Of a stretch of 55,829 nucleotides of DNA, positions 1-55,829 are shown piece after piece. The first letter of the stretch is position 1, and every line of letters begins with the position of its first letter. The position numbers were made by a program, and so were the translations under genes. The notes under the pieces were generated by a model. It had not been told where the DNA came from, did not search any database, and saw only the letters and a list, made by a program, of their open reading frames with translations. This DNA is from Rhodobiaceae bacterium (GTDB lineage: Bacteria; Pseudomonadota; Alphaproteobacteria; RS24). The stretch covers positions 1 to 55,829 of the forward strand of contig JAHEIG010000009.1 in NCBI GenBank assembly GCA_024639515.1, given 5' to 3'.

Positions 1-201
1 TTGGTTTTCTCTGGCCTGCGGGTGGTGTCGCCCGCCGTGTTTGACACCACGCCGGAGGGGGCTTTTTCGTTCAATGAGATTTTCGACCAAGCCGAGCACC
101 GCCGCCGCCTGTTTGGCATCAAGCTGGATGGCCAATGGATGCATGTCGGCACACCGGAAGGGCGCGTTGCGGCGCAAGCACTTATCAACGCTTCATCTTA
201 A
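1..201 (+). CDS. Nucleotidyltransferase, MurU/GlmU-like, 3' end only
   Basis: This is the C-terminal 66 residues of a sugar-1-phosphate nucleotidyltransferase; the 5' part lies outside the window, so position 1 is not a start. The end contains the W-x-HVGTPEG motif seen at the C-terminus of short mannose-1-phosphate guanylyltransferase and MurNAc-1-phosphate uridylyltransferase (MurU) proteins. In many Alphaproteobacteria such a gene lies just before addB, in a tsaE-kinase-nucleotidyltransferase-addB-addA order, and addB follows here after 42 bp. MurU-type cell-wall recycling is the best guess. The sugar specificity cannot be read from this fragment. Confidence 0.7.
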   Translation: MVFSGLRVVSPAVFDTTPEGAFSFNEIFDQAEHRRRLFGIKLDGQWMHVGTPEGRVAAQALINASS

Positions 202-243
202 GTGGTTTCTGCCATTTGCAATGGCTCGTGGTACACTTAACCC

Positions 244-3200
244 ATGTCCGATTCTCCGCGCCTAAAAATATATAATATCGCCGCCGGTCAGCCATTCCTT
301 GTCGCGCTGGCGCAAAGCCTAGGCGATGGCGCGCAACGCCGTGCGCTGTTTGGCGAGGTGGCGCTTGAGGATGTCACCATTTTGCTGCCAACCCGACGGG
401 CGGCGCGCGAGTTGGCCCGCCTGTTGCTGGCGGTGGCTGAGGAAAACGGTCAGTCAGCCGTGCTGTTGCCGCAAATCAGCACGCTGGGCGACCTTGACGA
501 CAATGAATTTGAAGCCGGTTTGTTGGCTGGCACGGCGTCTGCTGCGCTGTTTTTGCCGCCGGCCATTGATGCGCGGGCGCGGCATTTTTTGTTTTTACAA
601 TTCATCCGCAAATGGGCCGAGCTCAACGAGCAGCATCTCAGCGCTGTTGGCCTGTCGGCGCTGGCCAGCGATTTGGAGCGGTTTCTCGATCAGGCGCATA
701 ATGAACAAATTGACTGGTCACGCCTGCCGCATTTGGTGCCCGATGAATTGGCCGCCAATTGGCAGCAGACGCTGGAATTTTTGAAAATCATCACCGCCAC
801 ATGGCCAAATTATCTGCACGACACCGGCCAGCTTGACCCGGTTGAGCGGCGCAATCTACTTTTGAAAGCGCAAATTGAAAAATGGCGCTCGCACCCGCCT
901 TCTGGCCCAGTGATTGCGGCTGGTTCGACCGGTAGTATTCGCGCCACCGCCGATTTGCTGGAGGTGATTGCCGGTCTGCCGCAAGGTGCGGTTATTCTGC
1001 CGGGATTGGATATGCAGGCCGATGATGCGTGTTGGCAGGCGATTGAAAACGACCCGGCGCATCCGCAAATGTCGATGGCGGCTTTGCTGAATCTATTGGG
1101 CGTTGACCGGCGCGATGTGCTGCCATGGCCGGGCAGTGCGGCGGCCTCTGACATGGCGCAGTTGATTAATCAGGCGCTGGTGCCGGTGCCGCAAACCGCC
1201 CATTGGGCGCATGGCGCCCGTCCTGATGCGGCCGATGCAGCCGATGCGCTGCCCGATGATACCTCAAAACTGACCCATTGCAGCCTGATTGAGGCGCCCG
1301 ACCAGCGCAGCGAAGCGGGCGCTGTCGCCTTGGCGATGCGCGAAGCCTATGAGACGCCGGGACAGACGGCGGCGCTGGTGACCCGCGATCGTAAATTGGC
1401 CCGGCGCGTGGCCGCCGAATTGCGGCGTTGGCATATTGATGTCGATGACTCGGCCGGCCAGCCCTTGGGGCAGACAGCGGCGGCGGCTTTATTGCGGCTC
1501 ATGTTGCAATGCCACACACAAGACTTTGCGCCAGTGCCGCTGCTGGCCGTCTTGAAACACCCAATGGTGGCGCTCGGGCAATCGCGCGGTGCCCATTTGG
1601 CGGCGGTTCGGCAATTCGAAAAACAAGTCTTGCGCGGCCCCAGACCAGCCCATGGGCTGGCTGGATTGCGGCAAGCTCTGCGCGTCGAGGGCGAGAGTGA
1701 AAGCCCGCTGGTGGACCGCGTCGAAGCGGCTTTTGCCAGCCTCAGCGAGCTGCCAAAAGCGGCGTCGCTGAGCGCCATTGTACCGGCCATGCTGGCCTGC
1801 GCCGAGGCGCTGATGGCCAATGATAAAGGCGACCAGCTAGAATTATTTGACCACGGCGATGATGGCCGCGCCCTGCAACCGTTCTTCGACAGCTTGATGC
1901 GTCACGCCGAACATGCCGCCGATATTCCACTGGCTGAGTGGCCCGACTTATTTGATTTGTGGTTGTCGCAAGCCTCTTTGCGTCGTCTGCCACGGGCGAC
2001 GCCGCGGCTGTTTATCTGGGGCCCGCTGGAAGCGCGTCTGATGCAAACCGATGTGATGATTTTGGGCGGCTTGAACGAGGCTAGCTGGCCGCCCTTGCCA
2101 GAAACCGGCCCGTGGTTGTCGCGCCCGATGCGGCAAGAAATAGGCATGAGCCTGCCCGAGCGCCAGATTGGTTTGGCGGCGCATGACTTTGCCCAAGGGG
2201 CCAGTGCGCCGCGTGTGTTTCTCTCGCGGGCGATGAAAATCGACGGCTCGCCGAGCGTTGCGGCCCGTTGGTTGCGGCGTCTCGAGACGCTTTGCCACGG
2301 CCTGCCGCGCGCCCAAGGCGACCGCTTGCTGGCTTGGTGGTCGGCGCTGGATGGCGCCCCCGATGAGGTGAAAAAAGGCGCCGCCAGCATGCGGCCGCAT
2401 CCATGCCCGCCGGTGGCGGCACGGCCGACGCAATTATCGGTGACGCAGATTGAGAAGCTTCTGTCTGACCCGTATGAAATTTACGCCCGCAAGATCCTTG
2501 ATCTAAGAGAATTGGAACAAGTCGACACCCCCGCCGCTGGCCGCCATCGGGGCACGTTTTTGCACGCCCTATTTGAAAGATTGGTCACACAGGGGCGCCA
2601 TTTGGACGACACCATTGCGGCAGATTTATTGGCCTATGCAGAGGAGATGCAGGCCAATCTGCCGGGCGGCGATTCGGTGATGCAATTCTGGCAAGCGCGG
2701 CTCAGTGCCATTGCCGATTGGTTTGCTGATTATGAATATCAGCGGCGCGACCGGCTGAGCACCAGTGTGGTGGAGGAGGTCGGCCAGATGACCATTAAGG
2801 TCGGCGGCCAGGACTTCACCATTACCGGCAAAGCCGACCGCATCGACCGGTTGCAAGATGGCAGCTATACCATCATTGATTATAAAACCGGCGAGGCACC
2901 GAGCAGAAAAGACGTCAACACGCATTTCGCGCCGCAATTGACCTTGGAAGCGGCGATTGTTCAGGCTGGTGGGTTTGCCGATAAAGGCCTGCCCGCAGGC
3001 TGGGTGAGGGAGCTGGCTTATTTGCAACTGACGGGCCGCACACCGGCCGGTAAAATCACCGCCATTGAAGCAAATGCCGAGCTGGTCGACGGGGCGGTCA
3101 ATATGGTGCACGACTTGATTGCCAGCTATCTAAACCAAGACCAGCCCTATAGCTCGCACATTCGCCCGCGCCAGCAGCATTTCAGCTCAGCCTATGACCA

Positions 3201-3258
3201 TTTGGCGCGTCTGGCCGAGTGGCGCACGGCCCTAGACCTAGAGGCCAGCGATGAGTGA
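244..3258 (+). CDS. addB: Double-strand break repair protein AddB (alphaproteobacterial type)
   Basis: AddB is the partner of AddA in the helicase-nuclease that resects double-strand breaks before RecA loading. The 1004-residue protein starts with the family's IYNIAAGQPFL-type N-terminus. It carries a degenerate helicase-like core (LPTRRAAREL near residue 50) and ends in a RecB-type nuclease with IIDYKTGE near residue 880. No C-terminal cysteine cluster is visible, unlike the Fe-S form in Bacillus, which fits the alphaproteobacterial class. The stop overlaps the addA start by 8 bp, implying translational coupling. No strong Shine-Dalgarno is seen before the ATG. Confidence 0.95.
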   Translation: MSDSPRLKIYNIAAGQPFLVALAQSLGDGAQRRALFGEVALEDVTILLPTRRAARELARLLLAVAEENGQSAVLLPQISTLGDLDDNEFEAGLLAGTASAALFLPPAIDARARHFLFLQFIRKWAELNEQHLSAVGLSALASDLERFLDQAHNEQIDWSRLPHLVPDELAANWQQTLEFLKIITATWPNYLHDTGQLDPVERRNLLLKAQIEKWRSHPPSGPVIAAGSTGSIRATADLLEVIAGLPQGAVILPGLDMQADDACWQAIENDPAHPQMSMAALLNLLGVDRRDVLPWPGSAAASDMAQLINQALVPVPQTAHWAHGARPDAADAADALPDDTSKLTHCSLIEAPDQRSEAGAVALAMREAYETPGQTAALVTRDRKLARRVAAELRRWHIDVDDSAGQPLGQTAAAALLRLMLQCHTQDFAPVPLLAVLKHPMVALGQSRGAHLAAVRQFEKQVLRGPRPAHGLAGLRQALRVEGESESPLVDRVEAAFASLSELPKAASLSAIVPAMLACAEALMANDKGDQLELFDHGDDGRALQPFFDSLMRHAEHAADIPLAEWPDLFDLWLSQASLRRLPRATPRLFIWGPLEARLMQTDVMILGGLNEASWPPLPETGPWLSRPMRQEIGMSLPERQIGLAAHDFAQGASAPRVFLSRAMKIDGSPSVAARWLRRLETLCHGLPRAQGDRLLAWWSALDGAPDEVKKGAASMRPHPCPPVAARPTQLSVTQIEKLLSDPYEIYARKILDLRELEQVDTPAAGRHRGTFLHALFERLVTQGRHLDDTIAADLLAYAEEMQANLPGGDSVMQFWQARLSAIADWFADYEYQRRDRLSTSVVEEVGQMTIKVGGQDFTITGKADRIDRLQDGSYTIIDYKTGEAPSRKDVNTHFAPQLTLEAAIVQAGGFADKGLPAGWVRELAYLQLTGRTPAGKITAIEANAELVDGAVNMVHDLIASYLNQDQPYSSHIRPRQQHFSSAYDHLARLAEWRTALDLEASDE

Positions 3259-6200
3259 AAGCCAAAACATTATGGGCCAAGCCGTCAGCCAAGCCTCTCT
3301 GGCGGCAGATCCGCAAAATTCGGCATGGGTGGCGGCCAATGCTGGCTCTGGTAAGACCTATATTCTCATCACCCGTCTGGTGCGCTTGATGCTATCGGGC
3401 GTGGTACCGGAAAAACTGCTGTGCCTGACCTACACACGCAGCGCCGCCGCAGAAATGCAGGACAGGCTGTTTTCGCTTCTGGCAGAATGGGCCTTGCTTG
3501 ATGACGAGGCGTTGCAGGAGGCGATTGACGAACGCCTCGGCACATTGGGGGCGCCACATGATTTGGCTTTGGCGCGTATGTTGTTTGCCCGCGCACTAGA
3601 GACCCCGGGCGGCTTGCGGGTGCAGACCATCCACTCATTTTGCGAGAGTTTGTTAAAGCGGTTTCCGTTGGAGGCGGGCTTGTCGCCGCAATTTGACCTG
3701 CTTGACGAGCACGAGGCGCGGGCCATGCAGACGCAGATTATTCGCGGCCTGCTGATGCGCCATGACGACCCCGATTTACGCGCCGCCCTTGATGCTCTGA
3801 CGCGGCAAATCAGCGAGCGTGACCTCAATGGCATGGCGCGCTCAATTTTGTCGCAACGCGACCGCTTTACCGCCACCGATGCAGCGCAGCAGTTGAATGC
3901 CTTGGCGGACAGGCTTGATCTCAGCGATATGCCGGAGGCGGCGCGTCACCCCCTGCAGGTGGCGCAAAGCCATATCGACGCCTATCAGGATAAAGCCGCC
4001 GGCTTGGCCCAATGGCTCGGCCAGTCGAGCAGTGTTAACGACGGCAAACAGGCGGCACATTTGGCGCGCTTTCATGCCCATGCGAAAGACGGCAAAATTG
4101 CTGAGGCGTGGGATAGCCTCGATTTGGTTTTCTTCAAACGCGAGGGCGGCGCAAAAACCTCACTCGTGACCAAAAAATATGGTGCCGCCGAGCCTGCTCA
4201 TCTCGCCGTCTTTAATCAATGGGCGGCGGCGTTCGAAGATGCTTTCCGCCAGAGCCGCGCCTGCCATAGCTATCAGCTTACCAAAGCGGTGCATTTATTT
4301 GCCCGCCATTTGCTAGACCAATATGCGCTGCTCAAAGAACAGCGCGGCTTGCTCGACTATGATGATTTGATTGAGCGCACCAATGACATGCTGGCCCGGA
4401 AGCAAGCGGCGGCATGGGTGCTGTTCAAGATTGATAGCGGGCTTGAGCATATTCTGGTCGATGAAGCGCAAGACACCAGCCCGGCGCAATGGCGGGTTAT
4501 CCGGGCGCTTGCCAATGAGTTTTTCGCCGGTGAAACGGCCCAGCAAACCACCCGCACAATTTTCGCTGTGGGCGATGAAAAGCAATCAATTTTCAGCTTT
4601 CAAGGGGCTGACCCGGCCGGTTTTGACGCGCAATTCCGCCATTTTTCGCAGATGATTGAGCAAATTGGCGGACAGGTGAATTATGTGCCTTTGAAAATGT
4701 CATGGCGCTCGGCACCAGAGATTTTGCAGCTTGTCGACAAAGTATTTGAAAGCAGCGCGGCGGCCCGTGGCCTGAGTGCGTGGGGCGAGAAAACCGAGCA
4801 TTTGGCGCAACGCCAAAAAGCCACTGGCTATGTCGCGCTATGGCAGGCCGAAACACCGCCAGAGTCCAGCGATGTGGTGCCTGCCAACCAAGTGCCAAGC
4901 GATGGTTTGCAGGAAACCGCACGACAGAAACTGGCGCGCCGCATTGCCGATAAAATCGACCAGTGGATGGGTGACCCGTCATCTGATATTCGGGCCGGTG
5001 ATATTCTTATTTTGGTGCGCAAGCGCGATGACTTTGTCGAAGACATGATCCGCGCCCTAAAACGCCGCCAGATTAATGTCGCCGGAGCCGACCGCATGGT
5101 GCTGTTAGAGCAAATCGCCATTATGGATCTCATGGCGGCGGCCGATTTCGCCCTGCATCCGGAAGATGATTTGTCCTTGGCTTGCGTGCTGCGCTCGCCG
5201 CTTGGCGGGCTCAGTGATGACCAGCTATTTGATTTGGCGCATGGGCGGTCGGGCAGTTTGTGGGCCGCTTTGAGCGTGGCGAAGGCCGATGATCCGGCGC
5301 TTGGCCCAGTGCATCAGCGCCTGACATGGCTGCTCGATAATATCGATTATTTGCGGCCTTATAATTACTTCGCCGAATTATTGAGCGGGCAAAATGGCCA
5401 CGCCTTACTGCGCGCCCGGCTTGGCTTTGAAATTGATGATGCGATTGGCGAGTTCTTGCGCCTTGCTTTGGCTTTTGAAAGCCAGAACATCGCCTCCATG
5501 CAAGGGTTTTTGAATTTCGTCCGGCAAGGCGAGCAGGTGATTAAGCGCGATATGGAAAACCGCCAAGACGCGGTGCGGATTATGACGGTGCATGGCGCCA
5601 AAGGCTTGGAAGCACCGGTTGTGTTTTTGCCCGACACATGCGGCAGCCCGACCAGCAGCACCCAGCAACGCGGCTCGCTGCATATGAGCGGGGCGGCAGA
5701 AATTATGTGGCGGGCCAATAAGAAAATGCGCGAACCATATAGCCAAAGCCGGGAAGAACAGGCGCACGAAGCCGAAATCGCCGAGTCCAAGCGGCTGCTC
5801 TATGTGGCGCTGACGCGGGCCCGCGACCGGCTGTATATTGGTGGCTACTTAAATCGCCGACCGCCAAATCCGGCCAAAGGCTCGTGGTATGAAATGCTCG
5901 CTGAGGTGATGCAAAAAGACGCTTTCAAAGCCGAGGTCGATGGCGAGACGCTGTGGCATTTCGGCGATGAGGCGGCGGCTTTGCCCGAGCGCGACAAAGA
6001 AGCCCCGGCCTATGAAGTGCCGCCCGCCCCCGATTGGGTGTCTGAAAAAATATCCGCCACACAGGCGCGCCAGCACATTCAGGCGGAGAAAATATTCGCC
6101 CCGTCGCTGCTCGGTGAGGCGCGCGGCGGCCATGATGCGGATGGCTTAAAGGCCGATGATATAACCGCCAATGCCGCCAGCGCGGCCGGCGACAGCCAGA

Positions 6201-6721
6201 AAATGCAGGCGGCGGCGTTGCGCGGGACGCTGTCTCACGCCCTGTTTGAGCATTTACCGGCCTTGCCAAAAACCGACCAGCGATCAGCGGCCGAGACCTA
6301 TCTGGCCCGTCATGCAGCTGATTTGCCGGAGACCAACCGGCAGCAAATGATTGACGATGTGCTGGCGGTGTTAAGCGATCCGTCAATGGCCGATTTATTT
6401 GCTCCGCAAAGCCGCGCCGAAGCGCCGATTGCCGGTCACATCAAGCTCGATAATGGCGAGCGCTTGCAGTTTAGCGGCCAGATTGACCGCTATGTAGAAA
6501 CCCCCGATGGGCTGTATCTGGTCGATTTCAAAACCGGTCGGGTGCCGGAAACCGTGCCGCTGGCGTATTTGCGGCAAATGGCGGTTTACCGTGCCCTGAT
6601 GCAGGCCGTGCATCCTGATAAACCCGTGCATTGCGGCCTGGTGTGGACGCAAGCCTGCCGCACCGACTGGTTGGCCAGTGACGATCTCGACGCCGCCTTG
6701 GCCAGCCTGACCAGCATTTAA
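3251..6721 (+). CDS. addA: Double-strand break repair helicase-nuclease AddA
   Basis: This UvrD/RecB-like helicase subunit of AddAB drives unwinding and cleaves one strand. The 1156 residues include Walker A (AANAGSGKT, residues 29-37) and the motif II block DEAQDTSPAQW. Motif III follows as GDEKQSIFSFQGA, and a later helicase motif reads LLYVALTRARDRL. A C-terminal RecB-family nuclease carries LVDFKTGR near residue 1090. Length and motif order fit the family. It overlaps addB and is followed after about 100 bp by trxA, a common alphaproteobacterial order. Confidence 0.96.
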   Translation: MSESQNIMGQAVSQASLAADPQNSAWVAANAGSGKTYILITRLVRLMLSGVVPEKLLCLTYTRSAAAEMQDRLFSLLAEWALLDDEALQEAIDERLGTLGAPHDLALARMLFARALETPGGLRVQTIHSFCESLLKRFPLEAGLSPQFDLLDEHEARAMQTQIIRGLLMRHDDPDLRAALDALTRQISERDLNGMARSILSQRDRFTATDAAQQLNALADRLDLSDMPEAARHPLQVAQSHIDAYQDKAAGLAQWLGQSSSVNDGKQAAHLARFHAHAKDGKIAEAWDSLDLVFFKREGGAKTSLVTKKYGAAEPAHLAVFNQWAAAFEDAFRQSRACHSYQLTKAVHLFARHLLDQYALLKEQRGLLDYDDLIERTNDMLARKQAAAWVLFKIDSGLEHILVDEAQDTSPAQWRVIRALANEFFAGETAQQTTRTIFAVGDEKQSIFSFQGADPAGFDAQFRHFSQMIEQIGGQVNYVPLKMSWRSAPEILQLVDKVFESSAAARGLSAWGEKTEHLAQRQKATGYVALWQAETPPESSDVVPANQVPSDGLQETARQKLARRIADKIDQWMGDPSSDIRAGDILILVRKRDDFVEDMIRALKRRQINVAGADRMVLLEQIAIMDLMAAADFALHPEDDLSLACVLRSPLGGLSDDQLFDLAHGRSGSLWAALSVAKADDPALGPVHQRLTWLLDNIDYLRPYNYFAELLSGQNGHALLRARLGFEIDDAIGEFLRLALAFESQNIASMQGFLNFVRQGEQVIKRDMENRQDAVRIMTVHGAKGLEAPVVFLPDTCGSPTSSTQQRGSLHMSGAAEIMWRANKKMREPYSQSREEQAHEAEIAESKRLLYVALTRARDRLYIGGYLNRRPPNPAKGSWYEMLAEVMQKDAFKAEVDGETLWHFGDEAAALPERDKEAPAYEVPPAPDWVSEKISATQARQHIQAEKIFAPSLLGEARGGHDADGLKADDITANAASAAGDSQKMQAAALRGTLSHALFEHLPALPKTDQRSAAETYLARHAADLPETNRQQMIDDVLAVLSDPSMADLFAPQSRAEAPIAGHIKLDNGERLQFSGQIDRYVETPDGLYLVDFKTGRVPETVPLAYLRQMAVYRALMQAVHPDKPVHCGLVWTQACRTDWLASDDLDAALASLTSI

Positions 6722-6759
6722 GAAGCTGTTGAGAGCCTCTTGCGAGAGCGTCTGCGCGC

Positions 6760-6788
6760 TTGATTATCGGCCCCCCAGTTCCTAGATT
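6760..6788 (+). promoter_or_regulatory. Candidate sigma70-type promoter for trxA
   Basis: TTGATT and TAGATT are separated by 17 bp in the 99-bp gap between addA and trxA, about 30 bp before the trxA start. The -35 matches 5 of 6 consensus bases and the -10 about 4 of 6. An AGGAG Shine-Dalgarno follows before the ATG. This is read by eye and not tested. Confidence 0.35.
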
Positions 6789-6820
6789 ACAGGTAATGAT
6801 TCTTTTCACAGGAGAGCCCA

Positions 6821-7141
6821 ATGGCAGTCAAACATATCGAGGATGGTGATTTCGAAACCCAAGTGTTGAACGCGGACGGACCGGTTCTGGTCGATTTTTG
6901 GGCTGAATGGTGTGGGCCGTGCAAGCAAATTGCCCCTGCGCTCGACGAATTATCTGACGAATATGCTGGCAAAGTGTCGATCATCAAAATCAACATTGAT
7001 GAAAACCCAGAAGCCCCGACGACTTATGGCGTGCGCTCTATTCCAACGATGATGATTTTCCAAGACGGGCAGGCCAGTGCGACGAAAGTCGGCGCCGCGC
7101 CAAAAAGCCAAATCAAAGAGTGGATCGACGAAACCCTGTAA
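6821..7141 (+). CDS. trxA: Thioredoxin 1
   Basis: This small cytoplasmic thiol-disulfide reductant accepts electrons from thioredoxin reductase and reduces ribonucleotide reductase, PAPS reductase and other targets. Its 106 residues are the usual family length. The active site WCGPCK is at residues 30-35, and the cis-proline loop IPTMM is near residue 74. An AGGAG Shine-Dalgarno lies just before the ATG. The stop is only 3 bp from the stop of the convergent folC, and I see no terminator hairpin between them. Confidence 0.97.
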   Translation: MAVKHIEDGDFETQVLNADGPVLVDFWAEWCGPCKQIAPALDELSDEYAGKVSIIKINIDENPEAPTTYGVRSIPTMMIFQDGQASATKVGAAPKSQIKEWIDETL

Positions 7142-7144
7142 CGG

Positions 7145-8440
7145 TTACGATTGATTAACCCGCAACACATCGCCAGCCAGATATAACGAGCCGGCGATGA
7201 GGATAAGCGCATGGGCGTCTGATATGGCGGCCAGCGCCGCCTCGAAATGTTCATGGCATTGGCTGTCGAGCCCGAGCCGCTTGGCGGCTTGCTGAAGCTC
7301 CTGCGGTGGCGTCGCATTATCGCTCGACGCAATCGGCACAAAATGCAGATTGAGCCGCCCCTCCAAGCCGTCAGCCTGTAACAGTTCAGCCAAATAATTA
7401 TCCTGCGCCTTGCTGGTCAACAGACCGATAATCATATGCAGTGGGCGGCCCTGTTGGCTGTTGAGCCAGTCGGCCAGCATTCGCGCCGCCGCCTGATTAT
7501 GCCCGCCATCGAGCCATAATTCGCTGCCCTTGTCGGTTAGGGGGGCACCCAATTTACCGCTGGTTAATTTTTGCAGGCGGGCCGGCCATTGCGCGGTTTC
7601 CAGCCCTTGGCCAATCTCTGCCGCGCCCAGTCCTAACTGGCGGGCGATGGCGATGGCGGTGCCGGCATTGATTATCTGATGGCGCCCAATCAGTGCTGGG
7701 TGTGGCAAATCCAGCAGGCCATTTTCGTCTTGATAGACCAGCCGCCCATGTTCTTCCCAGACCTGCCAGTCTTGCCCAGCCCGTGCTATGGGGGCACCCT
7801 GTGCTTGGGCTGTTTGTTCAATAATATCAGCCGCTTCTGGCACTTGCGGCGCGACAATCACCGGCCTATTGGGCTGAATAATACCGGCTTTTTCGGCCGC
7901 GATACCGGCAATTGAGGAGCCGAGAAAATCTTCATGGTCGAGGCCGACAGGGGTGATGGCGGTGACCAATGGATCGACCAGATTGGTCGCATCAAGACGC
8001 CCGCCCAAGCCTACTTCTAGTAGTAAGAAATCGGCTTCATGCTCGGCAAAGGCGCAAAACGCCGCCGCCGTGGTGATCTCAAAAAATGTAATGTCACGGC
8101 CCTGATTGGCGTCTTCGCAACGGGCCAGATAATGCGCCAGCTGTTGCTCGCTAATCTGCTGACTGGCGAGGGTGATGCGTTCGTGAAACGCCACCAAATG
8201 CGGCGAGCTATAAGCGTGCACGCGATGGCCTGCCGCCTCTAACATGGCGCGCACAAAAGCCAGCGTCGAGCCTTTGCCATTGGTGCCGGCGAAGTGGATG
8301 ATGGGCGGGCATTTGTCTTGCGGGTTGTCGAGCGCGGCCAGCAGGCGTTGCATCCGGCCCAGCGACAAGTCGATCAGTTTTGGGTGTAAATCAAGAAGGC
8401 GCGCTAACAGCGTGTCGCTGTTGTCAGGCGAGGCACTCAT
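7145..8440 (-). CDS. folC: Bifunctional dihydrofolate synthase / folylpolyglutamate synthase
   Basis: FolC joins L-glutamate to dihydropteroate and then extends the glutamate tail of folates, using ATP. The 431-residue protein has the Mur-ligase-like P-loop HFAGTNGKGST near residue 50, followed by the Y-S-SPHL segment. A later LDGGHNQAAARML motif marks the C-terminal domain. The start lies 3 bp after the accD stop, so the two genes are surely co-transcribed, as in many Alphaproteobacteria (trpA-accD-folC). It converges on trxA. Confidence 0.95.
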   Translation of the reverse strand: MSASPDNSDTLLARLLDLHPKLIDLSLGRMQRLLAALDNPQDKCPPIIHFAGTNGKGSTLAFVRAMLEAAGHRVHAYSSPHLVAFHERITLASQQISEQQLAHYLARCEDANQGRDITFFEITTAAAFCAFAEHEADFLLLEVGLGGRLDATNLVDPLVTAITPVGLDHEDFLGSSIAGIAAEKAGIIQPNRPVIVAPQVPEAADIIEQTAQAQGAPIARAGQDWQVWEEHGRLVYQDENGLLDLPHPALIGRHQIINAGTAIAIARQLGLGAAEIGQGLETAQWPARLQKLTSGKLGAPLTDKGSELWLDGGHNQAAARMLADWLNSQQGRPLHMIIGLLTSKAQDNYLAELLQADGLEGRLNLHFVPIASSDNATPPQELQQAAKRLGLDSQCHEHFEAALAAISDAHALILIAGSLYLAGDVLRVNQS

Positions 8441-8443
8441 TGT

Positions 8444-9322
8444 TTATTCGGCGGGGAGCGCGTCAGGGGCTTTGCCGCCCATCAGCAAATCAATCACATT
8501 GGCCAGCGTGTCACGCATTTTGTGACGGTGCACCACCATATCAATCATCCCATGTTCGAGCAGATATTCGGCCCGTTGGAAGCCATCTGGCAGACGCTCT
8601 TTAATGGTGTCTTGAATAACCCGAGGGCCAGCAAAACCGATCAGCGCGTTAGGCTCGGCAATATGGATGTCGCCCAGCATACCGTATGAGGCGGTGACGC
8701 CGCCGGTTGTTGGGTCGGTGAGAATAACAATATAGGGCAGGCCGCGCTCGCGCAGTTGTTGCACGATGACCGTGGTGCGCGGCATTTGCATGAGCGATAA
8801 AATACCCTCCTGCATACGCGCGCCACCAGCGGCGGCGACCATAATCAGCGGCGCGTTATGTTCCAGCGCGGTTTGACCGGCTGTCACAACCGCTTCACCA
8901 GCCGCCATGCCCAAGGACCCGCCCATGAAGTGGAAGTCTTGCACAGCGACGACGCTGGTTTTGTCTTTGATTTTACCAAGGCCGATTTGCACAGCGTCTT
9001 TTTCGCCGGTTTTCAGGCGGGCATCTTTCAGCCGCTCGGCATATTTCTTTTGGTCTTTGAATTTCAGCGGGTCATGCGGCACGTCGGGCACGGTGATGCG
9101 GTTAAATTTGCCATCATCAAATAGTGCTTCAAAACGCTCCGGCGCGCCAATGCGCATATGGTGGTCACAGCCCGGGCAGACTTTTTGCAGGGCCACCAAA
9201 TCGCGGTGAAAAATCATCTCACCGCATTTTTTGCAGTTTTCCCAAAGATTATCAGGCGTCTCATCGCGATCATTAAAGACGCTTGGAAAGCGCGGGCGGA
9301 CGAAGTTCTTAATCCAATTCAC
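8444..9322 (-). CDS. accD: Acetyl-CoA carboxylase carboxyltransferase subunit beta
   Basis: AccD is one half of the carboxyltransferase that moves CO2 from biotin carboxyl carrier protein to acetyl-CoA, giving malonyl-CoA for fatty acid synthesis. The 292-residue protein has the N-terminal zinc ribbon with CKKC and CPGC pairs (about residues 34-53). The crotonase-like core follows, with [10 protein letters not shown] and the [11 protein letters not shown] oxyanion region. It lies between trpA and folC in a conserved minus-strand run. Confidence 0.97.
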
Positions 9323-9368
9323 GTCGCTGACTCCAATCTGGCCTTTTTTGCCAGTTGTTTCAATCTAG

Positions 9369-10199
9369 CTACTTTTTTACACCCGAAGCCAGTTGCGATG
9401 CAAGCAAAAGCACGTTTTTTATGCAATCGGGCTGGGCTTTGCCGTCGGCGTCGAGATTGTCGGCAATCGTCTCAACCAGCACTGAGCCCACGACTGCGCC
9501 GTCTGCGATGCTGGCAATATCATGCGCTTGCTCGGGTGTGCGAATACCAAATCCAACCACCACCGGCAGCTCGGTTTGGCCTTTAATGCGCGCAACATTG
9601 CTGGCCACGGCATTTTGTTCCGGCGCCGCCGAACCGGTGATGCCGGCAATCGAGACATAATACAGAAAGCCAGATGTATTGGTGAGGATGCTGGGCAGGC
9701 GTTTGTCGTCGGTTGTTGGGGTCGCCAAGCGGATGAAGTTCAGGCCGCCACGCAGGGCTGGCAGACACAATTCTTCGTCTTCTTCGGCCGGTAAATCGAC
9801 AATAATCAGCCCATCGACACCGGCCTGTTTGGCTTCGGCGACGAATTTTTCCGGCCCGTAGTGATAAATCGGGTTGTAATAGCCCATCAGCACAATCGGC
9901 GTGGTGTCATTATCGGCACGAAACGCGCGTACCATGTCGAGCGTGCCAACCACTGTTTGACCAGCTTTCAGGGCCCGTTGCGAGGCCACTTGAATGGCCG
10001 GGCCATCGGCCATTGGGTCGGTGAATGGCATGCCGATTTCAATCACATCGGCACCGGCTTCGGGCAGGCCAGCAAGAATGGCTTGCGAGGTTTCACGGTC
10101 GGGGTCGCCGGCTGTCACAAAGGCGACAAAGGCTTTTTCATTACGCGCCGCCAATTCGGCAAAGCGTGTGTCGAGGCGTGTTTGAGTGGTATCAGCCAT
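9369..10199 (-). CDS. trpA: Tryptophan synthase alpha chain
   Basis: TrpA cleaves indole-3-glycerol phosphate to indole and glyceraldehyde 3-phosphate and passes indole to TrpB. The AFVTAGDP and [14 protein letters not shown] motifs carry the two catalytic acids of the TIM barrel. The ORF track extends upstream, but the likely start is MADTTQ at 10199. An AGGA that overlaps the trpB stop sits at correct spacing before it, giving 276 residues. An ATG six bases earlier (10205) is also possible. The gene is coupled to trpB. Confidence 0.95.
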
Positions 10200-10206
10200 G
10201 GTCATC

Positions 10207-11427
10207 CTATAGTTCCACGTCGAGATGCTCGGCAACGGAGAACACGTCTTTGTCGCCACGCCCGCACATATTCATCACTAGCAAATGGTCGGACGGCAAG
10301 TCAGGGGCAATTTTACTGACATGGGCCAGCGCGTGAGACGGCTCCAACGCCGGAATAATACCTTCGAGACGGGTGATTAACTGGAACGCTTCCAGCGCTT
10401 CGGCATCTGTGGCCGAGACATAATTGACCCGCCCGCTATCGCGCAAGAAGGCGTGTTCGGGGCCAATGCCGGGATAGTCTAGTCCGGCAGAGATTGAATG
10501 GCCTTCGATAATCTGGCCGTCATCATCCTGCAGCAAATAGGTCCGGTTGCCGTGCAACACGCCCGGCTCGCCGCCAGCCAAAGAGGCCGCGTGATCGGGC
10601 GTATCCAGCCCCAAGCCACCAGCTTCAACACCGATAATATTGACCTCGGCATCGTCGAGGAAAGGATGGAACAGACCCATGGCATTTGAGCCGCCGCCAA
10701 TGCAGGCGACCAGAGAGTCCGGCAAGCGGCCCTCGCGCTCGAGCATTTGGGTTTTGGTTTCTTTACCGATAATCGACTGGAAATCGCGCACCATGGCCGG
10801 ATAAGGATGCGGGCCAGCGACGGTGCCGATGATGTAGAAAGTATCGTCCACATTGGCCACCCAGTCGCGCAAGGCTTCGTTCATCGCGTCTTTCAGCGTA
10901 CCGGCACCTGCCGTGACAGCGCGAATATCAGCCCCCAGCAGTTTCATCCGGAAAACATTGGGCTTTTGCCGCTCAATATCAGTGGCCCCCATAAACACCG
11001 TGCAGGGCAGGCCAAAGCGCGCCGCCACCGTGGCCACAGCCACGCCGTGCTGACCGGCGCCGGTTTCGGCGATGATGCGGGTTTTGCCCATCCGTTTGGC
11101 CAATAGAATTTGCCCGAGGCAATTATTGATTTTGTGCGAGCCGGTATGGTTCAGCTCGTCGCGTTTCAAATAGATTTTGGCGCCGCCATAATGTTCAGTC
11201 AGGCGCTCAGCAAAATAAAGCGGGCTTGGGCGACCGACATAATGGGTTTGCAGGTCAATCAATTCGTCTTCAAAAGCCGGGTCTTGCTGGGCCGCGCCAT
11301 AGGCTTTCTCGAGATCGAGAATAAGCGGCATCAGGGTTTCAGCCACAAAGCGTCCGCCGTATAAACCGAAGCGGCCATTTTCGTCTGGGCCTGCGCTATA
11401 TGAATTTTTCTTGTCCACGATTTCCAA
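10207..11427 (-). CDS. trpB: Tryptophan synthase beta chain
   Basis: TrpB condenses indole with L-serine to tryptophan using pyridoxal phosphate. The PLP lysine lies in HTGSHKINN (K99). The glycine-rich phosphate loop [10 protein letters not shown] and the N-terminal [16 protein letters not shown] signature are both present. The length of 406 residues is normal. It lies between trpF and trpA, so the last tryptophan steps are grouped here; trpE, trpG, trpD and trpC are not in the window. Confidence 0.97.
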
Positions 11428-11435
11428 CCTATTTC

Positions 11436-12074
11436 CTAAACAGTGCGTACAGATTCAACAAAGCGGGTCATCAGCCCCGCATCTTTTTGCCCGGGCGCCG
11501 TTTCCACACCGCTCGACAGATCGACCATTGGTGCATTGCTGGCGCGAATGGCCTCGGCCACATTATCTGGGTTCAGACCACCAGCCAGCAAATATGGCTG
11601 TTTCCCGTCATAAGCCTTTAGCAACGTCCAGTCAAAAGCTTCTCCATTGCCGCCGGGCATGCCGCCTTCGGGTGGCTTGGCGTCAAACAAAAACCAGTCG
11701 GCCAGACCTTCATAGTCTTTGGTGCGGGCGAAGTCTTCGGCACTGCCAATCGACACGGCCTTAATAATCGCGCTATGCGAACGCCGCTTAATATCGGCGA
11801 CGCGCTCAGGGCTTTCTGAGCCGCTTAACTGAATGCGATGCGGGCTGACAGAGGCCAGCGCGGCTTCCAGCATTTCCTCATCCGGGTCGGCCAAAACCGA
11901 TATGCGCTCGACATTGGGATTGCATTTTGAGGCCAGAATGGAGGCTTGCTCGGCGGTCAAATGGCGCGGCGAGGGTTTGTAAAACATAAAGCCGACCATT
12001 TCGATGCCGAGGGCGTTGACGGTGTCGATGTCTTCGGGCCGCGTCAGGCCGCACATTTTAATCTTGGCAGACAT
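11436..12074 (-). CDS. trpF: Phosphoribosylanthranilate isomerase
   Basis: TrpF converts N-(5'-phosphoribosyl)anthranilate to its carboxyphenylamino-deoxyribulose isomer in tryptophan synthesis. The 212-residue TIM barrel begins with [10 protein letters not shown], which contains the catalytic Cys. It later shows [13 protein letters not shown] and [15 protein letters not shown], the phosphate-binding and catalytic loops. Its ATG shares one base with the pyrF stop (TAATG), so translation is coupled. trpB follows after 8 bp. Confidence 0.96.
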
Positions 12075-12805
12075 TAGGCATCACCGGCGCGCAGGCTGGC
12101 GGCAATATCTTGCGCCGCCTGAGCAGGGTTTTGGTGGCTGGTAATCGGGCGGCCAATGACCAGAATATCAGCCCCAGCGGTTTGCGCTTCGACCGGTGTC
12201 ATAATGCGCTTTTGGTCATTAACGGCGCTTCCGGCGGGGCGAATACCGGGCACGATGAGTTTGAAGGCCGGCCCCATTTCTTGCCGCAGGGCGATGATTT
12301 CATGGGCTGAGCAGACGACACCGTCCATGCCATTGGCGCGCGCCAAGCTGGCCAGCCGCAACACTTGATCACGCGGACTGCCGGAGACGCCTATATTGTG
12401 CAAATCGGCTTCCGATAAGCTGGTCAGAACCGTCACCGCCAACATGGTTGGGGCATCGTTACCGGCTTCTTTGGCGGCGTCACTGGCCGCTTTCATCATT
12501 GCTGCGCCGCCGCCGCCATGCACATTTAGCAGGGCTGGCTTCAGCGGGGCCAAGGCGCGCACCGCGCTGGCCACTGTGTTGGGGATGTCATGCAGTTTCA
12601 AATCGAGAAAGATCGGCGCACCATGGGCGGCCAAAGCCTGATAGCCCGTCACACCTTGGGCATAGAAAAATTCCAGGCCGATTTTTAGCCCGTCGACAGC
12701 GCCAGCCACTTGTTTGGCCATGGCTTCGGCATGGGCTAAATCGGGCGTGTCGAGGGGGCAATAAACCTCGGCGCGCGACGCGGTATGGGCAGTGTTTTGG
12801 CTCAT
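12074..12805 (-). CDS. pyrF: Orotidine 5'-phosphate decarboxylase
   Basis: PyrF decarboxylates OMP to UMP, the last step of de novo pyrimidine synthesis. The catalytic tetrad region FLDLKLHDIPNTV and the phosphate-gripping VPGIRPAGS are both present. The 243-residue length is usual. It sits between lapA and trpF in the minus-strand run and shares one base with trpF. A lapA-pyrF-trpF-trpB-trpA order is common in Alphaproteobacteria. Confidence 0.96.
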   Translation of the reverse strand: MSQNTAHTASRAEVYCPLDTPDLAHAEAMAKQVAGAVDGLKIGLEFFYAQGVTGYQALAAHGAPIFLDLKLHDIPNTVASAVRALAPLKPALLNVHGGGGAAMMKAASDAAKEAGNDAPTMLAVTVLTSLSEADLHNIGVSGSPRDQVLRLASLARANGMDGVVCSAHEIIALRQEMGPAFKLIVPGIRPAGSAVNDQKRIMTPVEAQTAGADILVIGRPITSHQNPAQAAQDIAASLRAGDA

Positions 12806-12825
12806 GCAGACGGCTTCCTCAGCTT

Positions 12826-13170
12826 CTATTTGACGGTGCGATCTTCTAGCATGATGGCTTCCTCAGGTAAATGGTCGGCGGCGTTTGACTGGCTGTGCTG
12901 GCGGAGCGCGGCGCGGTTCTGGCTGAGTTGGTTTTTCCAGCGCAGCAGCGCGCTCATCCACCAGCCGGCGATAAAGCCAACCGCTAGGGCCACCGCAATA
13001 ATAACAAATAGCGGCAGCTCAACGCCTTGGCTGGGTTGCTCATAGATCCAAGCCAGCACATTGAGGTCGAGATTTACAGCTTGTCGGTTCAGCGCGGCAA
13101 GCGGCACCAGCACAATGGCCAGCCCGATAAAGCCAAGACGGCTCAGTAATTTGCCGAGGAAAGCCCTCAC
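12826..13170 (-). CDS. lapA: LapA-domain (DUF1049) inner-membrane protein
   Basis: This is a 114-residue protein with two predicted membrane segments (about residues 12-28 and 52-72) and a charged cytoplasmic tail. It fits the lipopolysaccharide assembly protein A domain family (DUF1049). In E. coli the LapA-LapB pair controls LpxC turnover. No lapB is visible here, so that role is only inferred. The start lies 3 bp after the ihfB stop. The ihfB-lapA-pyrF/trpF order is recurrent in Alphaproteobacteria and supports the call. Confidence 0.8.
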   Translation of the reverse strand: MRAFLGKLLSRLGFIGLAIVLVPLAALNRQAVNLDLNVLAWIYEQPSQGVELPLFVIIAVALAVGFIAGWWMSALLRWKNQLSQNRAALRQHSQSNAADHLPEEAIMLEDRTVK

Positions 13171-13173
13171 AGG

Positions 13174-13464
13174 CTATTTTCCGGAATCGGCATTGAGCCG
13201 ATTGCGCAGTTCTTTTCCGGTTTTGAAGAAGGGGGCGTTTTTGCGGGCGACGGCGACCGATTCACCGGTTCTTGGATTGCGGCCAATGCGCGCCTCACGA
13301 TGTTTGACTGAAAAAGCACCAAAGCCACGCAACTCAACGCGGTCGCCACGACCCATCGCATCACCAATTTCATCGAGCAGACGATTTACAATCGCTTCGA
13401 CGTCTCGTTGATAGAGATGCGGGTAAAGTTCTGCTATGCGGCTGACGAGCTCTGACTTAATCAT
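13174..13464 (-). CDS. ihfB: Integration host factor subunit beta
   Basis: IHF-beta pairs with IHF-alpha to bend DNA sharply in replication, recombination and transcription. The 96-residue protein contains the DNABII signature [15 protein letters not shown] and the arm region [12 protein letters not shown]. The ORF track gives five extra residues. I prefer MIKSEL at 13464 because an AAGG Shine-Dalgarno lies about 6 bases before it and the family starts with MIKSEL. IHF is also a likely cofactor for the tyrosine recombinase elsewhere in this window, but that is inference. Confidence 0.95.
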
Positions 13465-13531
13465 GACTGACCTTCTCACTAATCGAATATTAAACTGCCA
13501 AAGGCGTTGCTACCCGTCAAGCAGAAGAATC

Positions 13532-13570
13532 AAAAAAAACGGCCCGGACAATGCCGAGCCGTTTTAATTT
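13532..13570 (-). terminator. Rho-independent terminator of rpsA
   Basis: Read on the minus strand just after the rpsA stop, AAAACGGC pairs with GCCGTTTT around a short inner stem and loop. A run of T residues follows. It closes the cmk-rpsA transcript before ihfB. Confidence 0.8.
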
Positions 13571-13585
13571 TGGGACGAGAATTTT

Positions 13586-15292
13586 TTACTCGTCGTCGGC
13601 TTTCAGAGCAGCACCGAGGATATCACCCAGTGATGCGCCACTGTCTGACGAACCATATTGGGCCACGGCTTCTTTCTCTTCAGCAATTTCCAATGCTTTG
13701 ATGGACAGACCAACGCGACGGTCGCGCTTGTCGAGATTTGTCACCATGGCATCGAGTTTATCGCCAACATTGAAGCGCTCTGGACGCTGGTCTTCACGGT
13801 CGCGAGACAGGTCTGAGCGGCGGATAAAGGCTGATACATCGCCTTCGCCGACTGACACTTCCAGACCACCATCGGTCACGGCAGTTACTTCGCAAGTGAT
13901 GGTGTCACCACGGCGCAATGTGCCGAGGCTTTCAAATGGGTCGCCGTCAAGCTGCTTGATACCCAAGCTGACGCGCTCTTTTTCCTGATCAACATCAAGA
14001 ACAACCGCTTCAACCGTATCACCTTTGGTGAATTTGGCCAGCGCCTCATCACCAGATGCGTTCCAGTCGAGATCAGAAATATGCACCATGCCGTCAATTT
14101 CATCTTCCAGACCAACAAACAGACCAAACTCGGTGATGTTCTTGATCTCGCCAGAAACTTTCGTGCCTGATGGATATTTGCCTGAGAAATCGGCCCATGG
14201 GTTTTCAACACATTGCTTGAGACCCAGTGAGATACGACGTTTTTCGGAATCGACTTCCAAAATCATCACTTCGACTTCTTGCGAGGTTGAAACGATTTTG
14301 CCCGGATGGACGTTTTTCTTCACCCAGCTCATTTCTGAGACGTGGACAAGGCCTTCAATGCCTGAGCCAAGCTCAACAAATGCACCATAATCGGTGATGT
14401 TGGTCACTTGACCTTTGACTTTGCTTTCCAGTGGGAAGCGGTTTGACACATCATCCCATGGGTCGCTTTCAAGCTGTTTCATGCCAAGGCTGATACGTTG
14501 TGTTTCAGCGTTGATTTTAACAACTTGCACTTTTACCGTTTCGCCAACAGTCAGCACTTCTGACGGATGGTTGACGCGGCGCCATGCAATGTCAGTGACG
14601 TGCAACAGGCCGTCAACACCGCCCAGATCAACAAACGCACCATAATCAGTGATGTTTTTCACAACACCTTCGACGGTTTGACCTTCGACCAGATTCTGCA
14701 CGATTTCACTGCGTGCTTCGGCGCGGGTTTCTTCCATAATGGCGCGGCGTGACACAACGATGTTGCCACGGCGGCGGTCCATTTTCAGGATTTGGAAAGG
14801 TTGCGGCGTGTTCATCAATGGGGTGATGTCGCGCACGGGGCGGATATCGACCTGACTGCCTGGCAAGAATGCTGTGGCACCATCGAGATCAACGGTGAAG
14901 CCACCTTTGACACGACCAAATATAACGCCTTCGACGCGCTCTTCGGCTTCGAATGACTTTTCGAGTTTGACCCAGCTTTCCTCACGACGGGCTTTGTCGC
15001 GAGACAGAACAGCCTCACCCATAGCGTTTTCGATACGATCGACGAAAACTTCAACTTCATCGCCAACATTAATGTCAGCGGCTTTGCCAGCCATCGCGAA
15101 TTCGCGAAGCGGCACGCGGCCCTCGGTTTTCAGACCAACGTCAATAATCGCCAAATCATTTTCGACGGCGGTGACGCGACCTTTGACAACACTACCCTCA
15201 ATCGAGGAATCAGCGGCAAAGCTCTCTTCTAATAGGGCTGCAAAATCTTCTGTTGTCGGGTTCATTTCCGACGGGTTATTGGTTTCGGACAC
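13586..15292 (-). CDS. rpsA: 30S ribosomal protein S1
   Basis: S1 binds mRNA leaders and brings them to the 30S subunit. The 568-residue protein contains six S1 (OB-fold) domains, four of them marked by repeated ITDYGAFV / ITEFGLFV and GLVHVS / GLLHVT blocks. The start is GTG, preceded by TTTAGGAG at good spacing. A strong terminator follows the stop. It lies downstream of cmk, the near-universal proteobacterial order. Confidence 0.97.
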   Translation of the reverse strand: MSETNNPSEMNPTTEDFAALLEESFAADSSIEGSVVKGRVTAVENDLAIIDVGLKTEGRVPLREFAMAGKAADINVGDEVEVFVDRIENAMGEAVLSRDKARREESWVKLEKSFEAEERVEGVIFGRVKGGFTVDLDGATAFLPGSQVDIRPVRDITPLMNTPQPFQILKMDRRRGNIVVSRRAIMEETRAEARSEIVQNLVEGQTVEGVVKNITDYGAFVDLGGVDGLLHVTDIAWRRVNHPSEVLTVGETVKVQVVKINAETQRISLGMKQLESDPWDDVSNRFPLESKVKGQVTNITDYGAFVELGSGIEGLVHVSEMSWVKKNVHPGKIVSTSQEVEVMILEVDSEKRRISLGLKQCVENPWADFSGKYPSGTKVSGEIKNITEFGLFVGLEDEIDGMVHISDLDWNASGDEALAKFTKGDTVEAVVLDVDQEKERVSLGIKQLDGDPFESLGTLRRGDTITCEVTAVTDGGLEVSVGEGDVSAFIRRSDLSRDREDQRPERFNVGDKLDAMVTNLDKRDRRVGLSIKALEIAEEKEAVAQYGSSDSGASLGDILGAALKADDE

Positions 15293-15447
15293 GTTTGTGT
15301 CTCCTAAAAAATATGCCGACCGTTTTAATCACGGCGGACTTCCCAACATGCTTCATCTGTTCTCAAAGACGCAGACAAAACAAGGCCACAAAAAGGGCTT
15401 ACGGGCAGTGATGAAAAAAACGCTGAGGGCGGTTTGGATTTCAGGCT

Positions 15448-16110
15448 TTATCTCGCGATATAGGCCAGAGCCGCTTCAACGGCCTCTTCTATAGACAAAT
15501 CTGAGGTGTCTAGCAAGTGCGCATCTCCGGCTTGCTTCATTGGCGCTGTGTCGCGGTTGGCGTCGCGCGCGTCGCGGTCTTTGATGTCGCGCAAGACTTC
15601 GTCGATTGTGAGCTGGTCATTATCGCGCCGTAACTCGAGAAAACGACGCTCAGCGCGGACTTCAGCGCTTGCGGTGACGAATAATTTATGCGCCGCTGTC
15701 GGGCAGACAATGGTGCCAATGTCGCGGCCATCCAAAATCGCGCCGGTTTTGCCAGCAGGTGGGTGCAGCGCAAAATCTCGCTGGGCTTGCAGGATACAAG
15801 CCCGCACTTGCGGTTTTGCCGCCACATGAGACGCCGCGATGCCGGCCTCCGCCGTGCGCAAAGTGGCTTGCGTGTCGGCCTCATTCAATGCTTCTAGCTG
15901 TAGGGCTTGGGCGGCGGCGAGGGCGTCGGCGTCGTCTTGCGGGTCGCCACCAGCATTGAGCACGGCCACGCCAACAGCGCGGTAAAGCGCGCCGGTGTCG
16001 AGATAGGCATAATCAAATTTTTCGGCCAGACGCCGCGCCAGCGTGCCCTTGCCGGAGGCGGCCGGGCCATCAACCGCAATAATGGTTGGCTTAGCGCTCA
16101 AACTGCACAC
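15448..16110 (-). CDS. cmk: Cytidylate kinase
   Basis: Cmk phosphorylates CMP and dCMP with ATP. The P-loop GPAASGKGT lies near residue 15, and [12 protein letters not shown] plus the [12 protein letters not shown] segment are typical. The frame overlaps the end of aroA by 20 bp. The start at 16110 is a GTG, and a TTG nine bases later is an alternative; neither has a strong Shine-Dalgarno, so coupling to aroA is likely. aroA-cmk-rpsA is a conserved order. Confidence 0.93.
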
Positions 16111-17434
16111 CCAGCGTTTGCATCAGGCTGAAAAAAGTCGGGAAACTGGTTTCAATCATTGTCGTGTCGTCAACACTGACCGGATTTTTGGCAAATAGGC
16201 CGAGCACCAGAAACGACATGGCGATGCGGTGGTCGTGGCGGGTTTCAATCAGCCCGCCGCCTTCAACGCCAGCCTCGCCGGCGCCGATAATCAGCAAATC
16301 ATCGTCGCCCTCGGTCAGCTCGACGCCATTGGCTTTCAAGCCATCGGCAATGGCTGACAGGCGATCGCTTTCTTTGACCCGTAATTCATGCAGGCCATGC
16401 ATATGGGTTGGCCCTGTGGCGCAGGCCGCCGCCATCGCCAAGGCCGGATATTCGTCAATCATTGAGGCGGCAATCGCGCCGCTGACCTCGACCCCTTTAA
16501 GGGCGCTATGGCGCACCCGCAAATCGGCGACGCGCTCACCGGCTTGCTGGCGCTCATCAATGATGGTGATGTCGCCGCCCATATCCTGCAACACGCGGAT
16601 CAGACCATCGCGTTGCCGGTTGAGCATAATATTTTCCAACACCACGTCAGAGCCGGGCACGCATAAGGCGGCGACCATCGGAAACGCCGCCGAAGACGGA
16701 TCGCCGGGCACGGCAATATCAGTGGCTTGCAGCTGCGCTTCGCCGGTGATCGTGACGATATGTTGGGCGCCGTCGCTGTGGCGTTCAATCTCGGCCCCGA
16801 ACAGGGTCAGCATATTCTCGCTATGGTCGCGGGTGATTGGGGCTTCGCGCACTGTGGTTTTGCCTGGCGCGTTGAGGCCAGCCAGCAAAATCGCCGACTT
16901 CACCTGTGCCGAGGCAACCGGTGAGAGATAATCAATCGGCATGGCGGTGGGCGGGCCAGCCAGATGCAGCGGCAGGGTGACTTTATCAGCGCTGGCGGCA
17001 GAGACTTGCGCCCCCATCAGCGATAGCGGGTCGGTGACGCGGGCCATCGGGCGGCTCGAGAGCGACGCATCGCCAATAAACTCGGCGCCAATGCCAGCCC
17101 CCGCAACAACCCCCATCACCAATCGCGCGCCGGTGCCGGAATTGCCAAAATCAAGCGCTGCCTCAGGGGCGCGCAAGCCGCCTGTGCCGACGCCGGTGAC
17201 TTGCCAGTGGCCATCGCCGAGGCGGGTCATCTGGGCACCCATTTGCTGCATGGCTTGGGCGGTGGCTAGCACATCCGTGCCTTCCAGCAAGCCGGTTATG
17301 GTGCTGGTGCCGGTGGCCATGGCGGAGAGGATCAGCGCCCGGTGGGAGATTGATTTATCGCCAGCCATGCTGACGCGCCCGCTAAGCGGGGCGGTCGATA
17401 AACTGGCACGGGCAGGCTGAGTGGTTGTGGTCAT
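16091..17434 (-). CDS. aroA: 3-phosphoshikimate 1-carboxyvinyltransferase (EPSP synthase)
   Basis: AroA transfers enolpyruvate from PEP to shikimate 3-phosphate in chorismate synthesis. The 447-residue protein has [34 protein letters not shown] and LRVKESDRL in order. The wording closely follows class II (CP4-type) enzymes, for example [22 protein letters not shown]. At the site where CP4 has alanine (NAATG, from memory), this protein has glycine (NSGTG), the usual glyphosate-sensitive form. That reading is inference. It heads the run into cmk and rpsA. Confidence 0.95.
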
Positions 17435-17581
17435 GACATGGTTTTCGACAATTTGTCGAAGCGCGTCAAGGCGTTGGTGACGGCTCGATGTACAAAAAAA
17501 GATTTTTTGGTTTTGACAGACAGGTCACTTCATGGCAAGCAAACAGGCATTAAAGATTCATGCTTGCTTATAGGATGTATT

Positions 17582-17941
17582 ATGGTCGACCCAAAACTTG
17601 GTACCAAGCGTACTTGTGAGGCCTGTGAGGCGAAGTTCTACGATTTGAATAAAGTTCCTGCCATTTGCCCCAAATGTAATCACTCATTTGATCCCAACGC
17701 CGCCGCGGTTGCCGCGACCCCTCGTAAAATTGAACCTGAGGCAGCGCCTGAGGTCGAAGAAGATGAGGATGAGCTGGAAGAAGATGAGGACGCCATCAGT
17801 CTTGAAACACTTGGGTCTGACGATGACGGCGATGATGACGAAGCCAGCTTGCCTGACTTCGAGGAAGACGCTGACGATAAAACCTTGCTCGACGACGAAG
17901 ATGAAGACGACGAGGACAGCTATCTCGAAGACGAAGACTAG
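17582..17941 (+). CDS. FYDLN-type acidic zinc-ribbon protein (TIGR02300 family)
   Basis: This is a small protein of unknown function. It begins KLGTKRTCEACEAKFYDLN and has two Cys pairs (CEAC and CPKC) that make a likely zinc ribbon, then a long Asp/Glu-rich tail. I chose the ATG at 17582 (119 residues) because the conserved family start follows it and an AGGA lies 6 bases upstream. The ORF track's longer start at 17438 would add 48 residues unlike the family. The family is characteristic of Alphaproteobacteria and commonly neighbours aroA. Confidence 0.88.
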   Translation: MVDPKLGTKRTCEACEAKFYDLNKVPAICPKCNHSFDPNAAAVAATPRKIEPEAAPEVEEDEDELEEDEDAISLETLGSDDDGDDDEASLPDFEEDADDKTLLDDEDEDDEDSYLEDED

Positions 17942-18064
17942 AAATAAGACGCGAATTAAGACTAGGCGGATATTTTTTCCGGCACGCATTATTTTTGTTG
18001 ATTAGCGCGGCGTGTTGGATTAGCTTCCGCCTCGCTGATGCAAATTAATCTTTGCGCGGCATAA

Positions 18065-18140
<76 letters not shown>

Positions 18141-18283
18141 AATTTTCTCTTAAAATTGGCACTAAATGGCTTGCTCCGCTTGCCTTGGCCGCGTTTTTTG
18201 GTTTAGGCTCAAAGCTGTATCGACACGTCATCGATAGCCTTATTTGTCTTTTTACCCTGCGGGTTTCGACCACATTTTGCATC

Positions 18284-19573
18284 ATGACCACTGAAGCGTC
18301 TCTTGATCCTGTAAAGAAAGTTCTGATTGCCGGCGGCGGCATTGGCGGGCTGACGGCGGCGCTGGCCTGCCTGCATCACGGCCATGAAGTTGTGGTGCTT
18401 GAACAAGCCGCAGAATTGAGCCAGGTCGGCGCCGGTATCCAAATTCCCCCTAATGCGATGAAAGTGCTGCAAGCGCTGAAGCTCGACGCTGAGATTATTC
18501 AGCGCGGGTTTTCGCCGCTGGCCTTGGAAGCGCGTATGGGCACAACCGGCTTGCGCTTGTTCCAAATTGATGTCGGCGCCGCCATAGCCGATACCGGCTG
18601 CTGGGGCGCGCCTTATGTGCAAATTCACCGGGCCGATTATGTCGATGTGCTGGCCACCGCTTTGGCGGCCCGCGCGCCTGAGGCTTTGGTGACCAATGCC
18701 TCGGTCAATAGTTTCACCCAAAACGGTAAAGGCGTCAGCGTGATATTGAACGATGGTCGCCGGTTTGACGGCGATGTGCTGATTGGCGCCGACGGTATTC
18801 ATTCGGTTGTGCGGCGCCAATTATTTGGCGCCGACCATGCGGTGTTTACCGGCAATTCGGCGTGGCGGGCCACTGTGCCGATTGAAAAACTCGGCGATTA
18901 CGCGCCGCCCCCAACCGCGTGTGTGTGGATGGGGCGGGGGCGCCATTGTGTCACCTATCGGCTGCGCGGCAGCCAGTTGGTCAATTTCGTTGGCGTCGTC
19001 GAGCATAATAATTGGCCCAATGATTTCCACGTCGCCAGCCTGCAAGATGAGGCGTGGAGCCGACAGGGCAGCAAGCAAGAGATGCAGGCCGACTTTGCCG
19101 GTTGGCACAAAACCATCACCCACTTGATTGAGCAAGTTGAGACGCCGCACCAATGGGCCTTATTCGACCGCCAGCCGATGAAAAACTGGGTGCAGGGGCG
19201 GGTGGCTTTGCTCGGCGATGCGGCCCATCCTATGTTGCCGTTTATGGCGCAAGGCGCGGCGATGGCGGTTGAAGATGGCTGGTCGCTGGCCGCCGCTCTG
19301 GCCTCGGTGACGCCCAACACAGTGACGGTGATGCAAGACGGTGATGATGTGCGTGTGGCCTTGGCGCGCTATCAACGACACCGGCTGAAGCGGGCGCATC
19401 GTGCCCAAGCCGCCTCCCGCGATAATGCGCAAACTTTCCACCAGCGCTCGCTTTGGGGGCAGGTTAAAACCTATGCGCCGATGTGGCTGGGTGGCAAAGT
19501 GGCGCCGAATGCAGTGCGGGCGCGCCTCGACTGGCTGTATGAATATGACGTGACGCGGTTCCAGCACAATTAG
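18284..19573 (+). CDS. FAD-dependent monooxygenase, salicylate hydroxylase-like
   Basis: This is a class A flavoprotein aromatic hydroxylase, NAD(P)H- and FAD-dependent. The 429 residues include the dinucleotide fold VLIAGGGIGGLTAALA, the DG motif LIGADGIHSVVRRQLFG, and the GD motif GRVALLGDAAHPMLPFMAQGAAMAVEDG. These fit salicylate 1-hydroxylase and 3-hydroxybenzoate 6-hydroxylase relatives. The ORF track runs the frame back into tRNA-Ala; the ATG at 18284 (MTTEASLDP) puts the FAD fold at the N-terminus. No ring-cleavage genes adjoin it, so the substrate is unknown. Confidence 0.85.
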   Translation: MTTEASLDPVKKVLIAGGGIGGLTAALACLHHGHEVVVLEQAAELSQVGAGIQIPPNAMKVLQALKLDAEIIQRGFSPLALEARMGTTGLRLFQIDVGAAIADTGCWGAPYVQIHRADYVDVLATALAARAPEALVTNASVNSFTQNGKGVSVILNDGRRFDGDVLIGADGIHSVVRRQLFGADHAVFTGNSAWRATVPIEKLGDYAPPPTACVWMGRGRHCVTYRLRGSQLVNFVGVVEHNNWPNDFHVASLQDEAWSRQGSKQEMQADFAGWHKTITHLIEQVETPHQWALFDRQPMKNWVQGRVALLGDAAHPMLPFMAQGAAMAVEDGWSLAAALASVTPNTVTVMQDGDDVRVALARYQRHRLKRAHRAQAASRDNAQTFHQRSLWGQVKTYAPMWLGGKVAPNAVRARLDWLYEYDVTRFQHN

Positions 19574-19586
19574 GCTGGCGCGACAG

Positions 19587-21038
19587 CTAGGCCGAGGTTA
19601 CCCCCCATTTTTCTTGCGCGACCTTCAAGCCAGCATAACGCGGCTGATGAATGGTCAAGCGTTCCAGCGCTTGCAGGCGCAAATGCGTCAGCAGGCTGGG
19701 GGCTGCCAAATCTATCTCGCCAGCATAAAGCGCATCGCATAGGCCGTCATGGGTCAGGTCCAGCGCCGCCAAGCGCGCTGCTTGGGCTTTGCTAAAATGC
19801 GGGCCGTAATCACTCATCCGTTGGACAATCGACAGCGTGTTGCCAGCCACTCGGGCATTGAATAAATCGCTACCGGTTTGGCGCGGAATCAGGTCGTCTT
19901 TTATCCATGCCGTCATCGCCGTCAATAGCTCGCCGGCTTCCGGCTCGGCTGAGCGCCTCTCGGTCTCGGGCAAGCTCAAATCTGTATCGAGCGGCGCCGA
20001 GATGCCGGCTTGCTGCTCCAGCATCATCAGCAAATCAATCTCGACTTCTGAGCTGCGCGTGCCAATCAGCGCCCGTTCGACCGAGCGATCGAGACCAGTG
20101 CGCCAAATTTGCGTCATCCGCAAGGTCATGGCACCCCAATTCAACGAGGCGTAGATTAGCCAGAAATGAAACCGAGCGCGGTCAATCTGGCGTCCGCTGG
20201 CGGCTTCATAGGCGGTCAGAAAATCTTCGATCTGGCCGACCCCGCCGACCGGCTGATGGTAGTTGCCAAACCGCCATGACGGCATGCACAGCCATGCCAG
20301 ATCTTCCGCCGGATCGCCAATATGCGCCAGCTCCCAATCGAGGACGGCAGAAATCCCCGTCGCGTCAATCAACAGATTGCCCATGCGGAAATCACCATGC
20401 AGAAATTGTTGCGGCGCCTCGGCTGGCAGATTGTTCTCTAGCCAGTTTAGGGCCAGCGCAAAGACCGGCGATTTGGCGCCCATAGTATCCAGTAGGGTTT
20501 TCAAATTGGCGACGCTCTCCGCCGCCTTGGTGGCGCGTAAAGCGACATTGGCCTCGGCCAGTCTGTCGACCGGCATGGCGTGAATTTTGGCCAATTGTTC
20601 GGCGCAGTGTTGGGTAAACACCGCCAAGGCCGGTTGATAGCTCGGGTCTTTGAATAATTTATACGGCAGCGCTTCGCCTTCGGCGCGGGCCATCACAAAA
20701 CCAGTGCCCAAACCGTCTTCATCCAATAGGCGGCCAATCACTTGCGGCGCCCGCACACCATGTTCGAAAGCCAAATCGACAATGCTGGCCTCGTCATCGA
20801 GGGACATTCCACCGGCCTGTTTATCCGGCGCGATGCCGCCCGGGTGACGCCGCAAGATGAGCTTTTGCGGGCCACAATCAAACGCCCAAATTTCCATATT
20901 GGCGCCCGCAGTCAGGCGTTTTAGCCCATCCACCGGGTCGGAAAAATGCCGCTGGCAAAACCGTGTAAGCCCTTGCTGGATGCTGTCATGTGAGGTGGCT
21001 GTGGCCGCTTTGTCAGCCTGTGATTGAGCTTGAGTCAT
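19587..21038 (-). CDS. APH-fold phosphotransferase (ACAD10-N-like kinase)
   Basis: This is a predicted small-molecule kinase of the aminoglycoside phosphotransferase fold. Family motifs are the HGDFRMGNLLID catalytic loop and the VLDWELAHIGDPAEDLAWL metal-binding segment. These resemble proteins linked to acyl-CoA dehydrogenase metabolism (ACAD10/FadE36-like). About 130 residues follow the kinase core, ending in a helical region without a recognised domain. I prefer the ATG at 21038 (483 residues) to the TTG at 21074. The substrate is unknown. It converges on the monooxygenase with a 13-bp gap. Confidence 0.75.
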   Translation of the reverse strand: MTQAQSQADKAATATSHDSIQQGLTRFCQRHFSDPVDGLKRLTAGANMEIWAFDCGPQKLILRRHPGGIAPDKQAGGMSLDDEASIVDLAFEHGVRAPQVIGRLLDEDGLGTGFVMARAEGEALPYKLFKDPSYQPALAVFTQHCAEQLAKIHAMPVDRLAEANVALRATKAAESVANLKTLLDTMGAKSPVFALALNWLENNLPAEAPQQFLHGDFRMGNLLIDATGISAVLDWELAHIGDPAEDLAWLCMPSWRFGNYHQPVGGVGQIEDFLTAYEAASGRQIDRARFHFWLIYASLNWGAMTLRMTQIWRTGLDRSVERALIGTRSSEVEIDLLMMLEQQAGISAPLDTDLSLPETERRSAEPEAGELLTAMTAWIKDDLIPRQTGSDLFNARVAGNTLSIVQRMSDYGPHFSKAQAARLAALDLTHDGLCDALYAGEIDLAAPSLLTHLRLQALERLTIHQPRYAGLKVAQEKWGVTSA

Positions 21039-21130
21039 GGCAGCATCATAGGCGGCTGTGAGGGCAGCGGTCAAACATCATTCAGTCGGTCGGCGCTGTG
21101 TTGTGATGTGTCGTGGCGCGGCCAAGGTTT

Positions 21131-21180
21131 CAAAGTTAGGGCTTGCAACGGCGCAGAGGGTTAGCCTAACTTTGGGCTAA
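21131..21180 (+). promoter_or_regulatory. Two overlapping inverted repeats in the yghU leader
   Basis: CAAAGTTAGG (21131-21140) pairs perfectly with CCTAACTTTG (21165-21174). TTAGCC (21161-21166) pairs with GGCTAA (21175-21180). The two pairings share bases and exclude each other. They end a few bases before the AGGAGG Shine-Dalgarno of yghU. This could be a regulator site or an RNA switch; no riboswitch class is recognised. Confidence 0.4.
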
Positions 21181-21196
21181 TTATCAGGAGGAAACA

Positions 21197-22048
21197 ATGA
21201 GTGAAACAGCTTATAAACCGGCGAAAATATGGGAGTGGAACACCAAAAATGGTGGTCGCTTTGCCAATATTAATCGCCCGATTGCGGGGCCAACATCGGA
21301 AAAAGAATTGCCAGTCGGCGAACATCCGTTCCAACTCTATTCTTTGGGCACACCCAATGGCGTGAAGGTCACGGTGATGCTCGAGGAGCTTTTGGAGCTT
21401 GGCCATAAAGGGGCTGAATATGATGCGTGGCTGACCAATATTGGCGATGGCGACCAGTTCACCAGCGGCTTTGTCGAGGTTAATCCGAACTCGAAAATTC
21501 CAGCCATGATGGATCGCAGCGAAGCACAATCGCGTCGGGTGTTTGAGTCGGGCGCCATGCTGATGCATTTGGCGGAAAAATTTGGTGCCTTTTTGCCGGA
21601 AGACGGCCCAGCACGCACCGAAACCCTATCTTGGTTGTTCTGGCAAATGGGCAGCGCCCCGTATCTCGGTGGCGGCTTTGGGCATTTTTATGCCTACGCT
21701 CCCGAGCCGATTGAATATTGCATTGACCGCTTCGCCATGGAGGTGAAACGCCAGCTCGATGTGCTCGACCGCCACCTTGCCGACAATGAATATATGGCCG
21801 GTGATCAATACACCATTGCCGATATCGCCATCTGGCCGTGGTATGGCTCAATGGCCAAAGGCATTTTGTATGAAGCGGGCGAGTTTCTGCAGGTTCACGA
21901 ATACACCAATCTGGTGCGCTGGACAGACATGATTGCCCTGCGGCCAGCGGTAAAACGCGGACGTTTGGTCAATAAGGTCTGGGGTGATGAGAAGAACCAA
22001 TTGCTGGAACGCCATAATGCCAGCGATTTTGACGGTCTCGACGTTTAA
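21197..22048 (+). CDS. yghU: Glutathione-dependent disulfide-bond oxidoreductase YghU
   Basis: YghU is a nu-class GST-like enzyme that reduces disulfides with two bound glutathiones. The 283-residue protein has the extended N-terminus typical of YghU (PAKIWEWNTKNGGRFANINRPIAG). The thioredoxin-like domain with LYSLGTPNGVKV and NPNSKIPAM follows, and then the helical domain with YTIADIAIWPWYG. A strong AGGAGG lies 5 bases before the ATG. A hairpin terminator follows the stop. Overlapping inverted repeats in the leader may regulate it. Confidence 0.92.
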   Translation: MSETAYKPAKIWEWNTKNGGRFANINRPIAGPTSEKELPVGEHPFQLYSLGTPNGVKVTVMLEELLELGHKGAEYDAWLTNIGDGDQFTSGFVEVNPNSKIPAMMDRSEAQSRRVFESGAMLMHLAEKFGAFLPEDGPARTETLSWLFWQMGSAPYLGGGFGHFYAYAPEPIEYCIDRFAMEVKRQLDVLDRHLADNEYMAGDQYTIADIAIWPWYGSMAKGILYEAGEFLQVHEYTNLVRWTDMIALRPAVKRGRLVNKVWGDEKNQLLERHNASDFDGLDV

Positions 22049-22089
22049 TCTCGGCGGCTGATTAAAATCAGGCAAAATAGCTCAAAAAT

Positions 22090-22125
22090 AAAGGGTGGTG
22101 GAGTTGTCTCCACCAACCTTTTTCT
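22090..22125 (+). terminator. Rho-independent terminator after yghU
   Basis: GGTGGAG pairs with CTCCACC around the loop TTGT, with flanking AAGG/CCTT pairing, and is followed by TTTTTC. It lies 40-75 bp after the yghU stop. A-rich sequence upstream could let it act for the converging hpf gene as well. Confidence 0.85.
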
Positions 22126-22144
22126 TGTTTGGTGTGGGCGCCGC

Positions 22145-22720
22145 TTAGGCCGCGTCGTTTGATTCCAGTTCCAGCCAACCAATATTCTGGTCGCCGCGTC
22201 GGTACACCATATTCAACCGGTTTTGCGATTGGGTGCGGAACAACACAAACTCAGACTCGCCAACTTCCAATTGCATCACGGCTTCGCTGACACTCAAGCG
22301 CGGAATGACTTTGTGGTTTTCGGCAACCACCACTGGCACGAAATCCTCCGGCGCTTCATCGGTTTCGCCTTCTGGCTGAAGGATTTTTTCCGGTGCGCTG
22401 GGCACTGCGTCATTGAGGCGCTGGTCGTGGTGGTTTTTCAGGCGCCGTTTATAGCGGCGCAATTGTTTCTCGATTTTGGCGACCGATTGGTCAAAGCATT
22501 GATAGACATCACTATCACTGCCCGATGCGTGCAAATAAAGCCCGCTATCGAGATGCAGCGAACAGGCGGCTTCAAAATTATGGCCTTGTTTGGAGAAGGT
22601 GACATTTACATCGGCCGGTCGCTCAAAATATTTGCTGACCGCGTCGTGAAAGCGTGCCTCAACATGGGTGCGAAGCGCATCTCCAGTTTCCATATGCCGT
22701 CCTGTAATGTGAATGTTCAT
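22145..22720 (-). CDS. hpf: Ribosome hibernation-promoting factor, long form
   Basis: Long HPF dimerises 70S ribosomes into inactive 100S particles in stationary phase. The 191-residue protein has the N-terminal S30AE domain (MNIHITGRHMETGDALRTHVE). A linker follows, then the C-terminal dimerisation domain (KVIPRLSVSEAVMQLEVGESEFVLFR). In most Alphaproteobacteria hpf follows lptB and rpoN. Here rpoN is absent and hpf lies directly beyond lptB on the same strand, across a 189-bp gap. Confidence 0.95.
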   Translation of the reverse strand: MNIHITGRHMETGDALRTHVEARFHDAVSKYFERPADVNVTFSKQGHNFEAACSLHLDSGLYLHASGSDSDVYQCFDQSVAKIEKQLRRYKRRLKNHHDQRLNDAVPSAPEKILQPEGETDEAPEDFVPVVVAENHKVIPRLSVSEAVMQLEVGESEFVLFRTQSQNRLNMVYRRGDQNIGWLELESNDAA

Positions 22721-22909
22721 GTGTTTCTCCTTTCCTATGACCCTGCGCTTGATTGCAGTCAGTCATCTGCGTGCGAATAAGCGCCACAGCAGGCGGAGAT
22801 GTCTCAGGCTCACGCCTGTAAGTGACTCATGCCTCATCAATAAGACACACCAAAACTGTGCCCGATTATCGGCGCCGAGTCTAGCGTCAAACAGGTGAGG
22901 GGAAGCCGA

Positions 22910-23695
22910 TTAAAGTTCGAAATCTTGTCCGAGATAGGTGGCGCGGACATCTGGATGGGCGACAATTTCCTCGGCTGTGCCTTGCATCAGCACATGGCCG
23001 TCATGGATAATCACCGCGCGGTCAATAATGCCCAATGTCTCGCGCACATTGTGATCGGTAATCAAAACCCCGAGGCCGCGTTGCTTGAGCTTGGCGACCA
23101 ATTCGCGAATGTCGCTAATGGCAATCGGGTCAATGCCGGCGAAGGGTTCATCGAGCAGAATAAAGCTCGGGTCGCTGGCCAGCGCACGGGCAATTTCGGC
23201 GCGGCGGCGCTCGCCACCTGACAGCGCTTGGCCTTGCGTGTGGCGGACATGGCCAATGGCAAAATCATCGAGCAGCTCTTCCAGCCGCGCCATGCGGGCG
23301 TCTTTATCCGGTTCCAAGGTTTCGAGAATGGCGAGGATGTTTTGCTCAACGCTCAGGCTGCGGAAAATGGACGCCTCTTGCGGTAGATAACCAATCCCCA
23401 TGCGGGCGCGCCGATACATCGGCAGCAGCGAGACATCATGCCCGTCAATCATCACCCGACCGCTATCGGGGCGGATGAGACCGGTAATCATATAAAAGGT
23501 GGTGGTTTTGCCGGCCCCATTTGGCCCCAACAGGCCGATGGTTTCGCGTCGGTCAAAGGTCAGCGAAACATCTTTCACGACGGTGCGATTGCCGAATTTT
23601 TTGGTCAGAGACTCAGCACGAAGACCACCGCGCGGGCCGTCTGTGTGTTCATCTGTCGACGTTGTGTCGGCGGCCTGTGATGCTTTGCTTGTCAT
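22910..23695 (-). CDS. lptB: LPS export ABC transporter ATP-binding protein LptB
   Basis: LptB powers LptFG to pull lipopolysaccharide from the inner membrane onto the Lpt bridge. The 261 residues show Walker [19 protein letters not shown], signature [15 protein letters not shown], Walker [16 protein letters not shown] and the switch histidine in [11 protein letters not shown]. An extra polar N-terminus of about 25 residues precedes the ABC domain. It is the third gene of an lptC-lptA-lptB run on the minus strand. Confidence 0.96.
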
Positions 23696-23760
23696 GAGGT
23701 TCCCAGAAAATTAACGCGACCACCCTAAACCAAACGCCGCCATCTGCAAAGGCGCCGGCT

Positions 23761-24285
23761 TCATGGTTTTAATTCAATCCGCACACGCGGAGTTGGCGTG
23801 CCAGAGTCTGATGGCTGCGCCGCCATGGTGCTGATGCCGGTGCGCATATCGACGACCAGTCGCTGGCCGGTCATATTGCGGAATTGATTGTCGCTGTCAG
23901 GGTCGTCGCTATGCGGATTTTCAACCCGGACATTGCCCTGCATCACCAATTGTTCTTTTTGTAAATGGAAATGGGCGTTATCGGCGTGGCTGGTTTGGCC
24001 GAGCTTGTCGATGAGCACGACATTGCCTTTGGCGAAAATCTCGCGCGCGGCACCGCTCGGGGCCACATCAAACAGCACCCGCATGCTATCGGCGGCGAGG
24101 CTCAGCTCACCTTGCTTCATCGTCGCCGCGCCTTGCAGAAGCGCGCGATTTTCACCTTGGTCGACGGTGATGGTTTTGCCGGTCAGCTCAATCGGCGCAT
24201 CCGGTGAGGTGGCAAAGCGCAGGCTGTTATCCTGCCCCAAGGCCGGTGCGGTGAACATCATCAAGGCTAACAACCAGTGTCGCAT
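23761..24285 (-). CDS. lptA: LPS export periplasmic bridge protein LptA
   Basis: LptA forms the periplasmic beta-jellyroll bridge that carries LPS from LptC to LptD. The 174-residue protein has a signal peptide (WLLALMMFTAPALGQ) and the OstA-like fold (PIELTGKTITVDQGENRALLQGAATM). Its first bases overlap the lptC stop by 1 bp. lptB follows after about 65 bp. Synteny makes the call firm despite low sequence conservation. Confidence 0.9.
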   Translation of the reverse strand: MRHWLLALMMFTAPALGQDNSLRFATSPDAPIELTGKTITVDQGENRALLQGAATMKQGELSLAADSMRVLFDVAPSGAAREIFAKGNVVLIDKLGQTSHADNAHFHLQKEQLVMQGNVRVENPHSDDPDSDNQFRNMTGQRLVVDMRTGISTMAAQPSDSGTPTPRVRIELKP

Positions 24286-24881
24286 TATTGCCCTCCTTTG
24301 GGCCGTAGGGTCATCAGCGCGTCGGTGAATATTTGTTTGTCATCCTCGGCCTGCCATATCAAATGCGCGGCGTTGATGGTCCCCGATGGGCCGGTCGCCT
24401 TGACTGGGCCTTGGGCTTCCAAGTCACCGCTTTTGGTGTTGAAGATAATCAGCGGTGCGGCAATGTCATTGCCCTCATCATCAATAATGTGTCCATTATC
24501 GCGCAGCGTGGCGATGTCTTTGGCCTGCTCAAGCACGCCCGAGTCGCCAGTGGCGCGCAAATTGCCGCGATGGGCGGCAAGCTGGAGGCGCGGCTGCTGC
24601 ATGGTGATGTGCTGGGCCGGGTCATTGGCGTCGGGCTGGCTTTGCACCATGGTTTCGGCACGCAATGTATAGGGGCGGCCTTTGTCATCGGTGCCGCGTA
24701 TCAGCGAGCCGACAATGTGGACGCCGGTATCATCGGCGGTGATGCTGGTTAGTTGCTTGGTGAAAAGCGATTTTGTATCTGACCAGAATACCACTACGGC
24801 AACCAAAGCTAGGGCCATGGCAAGGGCCAATCTGCGATACATCGCGACCCGGCGCGAGTGGCTATAAGGATCCGTGGTCAT
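24285..24881 (-). CDS. lptC: LPS export protein LptC
   Basis: LptC is a bitopic inner-membrane protein that passes LPS from LptBFG to LptA. It has 198 residues. A single N-terminal membrane helix (LALAMALALVAVVVFW, about residues 16-31) precedes a periplasmic OstA-like domain. It is the first gene of the lptC-lptA-lptB run and lies just downstream of the RNase D-like gene, a common alphaproteobacterial order. Confidence 0.88.
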   Translation of the reverse strand: MTTDPYSHSRRVAMYRRLALAMALALVAVVVFWSDTKSLFTKQLTSITADDTGVHIVGSLIRGTDDKGRPYTLRAETMVQSQPDANDPAQHITMQQPRLQLAAHRGNLRATGDSGVLEQAKDIATLRDNGHIIDDEGNDIAAPLIIFNTKSGDLEAQGPVKATGPSGTINAAHLIWQAEDDKQIFTDALMTLRPKGGQ

Positions 24882-24896
24882 GCGATTAAGATGACC

Positions 24897-25508
24897 CTAA
24901 TGGGCGAAAATATCAATATCTTCCCAGCCAGCAAGGTCCATCGCCGAGCGCACAAGCACGAAGTCGAAGCAGGCTTCGGCCATTGGGCGGCGGCCCTCAC
25001 GGTCGAGCATGGTTTCGAGGCGCTCTTTCAAAGCGTGCAGATGCAAGACATCTGAGGCGGCATAATTGAGCTGGGTGTCGGACAAATCAGTGGCGCCCCA
25101 ATCAGAACTTTGCTGGGCTTTCGACAAATCAACCGACAACAGCTCGCGGCACAAATCTTTTAGGCCGTGGCGATCGGTATAGGTGCGGACCAATTTCGAA
25201 GCAATCTTGGTGCACCATAGAGGCGCTGCATGCACTTCGAGATATTGCGCAATCACTGCCAAATCGAAACGGGCGAAATGGAAAATCTTGACCAGCGACC
25301 GGTCGGACAACATGGCTTTCAAATTCGGTGCTTCATAATTGCCCATTTCAAACTGAACAATGTGAACTTCGCCATCGCCAGCAGAAATTTGCACTAAGCA
25401 AAGACGGTCGCGCGACGGCTTCAGGCCGAGGGTTTCTGTATCGATTGCCACCGAGCCGGTGAATTTGACGTCATCGGGAAGGTCGTTTTTGTGCAGATGA
25501 ATGGCCAT
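24897..25508 (-). CDS. Ribonuclease D-like 3'-5' exonuclease
   Basis: This is a DEDD-family exonuclease of about 203 residues. Exo I is AIDTETLGL, Exo II is KIFHFARFDLAVI and Exo III is QLNYAASDVLHLHAL. It lacks the C-terminal HRDC domains of E. coli RNase D, as is usual for the short alphaproteobacterial form. I chose the ATG at 25508 (MAIHLHKNDLP) over the ORF-track start because GGAG lies at good spacing and the family begins there. It leads into the lpt genes. Confidence 0.9.
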   Translation of the reverse strand: MAIHLHKNDLPDDVKFTGSVAIDTETLGLKPSRDRLCLVQISAGDGEVHIVQFEMGNYEAPNLKAMLSDRSLVKIFHFARFDLAVIAQYLEVHAAPLWCTKIASKLVRTYTDRHGLKDLCRELLSVDLSKAQQSSDWGATDLSDTQLNYAASDVLHLHALKERLETMLDREGRRPMAEACFDFVLVRSAMDLAGWEDIDIFAH

Positions 25509-25756
25509 GAGTTCTCCAATTTTATCGCGCCGCAAGTGTCTCGCTTTCAACGCCCAGATGAAGCGGGCGCCCGCATCGGCCGTTGTATTGCCTTTAAGTC
25601 TCATAGTCGTGGTTCGGTGTCAATATTGACCGGTGCCAATGCCAGGTGAACGTTTTTTAACTTGCCAGCCAAATTTTGACCCTTGATAAGCCGCGAACAT
25701 TGGTCACAATTTTTGGTCTTATCTTGCTCTCGTAAAAGGTGAAGTTGTAGTCGACT

Positions 25757-26146
25757 ATGAAAAAAATAGATACTGCTAAGCTAGAGCGATACCTTGCCAT
25801 CACTGAGAGCTATCTGAATTTTGTGAGTCGAAACCCCGTTGGCGAAAGAAAAGACGCGTGGCTTGCAACTTGGATTCTGCAAAGCCGCATCAATCGGGAC
25901 CTGCTGGTTTTGCTTTTACAGGCCAAACTGAAGGGCCAATCATTTTCCTATTCCGAGCTGCAAGAGGCAGCAAATATTTCGCGCAATACGGTCAAAAGCG
26001 CCATACGCCAGGCCAGTGATTTGGGGCTTGTCGATATTGCATACACCGCCAGTAAGGCAGAAATAAGGGCGACTGACCAAACCTTGGAAGATTGCATCCA
26101 ATGGCTCGATCAGAATTTCGAAAGCTTATCTTCGCTGAAAAGCTAG
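25757..26146 (+). CDS. Small winged-helix DNA-binding protein
   Basis: This is an unrecognised 129-residue protein. Residues 50-95 form a likely winged helix-turn-helix (YSELQEAANISRNTVKSAIRQASDLGLVDI), in the style of MarR or replication-initiator-like domains. It has no obvious ligand domain or membrane segment. It stands alone between divergent and co-directional genes, about 400 bp before the TonB receptor. It could regulate that gene, but nothing in the sequence proves this. Confidence 0.65.
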   Translation: MKKIDTAKLERYLAITESYLNFVSRNPVGERKDAWLATWILQSRINRDLLVLLLQAKLKGQSFSYSELQEAANISRNTVKSAIRQASDLGLVDIAYTASKAEIRATDQTLEDCIQWLDQNFESLSSLKS

Positions 26147-26164
26147 CCGGATAAGGCAGGGCAA

Positions 26165-26188
26165 AACACCGAGCGCGGTTTTTTTGTC
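26165..26188 (+). terminator. Weak terminator candidate after the winged-helix gene
   Basis: A short ACCG/CGGT stem with loop AGCG is followed by a run of seven T. The stem is only 4-5 bp, so strength is doubtful. Confidence 0.4.
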
Positions 26189-26410
26189 ATTCAACAAGGG
26201 CCAGTTTTGAACGGCTTATCCACAAACTCAAAAGGCGCGATGGGCGTTTGACGCGGCCTTAATGAGGCTATGACGAAGCGATGGCGAGGCGATGGCGAGG
26301 CGTTTGTCAGCGTGCCTTAAAGCCGTTTTGGCCCGCGACGGCCAGCGCATTTAGTCTCATTTTTAGACCCTTAGAAAAAGTGTTAAAAAATCGTTAAGCG
26401 CGGCCTTGGT
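26189..26410. other. Noncoding stretch with a DnaA box and an 11-bp tandem repeat
   Basis: No credible gene lies between the winged-helix gene and the TonB receptor leader. The stretch holds one perfect DnaA box, TTATCCACA, at 26216-26224. Two perfect tandem copies of GATGGCGAGGC lie at 26280-26301, preceded by a degenerate third copy. An AT-rich tract follows near 26350-26395. One box alone does not make an origin. Confidence 0.5.
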
Positions 26411-26439
26411 TTGACATTCAAACTACTTCAGTGTATCCA
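26411..26439 (+). promoter_or_regulatory. Candidate promoter for the TonB-dependent receptor
   Basis: A perfect TTGACA at 26411-26416 is followed after 17 bp by TATCCA. This would give a leader of roughly 100 nt before the ATG at 26549. The -10 is weak. Confidence 0.35.
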
Positions 26440-26548
26440 AATGGGCAAATCACTGCTTTTCCGCGAGGAAAAGTTTAGTTTTCAAAGTCGCATACCGGTG
26501 CTGTTGTGTCTGTGTTCGGCGATTAAGGGTAAATCTGGGGGTAATTCA

Positions 26549-29542
26549 ATGTCTAAATCGCGCTTATTAAAAGGTGCTTCAATCTCTACGCTGATCTTGT
26601 CAATGTCAGCGGCGGCTTATGGCCAAGGAGCGATTGACGAAGTTGTTGTTACCGCGCGGAAGAAAGCCGAGAGCTTGCAGGATGTGCCGATCGCCGTTAG
26701 TGCGCTGGGCGAAGAAAAGCTCGATGAATTGGGCATTGACGTGTTCACCGATTATCTGGTGCAGATGCCGGGCGTGACCGCCGGTGGTTCTGGCCCAGGC
26801 CAAAACACCATTTATATTCGCGGCGTTGCCTCGACCACCCCGAACCTGACAACCGCTGGCGTTGCTGGCTTGGCACCAAATGTGGCGCTGTATCTCGACG
26901 AGCAGCCATTGACCCAACCGGGCCGTAACCTCGACGTTTATGCCGTCGATCTGGAACGGGTTGAGGTTCTGGCCGGCCCGCAAGGTACCTTGTTCGGTGC
27001 CAGCTCGCAAGCCGGTGTGGTGCGCTTGATCACCAATAAGCCGAAACTTGACGAGGAGCAGTACACGGTAAACGCCGATGTCGGCTTCACCAAGCACGGC
27101 GAGGGTAGCCGTAAAGTTGAAATGATTTTCAACCAACCAATTAGCGACACGCTGGCCATTCGCGGTGTCATCTTCAACGATTTCCAAGGCGGTTACATCG
27201 ACAATGTGGCTGGCACGATTGATGCCAGCGAGTCGGCACGTTTCCGTGAAGCTGGAACGGTACGCTCAAATGGCGTACCGGTGAGCGAGGCGCGGGCTGG
27301 CATGCAAAGCCGAAGCGGTATTCTCGCAGCACGCGCGCGGGGCGACTACACACCAGATCCGCTGCCAGAGGGTGCAATTAATCTGTTTGGCCTCGGTTCA
27401 GGTGACCGCACGCTGCCAGATGTCGGCTCGACCTTCAAAGAGAGTTTCCCAGATGTTGAGTTCCGCGAGGCCGACAATGCGGCTTTGGTGGAGCAAGATT
27501 TTAACGACGCAACATATAGCGGCTTCCGCATTGGTGTGTTGAAAGAGTTCGACAATGATTGGTCGTTGAACGTCAACCACATGCAACAAAGCGTCGAGTC
27601 GGATGGTGTTTTCTTCACCGACCCTGAGCTTGGCGAGTTGCAAGTGCAGCGTTATGAAGAAGATACGCTGAATGATGACTTCCACAACACCAACTGGACC
27701 CTTGAAGGGCGCTTGGCTGCTTTGGATGTTCTGTATACAGGTGCTTTCACAAAACGTGAGACAGACCAGCGGGTTGATTACACAGATTATCTGTTTGTCG
27801 GTCAGTATCTGCCTTATTACATTTGCGATACATCGGTGACCTATCCAGAATATAACTATTCTTCTACTTCCTATAATACGGATGGAGTCGACATTGAGCC
27901 GAACCCAATTGTGCCAGCTGGCGGATACACGCAAGGCACACCATTTGGGGTTTGCCATGCACCGAATTTGTTTGTGACCTCTGACTCAGAGACCGAAGTA
28001 TGGTCGCATGAATTCCGTGTGCAAACAGATCAAGATTTGCGCTTGCGCGGTACAGCTGGCGTCTTCACCAGCAAAACCGAGTTGAAAGAGCGCGTGGACT
28101 TTACCTATCCGGGGTCAGAATTTGCTCACATCATGCCGCATTTTGAGCGTGATATCGCCAATGCCGCCGTGCCCGGTTTCCATGATAATGGCTATGACGA
28201 AACAGTCGGCTTCCGTACCGGATCCGAGCCGTTTCCGACTGGCGTGATTTTCCGCAATGACGTGAAGCGCACCGACGAGCAGTTCGGTGTGTTTGGTGAA
28301 GCCAGCTACGATATTCTGCCGGATATGCTGACCTTCTCATTGGGCGCGCGCCGCTATGATGTTGAAGTTGATATGGAAGGCAGTGCCAGCTCGTCTTTCG
28401 GTAATGGTTTCCACCGTTCAACCGAAGCCATTGGCGACAAAAACGCTTTTGGTACGAATATCTCTGACCTTTATGATGGCGATGGTAAATACACTTTCAT
28501 CAATGACACAAAAACAGCCACCCACATTACCTTTGTTCGTTCTGATGTGACGGCCGGGGCCGGTGAGGTTCAGCTTGACGCAGACCGCGCGACGGCAATT
28601 CAGCAAATCAAAAATGCGTTGGAAGCTGCTGACGGGTGGAGCACCACCATACGCGGTTTCAATGGTCTCAATCTGTGTCTGCCAAACGCTATTTGTGATG
28701 CGGAAGTTGACGCCATTTACAACGCCGTTCACGCGCCAGATAAAGCCGAAACCGACGGCACCATCATGCGGGCTAATCTGACCTATACGCCGAATGATGA
28801 TTTGATGTTCTATGCGACATATTCGGAAGGTTTCCGTCCCGGTCTGTTGAATCGTCCAGGTGGCGCGTCAGGGCCAAACGGCTACACTGTCCCGTTCGAG
28901 TTGATGACCGATGAGGTCGAAAACTATGAACTGGGTTGGAAAACCACACTGTTGGATGGCCATCTGCGCTTCAATGGTAACGCTTTCTTCGTCAATATCG
29001 AAAACCTGCAAACGACGATTTTCGACCCAAGTATTGTCAATCTGTTCTTCTCTGACAATGCGGCCGACGCTGAAATCTCCGGTGTTGAGGGCGACTTCAT
29101 TTATGCCGTGCCAGAAGTTGATGGACTGCAGCTTTCAGGGGCGTTCTCGTTCCTCGACTCGGAAATCACCGAGGTGCATATCCCAACCAGTGATGTGATT
29201 GCTGGCAAAGAATTGGCCTTCGCGCCAGAATTCTCAGCCAATCTGTCAGCCCGTTATGAGTGGCCAACAGCCAATGGCGCGACCGCCCATGTGTTTGGCC
29301 AAGCCGCCTATACAGGCTCATCACGCTCCGACATTATTGAGATGAATGCTGGCGATATCGATTCGTCGACTGTGCTGAATGTATCGGCTGGTATCTCGAC
29401 CGAACAATGGTCGGTTGCTGTCTATGCCGATAACCTCACAGACGAACGGGCTGAATTGGCCAATAATTATGTCAATGACCGTGACCGTGTTACGGTTATG
29501 CGTCCGCTAACTGTGGGGCTTCGTCTCGGCCGTAATTTCTAA
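26549..29542 (+). CDS. TonB-dependent outer-membrane receptor
   Basis: This is a ligand-gated outer-membrane barrel of about 997 residues. It has a signal peptide ending near AAAYGQ, a TonB-box-like IDEVVVTARKK, and a plug domain (DVPIAVSALGEEKL through IYIRGV). A long 22-strand-type barrel follows, ending in aromatic-rich GLRLGRNF with terminal Phe. Paired Cys in two loop regions (YYICDT and FGVCHA; LCLPNAICD) may form disulfides. I start at 26549 (MSKSRLLKG) after a GGGGG. It resembles the iron- and glycan-uptake class common in marine and sphingomonad-like bacteria. The ligand is unknown. Confidence 0.88.
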   Translation: MSKSRLLKGASISTLILSMSAAAYGQGAIDEVVVTARKKAESLQDVPIAVSALGEEKLDELGIDVFTDYLVQMPGVTAGGSGPGQNTIYIRGVASTTPNLTTAGVAGLAPNVALYLDEQPLTQPGRNLDVYAVDLERVEVLAGPQGTLFGASSQAGVVRLITNKPKLDEEQYTVNADVGFTKHGEGSRKVEMIFNQPISDTLAIRGVIFNDFQGGYIDNVAGTIDASESARFREAGTVRSNGVPVSEARAGMQSRSGILAARARGDYTPDPLPEGAINLFGLGSGDRTLPDVGSTFKESFPDVEFREADNAALVEQDFNDATYSGFRIGVLKEFDNDWSLNVNHMQQSVESDGVFFTDPELGELQVQRYEEDTLNDDFHNTNWTLEGRLAALDVLYTGAFTKRETDQRVDYTDYLFVGQYLPYYICDTSVTYPEYNYSSTSYNTDGVDIEPNPIVPAGGYTQGTPFGVCHAPNLFVTSDSETEVWSHEFRVQTDQDLRLRGTAGVFTSKTELKERVDFTYPGSEFAHIMPHFERDIANAAVPGFHDNGYDETVGFRTGSEPFPTGVIFRNDVKRTDEQFGVFGEASYDILPDMLTFSLGARRYDVEVDMEGSASSSFGNGFHRSTEAIGDKNAFGTNISDLYDGDGKYTFINDTKTATHITFVRSDVTAGAGEVQLDADRATAIQQIKNALEAADGWSTTIRGFNGLNLCLPNAICDAEVDAIYNAVHAPDKAETDGTIMRANLTYTPNDDLMFYATYSEGFRPGLLNRPGGASGPNGYTVPFELMTDEVENYELGWKTTLLDGHLRFNGNAFFVNIENLQTTIFDPSIVNLFFSDNAADAEISGVEGDFIYAVPEVDGLQLSGAFSFLDSEITEVHIPTSDVIAGKELAFAPEFSANLSARYEWPTANGATAHVFGQAAYTGSSRSDIIEMNAGDIDSSTVLNVSAGISTEQWSVAVYADNLTDERAELANNYVNDRDRVTVMRPLTVGLRLGRNF

Positions 29543-29613
29543 GGTTCAGATGCCCGTCATAAGCTGTTTGAGGGTTCTCGGGATTCTGCCTTTAGCGCAA
29601 AGGAACGATAGCT

Positions 29614-31596
29614 TTGGCAGAAAATAGCGACAACAGTCTGAAAGCGGTGCAAGCCGCCATGCAGAACAACGCCTTTGCTGAGGCGAAAGAGCTGTTGGGC
29701 GAGATTTTGGCCGATAAGCCAGATTTGTTCGACGCCCATTACATGGCGGCAGTTTGTGAGCGCTATCTCGATGAGGGCGCGCAGGCGCAAATCCACATTG
29801 ACCGGATGAAACAGCTGTCGCCGGATTTTGGCCGCATCTATCAAGAAGAAGGCCATCTCTACGCCACCACCGACCCTGAGCGGGCTCTGCGGGCCTATCA
29901 ATTCGCTTGTCGTCAAAACCCGTCTCTGTTGGCCAGCTGGCGGGGTCAGGCGCACTTATTACAAGCCCAAGGCAAAATCGCTGCGGCTGAACGGGCGCTG
30001 GCCAGCGGCAAAAGCGTCGCCGCTCAGCCACAAGCCCTGCAGGCGGCGATGAACCACATGTATGAAGGCCGGTTGGGCCGCGCCGAGGAGATGTGTCGAG
30101 CGTTTCTCGCCAAACAAAAACACCATGTCGAAGGCATGCGCTTATTGGCGCAATTGGCCTTTCGTCTTGGTGAAAACGATCAGGCGGAATTTCTGCTCGA
30201 GTCGATTTTAGAGTTTCACCCGAGCTTGGATGATATTCGCCGCGAATATATCGAGGTGTTGAAAAACCGGCAGAAGTTTGAGCAAGCCGAAGCGCAATCG
30301 GCGATGTTGATTGAGCAAACCCCTGACAAAATACAAAACCTGTCGATTCATGGGATTAATCTGATGCAAGCAGGGCGCTATGACGAGGCGCTGGGGTTTT
30401 TCGATAAAATTCTAGACCGTGTGCCCGATGATTCGGTGACTTGGACGTCGAAAGGCCACGCGCTGAAAACCTTGGGCCGCGAGGCCGAAGCAATTCAGGC
30501 ATATCGCGCCGCCGTCGCCGCCCAGCCCCATCATGGCGATGGTTATTACAGTCTGGCGAATTTGAAGACCTATCAGTTCGAGCCGGCCGAGATTGATCAG
30601 ATGCAGGCGCAGATGCAAAGCGGCAATCTGTTTCCCGCCGATCGCGTGCATGTGTCTTTCGCGCTGGCCAAGGCATTTGAAGATCGCGGCGATTACCAGC
30701 AGGCGTTTGACAATTATCAGGCCGGCAATCAGCTAAAACGCCATCAAACCGGCTACACGGCCGAGGCCATGCATGATGAGTTGCAGCGCCAGAAAGATAT
30801 TTGCACCGCCGACTTATTCGCCGCCCAAAGCGGCAAGGGCCATGACGCGCCCGACCCGATTTTTATTGTCGGCTTGCCGCGCGCTGGCTCGACCCTGATT
30901 GAGCAGATATTGGCCTCGCATTCGCAGATTGAGGGAACGCTGGAACTGCCGAATATTTTGAGCCTGTCGCATAAATTGCGCGGCCGCCAATTAGACCATG
31001 AGGAGGTTGCGTATCCGCAAATCCTGCATGATCTATCAGCCGAGCAACTGGTTGATTATGGCCGCAGCTTTATCGACGACACGCAAATGCACCGCCAAGG
31101 CTCGCCGTTCTTTACCGATAAAATGCCGAATAATTTCCGTCATATCGGCCTCATCCATTTGATTTTGCCAAATGCTAAAATCATCGACGCGCGGCGCAAT
31201 CCGATGGATTGCTGCTTTTCCTGCTTCAAACAATTATTCGCCCAAGGCCAAGAGTTTACCTATGGGCTAGAGGATATTGGTCGCTATTACGCCGATTATG
31301 TGTCGTTGATGGCGCATTGGCATGAGGTGCTACCGGGCAAGATATTGCATGTGCAGCACGAAGATGTGCTGGACGATTTGGAAGGCCAAGTGCGCCGCAT
31401 GTTGGATTATCTCGGCCTGCCTTTTGAACCCGCCTGCCTCGATTTCCACAATACGGAGCGCGCCGTGCGCACCGCCAGCTCGGCGCAGGTGCGCCAACCC
31501 ATTAACCGAAAAGGAGTCGATGTGTGGCGGCCTTTTGAAGCTTATCTCGCCCCCCTTAAGGATGCGCTTGGGGCGCATTTTCAACCGGATAAATAG
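29614..31596 (+). CDS. TPR-repeat sulfotransferase family protein
   Basis: The N-terminal ~400 residues are tetratricopeptide-like helical repeats (for example AGRYDEALGFFDKILDRVPDD). The C-terminal ~260 residues are a sulfotransferase domain. PFIVGLPRAGSTLIEQIL-type sequence near residue 425 is the 5'-phosphosulfate loop of PAPS binding. The segment AKIIDARRNPMDCCFSCFKQLF is the 3'-phosphate loop. The start is TTG with AAGGA about 9 bases upstream. It probably sulfates a protein, lipid or glycan; the acceptor is unknown. The BCCT gene follows after 8 bp. Confidence 0.85.
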   Translation: MAENSDNSLKAVQAAMQNNAFAEAKELLGEILADKPDLFDAHYMAAVCERYLDEGAQAQIHIDRMKQLSPDFGRIYQEEGHLYATTDPERALRAYQFACRQNPSLLASWRGQAHLLQAQGKIAAAERALASGKSVAAQPQALQAAMNHMYEGRLGRAEEMCRAFLAKQKHHVEGMRLLAQLAFRLGENDQAEFLLESILEFHPSLDDIRREYIEVLKNRQKFEQAEAQSAMLIEQTPDKIQNLSIHGINLMQAGRYDEALGFFDKILDRVPDDSVTWTSKGHALKTLGREAEAIQAYRAAVAAQPHHGDGYYSLANLKTYQFEPAEIDQMQAQMQSGNLFPADRVHVSFALAKAFEDRGDYQQAFDNYQAGNQLKRHQTGYTAEAMHDELQRQKDICTADLFAAQSGKGHDAPDPIFIVGLPRAGSTLIEQILASHSQIEGTLELPNILSLSHKLRGRQLDHEEVAYPQILHDLSAEQLVDYGRSFIDDTQMHRQGSPFFTDKMPNNFRHIGLIHLILPNAKIIDARRNPMDCCFSCFKQLFAQGQEFTYGLEDIGRYYADYVSLMAHWHEVLPGKILHVQHEDVLDDLEGQVRRMLDYLGLPFEPACLDFHNTERAVRTASSAQVRQPINRKGVDVWRPFEAYLAPLKDALGAHFQPDK

Positions 31597-31604
31597 GACA
31601 TCTG

Positions 31605-33212
31605 ATGCGTAATATAGACAGCACTGACGAGTACAGCCCGGGGCAAGATAATGTCCGCCTATCGATTTTCGACTTTCATCATCCGGTGTTTCCCATCAGT
31701 GCCGCCATTGCCGTGGTGGTGTCGGGGCTTGTGCTGTCAATGCCGGGGCCAGCTTCGGAATTTCTGTTGTCGCTGCGCAATCAGTTGATGGACAGCTTTG
31801 ATTGGTTTTTCTCGCTGGCGGTGAGCTTGATCACGATTTTTATTCTCGGCCTATGCGTGTCGCCCTTGGGGCGGATAAAATTGGGCGGTCAGGCGGCGAC
31901 GCCTGAGTTCGGTTATGTCTCATGGATTTGCATGCTGTTTTCTGCCGGTGTCGGCATTGGCATGACGTTTTATGGCGCGGCGGAGCCACTGGCTTATTAC
32001 ACTGGCTGGTATGGCACGCCGTTTAATGTCGAGGCCAACACGGCGGCGGCTGAAAACTTGGCGCTTGGCGCCACTTTGTTCAATTGGGGCATCGGCCCTT
32101 GGTCGGTCTATGCGTTGGTCGGCTTGGGGATTGCTTATTTCACCCTCAATCGCGGTCTGCCAATGGCCCCGCGCAGTGTGCTGCATCCGGTGCTGGGCCG
32201 CCATACATGGGGCTGGCCGGGCCATATTGTCGATGCGCTGGCGATTTTGGCGACAGTGTTTGGGCTTGCCACCTCGCTCGGTCTAGGCGCCCGCCAAGCG
32301 GCATCAGGGCTGAGTTTCTTGTTCGGCATGGATAGCGGTTTGGTGACCCAAATCGGCTTTATCATTATCATCGCCATTGTCACCGTCGCCTCTGTGGTGC
32401 GCGGGCTAGATCGCGGGATTCGGGTGTTGAGCAATTTCACCATGGCACTGGCAGCGATTTTGCTGGCGTATATTTTGTTGGTCGGCCCGACGCAGAGCAT
32501 TTTGCTGAGCTATGGCGACGCGGTGGCGCAATATATCGGCGCTTATCTGCCGCTGAGTAATTTCATTGGCCGCGACGATGAAACCTATTTCCACGGCTGG
32601 ACAATTTTCTATTGGGCCTGGTGGGTTAGCTGGTCGCCATTTGTTGGCCTGTTTCTGGCGCGGATTTCGCGCGGTCGCACAGTGCGCGAATTTATCACCG
32701 TCACGCTGATTGCGCCGTTTATCATCGCTTTGGTGTGGTTCTCGTCATTTGGTACGGCGGCGATTCATCAGGCGAAAAACAATATTGGGTCGCTCGGCGA
32801 CGGCATTGGCGATGTGTCGCTGGTGCTGTTCCAACTGTTTGAAACCCTGCCCATGGGGGCACTGGCCAGTGTTGTCGGGCTGCTTCTGCTGATGGTGTTT
32901 TTTGTCACCTCGTCAGATAGCGGCGCCTTGGTCATCGACTCGGTGGCAGCCGGCGGTAAGGCCGAAACACCGGTTGTGCAACGGATATTCTGGGCCCTGA
33001 TTATATCGCTTTTCGCCACTGTCTTGCTGGTCGGCGGCGGGGCCAAAGCTTTGGACGGCCTGCAAGCATGGACGCTGACAGCGGCGCTGCCGTTCACATT
33101 TGTTTTGTTTGTCACGGCTTTCTCGCTTATAAAATCTATGCGTGACGAGTATCGTACCGTTTTTGGACCCATTGAGCAGGATATCAACGACAATGACGCA
33201 CCGCGCGGATGA
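31605..33212 (+). CDS. BCCT-family betaine/choline/carnitine transporter
   Basis: This is a secondary transporter of the betaine-choline-carnitine family, importing quaternary ammonium compounds or DMSP-like osmolytes with Na+ or H+. The 535-residue protein has about 12 membrane segments. Its hallmark block is WTIFYWAWWVSWSPFVGLFLARISRGRT, and GIGMTFYGAAEPLAYY lies near residue 125. The substrate cannot be fixed from sequence alone. It overlaps the following marR-type gene by 20 bp, which suggests joint expression. Confidence 0.93.
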   Translation: MRNIDSTDEYSPGQDNVRLSIFDFHHPVFPISAAIAVVVSGLVLSMPGPASEFLLSLRNQLMDSFDWFFSLAVSLITIFILGLCVSPLGRIKLGGQAATPEFGYVSWICMLFSAGVGIGMTFYGAAEPLAYYTGWYGTPFNVEANTAAAENLALGATLFNWGIGPWSVYALVGLGIAYFTLNRGLPMAPRSVLHPVLGRHTWGWPGHIVDALAILATVFGLATSLGLGARQAASGLSFLFGMDSGLVTQIGFIIIIAIVTVASVVRGLDRGIRVLSNFTMALAAILLAYILLVGPTQSILLSYGDAVAQYIGAYLPLSNFIGRDDETYFHGWTIFYWAWWVSWSPFVGLFLARISRGRTVREFITVTLIAPFIIALVWFSSFGTAAIHQAKNNIGSLGDGIGDVSLVLFQLFETLPMGALASVVGLLLLMVFFVTSSDSGALVIDSVAAGGKAETPVVQRIFWALIISLFATVLLVGGGAKALDGLQAWTLTAALPFTFVLFVTAFSLIKSMRDEYRTVFGPIEQDINDNDAPRG

Positions 33213-33663
33213 CGCCCTAATTGCCTTACGCCAGATTTCCAACGCGACCTCATCTGGCTCGCGTAAATTGGCCAAAGCCTCTGATGTTTCGGTTTCGCAG
33301 TTTATTGCCCTGCAAGAGATTAACCGCGCCAGCTTGCTCAGCCCGTCGCAATTGGCCGAGCGCATGTCTTTGTCGCGCGGCACCATCACCCTATTGATGC
33401 GTAAATTAGAAGGCCGCGGCTTGGTCTCTCGCGTGCCAGACACCGTCGATAAGCGGCGGCATTTCTTCTCGCTCACCGATAATGGCAAGAGCGTGCTGAA
33501 TAATGCGCCAGAATTATTGCACGAAAAATTCACCCGCGCCTTTGGTCAGTTGGAAGCTTGGGAGCAATCGTCGATTGTCGCCGCCCTCGAACGCGTCGCC
33601 TCGCTCATCGACGCCGATGAAATCGAAGCCGCACCGATTCTGGAAGTCGGCGATTTGACCTAA
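33193..33663 (+). CDS. MarR-family transcriptional regulator
   Basis: This is a dimeric winged-helix repressor of 156 residues. The recognition region reads LSPSQLAERMSLSRGTITLLMRKLEGRGLV and the wing is RVPDTVDKRRHFFSLTDNG. The ORF track begins at 33142; I prefer 33193 (MTHRADDAL), inside the BCCT 3' end, with AGGA upstream. The frame's stop overlaps the next ORF's first possible codon. It likely regulates its own cluster. Confidence 0.88.
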   Translation: MTHRADDALIALRQISNATSSGSRKLAKASDVSVSQFIALQEINRASLLSPSQLAERMSLSRGTITLLMRKLEGRGLVSRVPDTVDKRRHFFSLTDNGKSVLNNAPELLHEKFTRAFGQLEAWEQSSIVAALERVASLIDADEIEAAPILEVGDLT

Positions 33664-33695
33664 TGGGCGCAGAAATTTTATTTCAGGAGTTCACA

Positions 33696-34715
33696 ATGAG
33701 CATTAACCGACAATGGCTGTTAGCGGCCCGCCCCGATGGCATGATTGGCCCGCAAAATTTCACTTATGCCGAGACCGAAATACCTGACATTGGTGATGAA
33801 GAAATCTTGGTGAAAAACCTCATGGTGTCTTTTGACCCGACGCAGCGCAATTGGATGGTCGACCGCCCGGGCTATTTGCCGCCGGTTGAAATCGGTGCGC
33901 CTATGCGCGCCGGTTCCGTGTCGCAAGTCGTGCAATCCAACCACCCGGATTTTGCCATTGGCGAATTGGTGCAAACGACCGGTTGCTGGCAAGACTATGC
34001 CGTTGTGACACCGGGCAAAGGACCAATGGGCGTGAATAAATTGCCACCCGGCGTCTCGCCTGAAATGATGTTATCCATTCTCGGCATTACCGGCATGACG
34101 GCCTATTTCGGCCTGATGGATATCGGCATGCCGCAAGAAGGCGAAACCGTTCTGGTGTCCGGTGCTGCAGGTGCTACAGGCTCGGTTGTCGGGCAGATTG
34201 CCAAGCTGAAAGGCTGCCGCGTTGTCGGCATTGCCGGTGGCGAAGAAAAATGCCGTTGGCTGACCGAAAAAGCCGGTTTCGACGCTGTTATTGATTATAA
34301 ATCTGAAGATGTTGCGGCCCAAATCGCCCATCATTGCCCTGATAAATGGGACATATTCTTCGATAATGTTGGCGGGCCGATACTGGAAGCCGCGCTCAAT
34401 CATATCAATCTTTTTGGGCGCGTTGTCTTATGCGGCTCCATTTCTACCTATAATGCCACCCAGCCCGAGCCTGGGCCCAACAATTTAATGGCGCTGGTGA
34501 CCAATCGCGGGCGTATGCAGGGATTTATTATTCTCGACTATCTTCCGCGCGCCATGGAGGCCATTGAACAGCTTATGGGCTGGGTTGCCTCGGGCGATAT
34601 TGTCTATGAAGTGGATATGGCGGAAGGCTTTGACAATATTCCGGCCACCATTCAACGGCTCTATACGGGGCAAAATTTCGGCAAGCAATTATTGAAAATC
34701 GCCGATCCGGAATAA
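33696..34715 (+). CDS. NADP-dependent medium-chain reductase (CurA / leukotriene B4 reductase-like)
   Basis: This is a zinc-free MDR-superfamily enal/enone reductase using NADPH. The 339 residues carry VLVSGAAGATGSVVGQIAKLKG (nucleotide fold, about residues 150-171) and IDYKSED. DIFFDNVGGPILEAAL, typical of CurA/YncB and prostaglandin reductases, is also present. The start at 33696 (MSINRQW) has a clean AGGAG. It is the last core gene before the island; no terminator is obvious after it. Confidence 0.9.
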   Translation: MSINRQWLLAARPDGMIGPQNFTYAETEIPDIGDEEILVKNLMVSFDPTQRNWMVDRPGYLPPVEIGAPMRAGSVSQVVQSNHPDFAIGELVQTTGCWQDYAVVTPGKGPMGVNKLPPGVSPEMMLSILGITGMTAYFGLMDIGMPQEGETVLVSGAAGATGSVVGQIAKLKGCRVVGIAGGEEKCRWLTEKAGFDAVIDYKSEDVAAQIAHHCPDKWDIFFDNVGGPILEAALNHINLFGRVVLCGSISTYNATQPEPGPNNLMALVTNRGRMQGFIILDYLPRAMEAIEQLMGWVASGDIVYEVDMAEGFDNIPATIQRLYTGQNFGKQLLKIADPE

Positions 34716-34812
34716 GTTTCGTCTCTCCCCTCTAGAGATGGCATTCCCTTTGATGACCCTGATACCAGTAAAATGGGGGCTTTTCGGCCACCTATTTACA
34801 TATGAACACACA
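34716..34812. other. Junction between core genome and island
   Basis: This is about 100 bp with no gene. It lies between the NADP reductase stop and the first copy of the primase-end repeat. I looked here for a fifth copy of the tRNA 3'-end core (TCTCCTGGGCACCA) that would mark the original distal attachment site and found none. The outer edge of the island is therefore undefined. Confidence 0.4.
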
Positions 34813-34987
34813 AAAAGCATATAAAAGGTAACATTTTGTGTCGCTGTGCTGATAATTTTTGGAAAGTTTAATAATTCATAGAAGGTAATTAAAACTTAAC
34901 CAAACTACCAGCACAGCAACACTGCTAGAAGAGCTCTCGACGATACACTGCTTGCCCCTGGCAAGCACGCGCTATCCTAAAATCTGA
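34813..34987 (-). repeat. Inverted copy 1 of the primase 3' end plus putative origin
   Basis: This ~175-bp block is an inverted, roughly 85% identical (by eye) copy of 37880-38055. It holds the last ~20 codons of the primase gene and the downstream region. That region has 14-bp inverted arms GTGTCGCTGTGCTG and CAGCACAGCAACAC separated by exactly 57 bp of AT-rich DNA. The same arms and the same 57-bp spacing occur in the other copy. Confidence 0.85.
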
Positions 34988-35056
34988 ATAAACACCCCGC
35001 CGCCTGGTCAGGTATGTCGCATTTTGGTCTACCATCTGGTCTACCATAACAGCCAT
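34925..35056 (-). pseudogene. In-frame fusion of integrase start to primase end (deletion remnant)
   Basis: A 43-codon open frame begins MAVMVDQMVDQNATYLTRRR, matching the first ~22 residues of the intact integrase (MVSMVDHMVDQNATYLTRRR). It ends DFRIARACQGQAVYRRELF, matching the primase C-terminus (DFRMARTNRGLEVYRRELF). The junction lies near SDF. This is the scar of a deletion in an older element where integrase and primase pointed the same way. It keeps the integrase Shine-Dalgarno, so a short peptide could be made, but function is doubtful. Confidence 0.85.
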
Positions 35057-35319
35057 GATCTCTGCTCCTCAAACAAATATGCTTGAAGATCAATGGCTTG
35101 GACCGTGAAACACGGTGCTTGAAACTTGAAAATGGTGCCCAGGAGATGGGTTCGATGCCTTTCCTAGGCTCCTAGCAAGCCCTGACCTTCAATAATATCA
35201 ATAGGTTAGCACTTTTGGGGGCTCGTGCAAATCCTATTTGTGGTCATCCATATGGTCTACCAAGCAAAGACCCGAGTTCCGGGTCACACGGGCCGTGAAA
35301 CATGGGTAATTGGGGGTTA
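35017..35319 (-). repeat. att-like junction copy A (inverted partner of copy B)
   Basis: Read on the minus strand, this block holds a pre-core arm, the tRNA-Leu 3'-end core TCTCCTGGGCACCATT (35131-35146), a hairpin ACCGTG-TTT-CACGGT, and an integrase start region. It is the inverted partner of 44389-44690. By eye the 203 bases from the outer end through the core are identical between A and B, and differences begin just past the core. It is in direct orientation with tRNA-Leu copy D. Confidence 0.92.
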
Positions 35320-35678
35320 CTGAAGCAGGGGTCGGAATGGGTTCGGGTGTTAATTGCCCCCCCCCACCCCCAATAGTTTACGGGCGGCGGCTCGGAACAT
35401 GGGGCTTGATTCATGGATCGGTGGAAGCGGCGCGCGCAAATACCAAATCTGAATGCTTTTCTTATCGTTCCTCAGGGGCAATGACCCAGAGGGCTATGCT
35501 GGTTGAAAAAATAGAGAGAATCAGGAAAAAATACAATTTAACTAAAACCTGCGGGGCAGAGTTTTGGGCAATAATAAAATTCAGTAGGGTTACATTCGAG
35601 GCCCTAGATTCACCCCTGCCTTCGAAATTTATCGCATCCGTCCGCACAAGCGGACCGATAAATTTTATAGGCACAAAA
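35320..35678. other. Leader of the primase gene, no separate gene seen
   Basis: This is about 360 bp between repeat A and my chosen primase start. The primase frame stays open through it, so the ORF track begins at 35310. The predicted residues show no domain similarity I recognise and include a Pro run from a C9-A-C5 tract near 35357-35371. I treat it as leader or regulatory DNA. Confidence 0.45.
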
Positions 35679-37940
35679 ATGACTCTGAAAAAGTTGAAAA
35701 TTAGTTTCGGTGATAGCGCCGAGAAACTCGTCGACAATGGCTATGAACCGCTTCCGCTTGCTATTGCCGCGAAACGCCCAATCATCAAAGACTGGACCAA
35801 CCAAGATCTCTGCGATCCCAAAGTTATCGAGCATCTAATGAAAACCTACCCAACGGCTGGCGTTGGCGTGAGATGCGGAAATTTGATTGTGACCGATATC
35901 GATGTGAGAGACCAAGCCGCAAGTCACGCGATCCGAGAACTGGCGATCGAGCACTTTGGCGAGACACCTCTTATCCGCTTTGGGAACAGGCCAAAACAGG
36001 TACTCTTGTTTCGACGAAAAGGAGCTGCCTTTTCAAAGAAGACAACAGCAGCCCTCAGCCTCATGAATACAAAAGCACAAGTTGAGGTCCTTGCAGGCGG
36101 CAGTCAAATGGTGGCTTTCAATATCCACCCTGACACGGGGCAACCCTATGAGTGGGAAGACGAAAGTCCATTGGACGTCCCGCTCGAGGATCTCACCGAA
36201 GTATCCGAAGGGGACATTGACGCCTTTTTGTTGGAGGCTGAGCAGCTGCTTATTTCGGAATTCGGTGCGATTAAGTTAGTCGGTTCAGAAAACAGTTCTA
36301 AAGCAACTAGCGCCTCTACAGGACAGCCACAAAAGCTTGACCTAGCTATGGCGGAAAGTGCCCTGTTAGTGCTCGACCCACAGGATCGTGAAACATGGAT
36401 TAAGGTTGGACACGCGCTAAAAGCAACAGGCAATCCGGCTGCGTTCGAGCTATTCGCCAGTTGGTCGAAGAAAAGGCCGGACGGTTCAGTGCCGCATAAT
36501 TTCCTCTCTGATGAAGACGTGCAGCAAACTTGGGAAGGCATGAAGCCAAATAGAACGGGCATTTCTGCCATTTATGCCGAGGCGAGGCGTCAAGGTTGGG
36601 AGGGCGGCCCTTACCGCCTATCGTCGACCACTCATACCGCTATTGCCCGTTATATTCTTGAGGTCAGCAAAGCAGATGGAACGGGCTATATTTTTGATGA
36701 AGGACATTTATATCAATACGTCGGAAGTCATTGGGAAGAGATAGGCCATAATGAGCAACGCAGAATAGTTCATGAACTAGATGGCCTGCGGGTAGGTAAC
36801 AAAACAATTTCCGCCAATAAACCTTTTATAAATGGTGTGCTCACTGAGCTAGCAGCAATGGCTGAGCAGAAAGGCTTCTTTGAGTGCGCACCGAGGGGTG
36901 TAAATGCCAGAAATGGTTTTGTAGCGATCAACCAAGTCGGTGAGGTAAACTTCCGTCCGCACGACCCCAAGCTGGCCCAGCGCGCCACCCTTGAGATTTC
37001 TTGGAATGGCGGCGATGTAATAGAGCCAATTGGTATTCTGAAGAGCTACCTTGATACAACATTTGGAGACGTTAGCGAAGGCAAGCAGCGTCTTGCTTTG
37101 CAGGTGTTGGGGGTTGCTGCTATGGGAGCCTCTACGATACTCCCTGCCGCAAAGGCCTTTATTCTTCATGGCCCATCAGCTTCCAACGGCAAATCACAGT
37201 TTCTTGAACTGGTCAGAGGTATGGTTCCATCAAGGGTCGTTGGTAACGTGCCCCCTGCAGATTTTAGCAAGGAGCAGGCAGTCGCCGAATTAGTTGGCAA
37301 GCTAGTAAATGTTTGCGACGAGCTTGATGCAGGAAAATCACTCGGCTCAGACCGGTTCAAGGCTCTTGTGACTGGCGATCCTGTCTCGGCGAAAATCGTC
37401 TACCAGAGAGTGTTTAGCTTTGTGCCAAAAGCGTTACACATCTTCGCGACAAATCAGCTTCCGAACTTTTCAGGTGGAGTTGATCCGGGAGTAAAGCGTC
37501 GTTTGATTTCGATCAATTTCGAAAACTCCATCCCAAAGCAGAAACGGATACCTCACATTGCTCAGAAGATTTTAAAGGAACACGGCGAAGACCTTCTAGC
37601 CCTTGCAATTACAGCTGCTGCTGATGTTTTCTCGAATGGTGGCTATTCAATACCTGAAAGCGTAATGAAAGACACGGAAACTTGGTTCTTTGAGGCTGAC
37701 CTTGTTCTTTGGTGGATTGAGGAAGGCGGCCTAGATCGAAATGTTTTTCAAAATGGAATATCGGCGCTAACGCTCTTTGCCGTCTTTAAAGAAGACACTT
37801 CTGACTTAGCAGACCCGAGATACCCCATCAGTCACAGAAGTTTCACCGGTAGACTGAGACAAGCTTTAGCGGGGAATCCAGACTTCAGGATGGCTCGCAC
37901 AAATCGAGGACTAGAAGTGTATCGTCGCGAGCTGTTCTAG
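35679..37940 (+). CDS. Prim-pol / D5-type primase-helicase of a mobile element
   Basis: This is a P4-style replication protein of about 753 residues. The N-terminus is a bifunctional primase-polymerase domain (LVDNGYEPLPLAIAAKRPI) with the catalytic pair in LIVTDIDVRD (D73, D75). A PriCT-2-like region follows at about 225-310 (DRETWIKVGHALKATG). The SF3/D5 helicase has Walker A GPSASNGKSQ near residue 500, Walker B VNVCDELD, and FATNQLPNFSGGVDPGVKRRL. I start at MTLKKLK because the fold begins there. It is AT-richer than its core neighbours. A putative origin lies directly downstream. Confidence 0.88.
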   Translation: MTLKKLKISFGDSAEKLVDNGYEPLPLAIAAKRPIIKDWTNQDLCDPKVIEHLMKTYPTAGVGVRCGNLIVTDIDVRDQAASHAIRELAIEHFGETPLIRFGNRPKQVLLFRRKGAAFSKKTTAALSLMNTKAQVEVLAGGSQMVAFNIHPDTGQPYEWEDESPLDVPLEDLTEVSEGDIDAFLLEAEQLLISEFGAIKLVGSENSSKATSASTGQPQKLDLAMAESALLVLDPQDRETWIKVGHALKATGNPAAFELFASWSKKRPDGSVPHNFLSDEDVQQTWEGMKPNRTGISAIYAEARRQGWEGGPYRLSSTTHTAIARYILEVSKADGTGYIFDEGHLYQYVGSHWEEIGHNEQRRIVHELDGLRVGNKTISANKPFINGVLTELAAMAEQKGFFECAPRGVNARNGFVAINQVGEVNFRPHDPKLAQRATLEISWNGGDVIEPIGILKSYLDTTFGDVSEGKQRLALQVLGVAAMGASTILPAAKAFILHGPSASNGKSQFLELVRGMVPSRVVGNVPPADFSKEQAVAELVGKLVNVCDELDAGKSLGSDRFKALVTGDPVSAKIVYQRVFSFVPKALHIFATNQLPNFSGGVDPGVKRRLISINFENSIPKQKRIPHIAQKILKEHGEDLLALAITAAADVFSNGGYSIPESVMKDTETWFFEADLVLWWIEEGGLDRNVFQNGISALTLFAVFKEDTSDLADPRYPISHRSFTGRLRQALAGNPDFRMARTNRGLEVYRRELF

Positions 37941-38055
37941 CAGTGTTGCTGTGTTGGCAGTTGGGGTAGGTTTTAATTGCCGTCTATGAATTATTAAACT
38001 TTTCAAAAATTATCAGCACAGCAACACAAAGCATTACCTTTTGTATGCTTTTTTA
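37880..38055 (+). repeat. Inverted copy 2 of the primase 3' end plus putative origin
   Basis: This is the partner of 34813-34987. It spans the last primase codons and about 115 bp beyond the stop. Confidence 0.85.
37943..38027. other. Putative replication origin of the element
   Basis: The 14-bp arm GTGTTGCTGTGTTG (37943-37956) faces CAGCACAGCAACAC (38014-38027) with one mismatch, around 57 bp of AT-rich DNA. It lies 2 bp after the primase stop. The degenerate copy at 34838-34922 keeps both arms and the exact spacing. P4-like replicons place a cognate origin close to the primase-helicase, so an origin is my inference. A long-stem transcription terminator is the alternative. Confidence 0.5.
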
Positions 38056-38071
38056 GCGTTCAAATAAAAGT

Positions 38072-38093
38072 AAGGGTGCCTTAAGGCGCCCTT
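38072..38093. terminator. Hairpin between convergent primase and sulfatase genes
   Basis: AAGGGTGCC pairs with GGCGCCCTT (one T-G pair) around the loop TTAA. It lacks a strong T-run on the plus strand; on the minus strand a T-rich stretch follows. It may end transcription from either side. Confidence 0.5.
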
Positions 38094-38282
38094 TGCTCGG
38101 AAGCCTGTCCAAAGCGTGCCTTAATTACCCCTTGGCAGGCAGTATTCCGATACATTTTGGTCTAGAGTTAGGACACAAGGATCTATTTTTCTGCAATTAT
38201 GGTGCAAGTCTATACTCAGTTATCGAGAGGTTTAAATTCACAAAGCCTAGTTTAGGTCTGGACTTTAGAAATTCAGATTTCA
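38094..38282. other. Intergenic stretch, nothing recognised
   Basis: This is about 190 bp between the hairpin and the sulfatase stop. A short ORF in the track (38093-38377, plus) runs through it into the sulfatase antisense and has no recognisable features. Confidence 0.4.
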
Positions 38283-39731
38283 TTAATCTACCGCCAAATC
38301 AGCCATTGGCGCTTTCCGCTCTGCACCGCCAAATTCATCGGGGTCCAACATCACACGCCACAAAGGTATGCTGGTAGATGGACCAATCGGTGAGCTGGTC
38401 AAAAGTGCATGCAACCTTTCAACGACATCTGATCTTTCCGACGCAAGGTCGCGACTTTCAGTTTCGTCCTGCTTAATATCGTAGAGCTGCAGCGCGCCAT
38501 TATTTCGTTCGATGAGCTTCCATCGTCCGCTGAAGAGTGCCTTGCCGTCCATGCCCATCGTCACGAAATCTGAAGGCACAATCTCCCTTGCTTCGGCCAA
38601 TGCCGACCACATGCTCTTGCCATCGGTCAATTGACCGGTTTTTGCACTGCCGGTCGCGGCTTCCATCAGGGTCGGCAACAAATCAGTGACGTGCAGGCGA
38701 CCGTCATAGTCTGCATCCGTTAATTTGCCCGGCCAATTAATGATGGCGGGGACACGAATGCCGCCCTCTAAAACCGAGTTTTTGCCGCCGCGTAATGGGC
38801 CGTTATCGGCGGCGCCGTCAAACATGTTGGTGCGCATGAATTCCAGAAATCGACCGGGAATGGGAGTGCCGAACAGGCTTTCCAGACCACCTATAAGGTG
38901 ATAGGCAAAATTCGGTAGCAAACGATGCTCGGTTAGGCCGCCATTATCGCTCATGAAAAAGATGAGTGTATCTTCGCGAATCCCTTGCGCGTCAAGCTCA
39001 TCCATCAATTTGCCGATGGCGACATCCATTTCACTGACCATTGCGGCATGCGCTCGCCGTTTTCCCGAAGCAATATGAGCATATTGAGCCAGTGCTTCTG
39101 CCGGTGCCTCATTGGGCAAATGCGGGGCGCCGAGCGCAAGATACAGGAAGAACGGTTTTTCCTTATTGCGATTGCGGACGACACGCACGGCTTCAGCAGC
39201 AAGCAATTGCGTTGTATAGCCTTCATCGCGCGCTGTTATGCCGTCGCGCTGCCAGTCATAATGGCCGCCATGCACATGGTCCCAATAGCCGACACCGCCA
39301 GTCAAATGGCCGTAAAAACTGTCAAACCCGCGCGCATTCGGCAAATGAGCTTTTTTGCGCGGCCCTAAATGCCATTTCCCGGCTAATGCGGTTTGATAGC
39401 CATGTTGTTTCAAAAATTCCGGCAATAATTTGCGATCCAGCGGCAAGCCGTTTGGATTGAGTTTGGAATAGGGGCGCGTCACGCCAAGGCGCAGCGCAGA
39501 TTGACCGGTCAGCAATGAAGCGCGGGTTGGACTGCAAGTCGGGTGGGCGTAAAAGCGCGTTAAACGTTTTCCGGTCGCGGCCAGCCGATCAAGATTTGGG
39601 GTTTTGATTTCACTGCCATTAAATCCGACATCGCGCCAACCCAAATCATCGGCCAAAATGACGATGATATTCGGCTTGGCAAGTGCCGGACTTACCGATA
39701 AGGCAATCAGAAAAATTAATATAAACCGCAT
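38283..39731 (-). CDS. Secreted type I sulfatase (arylsulfatase family)
   Basis: The enzyme hydrolyses sulfate esters in the periplasm. The 482-residue protein starts at MRFILIFL (39731) with AAGGAGG 8 bases upstream; the ORF-track start adds 15 spurious residues. A signal peptide ends near ALAKPN. The metal site is ILADDLGW, and CSPTRASLLTG (Cys66) is the formylglycine signature for aerobic FGE maturation. No FGE gene is in the window. It diverges from a tetR-type gene across a shared operator, and so belongs to the catabolic cluster to its right. The substrate is unknown. Confidence 0.9.
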   Translation of the reverse strand: MRFILIFLIALSVSPALAKPNIIVILADDLGWRDVGFNGSEIKTPNLDRLAATGKRLTRFYAHPTCSPTRASLLTGQSALRLGVTRPYSKLNPNGLPLDRKLLPEFLKQHGYQTALAGKWHLGPRKKAHLPNARGFDSFYGHLTGGVGYWDHVHGGHYDWQRDGITARDEGYTTQLLAAEAVRVVRNRNKEKPFFLYLALGAPHLPNEAPAEALAQYAHIASGKRRAHAAMVSEMDVAIGKLMDELDAQGIREDTLIFFMSDNGGLTEHRLLPNFAYHLIGGLESLFGTPIPGRFLEFMRTNMFDGAADNGPLRGGKNSVLEGGIRVPAIINWPGKLTDADYDGRLHVTDLLPTLMEAATGSAKTGQLTDGKSMWSALAEAREIVPSDFVTMGMDGKALFSGRWKLIERNNGALQLYDIKQDETESRDLASERSDVVERLHALLTSSPIGPSTSIPLWRVMLDPDEFGGAERKAPMADLAVD

Positions 39732-39770
39732 GATAAATGCCTCCTTTTGAGTAAAGGGAAGGTTAATTCC

Positions 39771-39803
39771 TGACATTTGTCAATTAATTATTGACAAATG
39801 TCA
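39771..39803. promoter_or_regulatory. TetR-type double operator between sulfatase and tetR
   Basis: TGACATTTGTCAA and TTGACAAATGTCA form perfect 13-bp inverted arms around a 7-bp spacer. Each arm is itself a TGACA-n2-TGTCA dyad. The right arm contains the -35 hexamer of the tetR promoter. Its place between divergent genes makes it the natural binding site of the adjacent TetR-type repressor. Confidence 0.8.
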
Positions 39804-39818
39804 ATTACGACTTTTAAT
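39791..39818 (+). promoter_or_regulatory. Promoter of the tetR-monooxygenase operon, likely leaderless
   Basis: TTGACA (39791-39796) and TTTAAT (39813-39818) are 16 bp apart. Transcription would start around 39825, which is the A of my chosen ATG for the TetR gene, so the mRNA may have no leader. The -35 lies inside the operator, giving autoregulation by steric block. Confidence 0.55.
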
Positions 39819-39824
39819 AAAGGC

Positions 39825-40469
39825 ATGGAAAAAGCCATCGCAAAATTATCTGCCAGTCAAAAGCCAACAAAAGGCGAGAAAGCCGTTACATCGTTAATGG
39901 ATGCTGCACTCGCCTTGCTGGGCGCAAACCAATCAAGTGAGTTAACCCCCGGTCTTATTTGTCAGCAAGCGGGTATGAAGCGACCCAGCTTCTATACTTA
40001 TTTCAACTCAGTGGATGAGCTTTTGGATAGTTTATGTGCTCGCGAAGTCGACAATTTCGAGGCAACTTATTTGCGCCATCATGCCGAAAATGACAGTCCT
40101 TTATCGCGGATTGTACGAATACCGCTTTATATTTACGCCCGCGCGCAGCTAGAAATAGGTTGGTTTAAGGTCATCAGTCATTCCGTGACATGGAAAAGAG
40201 AGCAGCGCGAAAAGCGCTTGACGCATTTGCATGCCGATGTGAGAGCAGCTATCGCTTCCGGCCAATTGAAAATGAGCGATGGTCAAATAGATGGGTTTAT
40301 TTTTCTCTATCTGGCGGCAATCTCGCTGCTCGTCGATAGCCAAAATGAGCGGGCGGTCGCAGACGGGCCGTCGACCGAAGCCCTCAAATTGCTTTTCAAA
40401 GGCTCCGGTGCGGATATGGAAACGGTTGAACGCTTGCTGGCTGCCCCGCTTGAGGAGCTTCTAGAATGA
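39825..40469 (+). CDS. TetR-family repressor of the sulfatase/monooxygenase cluster
   Basis: This is a 214-residue regulator. The N-terminal helix-turn-helix includes LTPGLICQQAGMKRPSFYTYFNSVDELLDSL, followed by a helical ligand domain. The ORF track starts at 39798, inside the operator. I choose MEKAIAKL at 39825 because the predicted promoter would start transcripts there; there is no usable Shine-Dalgarno for either. The stop overlaps the monooxygenase ATG (ATGA), so the two are coupled. It probably senses a sulfate ester or aromatic intermediate; this is inference. Confidence 0.85.
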   Translation: MEKAIAKLSASQKPTKGEKAVTSLMDAALALLGANQSSELTPGLICQQAGMKRPSFYTYFNSVDELLDSLCAREVDNFEATYLRHHAENDSPLSRIVRIPLYIYARAQLEIGWFKVISHSVTWKREQREKRLTHLHADVRAAIASGQLKMSDGQIDGFIFLYLAAISLLVDSQNERAVADGPSTEALKLLFKGSGADMETVERLLAAPLEELLE

Positions 40470-42085
40470 GTGATGTCATTATCGTCGGCGGCGGCCCAAG
40501 CGGTATGATGGCTGCCTTACTTTTGGGCAAGCACGGCCTGACCAGCCATATTGTTGAGCGGCGCGAAACGATTTTGCAGGCTCCGCGCGCCCATGCGGTA
40601 AACGGCAAAACCATAGAAGTTTGCAGTTCGGCGGGCATTGCGGCAGATGAGATATATGCCGCAGGCATGCCGCCATCGCGCGGGGGCATGGTCAATTTCT
40701 GGTCGACCCTTTCGGGCACTTATTTGGGCGGACTGCCTTATGAGCGCCAAGACGCGGCAGTGCTTGATCTGGTGTCATACAGGCTGGTCAACATTTCGCA
40801 GCCGCAATTTGAAGCCATATTAGAGCGCCATGTCGAGGCCAATGACATGATTACCCTGTCGCGCGGCGTAACGGCGGGGGAACTTGTTGAAAATGATGAT
40901 GGCATTACGCTGGCAATTGAAGGCGCCGATACGAACCGGCTTCAGGCCGATTATTTGATTGCGGCTGATGGTGCCGGGTCCAGTCTGCGCCGTCAAATGG
41001 GCATTGAAATGGAAGGGCCTGACGCGCTTCAGCATTTCATCACAGTTCATTTTCACGCCGATTTATCGGAGCTTATCGGTGACAAGCCGGGGATTTTGCA
41101 TTGGATTATGGAGCCGTCCGCCAGCGGCACCCTGATTTCTTATGATGACGGTCAAAATTGGGTTTTGATGCATGGCTGTCCGCCCGGCCAGGAAGACCCG
41201 AAACTCTATGATGAGGCGCGTTGTATGGCTTTGATTAACGCAGCACTCGGCCGCGATGATATTGAGGTCGCGATGAAAAATGTTAGCCCGTGGGTGATGA
41301 CCGCTCAGGTCGCTGCCCGTTACCGTCACGGGCGCGCTTTTTTACTGGGCGATGCGGCACATCGTTTTCCGCCGGCCGGTGGACTTGGGCTCAATACAGG
41401 CATGGGGGACGCACAAAACCTCGCCTGGAAATTGGCCATGGTCAAAAACGGCATGGCCGATGACTGCTTGCTCGACAGCTATGGGAGTGAGCGCAAGGCC
41501 GTGGCCGAAACCAATAGCGCGCAAAGCATGGAAAACGCCATGCGCATGTTTGAATTGATTGGTTTTTTGCTAGGGCCTGAACCGGAAAATATGCAAGCGC
41601 ATTTCGATGAGATTTGTTCTAATGCTGCCAATTCCCCTGAACTGGCCGCCGCAATAGCCGCGCAAAAAGCCCATTTTGACAGCCTACGCCTGCAGGTCGG
41701 CTATAGCTATGGCAACCATGATGATACGGGCTTGGGCATTGACGATTACCGTCCACTTTTCCGCATTGGCGATTGTGTGCCGCACCACAGAATAGCAATA
41801 AATGGCACTGATATTTCGCTCACCGAATATCTGCAAGGGACGCAGTTTACCCTTTTGGTCAGCCGACATCATCAGCCCCCAAAAGGCGAAATCGCGCAAT
41901 TAAGAATATTGCATGACGGCACGGATTTCACCGGTGATTGGTCGGCCGGACTTGCGGAATATGATGCGGATTTGGCCGCACTGATGGTACGCCCTGACGG
42001 ACATATTGCGGCGCATTTCCATGCTGCTGATTTATCGCAAGATAATGTTGCGCAGGCATTAGAGAAAAATTTGCGAGGGGCATAG
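40466..42085 (+). CDS. FAD-dependent aromatic monooxygenase (PheA/TfdB/MhpA class)
   Basis: This is a class A flavin hydroxylase of 539 residues. IIVGGGPSGMMAALLL is the FAD fold, LIAADGAGSSLRRQMGI the DG motif, and GRAFLLGDAAHRFPPAGGLGLNTGMGDAQNLAWKL the GD motif. A C-terminal thioredoxin-like domain (about 440-539), as in phenol hydroxylase and TfdB, follows. It would hydroxylate a phenolic or polyketide-like substrate with NAD(P)H and O2. It is translationally coupled to the TetR gene and followed by an SDR gene after 9 bp. Confidence 0.88.
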   Translation: MSDVIIVGGGPSGMMAALLLGKHGLTSHIVERRETILQAPRAHAVNGKTIEVCSSAGIAADEIYAAGMPPSRGGMVNFWSTLSGTYLGGLPYERQDAAVLDLVSYRLVNISQPQFEAILERHVEANDMITLSRGVTAGELVENDDGITLAIEGADTNRLQADYLIAADGAGSSLRRQMGIEMEGPDALQHFITVHFHADLSELIGDKPGILHWIMEPSASGTLISYDDGQNWVLMHGCPPGQEDPKLYDEARCMALINAALGRDDIEVAMKNVSPWVMTAQVAARYRHGRAFLLGDAAHRFPPAGGLGLNTGMGDAQNLAWKLAMVKNGMADDCLLDSYGSERKAVAETNSAQSMENAMRMFELIGFLLGPEPENMQAHFDEICSNAANSPELAAAIAAQKAHFDSLRLQVGYSYGNHDDTGLGIDDYRPLFRIGDCVPHHRIAINGTDISLTEYLQGTQFTLLVSRHHQPPKGEIAQLRILHDGTDFTGDWSAGLAEYDADLAALMVRPDGHIAAHFHAADLSQDNVAQALEKNLRGA

Positions 42086-42094
42086 GAGAGAATT

Positions 42095-42874
42095 ATGGAT
42101 TTGGGACTGAAAGGGAAGAAGGCCATTATTTGCGCTTCATCACGCGGACTTGGCTTTGCGTGCGCCACGGCTTTGGCGCGAGAAGGGTCGGATGTAATCA
42201 TTAACGGGCGCGATGTCGAGGCTCTAAAAGCGGCAGAAGCGGAGATCGCAGAGCTGCAAGGCGGCAGTGTCACCTCCGTCATTGGTGACCTCAATACACA
42301 AACTGGCCGTGATGCAATTTTGCAGGCTTGCGAGGCGCCTGATATTCTTGTCACTAATAATAATGGCCCATCGCCCGGCACTTATGACCAATGGGATGAA
42401 GCCATGTGGCAGGAGGCTTTCGCCGCCAATATGATTGCCCCCGCACTGCTCATTCGCGCCGTCATTGACGGCATGCGTGCCCGCAAATTTGGCCGTATTG
42501 TCAATATCACTTCGGCCATGGTCAAATCCCCGCATCCCAATATGGGGCTTTCCACATCCGCCCGCTCGGCACTGACGGCGTTTTCCAAAGGGCTGTCGAA
42601 GGAAGTCGCGAAGGATAATGTAACGATAAACAATATGCTGCCCGAACGTTTCGACACGCAGCGTCAGCATCAAATGGCCGAACTGGCTATGGCATTAAAA
42701 AATATAACTTACGAAGAGGCGCGCGCTGAAATGGAAGCGACCATCGCAGCCGGTCGCCTTGGCCGACCGGATGAGTTTGGTGACGCATGTGCTTTTCTAT
42801 GCAGTGAACAGGCCGGTTTTATTTCCGGCCAGAATTTACAATTGGATGGCGGCTCTTATGTCGGCCTGATTTAG
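42095..42874 (+). CDS. SDR-superfamily protein lacking the catalytic Tyr-Lys
   Basis: This is a Rossmann-fold protein of 259 residues resembling 3-oxoacyl-ACP reductases. Visible are CASSRGLGFACATAL, a NNNGPSPG in place of NNAG, and the C-terminal FLCSEQAGFISGQNLQLDGG. Where the family has YxxxK this protein reads STSARSALTAF, so Tyr is Ser and Lys is Arg. It fits the known BKR-like SDR subgroup with an imperfect catalytic tetrad. An AGGAG lies before the ATG. It may act as an unusual reductase or as a binding partner in the pathway. Confidence 0.82.
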   Translation: MDLGLKGKKAIICASSRGLGFACATALAREGSDVIINGRDVEALKAAEAEIAELQGGSVTSVIGDLNTQTGRDAILQACEAPDILVTNNNGPSPGTYDQWDEAMWQEAFAANMIAPALLIRAVIDGMRARKFGRIVNITSAMVKSPHPNMGLSTSARSALTAFSKGLSKEVAKDNVTINNMLPERFDTQRQHQMAELAMALKNITYEEARAEMEATIAAGRLGRPDEFGDACAFLCSEQAGFISGQNLQLDGGSYVGLI

Positions 42875-42884
42875 CGAGGAGAAA

Positions 42885-43301
42885 ATGTATACGAATTTGA
42901 TTGCCCATATATTGGTCAGCGTGGTGGCCGTAATGATTATGATTGGCCCGATGGTAGCTGATTTCAACCGAACGCATGCGACCAATCCGCTGTGGACGCC
43001 GCATGCACGCTTTCACGTTGTTTGGCAGGTTTTGACCAATTCGACTTTGGCTTTACTCACGCTTTACTTCATTTGGGGCTCAGGCCATCTCATGCTCGGC
43101 GCGCTGATGAATTACATCTGGATTGCCACTTTTTTTGCGACACTCGCCGCCATGCCGATGTTTGAGGGCGCGCTGGCCGATGAAAACGGCATTAAGCCAT
43201 TTATCTGGAAGTTCGGCGATAAGATGGTGAAAGTCGATACCAACCTTTTCGGCGCTTGCATGATGACTGTATTGAATACAGCTGCATTGGTCATCAGTTA
43301 G
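42885..43301 (+). CDS. Small four-helix membrane protein of the catabolic cluster
   Basis: This is an unrecognised 138-residue integral membrane protein. Four hydrophobic segments are visible at about residues 5-23, 50-65, 70-90 and 120-137. Between the first and second is a conserved-looking THATNPLWTPHARFHVVWQ stretch with two His residues. Such HARFH proteins may match a DUF family (possibly DUF6640), which I cannot confirm. A GAGG lies before the ATG. It sits between the SDR and FAH genes of one operon. Confidence 0.7.
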   Translation: MYTNLIAHILVSVVAVMIMIGPMVADFNRTHATNPLWTPHARFHVVWQVLTNSTLALLTLYFIWGSGHLMLGALMNYIWIATFFATLAAMPMFEGALADENGIKPFIWKFGDKMVKVDTNLFGACMMTVLNTAALVIS

Positions 43302-43312
43302 AGGCAATGAAA

Positions 43313-44359
43313 ATGGTTCTGCAAATTATCGGCCTTGCTTTCGGTGCTCTCATAATTGTTTTTGTGGCGCGCAGCTTTTACGTTTCACAACCGCTTTTTA
43401 AGGAGAAAATAAGGCAAGCCCCCGACAGTGCTTTTTCCTTGGCTCCGGTTGAGCAAGCGCTGAGTTTTGCGCGAACGAAAAACGGCAAGAGCCTGCTGGT
43501 GGTGGCAATGAATCGCGAAGGCGTGCGCGCCATTGACCTTGCCGCAGCAACAGCGTCTCAAGGCAGCGAGCCGTTGGATTTTTTACGCTCTTTGGGCGAT
43601 GAAAAATTGCGCGCGGTGATGAACAGCGACGCGACGATTTACAATTGGCGGGATCTGGATGTGCCGTTTGATTCGCAAAGCGGCATTATTGCGGCGGGGG
43701 TTAATTTTAAGGCCCATGCGGAAGAGACCGGCCTCGAAGACGGGCCGTTTCTGTTCCCGAAACTGTCAACGCCGAGCGCTTGGCAGGCGCCGGTCAAAAA
43801 ACGCACAAGGCTCGATTATGAGGTCGAGCTCTGCGCTGTAGCCATTGAGGATATTGCGCTCGGCAAAAGCGGGCGCTTCGCTTTTGTGCTGTGTAATGAT
43901 TTGACCGACAGATGGGCGCTGTTGCGTCATATTAATCTTAAAAAGCCAATGGGGCGCACCGGTTTTCCTGAGGGCAAGGGCGGCGATGGCATGCTGCCAG
44001 TCGGTGCCATTCTCATCGTGCCGCGCAAACCGGATTTTTACCAACAGATTGAATTGGGGCTGGCGGTCAATAATCGACTGCGCCAGCGCGACAGTGCCGG
44101 CATGATGATTTGGGATGCGCCATCAATCGGGCAAAAAGCTCTAGCGCTTTGCGATAAAGATTTTTATCTGCATGGCGAGGTTATTAGGCTGGCAGAATGT
44201 GGCGATTTAAAAAAAGGCACAGCCATATTGCTTGGCACACCAGAGGGCGTGGCCTTTCAAATGCCTAACATATGGATGCCGTGGGCTTACTTGCGCCAAG
44301 GTGATGCGGTAATGGCTTTCGCCTCGCATTTGGGTGTTTTGGAAACCCAAGTAGAATAA
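43313..44359 (+). CDS. Membrane-anchored fumarylacetoacetate hydrolase-family protein
   Basis: An FAH-fold hydrolase or decarboxylase domain of about 280 residues follows an N-terminal membrane helix (VLQIIGLAFGALIIVFVARSF). GVNFKAHAEET, the metal ligands in DYEVELCAV, and LGTPEGVAF fit the FAH superfamily, whose members cleave beta-diketones or hydrate dienoates after ring opening. I start at ATG 43313, 8 bases after GAGG; ATG 43307 is also possible, and the track's 43256 start overlaps the previous gene. The membrane anchor is unusual for this family. It is the last gene of module 1. Confidence 0.8.
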   Translation: MVLQIIGLAFGALIIVFVARSFYVSQPLFKEKIRQAPDSAFSLAPVEQALSFARTKNGKSLLVVAMNREGVRAIDLAAATASQGSEPLDFLRSLGDEKLRAVMNSDATIYNWRDLDVPFDSQSGIIAAGVNFKAHAEETGLEDGPFLFPKLSTPSAWQAPVKKRTRLDYEVELCAVAIEDIALGKSGRFAFVLCNDLTDRWALLRHINLKKPMGRTGFPEGKGGDGMLPVGAILIVPRKPDFYQQIELGLAVNNRLRQRDSAGMMIWDAPSIGQKALALCDKDFYLHGEVIRLAECGDLKKGTAILLGTPEGVAFQMPNIWMPWAYLRQGDAVMAFASHLGVLETQVE

Positions 44360-44388
44360 TGAAACTTGCGCGCTGGGAGATATACCAC

Positions 44389-44690
44389 TAACCCCCAATT
44401 ACCCATGTTTCACGGCCCGTGTGACCCGGAACTCGGGTCTTTGCTTGGTAGACCATATGGATGACCACAAATAGGATTTGCACGAGCCCCCAAAAGTGCT
44501 AACCTATTGATATTATTGAAGGTCAGGGCTTGCTAGGAGCCTAGGAAAGGCATCGAACCCATCTCCTGGGCACCATTTTCAAGTTTCAAGCGCCGTGTTT
44601 CACGGGACAAGCCATTGATCTTCAGACATATTTGTTTGAGGAGCTGAGATTATGGTTTCATGGTAGACCAGATGGTAGACCAAAATGCGA
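44389..44690 (+). repeat. att-like junction copy B (inverted partner of copy A)
   Basis: In order this block holds the pre-core arm, core TCTCCTGGGCACCATT (44562-44577), hairpin CCGTG-TTT-CACGG, integrase Shine-Dalgarno and integrase start codons ending AAAATGCGA. One base is missing relative to the intact integrase start (TTTCATGG against TTTCTATGG), so the first frame breaks. The repeat ends at 44690, and the TAA of the next gene (minus strand) occupies 44691-44693. Confidence 0.92.
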
Positions 44691-44963
44691 TTATGAGATC
44701 AAAAAAACCAAAATGCATGAGATGGCTATGAGCCATAGCAGAAAGCCATATCGCAAAAAGGCCGGGGCAAGCTTCAATTCCATAAACTGATAGCCGATAA
44801 CCCAAATTTTGACACCGGCCGTTAGCAAAATTGCCGTGGTGGTGGCGTCGGCCATTTTCTGCTCACCCTCGGCGAGCCACCAGGCCAAGATGGTTACCGC
44901 AACCAGCAGAAACCATGCCCATGTCATCAAACTTAATCCAATAATTTGTTTTGAATCGTTCAT
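44691..44963 (-). CDS. Cytochrome c oxidase subunit IV / NorF-like membrane protein
   Basis: This is a 90-residue protein with three hydrophobic segments, in the style of prokaryotic COX4 and NorF. It starts MNDSKQIIGLSLMTWAWFLLV and contains VIGYQFMELKLAPAFLRYGFLLWL. The ORF-track start adds 21 residues that overlap the upstream gene; I use ATG 44963, which leaves a 5-bp gap after the subunit III gene. Pairing with a subunit III homologue is the norE-norF arrangement. No catalytic oxidase subunit is nearby. Confidence 0.72.
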   Translation of the reverse strand: MNDSKQIIGLSLMTWAWFLLVAVTILAWWLAEGEQKMADATTTAILLTAGVKIWVIGYQFMELKLAPAFLRYGFLLWLIAISCILVFLIS

Positions 44964-44968
44964 AAAAC

Positions 44969-45538
44969 TCACACCAGATAGAACAGGGCAAACAGCATGA
45001 TCCACAGCAAATCGACCAAGTGCCAAAAAATGGCCCCACTTTCCAGCCCGCGTTGTGTTTCCGGGGTGAACGGGGCTTGCGATTTCTTGAACAGAAAGCT
45101 GAGTATGACAACGCCGACAAACACATGAATTGCGTGAATGGCCGTGAACACGAAGTAATACATGAAAAAATCATTGGTCATCGGGGTCATCCCGTCAGAG
45201 ACCTTGGCATTCCACTCAAAGACTTTGTTTATGAGAAATATAACACCGGACAAAATCGCCAGCCGGAACCAAATGCGATTATCTCGGCCATCGTCTAATC
45301 GAAAACGTTCAACACCGATCGCCACGAAAAAAGAGCCGGTGAGCAGAAGCAGTGTATTAGCAAGGCCGAACCTCAAATCAAGCGTGCCGCGCGCGCTTGA
45401 AAACACGCCTCCCTGTTCCTGATTGCCAATGGCAATCAGAATGAAAAACAGGGAAAAGACCAGCAAGTCCCCTGTTACAAAGGCCCAGATACCGGGTTCC
45501 CCCGGTATCCGGCTTTGCGCTTGGCTTTTCTCATTCAC
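44969..45538 (-). CDS. Cytochrome c oxidase subunit III / NorE-like protein
   Basis: This is a 189-residue, five-helix member of the heme-copper oxidase subunit III family. It starts with IPGEPGIWAFVTGDLLVFSLFF, has FVFTAIHAIHVFVGVVIL mid-protein, and ends ESGAIFWHLVDLLWIMLFALFYLV. These are close to NorE. NorE and NorF assist nitric oxide reductase in denitrifiers, but no norCB is present here. A linked oxidative pathway is more likely, given the flavin oxidase and DUF2236 neighbours. Confidence 0.85.
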   Translation of the reverse strand: MNEKSQAQSRIPGEPGIWAFVTGDLLVFSLFFILIAIGNQEQGGVFSSARGTLDLRFGLANTLLLLTGSFFVAIGVERFRLDDGRDNRIWFRLAILSGVIFLINKVFEWNAKVSDGMTPMTNDFFMYYFVFTAIHAIHVFVGVVILSFLFKKSQAPFTPETQRGLESGAIFWHLVDLLWIMLFALFYLV

Positions 45539-45561
45539 AGGATAAACAGCCTTTATAAGCT

Positions 45562-46290
45562 CTAGCTATTTTCGTCATTGGCGATCTTGATCATCACCCA
45601 GGACATAATGGCTATCCAAGCAAAGAATGCGATGAAGGGCAGATACATGGCAACAATGCCGTGCCAGGAAAACGGCCCGTCTTTGAAAAATATGACCATT
45701 TGGCCCGGCGCGAAGAGCAAAGCCGCCCATAAGTTTACATAAGCCACCCAGCGCGGAAATGGTTCTCTTCCCGGCTCGGAGAAAAAGATAGGCAGGGCTA
45801 TTAACACGCACCAGCCGCCAAATAAGGGCACAGAGAAAACTGCCAAAAAGTAGGCAAAATCAGCCCACATGAGCAATATAGATGGTGCGTAGGTATCCGG
45901 TCGGAAAACCATCAGCGACCAAGCAAAGGCCACCAGCAAAGCGATGGTGGTGCCACCTGCTGTAAATACGAGTTGCACGTACGAAAACACCGGGCTTGTT
46001 TCGAAGCGCCGGGTTTGCGCTGCAATACCTGCGCCGAATGTGCCGAAAAGGGCAAAAGAGGCGATCATGAAAATCGAGCCTACCCGCATATTGAGCAGGT
46101 TTTCATTGACCTTTGCGACGACCTCAGAAGGTGTGTCACTGGCATTCAGGAGCGGCGGCAACATGCCCCCTAACCAAACGCCGCCTATAATAAATAGGAT
46201 AATTGCCGCATATCCGGTGTAGCCGCAAAATGCCAAGGATTTCCTCGACAGGCTATCTTGCGCCAATATGTTGCTCGTTATTTCACTCAT
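45562..46290 (-). CDS. Unrecognised six- or seven-helix membrane protein
   Basis: This is a 242-residue polytopic membrane protein I do not recognise. Hydrophobic segments appear near residues 25-45, 70-88, 105-128, 140-165, 185-202 and 210-235. Aromatic-rich pieces such as GGWCVLIALPIFF and MYLPFIAFFAWIAIMSW are notable. GGGAG lies 6 bases before the ATG. It lies between the NorE-like and flavin oxidase genes on one strand with short gaps, so it likely works with them at the membrane. Confidence 0.6.
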   Translation of the reverse strand: MSEITSNILAQDSLSRKSLAFCGYTGYAAIILFIIGGVWLGGMLPPLLNASDTPSEVVAKVNENLLNMRVGSIFMIASFALFGTFGAGIAAQTRRFETSPVFSYVQLVFTAGGTTIALLVAFAWSLMVFRPDTYAPSILLMWADFAYFLAVFSVPLFGGWCVLIALPIFFSEPGREPFPRWVAYVNLWAALLFAPGQMVIFFKDGPFSWHGIVAMYLPFIAFFAWIAIMSWVMIKIANDENS

Positions 46291-46321
46291 TTTTTTCTCC
46301 CCTAGTAAGAATGGTGATTTT

Positions 46322-47644
46322 CTAAAATTCCTCCGCCCGATATCGGAGCAAATTCATTGCCGCTCTCTCGCCACTATTTACAGCGGCCTCTACTCCGGCT
46401 TGGGAGAAATAATCTCCCGCCAGTTTTATGCCTTCCGGTAATAGAGAATGAACCTTGTCGAGCATTTTGTAGTGACCCGGTTTGGCTATGGTCAGCCCGT
46501 TTTTGTAACGGAACAAATGAACAAAGCTTGGCTTTTGTGCCTGGCCAAAAGCGGCATTTACCTGTTTGACCGATTCCTCTTTTATGTCGTCATCGCTCAT
46601 ATCATTAAGTGCTGGCGTGTTGAAATAGACCCCAACCATTTGCGCCCCCTTCGGGACCGATGCCGGCAAGCGCCGTCCATGCAAAACCATAGCCCCAACA
46701 TTGCGAACGCCACCTTCGCCAACGGGCAACACAATATCTGTTGGATAATCGGGCCATGGGTCCTCGTCATACCCCACGGCAACATGGGCATATTCGGTGT
46801 AATGCGTACTCATGAGCCGATGATAGGCATCCTCCGACACATGCTCTTTCAAAAGGTCGGCAGCAATAAAGGCTTCCGTCGCAATGATAATGCTGTCGAC
46901 CAGAACACTGCCGCCCGTATAAGAAACGCGCCACATTTGACCTTCTCGCGTCAAACCTTCAACCGGGGTCGAGACATGAATCTTGTCGGAAGAAACATTG
47001 TCCAAAAACCATTCATTGATTTGCCCAATGCCACCCTCCGGTGATGACAATGCGATTTTGTGCCCCTGCTTCATCAGTGCCTTGGGAAAGGGAGTTGATA
47101 ATTCGCGTAATGGCACTGCATAAAGAAAATCCATAATCGGGCGCATGACATATTCAAATGCCTTGTCACCCAAGTTTGCACGCGACCAATCTTCCAAATT
47201 TTCATCACCGTCATATCTGGCAAGCTGCGATCCGTCGAACGGGTTGCGCGCGCTCGGCGTAAAAAGCAAGCGCAGTCCGGTCACGATTATGCGGAGTTTG
47301 TCTCGCAGCCTTAGCGTTGGAACCTTTAGAAAGCTAAAAAACGAACCAAGCCGAACCGGGTATCTGGACCTATCATCATCCATAAGCTCAGATGCACCGG
47401 TCCAGGGCACCAATTGTTTTTTTCGTCCCATTTCTCGCAGCAAGGCCATGGTGCGCGGATAGATGCCTCCCATAAGAAACAGAGCTCCAGTTCCCAGATT
47501 GTAACCGTCATCTCGATGGAGCTGTTTTGTACGCCCTCCAACTTTCTCGGCCGCCTCAAACAGGTCAAAATCAATTTTGTTTTTCTGCAAGGTATAGGCA
47601 GCTGCACAACCTGCAGGCCCGCCCCCGATGATTGCCACCTTCAT
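46322..47644 (-). CDS. FAD-dependent amine-oxidase/protoporphyrinogen-oxidase-like protein
   Basis: This is a flavoprotein of about 440 residues in the amine oxidase superfamily. The N-terminal Rossmann motif is VAIIGGGPAGCAAAYTL, followed by KVGGRTKQLHRDDGYNLGTGALFL. The C-terminal FAD piece is IKLAGDYFSQAGVEAAVNSGERAA. These fit HemG/HemY-like and phytoene-desaturase-like oxidases. The track's first codon is a TTG at 47650; I use the ATG at 47644, which follows the TetR stop closely. The substrate is unknown, with an isoprenoid or porphyrin-like compound possible. Confidence 0.82.
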   Translation of the reverse strand: MKVAIIGGGPAGCAAAYTLQKNKIDFDLFEAAEKVGGRTKQLHRDDGYNLGTGALFLMGGIYPRTMALLREMGRKKQLVPWTGASELMDDDRSRYPVRLGSFFSFLKVPTLRLRDKLRIIVTGLRLLFTPSARNPFDGSQLARYDGDENLEDWSRANLGDKAFEYVMRPIMDFLYAVPLRELSTPFPKALMKQGHKIALSSPEGGIGQINEWFLDNVSSDKIHVSTPVEGLTREGQMWRVSYTGGSVLVDSIIIATEAFIAADLLKEHVSEDAYHRLMSTHYTEYAHVAVGYDEDPWPDYPTDIVLPVGEGGVRNVGAMVLHGRRLPASVPKGAQMVGVYFNTPALNDMSDDDIKEESVKQVNAAFGQAQKPSFVHLFRYKNGLTIAKPGHYKMLDKVHSLLPEGIKLAGDYFSQAGVEAAVNSGERAAMNLLRYRAEEF

Positions 47645-47646
47645 GC

Positions 47647-48291
47647 TCAAATTCCGTTCTTAGAAATTGCTTTTGTTTGCAAGGCTCCTGCAACGAGTTG
47701 ATGGAGAAAAACCTCAATATCTATAGCTGCCGGAGTGGTAAGCTTCATTTGCGCCGCCATTTGTCCACCGCCGATGATGATATACGCGGCAATTTCTGGA
47801 TCTAAATCTGGCGATAGTTCTCCGCTTTTTTGGCCAACGCTAATGATTTCACAAAACAAATTTGCAACTCTGCTTTGCAAGTCTTCGTAAAGCGTCCAAG
47901 TGGCATTCTCGAAAGCTGTGCTCCAATCCAGCCAAATTTTCATGATTGCAGAATCTAGCTCGACGGTGTTTGAAAATGCTCGCGCCACATTCAATATTTT
48001 ATCAAAAGCAAGTTCATCCTCAGCGGCGGCGTTCCAAACAATTTCCGTTATACGGGTATCGACCAGTTCGAGTACCGCCTCCGTCAGGCTCTCTCGTGTA
48101 TCGAAATATGCATAAACGGTTGGAACGGAAACACCGGCCTTGAGAGCAACGTGTGAGCGACGTGCGCCTTCAATGCCGTGATTTACATATATTTCTATTG
48201 CACAGTCGATGAGTTGTTCACGTCTTTTTTCTGGCGAAAGTTTCGGAGCTCTCTTGGGTCGATTGGTAATTTTCAGGTTTTGCTGGCTCAC
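47647..48291 (-). CDS. TetR-family regulator of module 2
   Basis: This is a 214-residue regulator with an N-terminal helix-turn-helix (RRSHVALKAGVSVPTVYAYFDTRESLTEAVL) and a helical ligand domain. The start is GTG with GGAAG upstream. It leads the minus-strand gene row and diverges from the DUF2236 gene, with a small palindrome between them. Like module 1, this module thus carries its own TetR at a divergent junction. Confidence 0.87.
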   Translation of the reverse strand: MSQQNLKITNRPKRAPKLSPEKRREQLIDCAIEIYVNHGIEGARRSHVALKAGVSVPTVYAYFDTRESLTEAVLELVDTRITEIVWNAAAEDELAFDKILNVARAFSNTVELDSAIMKIWLDWSTAFENATWTLYEDLQSRVANLFCEIISVGQKSGELSPDLDPEIAAYIIIGGGQMAAQMKLTTPAAIDIEVFLHQLVAGALQTKAISKNGI

Positions 48292-48321
48292 AATAACTTC
48301 CTTGATTGAGTTGCATTATAC

Positions 48322-48335
48322 TGATACTAATATCA
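48322..48335. promoter_or_regulatory. Candidate operator between tetR and DUF2236 gene
   Basis: TGATA-CTAA-TATCA is a perfect 5-bp inverted repeat in the 100-bp divergent gap. It is short, so chance occurrence cannot be excluded. Confidence 0.4.
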
Positions 48336-48391
48336 CTGAAGAAAGTTCATCACAACCGGAATTTTCGCCAAAATAAACGATTGGAGGGAGG

Positions 48392-49435
48392 ATGCTCGAG
48401 GTTCTAGATTCTGAAAAGCAGTCACGTTGGTGGGTTGAGGAAAAAATAAAATCTTACGACCCGGAAACTGAGTATTCAGAAATTGTGTCGCTTATGGCGC
48501 AGTATCAGTTGGATGAGTTTACGCTCAATTTTTTGGTTACCATTCTGACAAGCTATACTCTTAAGCCGTCGCATATGGCTGAGACCCTTTCCATAACAAA
48601 CAAAGGATTGCGTCGGCCCAATCAACGTATGCAGGACACTTTGGATTTTTTCTGGATTTGGCACGTGTTTGGCCCTGACGCAGAGGAGACCAAAAAATCT
48701 CTTTCGAGATTGAACAGATTGCACGCAGGGGTCGCCCGCATGTTGCCAGGACATTTTGAGAATGGTGACGATTTCATATATGTGCTTGGTCGGCTATTTG
48801 TGCTGCAAGATCGATTGCTCAAGAACCTGAACATAGTTGGCATGAATCCCCATATAAAGGCGGCGCTGTTCAATTTCGCCAGAGCATTGTCCAAACATTT
48901 TCTAACTGAAGGCGACAAGCCGGTTGAGGGATTTCCGGACACTCCGGAAGCGCTTGAGGCATTTGTTGATGACTGGGAAAGCAAAAATCACGGCTTTTCG
49001 CCGGTGAGTCGCGACATCGTGAACTCTTTTGTTCACGCTTTTGGAGACAGATGGTTTTCGCACCCATTCAAGCCAATCGGAAGGTGGGTTTGCATCGAGG
49101 CACTTGAGGACAGTTTTTTAGAGCATGTTCGCATTAAGCCCCTAAAGGGTATTCGTAAATGGTTGGCGCGCGGCGCTCTCAAAAGTCTGTTTTTCTATAA
49201 AACAAGAATTGCTGCAGATAGAAAAACATCGGCCTATGACGAGCGGGTATTATTGAGCAAAAAAGAATGTGCGGAGATGGATGAGCGCGCCGTTAGGCGC
49301 GTGAGCGAGTTTGGCTGGACAAAGGGAGGAAAGGATTCCGTGGGCCTAGGAGATGGACCGAGCTTGGCTGGAAAATGCCCTGTCATGAGCCATACCCAAA
49401 CATCAAGCGAGGTCAAACGCCCAGTTTCCAACTAA
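48392..49435 (+). CDS. DUF2236 (MpaB / rubber-oxygenase-like) protein
   Basis: This is a 347-residue, mostly helical soluble protein with no signal peptide. The segment SRLNRLHAGVARMLPG, followed by DDFIYVLGRLFVLQDRLL, resembles the conserved R-x-x-x-x-H region of the DUF2236 family. That family includes the latex clearing protein Lcp and MpaB, both heme-dependent oxygenases of isoprenoid chains. GGAGGGAGG lies before the ATG. It is divergent from TetR and paired in the island with oxidase-like membrane subunits. Assignment is moderate because similarity is judged by eye. Confidence 0.6.
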   Translation: MLEVLDSEKQSRWWVEEKIKSYDPETEYSEIVSLMAQYQLDEFTLNFLVTILTSYTLKPSHMAETLSITNKGLRRPNQRMQDTLDFFWIWHVFGPDAEETKKSLSRLNRLHAGVARMLPGHFENGDDFIYVLGRLFVLQDRLLKNLNIVGMNPHIKAALFNFARALSKHFLTEGDKPVEGFPDTPEALEAFVDDWESKNHGFSPVSRDIVNSFVHAFGDRWFSHPFKPIGRWVCIEALEDSFLEHVRIKPLKGIRKWLARGALKSLFFYKTRIAADRKTSAYDERVLLSKKECAEMDERAVRRVSEFGWTKGGKDSVGLGDGPSLAGKCPVMSHTQTSSEVKRPVSN

Positions 49436-49480
49436 TATGGGCCGGCAATGCCGATGACCGCGACTGAATAGCTATAAGAA

Positions 49481-49583
49481 GGCTTGCTAGGGGCCTGGGG
49501 TCGGCATCGAACCCATCTCCTGGGCACCATTTTCAAGTTTCAAGCGCCGTGTTTCACGGGACAAGCCATTGATCTTCAAGCAT
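49481..49583 (+). repeat. att-like copy C downstream of the integrase
   Basis: This 103-bp block holds a diverged pre-core arm, core TCTCCTGGGCACCATT (49516-49531), the B-type hairpin and the tail CTTCAAGCAT, then breaks off. It is inverted relative to tRNA-Leu copy D and lies 18 bp from the integrase stop, so C and D frame the integrase gene alone. Confidence 0.88.
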
Positions 49584-49601
49584 CTCGGAACTTGGGGCTT
49601 C

Positions 49602-50759
49602 CTAAATTATAATTTTCTGAAGCCACTTTTGCTTCATGGCAAGGTCATACCCATCGCCATATGAGTGGCCTATGCCGGAAGTGCTCCAACCACCTATGGC
49701 ATCAGAAATGTCTGACGGACACTCAACCGCTCTTAAACGATCACGCAGAGCATGCCGGAATGAATGAACCACGCAACCTTCAGGAACTCTGGGCTTCAGC
49801 CATTTGTTAAGCGCAGCGCTTGCTGAGTTGGCATTGCATTTAGACGCACTGGTGTAATTCGGGAAGGCAAATCGCCCCTCAATCTGTACGATCCGTTCCG
49901 CAGCCCAATAGCTGTATCCGATAAGTGGCACGAGCCTTTCGCTTGATGTGGTCTTAAGCTTGCGCCATGGGTGCTCATGAATGATCAAGTGGGGTATTTC
50001 AGTATCAAGAACGATATCCTCTTTTATCAAACCCAGTGCTTCTGAGAGGCGGAGACCCGTATCGCTGATTAGAGCAAGTAGATGGCGGTTTGGATCGTCC
50101 ATCGCTTCACATTCCGCCTGCAATATTTTGATTGTTTTTACCGGCATGGTTGGCCGGGTTTTTGCCCTGTCATCGGCAGGAATGAATATTTTTGCGAATG
50201 GATTGGTGTTTGGCAGTCCGTGTTCTTGGATGGCCAAGGAGACAATAGATCGTATTGAAGCGAAACACCTCTTTACCGAAGAAGAGGCAAGGCCTCTTTG
50301 AATCAAATGATCCCGGAAACTTGCCCCATCGGCAGAAGTCAGCTCACTGATAGAGACATCGCCGCTCAAAACCATCAATTGCTCAATGTTACGCCGCGCA
50401 GTCCGCTCAAACGTTTCCCCCTTCCCTTTGCCCTTAAGACGCAGGTAGAGGTCGAGAGCTTCGGATAATGTAATCGATGCGGCCGGTTGAGCTGGGCTCT
50501 CCAGCGTCATCGAATGTTGTGAAATTATCTCTTCGAGCTTCATACCGTTCCAGAAGCTCTCCAGCTTTTCTGACAAAACAATTGCCGAAGCGATAGCCTT
50601 GCGGCGCGACTTCGTTTTAAGCGACACGACAATTCGCTCTTTGCCCAGTCGCTTTTGAAGTTCCTTCGGAATACGCCGCGTATAGTAGTAATGCACACCC
50701 CGACGCCTGGTTAGGTATGTCGCATTTTGGTCTACCATATGGTCTACCATAGAAACCAT
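49602..50759 (-). CDS. Tyrosine recombinase (site-specific integrase) of the tRNA-Leu island
   Basis: This phage-type integrase of 385 residues has the N-terminal DUF6538-like YLTRRRGVHYYYTRRIPKEL and a SAM-like core-binding domain. The catalytic domain has Arg237 (DTGLRLSEAL), His332-x-x-Arg335 (HSFRHALRD), GGWS at 356-359, and Tyr367 in GHSYGDGY as likely nucleophile. GAGGAG lies 8 bases before the ATG. It begins 76 bp after the tRNA-Leu gene on the same strand, so tRNA read-through may drive it. It looks intact and could act on all four att copies. Confidence 0.93.
   Translation of the reverse strand: MVSMVDHMVDQNATYLTRRRGVHYYYTRRIPKELQKRLGKERIVVSLKTKSRRKAIASAIVLSEKLESFWNGMKLEEIISQHSMTLESPAQPAASITLSEALDLYLRLKGKGKGETFERTARRNIEQLMVLSGDVSISELTSADGASFRDHLIQRGLASSSVKRCFASIRSIVSLAIQEHGLPNTNPFAKIFIPADDRAKTRPTMPVKTIKILQAECEAMDDPNRHLLALISDTGLRLSEALGLIKEDIVLDTEIPHLIIHEHPWRKLKTTSSERLVPLIGYSYWAAERIVQIEGRFAFPNYTSASKCNANSASAALNKWLKPRVPEGCVVHSFRHALRDRLRAVECPSDISDAIGGWSTSGIGHSYGDGYDLAMKQKWLQKIII
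50729..50748. promoter_or_regulatory. Candidate arm-type integrase site in the int start region
   Basis: This palindromic GGTCTACCATATGGTCTACC covers the first integrase codons. A close relative (TGGTAGACCATATGG) occurs in the pre-core arms of copies A and B, on the other side of the core. Paired arms around a core are typical of integrase attP sites. The assignment is inference. Confidence 0.4.
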
Positions 50760-50833
50760 GATCTCTGCTCCTCAAACAAATATGCTTGAAGATCAATGGC
50801 TTGGACCGTGAAACACGGTGCTTGAAACTTGGG

Positions 50834-50849
50834 AATGGTGCCCAGGAGA
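50834..50849 (-). mobile_element. att core D at the tRNA-Leu 3' end
   Basis: TCTCCTGGGCACCATT is shared with cores A (35131-35146), B (44562-44577) and C (49516-49531). A and D are direct repeats about 15.7 kb apart and would bound the excisable unit. B and C are inverted relative to D. Confidence 0.85.
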
Positions 50850-50922
50850 AGACTCGAACTTCCACACCCTTGCGAGTACTAGCACCTGAAGCTAGCGCGT
50901 CTACCAATTCCGCCACCTGGGC
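50836..50922 (-). tRNA. tRNA-Leu (anticodon CAG), integration target
   Basis: This 87-nt tRNA has acceptor arms GCCCAGG and CCTGGGC and the D-arm GGCGGAATTGGTAGACGC. The anticodon stem-loop GCTAGCTTCAGGTGCTAGT gives anticodon CAG. It also has a long variable arm, T-arm TTCGAGT and encoded CCA. It closely follows the E. coli tRNA-Leu(CAG) pattern. Its last ~14 bases are repeated as the att core in copies A, B and C. Confidence 0.97.
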
Positions 50923-50932
50923 CCAAGGCGAT

Positions 50933-50961
50933 GGTTTAAGCGCCATTGCGCGGCTTGTCAA
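50933..50961 (-). promoter_or_regulatory. Candidate promoter of tRNA-Leu and possibly the integrase
   Basis: On the minus strand a perfect TTGACA is followed after 17 bp by TAAACC, placing the start a few bases before the tRNA. The -10 is poor. No terminator with a T-run separates the tRNA from the integrase, so read-through is plausible. Confidence 0.45.
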
Positions 50962-51087
50962 TTGGCAATCAAGGGGGCCGTTAAGCAGGCAGTTAAGACT
51001 TCACCCAAAGCCCGCTTTGTTCTATGTAAGGCACAGAGAAAGCCCGCCCGTCAGACAGCTCAGGCGGGTCGGTAGATGGAGAAGAAA

Positions 51088-52041
51088 ATGACATCACTTA
51101 CAGGACGTTTAACACAAGATGATCTGGTTGTGGTTTTTGGCGGTTCAGGTTTTGTTGGCCGCCATATTGTACGCCACTTGGCCAAAACCGGATGCCGCGT
51201 GCGCATCGCCGTGCGCCGCCCCAATGAAGCCCTGTTTTTGAAAACCGCCGGACGCGTCGGCCAGATTGAAATCGTCGCCGCCAATGTGCGCGATGAGGCA
51301 AGTGTCTCCGCCGCCCTTAGCCAAGCCGATGCGGTGGTCAATGCGGTGGGTATTTTATTCGAAAGCGGCAAGCAGAAATTCGCCAGCGTGCAAGCCGAAG
51401 GTGCGGCGCGTATCGCCCAACTGGCGGCCCAGCAGGGCATTGAGAAATTCGTGCAGCTTTCCGCCATTGGTGCCGATATCGGTTCAGACAGCGTCTATGC
51501 CAGCACCAAAGGGCAGGCTGAGGCCGCCGTCGTTGAGGCGATTGCCGGTGCCCATATTGTGCGCCCGTCTATTGTTGTCGGCCCCGAGGATGATTTCTTC
51601 AACCGCTTCGCCGCCATGGCGCAAATCGCGCCAGCCCTGCCGCTGGTCGGCGGTGGCCACACTTTGTATCAGCCAGTGACTGTGTTTGATGTGGCACAAG
51701 CCGTGCGGGCCTGCCTTGAGGGTGCTCCGTCAGGGATTTATGAGCTGGGCGGGCCAGAGGTCTATGGCTTCAAGCAATTGCTGGAAATGATGCTCTGGCA
51801 AATTGGCCGCAAGCGCCTTTTGTTGCCGCTGCCATTTGGTGTCGCGCGGGTGATTGCGACGCTGGCGCAAATCATGCCGAAACCGCTGCTCACGCCCGAT
51901 CAGGTGATCTTGCTGAAATCAGATAATATTGTCAGGGAGGGTGCTCAAGACTTGTCTGAGCTGGGTGTTACGCCGACGCCGATTGAGACGATTTTGCCGG
52001 ATTATCTGGCCCGCTTTAGGCCGTCCGGCAAAGCTAGCTAA
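51088..52041 (+). CDS. NDUFA9-like NAD(P)-binding protein (complex I-associated SDR)
   Basis: This is an atypical SDR of about 317 residues in the family of the mitochondrial complex I subunit NDUFA9. LVVVFGGSGFVGRHIVRHLAKTG is the nucleotide fold, FVQLSAIGAD and YASTKGQAEAAV the core, and IVRPSIVVGPEDDFFNRFA the usual family signature. The ATG at 51088 has GGAG 7 bases upstream; 51076 is an alternative. The stop overlaps the convergent uppP stop by 8 bp. It resumes core genome after the island. Confidence 0.88.
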   Translation: MTSLTGRLTQDDLVVVFGGSGFVGRHIVRHLAKTGCRVRIAVRRPNEALFLKTAGRVGQIEIVAANVRDEASVSAALSQADAVVNAVGILFESGKQKFASVQAEGAARIAQLAAQQGIEKFVQLSAIGADIGSDSVYASTKGQAEAAVVEAIAGAHIVRPSIVVGPEDDFFNRFAAMAQIAPALPLVGGGHTLYQPVTVFDVAQAVRACLEGAPSGIYELGGPEVYGFKQLLEMMLWQIGRKRLLLPLPFGVARVIATLAQIMPKPLLTPDQVILLKSDNIVREGAQDLSELGVTPTPIETILPDYLARFRPSGKAS

Positions 52042-52831
52042 TCAGCACCAGCAAGCCGATGCCGAGCGCCAAGCGATACAGCACGAACGGCAATAGCGAT
52101 ATATGCCGCGTCATGCGGATGAAAATATCAATCGTCAAAAACGCAAAACCAGCCGCCAGCGCCGCGCCGATGAAGGCGTCGGCCAGCGCCGTGATATCGC
52201 CCTGCAAGATTAATTCGATAAGCCCAAGCGAGGCAAAGCAGAAAATCACCGGCATTGATAACAGCATGGAAAAGCGCGCCGCTTGCTCGCGCTCCATGCC
52301 GAGCCAACGCGCCGCCATAATGGTTACGCCAGCGCGGCTGGCCCCGGGGATTAGCGCCAGCATTTGCGCCAAGCCGATAAGCAGTGCTGGGCGGGCTGTC
52401 AGCTTTTCAATCTGTAGATGGCTGGCGCCGAAGCGGTCGGCTAGATAAAGCGGCACGGCAAAAATAATGCTCGCCCATGCCACCACTTCGGCGGTGCGCA
52501 ACTGCCCCATTATGCCACTGGTCACAACAAGCGTTGCCGCTAGCAGAACCGGAACGGTCGCGATGATGAGTATTTTGGCGGCGGTGGCATTTTCGCTGGC
52601 GCGCAGGCGCATCACATCGACGCCGCCCCGAATGAGCTGTCCGGTTTGCTGGCGGAAATACACCATCACCGCCATCAGCGTGCCGCCATGCAAGGCGACA
52701 TCCATACCGACACCTTGGTCAGACAGGCGGGTCAGCAAATGGGCGATGTTCAAATGCCCCGATGACGAGACGGGAATGAATTCGGTAATGCCTTGAATTG
52801 CCGCCAGAAGCAAAATCTGTGAAAAAGCCAT
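52034..52831 (-). CDS. uppP: Undecaprenyl-diphosphate phosphatase
   Basis: UppP recycles the C55 lipid carrier for peptidoglycan and other wall polymers and gives intrinsic bacitracin resistance. The ~265-residue membrane protein has EFIPVSSSGHLNIAH near residue 20 and PGASRAGVTIMAARWLG mid-protein, the two catalytic motifs. The family's usual Ser in PGxSRSG is Ala here. I start at MAFSQILLL (52831), the normal family start; the track's longer form has 31 extra residues. It is usual to find it next to the NDUFA9-like gene in Alphaproteobacteria. Confidence 0.92.
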   Translation of the reverse strand: MAFSQILLLAAIQGITEFIPVSSSGHLNIAHLLTRLSDQGVGMDVALHGGTLMAVMVYFRQQTGQLIRGGVDVMRLRASENATAAKILIIATVPVLLAATLVVTSGIMGQLRTAEVVAWASIIFAVPLYLADRFGASHLQIEKLTARPALLIGLAQMLALIPGASRAGVTIMAARWLGMEREQAARFSMLLSMPVIFCFASLGLIELILQGDITALADAFIGAALAAGFAFLTIDIFIRMTRHISLLPFVLYRLALGIGLLVLIS

Positions 52832-52963
52832 AAAGCAACTTAAAGCGCTGCTGGAAGCGAAACAAGGAATACCTGCTGCACGGGCTTGATAAGTCATTGT
52901 TACTGTGTGAAGAAGTGCCAACATCCCCTTGCCCCGACACGAGTCTCAGCGTAGATTTCACCC

Positions 52964-53641
52964 ATGCCTAGTCTGTTTCATCAACCCGTCTGTCCGTTTT
53001 CCCGCAAAGTGCGCCTGATGCTTGGCGAGAAGAAGTTCGCTGTCGAATATGTCGAGGAGCGGCCTTGGGAAAGACGGCTGGATTTTTTAATGCTGAACCC
53101 GTCTGGCGAAGTGCCGGTTTTGGTCGGCGAAGCGGGCACGATTTCCGGCCATTATGCGATTAGCGAATGGCTCGAAGAAAAGGGCGGGGCGGTGCCGTTA
53201 ATGCCGTCCAGTGGCCTCGCGCGGGCCGAAACCCGGCGCATCACGGCATGGTTTGACGACAAGTTTTATAATGAAGTGGGCCGCCTGATTACTTATGAGA
53301 AAATCGACCGCCGCTTCAAAGGCGATAGCGATGGCGGCGGTGGGCCGGATATGGCGACCGTGCGGGTGGGCCTGCACAATCTCAATTTACACATGGAATA
53401 TCTCAGCCATTTGCTCGACCAGCGCGTGTGGCTGGCCGGCAATGATTTGACGATGGCCGATTTGACCGCCGCAGCGCATTTGTCGTGCCTTGATTTCACC
53501 GGCGATGTGCCATGGAAAAACTGGCCTTTGGTGCGCGATTGGTATGCCAAATTGAAATCGCGCCCGAGTTTCCGGCCGCTTTTGGCCGATCACGTCGCCG
53601 GCATGCGGCCGCCACCTTATTATACTGATCTGGATTTTTAG
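52964..53641 (+). CDS. Glutathione S-transferase family protein
   Basis: This is a 225-residue GST-fold protein. The N-terminal thioredoxin-like domain carries the site HQPVCPFSRKVRLMLGEKK (CPFS motif, as in omega/beta-type GSTs), with NPSGEVPVL and ISGHYAISEWLEE. The C-terminal helical domain includes LTMADLTAAAHLSCLDFTGDVPW. It likely handles glutathione-dependent reduction or conjugation; the substrate is unknown. queG begins 5 bp after its stop, a frequent alphaproteobacterial pair. Confidence 0.88.
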   Translation: MPSLFHQPVCPFSRKVRLMLGEKKFAVEYVEERPWERRLDFLMLNPSGEVPVLVGEAGTISGHYAISEWLEEKGGAVPLMPSSGLARAETRRITAWFDDKFYNEVGRLITYEKIDRRFKGDSDGGGGPDMATVRVGLHNLNLHMEYLSHLLDQRVWLAGNDLTMADLTAAAHLSCLDFTGDVPWKNWPLVRDWYAKLKSRPSFRPLLADHVAGMRPPPYYTDLDF

Positions 53642-53646
53642 GGCGC

Positions 53647-54774
53647 GTGGCCGTGCTGGAGATTAAACAGCAATTGGTCGAACGGGCTCGCGATGAGGGC
53701 TTTGAACTGTGTCGGGTCACCAAGCCGGACGCCATCCCCGAAGCCGCCGCGCGCTTGAAACATTTTCTCCAACAAGGCTATCACGGCGATATGGGCTGGA
53801 TGGCCGAGCACGAAATGCGCCGCTCTAGCCCGCAAAATATCTGGCCCGAGGCACAAAGCGTCGTCATGCTGGCGATGAATTATGGGCCGGAGGACAATCC
53901 ATTAGATGGCTTAGCGCAGGAAAAATCTGGCCTGATTTCAGTCTATGCCCAGCGCCGCGACTACCATGATGTGATGAAAAAGAAGCTGCGGCGTCTGGCC
54001 AGCTGGTTGGCTGAAATCGGAGAGGCGGAGGTGAAACTGTTTGTCGACACCGCTCCCGTCATGGAAAAGCCGCTGGCCGCCGCCGCCGGGCTTGGCTGGC
54101 AGGGCAAACACACTAATCTGGTGTCGCGCGATTTCGGCTCTTGGCTGTTTTTGGGCAGTATCTTCACCACGCTAGATTTACCAACTGACGCGCCCGAGCA
54201 AGACCATTGCGGGCAATGCACCGCTTGTTTGGAGGCGTGCCCGACCAATGCTTTCCCAGCCCCTTATCAGCTCGATGCGCGGCGCTGTATTTCTTATCTG
54301 ACGATTGAGCATAAGGGCGTCATAGAGGCAGACTTGCGGCGCGGCATGGGCAATCATATTTATGGTTGCGATGATTGTCTGGCGGTGTGCCCGTGGAATA
54401 AATTTGCCAAACTCGGGCAAGAGGCCAAGCTGGCCATGCGGGACGAGCTATTGCTGCCGGATTTGATTATGCTGTCGCAACTCGACGATGACGGGTTTCG
54501 TAGCTTCTTCGCCGGTTTGCCGATTAAACGCACAGGCCGTGATCGCTTTGTGCGCAATGTGATGATTGCCTTGGGCAATATCAGCCAACCAAATGAGGCC
54601 GACAAACAGGCGGTGCTGGCGCGTCTCGACGATGTCTCGCCGCTGGTGCGGGGCATGGCGGTGTGGGCGTTGGGCCAGCTTGACCCAACCCAAGCGCGGG
54701 CTGAAGGGCAAGCCCGCCAGCCGCAAGAGCAAGATGAAGATGTACAGGCCGAATGGCAGGCGGTGATGGCATGA
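53647..54774 (+). CDS. queG: Epoxyqueuosine reductase
   Basis: QueG performs the last step of queuosine synthesis, reducing epoxyqueuosine in tRNA with cobalamin and two 4Fe-4S clusters. The 375-residue protein begins with GTG. VKLFVDTAPVMEKPLAAAAGLGWQGKHTNLV is the cobalamin-domain signature. The ferredoxin motifs are CGQCTACLEACPTNAF and GCDDCLAVCPWNKF. A C-terminal HEAT-like segment follows. The last bases overlap the next ATG (ATGA). Confidence 0.95.
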   Translation: MAVLEIKQQLVERARDEGFELCRVTKPDAIPEAAARLKHFLQQGYHGDMGWMAEHEMRRSSPQNIWPEAQSVVMLAMNYGPEDNPLDGLAQEKSGLISVYAQRRDYHDVMKKKLRRLASWLAEIGEAEVKLFVDTAPVMEKPLAAAAGLGWQGKHTNLVSRDFGSWLFLGSIFTTLDLPTDAPEQDHCGQCTACLEACPTNAFPAPYQLDARRCISYLTIEHKGVIEADLRRGMGNHIYGCDDCLAVCPWNKFAKLGQEAKLAMRDELLLPDLIMLSQLDDDGFRSFFAGLPIKRTGRDRFVRNVMIALGNISQPNEADKQAVLARLDDVSPLVRGMAVWALGQLDPTQARAEGQARQPQEQDEDVQAEWQAVMA

Positions 54775-55643
54775 CGCATATGGTATTTTTCGGCTATGGA
54801 TTTTGCGCCGCCGCGCTGGCCCCGCTATTGCAAGCGCGCGGCTGGCGCTTATCGGCCACCACACGCGATGCCGACAAAGCCGAAGCGATGCAGGCGCAGG
54901 GCATCACCACGATTTTATGGCCCTGTGATGAGGCGCCGCTGGCCGCTTCGGCATTAGACGGCATCACCCACGGGCTGCTGTCAGCCGCCCCGACGGAACA
55001 GGGCGACCCGATTTTGCGTCAAGCCGGTGCCGCGCTGGCGGCGCATAGCCGGTCTTTGCAATGGCTCGGTTATTTATCGACTACCGGTGTTTATGGCGAC
55101 CACCAAGGCGCCTGGGTCGATGAGGACACACCAGCCGGGCCGATTGGCCGACGCGGCATGGCTCGCGTCGCCGCCGAAGCCGAATGGCAGGCCTTTGCCG
55201 AGGCCCGTAACGTGCCGGTGATGATGTTCCGGCTGGCCGGTATTTATGGCCCGTATCGCAATCAACTGCGCAGTGTCAGCAATGGCACGGCGCGGCGTAT
55301 CGACAAGCCCGGGCAGGTGTTTTCGCGTATTCATGTCGACGATATTGCGCAGACTTTGACCGCCTCGATTGACCGCCCCAAGGCCGGGCGGGCTTATAGC
55401 GTGTGCGATGACGAACCGGCGGCACCTGAAGCGGTGGTGCGCTTTGCGGCTGAGCTGCTGGGGGTTGAGCCGCCGCCGCTGGTGCCGTTTGCTGAGGCCG
55501 AACTGTCGCCCATGGGGCGCAGTTTCTACGCCGATAATAAACGCCTGCACAATCAGCGGATCAAACAGGAATTGGGCGTCACATTGGCTTATCCGAGCTA
55601 TCGCGAAGGGCTGACGGCCTTGTTTAACGCCAAAGCTTATTGA
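54771..55643 (+). CDS. SDR-type NAD-dependent epimerase/dehydratase (YeeZ-like)
   Basis: This extended SDR has about 290 residues. HMVFFGYGFCAAALAPLLQARGW is the nucleotide-binding start, LGYLSTTGVYGDHQGAWVDED the catalytic region, and FRLAGIYGPYRNQ and FSRIHVDDIAQTL follow. The start at 54771 shares bases with the queG stop; the ORF-track start at 54753 is internal to queG. The exact reaction is not known. The queG-SDR pair recurs in Alphaproteobacteria. Confidence 0.85.
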   Translation: MTHMVFFGYGFCAAALAPLLQARGWRLSATTRDADKAEAMQAQGITTILWPCDEAPLAASALDGITHGLLSAAPTEQGDPILRQAGAALAAHSRSLQWLGYLSTTGVYGDHQGAWVDEDTPAGPIGRRGMARVAAEAEWQAFAEARNVPVMMFRLAGIYGPYRNQLRSVSNGTARRIDKPGQVFSRIHVDDIAQTLTASIDRPKAGRAYSVCDDEPAAPEAVVRFAAELLGVEPPPLVPFAEAELSPMGRSFYADNKRLHNQRIKQELGVTLAYPSYREGLTALFNAKAY

Positions 55644-55649
55644 GGCTTA

Positions 55650-55829
55650 TTAGGCGGGTAGCACATCCTCAATCAACTGTATCAGCGTCTTAATCTGGCT
55701 TTCGGACGACAGCCGGTGGTCGCCATCCTTGATGAAATGCAATTCAATGTCTTCGCTGGTCAGGGCGTCTGCCAGCTCCAGCGACAATTGCCACGGCACG
55801 GCGTCGTCGCGTTGGCCATGCAACACCCG
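55650..55829 (-). CDS. Alpha/beta hydrolase, 3' end only
   Basis: This is missing from the ORF track. Translating the reverse strand from the window edge gives RVLHGQRDDAVPWQLSLELA, then DIELHFIKDGDHRLS, and a stop at 55650-55652. LHGQRDDAVP and KDGDHRLS are the Asp- and His-bearing C-terminal motifs of the alpha/beta hydrolase fold, so the Asp and His of a Ser-His-Asp triad are in view. The N-terminal part with the nucleophile is outside the window. Function beyond hydrolase is unknown. Confidence 0.75.
   Translation of the reverse strand, partial: RVLHGQRDDAVPWQLSLELADALTSEDIELHFIKDGDHRLSSESQIKTLIQLIEDVLPA

Follow-up and report, generated by a model that had tools for sequence, protein, structure and literature searches.

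The window analysed here, a stretch of 55,829 nucleotides from a marine bacterium, carries a compact module of six genes at positions 44691–49435, and the ORF check found all six open reading frames claimed by the first-pass annotation. Five lie on the minus strand. These encode a COX4_pro or NorF-like membrane protein of 90 aa (44691–44963; Pfam COX4_pro, 3.3e-12), a COX3 or NorE-like membrane protein of 189 aa with five TM-like segments (44969–45538; Pfam COX3, 3.4e-11), a polytopic membrane protein of 242 aa, here called TM6, that is a remote DUF4386 relative with no Pfam match of its own (45562–46290), an FAD flavoprotein of the amine oxidase/protoporphyrinogen oxidase/desaturase superfamily (46322–47650; Pfam Amino_oxidase, 1.3e-34) and a TetR regulator, the first gene of the operon (47647–48291; Pfam TetR_N, 4.8e-7). 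The sixth gene, on the plus strand and divergent from tetR (48392–49435), encodes an oxygenase resembling trans-anethole oxygenase (TAO), with PDB 8S1J as its structural relative and a match to MPAB_Lcp_cat at the threshold. The NorF-like ORF was listed as starting at TTG 45026, but ATG 44963 is the likelier start, and the flavoprotein probably starts at ATG 47644. With these revisions the minus-strand genes are 2–31 bases apart. Promoter and terminator scans gave signals that were not above chance level.

The six genes also co-occur in other genomes. Two other genera of the same family carried all of them in the same order with 86–89% DNA identity, and in the second genus the conserved stretch was exactly 44682–49439 (89% identity). 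Across three genera, and at three sites in their genomes, the order and close spacing were retained, which agrees with the earlier description of a single compact module, and carriers were patchy (3 of the 28 genomes of the order). Values of dN/dS across the module genes were 0.06–0.17, indicating purifying selection; they were 0.06–0.07 for the TM6 gene, 0.09–0.13 for the COX3-like gene and, against genome G397, 0.16 for the COX4-like gene. The interval between tetR and the TAO-like gene contained a palindrome, TGATA-N4-TATCA (TGATACTAATATCA, 48322–48335), found once in the window against an expectation of 0.02. Its 21-nt extended form was present as a single copy per genome in three genomes, always between tetR and the TAO-like gene, and it is the putative TetR operator for both divergent transcripts.

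The trio of TAO-like, TetR and flavoprotein genes was also found in another alphaproteobacterial family, where the TAO-like protein and the flavoprotein shared 68–71% protein identity with those in the window. Genome G027 had the oxygenase/TetR/flavoprotein trio without an adjacent set of the three membrane genes, and 26 of the 97 loci collected had TM6 but lacked the COX pair, so the two halves of the module can function separately. That each unit occurs alone elsewhere is what would be expected if the trio and the membrane genes had come to lie side by side by chance, with no joint function. We consider this very improbable, given the six-gene order retained in three genera at three sites, the close spacing, the purifying selection and a recurring adjacency of flavoprotein and TM6 genes in actinobacteria.

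The module is cargo of an integrative island at a tRNA-Leu gene, a setting missed by the first-pass annotation. It is bracketed on both sides by direct repeats derived from tRNA-Leu, an att-type repeat made up of the tRNA 3' end and downstream sequence at 44520–44640 (plus strand) and a copy in direct orientation at 49481–49583 (plus strand; 93% over 103 nt). A further att copy (50771–50849, minus strand) lies at the 3' end of tRNA-Leu(CAG) (50836–50922), and the far end of the island is marked by another repeat at 34987–35188 (minus strand; 160 nt, 94% identical to 50690–50849). The island encodes a tyrosine recombinase with DUF6538 and Phage_integrase domains (49602–50759, minus strand; Pfam 3.5e-16 and 8.9e-8) and a primase-helicase with Prim-Pol, PriCT_2, D5_N and DUF5906 domains (35310–37940, plus strand). 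Its other cargo includes a sulfatase (38283–39776, minus strand; Pfam 2.2e-63), a homologue of which adjoins the module in G397, and three plus-strand genes encoding an FAD_binding_3 aromatic-ring hydroxylase (40466–42085; Pfam 2.7e-79, Rng_hyd_C 1.2e-8), a short-chain dehydrogenase (42095–42874) and an FAA hydrolase-fold protein (43256–44359; Pfam 1e-14). The island site was empty in two genomes (G150 and G391).

The oxygenase had been assigned to DUF2236 and likened to Lcp and MpaB. Pfam profiles clearly supported the COX3, COX4_pro and amine oxidase assignments, but the DUF2236 family model (MPAB_Lcp_cat) only just reached its curated cut-off (8.5e-5, 23.1 bits against 23.0) and matched at 0.01 in only 3 of 10 relatives. 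The nearest family is instead that of TAO, to which the protein belongs on sequence comparison; PDB 8S1J was matched with E=3.3e-24 over residues 13–234 using the single sequence and E=4e-111 over positions 10–306 using a family profile. TAO converts trans-anethole to p-anisaldehyde by cleavage, and joint mutation of W38, T43 and Y55 abolished its activity (PMC3774712). On the basis of their spacing (W, +5 T, +12 Y), these residues correspond to V32, Q37 and V49 in the window protein, so its reaction may differ and it is best regarded as a relative within the family and not an orthologue of TAO. H111 was invariant across the ten relatives; Lcp and MpaB carry heme b on a conserved His, and heme binding here is putative. 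Genes beside TAO relatives included aldehyde dehydrogenases and O-demethylation or ring-hydroxylating genes. An FAD gene adjoining a TAO-like gene in Rhodococcus opacus 1CP was rejected as a parallel because it is unrelated to the window flavoprotein.

The flavoprotein matched protoporphyrinogen oxidases (PPOX) in the PDB, down to 7e-16, and its NCBIfam scores fell far under every equivalog cut-off (for PPOX, 93 of 560 bits). The only copy detected among 399 genomes of the phylum was that in the window, and none was found in viral contigs. Relatives of the flavoprotein directly adjoined TM6 in 10 mycobacterial or Nocardia cases, which suggests that the two are functional partners, and the genes around these pairs encoded CrtO-like, AveC-like, RPE65 and acyl-CoA enzymes. 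The CrtO-like and RPE65 proteins, weak HpnE and CrtI matches of the flavoprotein and the marginal MPAB_Lcp_cat match are all compatible with the degradation of an isoprenoid or rubber-like compound by Lcp/MpaB chemistry, as originally proposed. However, the nearest solved relative of the oxygenase cleaves aryl alkenes and acts on phenylpropanoid substrates, and the island partners are an aromatic-ring hydroxylase, an FAA hydrolase and a sulfatase. As TAO is nearest and the Lcp/MpaB model is barely reached, isoprenoids are only one of the candidate substrates, which include hydrophobic alkenes and aromatics in general, and the proposal in its original form is unlikely to be correct.

The part of the module conserved elsewhere is a triad of TM6 with the COX3-like and COX4-like pair. 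The first-pass annotation had noted an unrecognised membrane protein, and indeed the window TM6 had no Pfam or NCBIfam match, but its place at the core of the triad was overlooked. The TM6 contig scan used an alignment of three sequences. The complete triad was present in 69 of the 97 loci, which come from several phyla and include actinobacterial, proteobacterial, Binatia-type and myxococcal genomes. Distances for TM6 and the NorE-like protein were correlated (0.81; maximum of 0.22 over 2000 permutations). The TAO-like gene was found near TM6 in none of the 97 collected loci. DUF4386 was matched by 4 of 16 TM6 relatives (best 2e-6). The AlphaFold model of TM6 (pLDDT 93.5) had no analogue in the PDB at E<=0.001. 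A role as a heme protein was rejected, as TM6 has no conserved His; with no conserved His or Cys, it has no evident cofactor or electron path.

The COX3 and COX4 assignments exceeded the Pfam cut-offs, but 'NorEF-like' is a label only. The COX3-like protein retained COX3 motifs, matched subunit III chains in the PDB (to 2.5e-16) and was nearest to aa3/bo3 subunit III in NCBIfam, with every score far under the cut-off. As the first-pass annotation had claimed, these subunits are orphans: no COX1 match was found in the window or in any of the 97 loci using a single-sequence query, which a divergent NorB could escape. The genome has a single COX1, on another contig, and no second PF00115 protein was found in it, so it appears to have no NOR (genome 85.6% complete). 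NorEF is thought to modify activity in denitrifiers, and the retained motifs and the COX1 elsewhere in the genome would suit spare subunits that associate with the cytochrome oxidase of the host, or with a nitric oxide reductase, and alter its activity. We regard this as improbable, since a separate full-length COX3 is already encoded in the genome, no second PF00115 protein was found and the pair accompanies TM6 in 69 of the 97 loci, with COX1 never nearby.

The genes near triad or TM6 loci were mostly associated with lipid, steroid or aromatic catabolism. The number of distinct catabolic families per locus was 1.7, compared with 0.45 in control regions, where the families were picked from the same loci and the controls came from four genomes only. 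The association with oxidative lipid and aromatic catabolism is supported, and so is the probable non-respiratory oxidative role suggested previously. A link to mycofactocin was considered, as mft genes adjoin TM6 in Streptomyces NBC_00080 and Novosphingobium pentaromativorans has an mftR-annotated gene, and rejected because mftC was absent from the window's own genome and from the remaining triad carriers in the class sample. The neighbours varied widely (P450, Rieske, LLM and acyl-CoA enzymes). This variety, the lack of a cofactor signature in TM6 and its fold without a PDB match could indicate that the triad is an accessory to detoxification or the stress response, for instance as a pump, a flippase or a stabiliser of the membrane, that is co-induced with catabolic genes and stands outside the oxidation chemistry, and TetR control is common for efflux. 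To our knowledge COX3/COX4 folds are not transporters, and the flavoprotein relatives directly adjoining TM6 in mycobacteria also speak against such an accessory, which we rate as somewhat unlikely.

The reading we favour, at a little short of an even chance, is that of a TetR-controlled catabolic module in which a hydrophobic substrate is desaturated by the flavoprotein and cleaved by the TAO-like oxygenase, while the triad serves them at the membrane in a non-respiratory capacity. The two enzymes probably act oxidatively on a compound that is oily or aromatic. The substrate, or a relative of it, would act as inducer, releasing TetR from TGATA-N4-TATCA so that both divergent transcripts begin. 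At the membrane, the flavoprotein may then dehydrogenate the substrate, creating a C=C bond that the oxygenase would cleave with O2. The carbonyl products could be processed onward by dehydrogenases of the island or the host and by the ring hydroxylase and FAA hydrolase. TM6 and the COX3-like and COX4-like proteins may form a cofactor-free membrane complex. Standing in for the absent oxidase core, this complex would provide a docking site for the flavoprotein and deal with the lipophilic substrate, O2 or protons.

Proteins of the COX3 and COX4 types are familiar as components of respiratory oxidases. The triad is conserved in many bacteria and appears to be undescribed, as far as we could find in open-access papers, in which no description of a COX3/COX4 pair with TM6 was found. 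More tentatively, it may be a new membrane complex of heme-copper oxidase accessory subunits without a catalytic core that serves flavin oxidases and oxygenases on hydrophobic substrates in several phyla and has moved among marine bacteria on tRNA-Leu islands. If core-less triads in catabolic neighbourhoods do work in this way, the COX3/COX4 fold would have a second job, and the labelling of these genes as cytochrome oxidase subunits in many genomes would mislead respiratory annotation. As a small, regulated and self-contained system, the six-gene unit would lend itself to testing this.

Parts of the module and island resemble known systems. The island shares a tRNA-targeted tyrosine recombinase, a Prim-Pol/D5 replication gene, metabolic cargo and repeated tRNA fragments with tycheposons and P4-like satellites, but has several att copies, in both orientations, within one island; it is tycheposon-like as judged by tRNA integration, recombinase, tRNA repeats and cargo. 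The TAO-like protein shares its family, single domain and length (about 350 aa) with TAO of Pseudomonas putida JYR-1 (PDB 8S1J), at about 25% identity, and is partnered by a flavoprotein and the triad, whereas TAO is partnered by aldehyde dehydrogenase and vanillate-type demethylase genes. The flavoprotein belongs with protoporphyrinogen oxidase, phytoene desaturase and HpnE in the FAD-dependent amine oxidase superfamily but falls short of equivalog level for each of these families. DUF4386 (PF14329), for which we know of no function, was matched by part of the TM6 relatives but not by the window TM6 or most of the others. Finally, NorE/NorF and the aa3/bo3 subunits III/IV are adjacent pairs of the COX3 and COX4_pro families in the same order as the pair in the triad. 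The triad differs from them in having a constant third partner, TM6, no COX1 nearby and catabolic neighbours, whereas the setting of NorEF and subunits III/IV is respiratory.

The six genes named in the first-pass annotation were all found at 44691–49435 in the window. Five form a minus-strand operon in the order tetR, flavoprotein, TM6 (45562–46290, encoding a 242-aa polytopic membrane protein), COX3-like and COX4-like, and neighbouring genes are 2 to 31 bases apart when ATG starts at 47644 (flavoprotein) and 44963 (COX4-like) are used. The sixth, an oxygenase gene, is divergent from tetR. Pfam profile searches matched COX4_pro, COX3, Amino_oxidase and TetR_N, and gave no match for TM6. The flavoprotein belongs to the amine oxidase/protoporphyrinogen oxidase/desaturase superfamily and, in family model searches, fits no curated equivalog.

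The module is one unit. Window positions 44682–49439 align at 89% with G397, from another genus of the family, where the module is chromosomal and lies between tRNA-Leu(CAA) and tRNA-Arg(CCG). In a third genus (G394), 44824–49472 align at 86%, the alignment reaching the contig end. Carriers make up three of the 28 genomes of the order. All six open reading frames are intact and under purifying selection (dN/dS 0.06–0.17). Between tetR and the divergent gene lies the palindrome TGATA-N4-TATCA, of which the window has a single copy (0.02 expected); its extended 21-base form is found exactly once, in the same place, in each of the three module genomes. A more distant genome (G027) retains the oxygenase, tetR and flavoprotein (68, 54 and 71% identity) in the same divergent layout, with the triad of TM6, COX3-like and COX4-like genes not adjoining.

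The module lies inside an island. G+C is 0.52–0.60 before 34 kb and 0.48–0.53 from 34 to 50 kb, a tyrosine recombinase gene adjoins tRNA-Leu(CAG), and a Prim-Pol/D5/DUF5906 primase-helicase is at the opposite end. A repeat containing the tRNA-Leu 3′ end is present in four copies (34987–35188, 44520–44640, 49481–49583 and 50771–50849), two of which flank the module in direct orientation. In G391 and G150, both related genomes, the RNase D-type gene of the window (24897–25604) directly adjoins tRNA-Leu(CAG), and the genes that come next are those found downstream in the window, so about 25 kb of the window has been inserted at this tRNA. Other tRNA sites, in G329, G397 and G018, carry the tRNA-Leu repeat as well. 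In related genomes it is kept at tRNA-Leu and tRNA-Arg sites with unrelated cargo (loci L147, L148, L129 and L151), which suggests that the group harbours a family of tycheposon-like elements.

At the empty site, G150 and G391 also lack a further 9 kb (25604–34987) containing genes for a TonB receptor, a TPR-sulfotransferase-like protein, a BCCT-type transporter, MarR and an NADP oxidoreductase; a piece of this TonB receptor adjoins the module in G394. An inverted repeat of about 300 bp (34987–35312 and 44396–44690) encloses primase, sulfatase and ring-hydroxylase cargo, and the 9-kb segment between could therefore invert. A short ORF (34925–35056), which starts like the integrase and ends like the C-terminus of the primase (YRRELF), appears to be a remnant of an older element. 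A DUF6640 membrane protein gene (42885–43301) lies between SDR and FAA-hydrolase genes.

The divergent protein had been labelled DUF2236, the family of Lcp and MpaB. It does match MPAB_Lcp_cat, but right at the Pfam cut-off, and its nearest solved relative is trans-anethole oxygenase (TAO; PDB 8S1J), matched at 4e-111 by a profile of the protein with nine relatives and at 3.3e-24 by the single sequence. The products of TAO from trans-anethole, isoeugenol and related compounds are aldehydes, and the enzyme was reported to use flavin although no flavin domain can be recognised in it (PMC3774712). H111 is invariant across ten relatives. Because W38, T43 and Y55 of TAO are V, Q and V at the matching positions, we class the protein as a relative within the TAO family whose active site differs, rather than as a TAO. 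Plasmid relatives adjoin genes for aldehyde dehydrogenases, ring-hydroxylating/demethylating enzymes, 4-hydroxybenzoate monooxygenase and P450, a neighbourhood in keeping with aryl-alkene degradation.

With TM6 as the marker of the triad, 78 loci came from a contig scan of 84 980 genomes and others from searches of plasmids and of the class; 97 were examined. All three genes were present in 69, and TM6 and COX3-like were adjacent on the same strand in 57 of the 71 loci holding both (simple gene calls). COX1 was found neither in any of the 97 loci nor in the window. The distances of TM6 and those of COX3-like show a correlation of 0.81 (maximum 0.22 in 2000 permutations), to which common descent of the hosts contributes. 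In 11 loci, all mycobacterial or Nocardia, flavoprotein relatives replace the COX-like genes, with ten directly adjacent same-strand pairs; a single Hydrocarboniphaga locus has all four genes. The host genome carries a normal COX3 and a second, resident triad (contig C44, L026), which adjoins an MFS transporter gene. This second TM6 has relatives in Rhodobiaceae MAGs at 93% and 85% identity, and the host is close to these MAGs. Two or three tandem TM6 genes were seen in L057, L063 and L088, the first two without COX-like partners, and in a plasmid of Streptomyces NBC_00080 (L033) TM6 follows a mycofactocin cluster and two flavin-type genes at a short distance.

The AlphaFold model of TM6 is confident (pLDDT 93.5) and had no fold match in the PDB at E≤0.001. 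R130, D144, R180 and K203 are conserved, as is a signature PRW...FFK-GPFAW-G, with no His or Cys among the conserved residues. Conservation of the signature is overstated, as parts of it also seeded the scan. Some TM6 relatives match DUF4386.

Neighbours of the triad include genes for SDR, acyl-CoA dehydrogenase, enoyl-CoA hydratase, CrtO-like, AveC-like, aldehyde dehydrogenase, acyl-CoA ligase, luciferase-type, CoA transferase, P450, ecdysteroid-kinase-like and Rieske proteins. Distinct catabolic families averaged 1.7 per locus, compared with 0.45 for 20 control regions, each 18 kb long (Mann–Whitney p=7e-5), an enrichment that is indicative only, because the families were picked from the same loci and the controls came from four genomes. 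Several mycobacterial loci (L066, L067, L069, L072, L085, L087, L103, L108 and L112) hold several TM6 and flavoprotein copies with CrtO-like, AveC-like and RPE65 proteins, and may be undescribed clusters for degrading terpenoids or steroids.

These results support a catabolic module that is mobile and under TetR control. Judging by the chemistry of the families, the flavoprotein would dehydrogenate a hydrophobic substrate and the oxygenase would cleave the resulting double bond. An aromatic or alkenyl substrate is more likely than the isoprenoid first proposed, given the TAO relationship and the fact that genes for a ring hydroxylase, an FAA hydrolase and a sulfatase accompany the module in the window and G397 alike. 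The triad may be the membrane partner of these enzymes; the main rival is that it is a pump or has a protective function. For a membrane partner, we favour a part in docking and in handling substrate, O2 or protons over electron transfer, since COX3 in known oxidases has no redox centre. The triad may be a new kind of membrane complex. Each protein family of the module is already known, and no description of the triad or of the six-gene combination was found in the open-access literature searched. The pairing of flavoprotein and oxygenase is paralleled in mycobacterial clusters, where RPE65-type cleavage enzymes occur alongside flavoproteins (2 of the 69 neighbours scanned).
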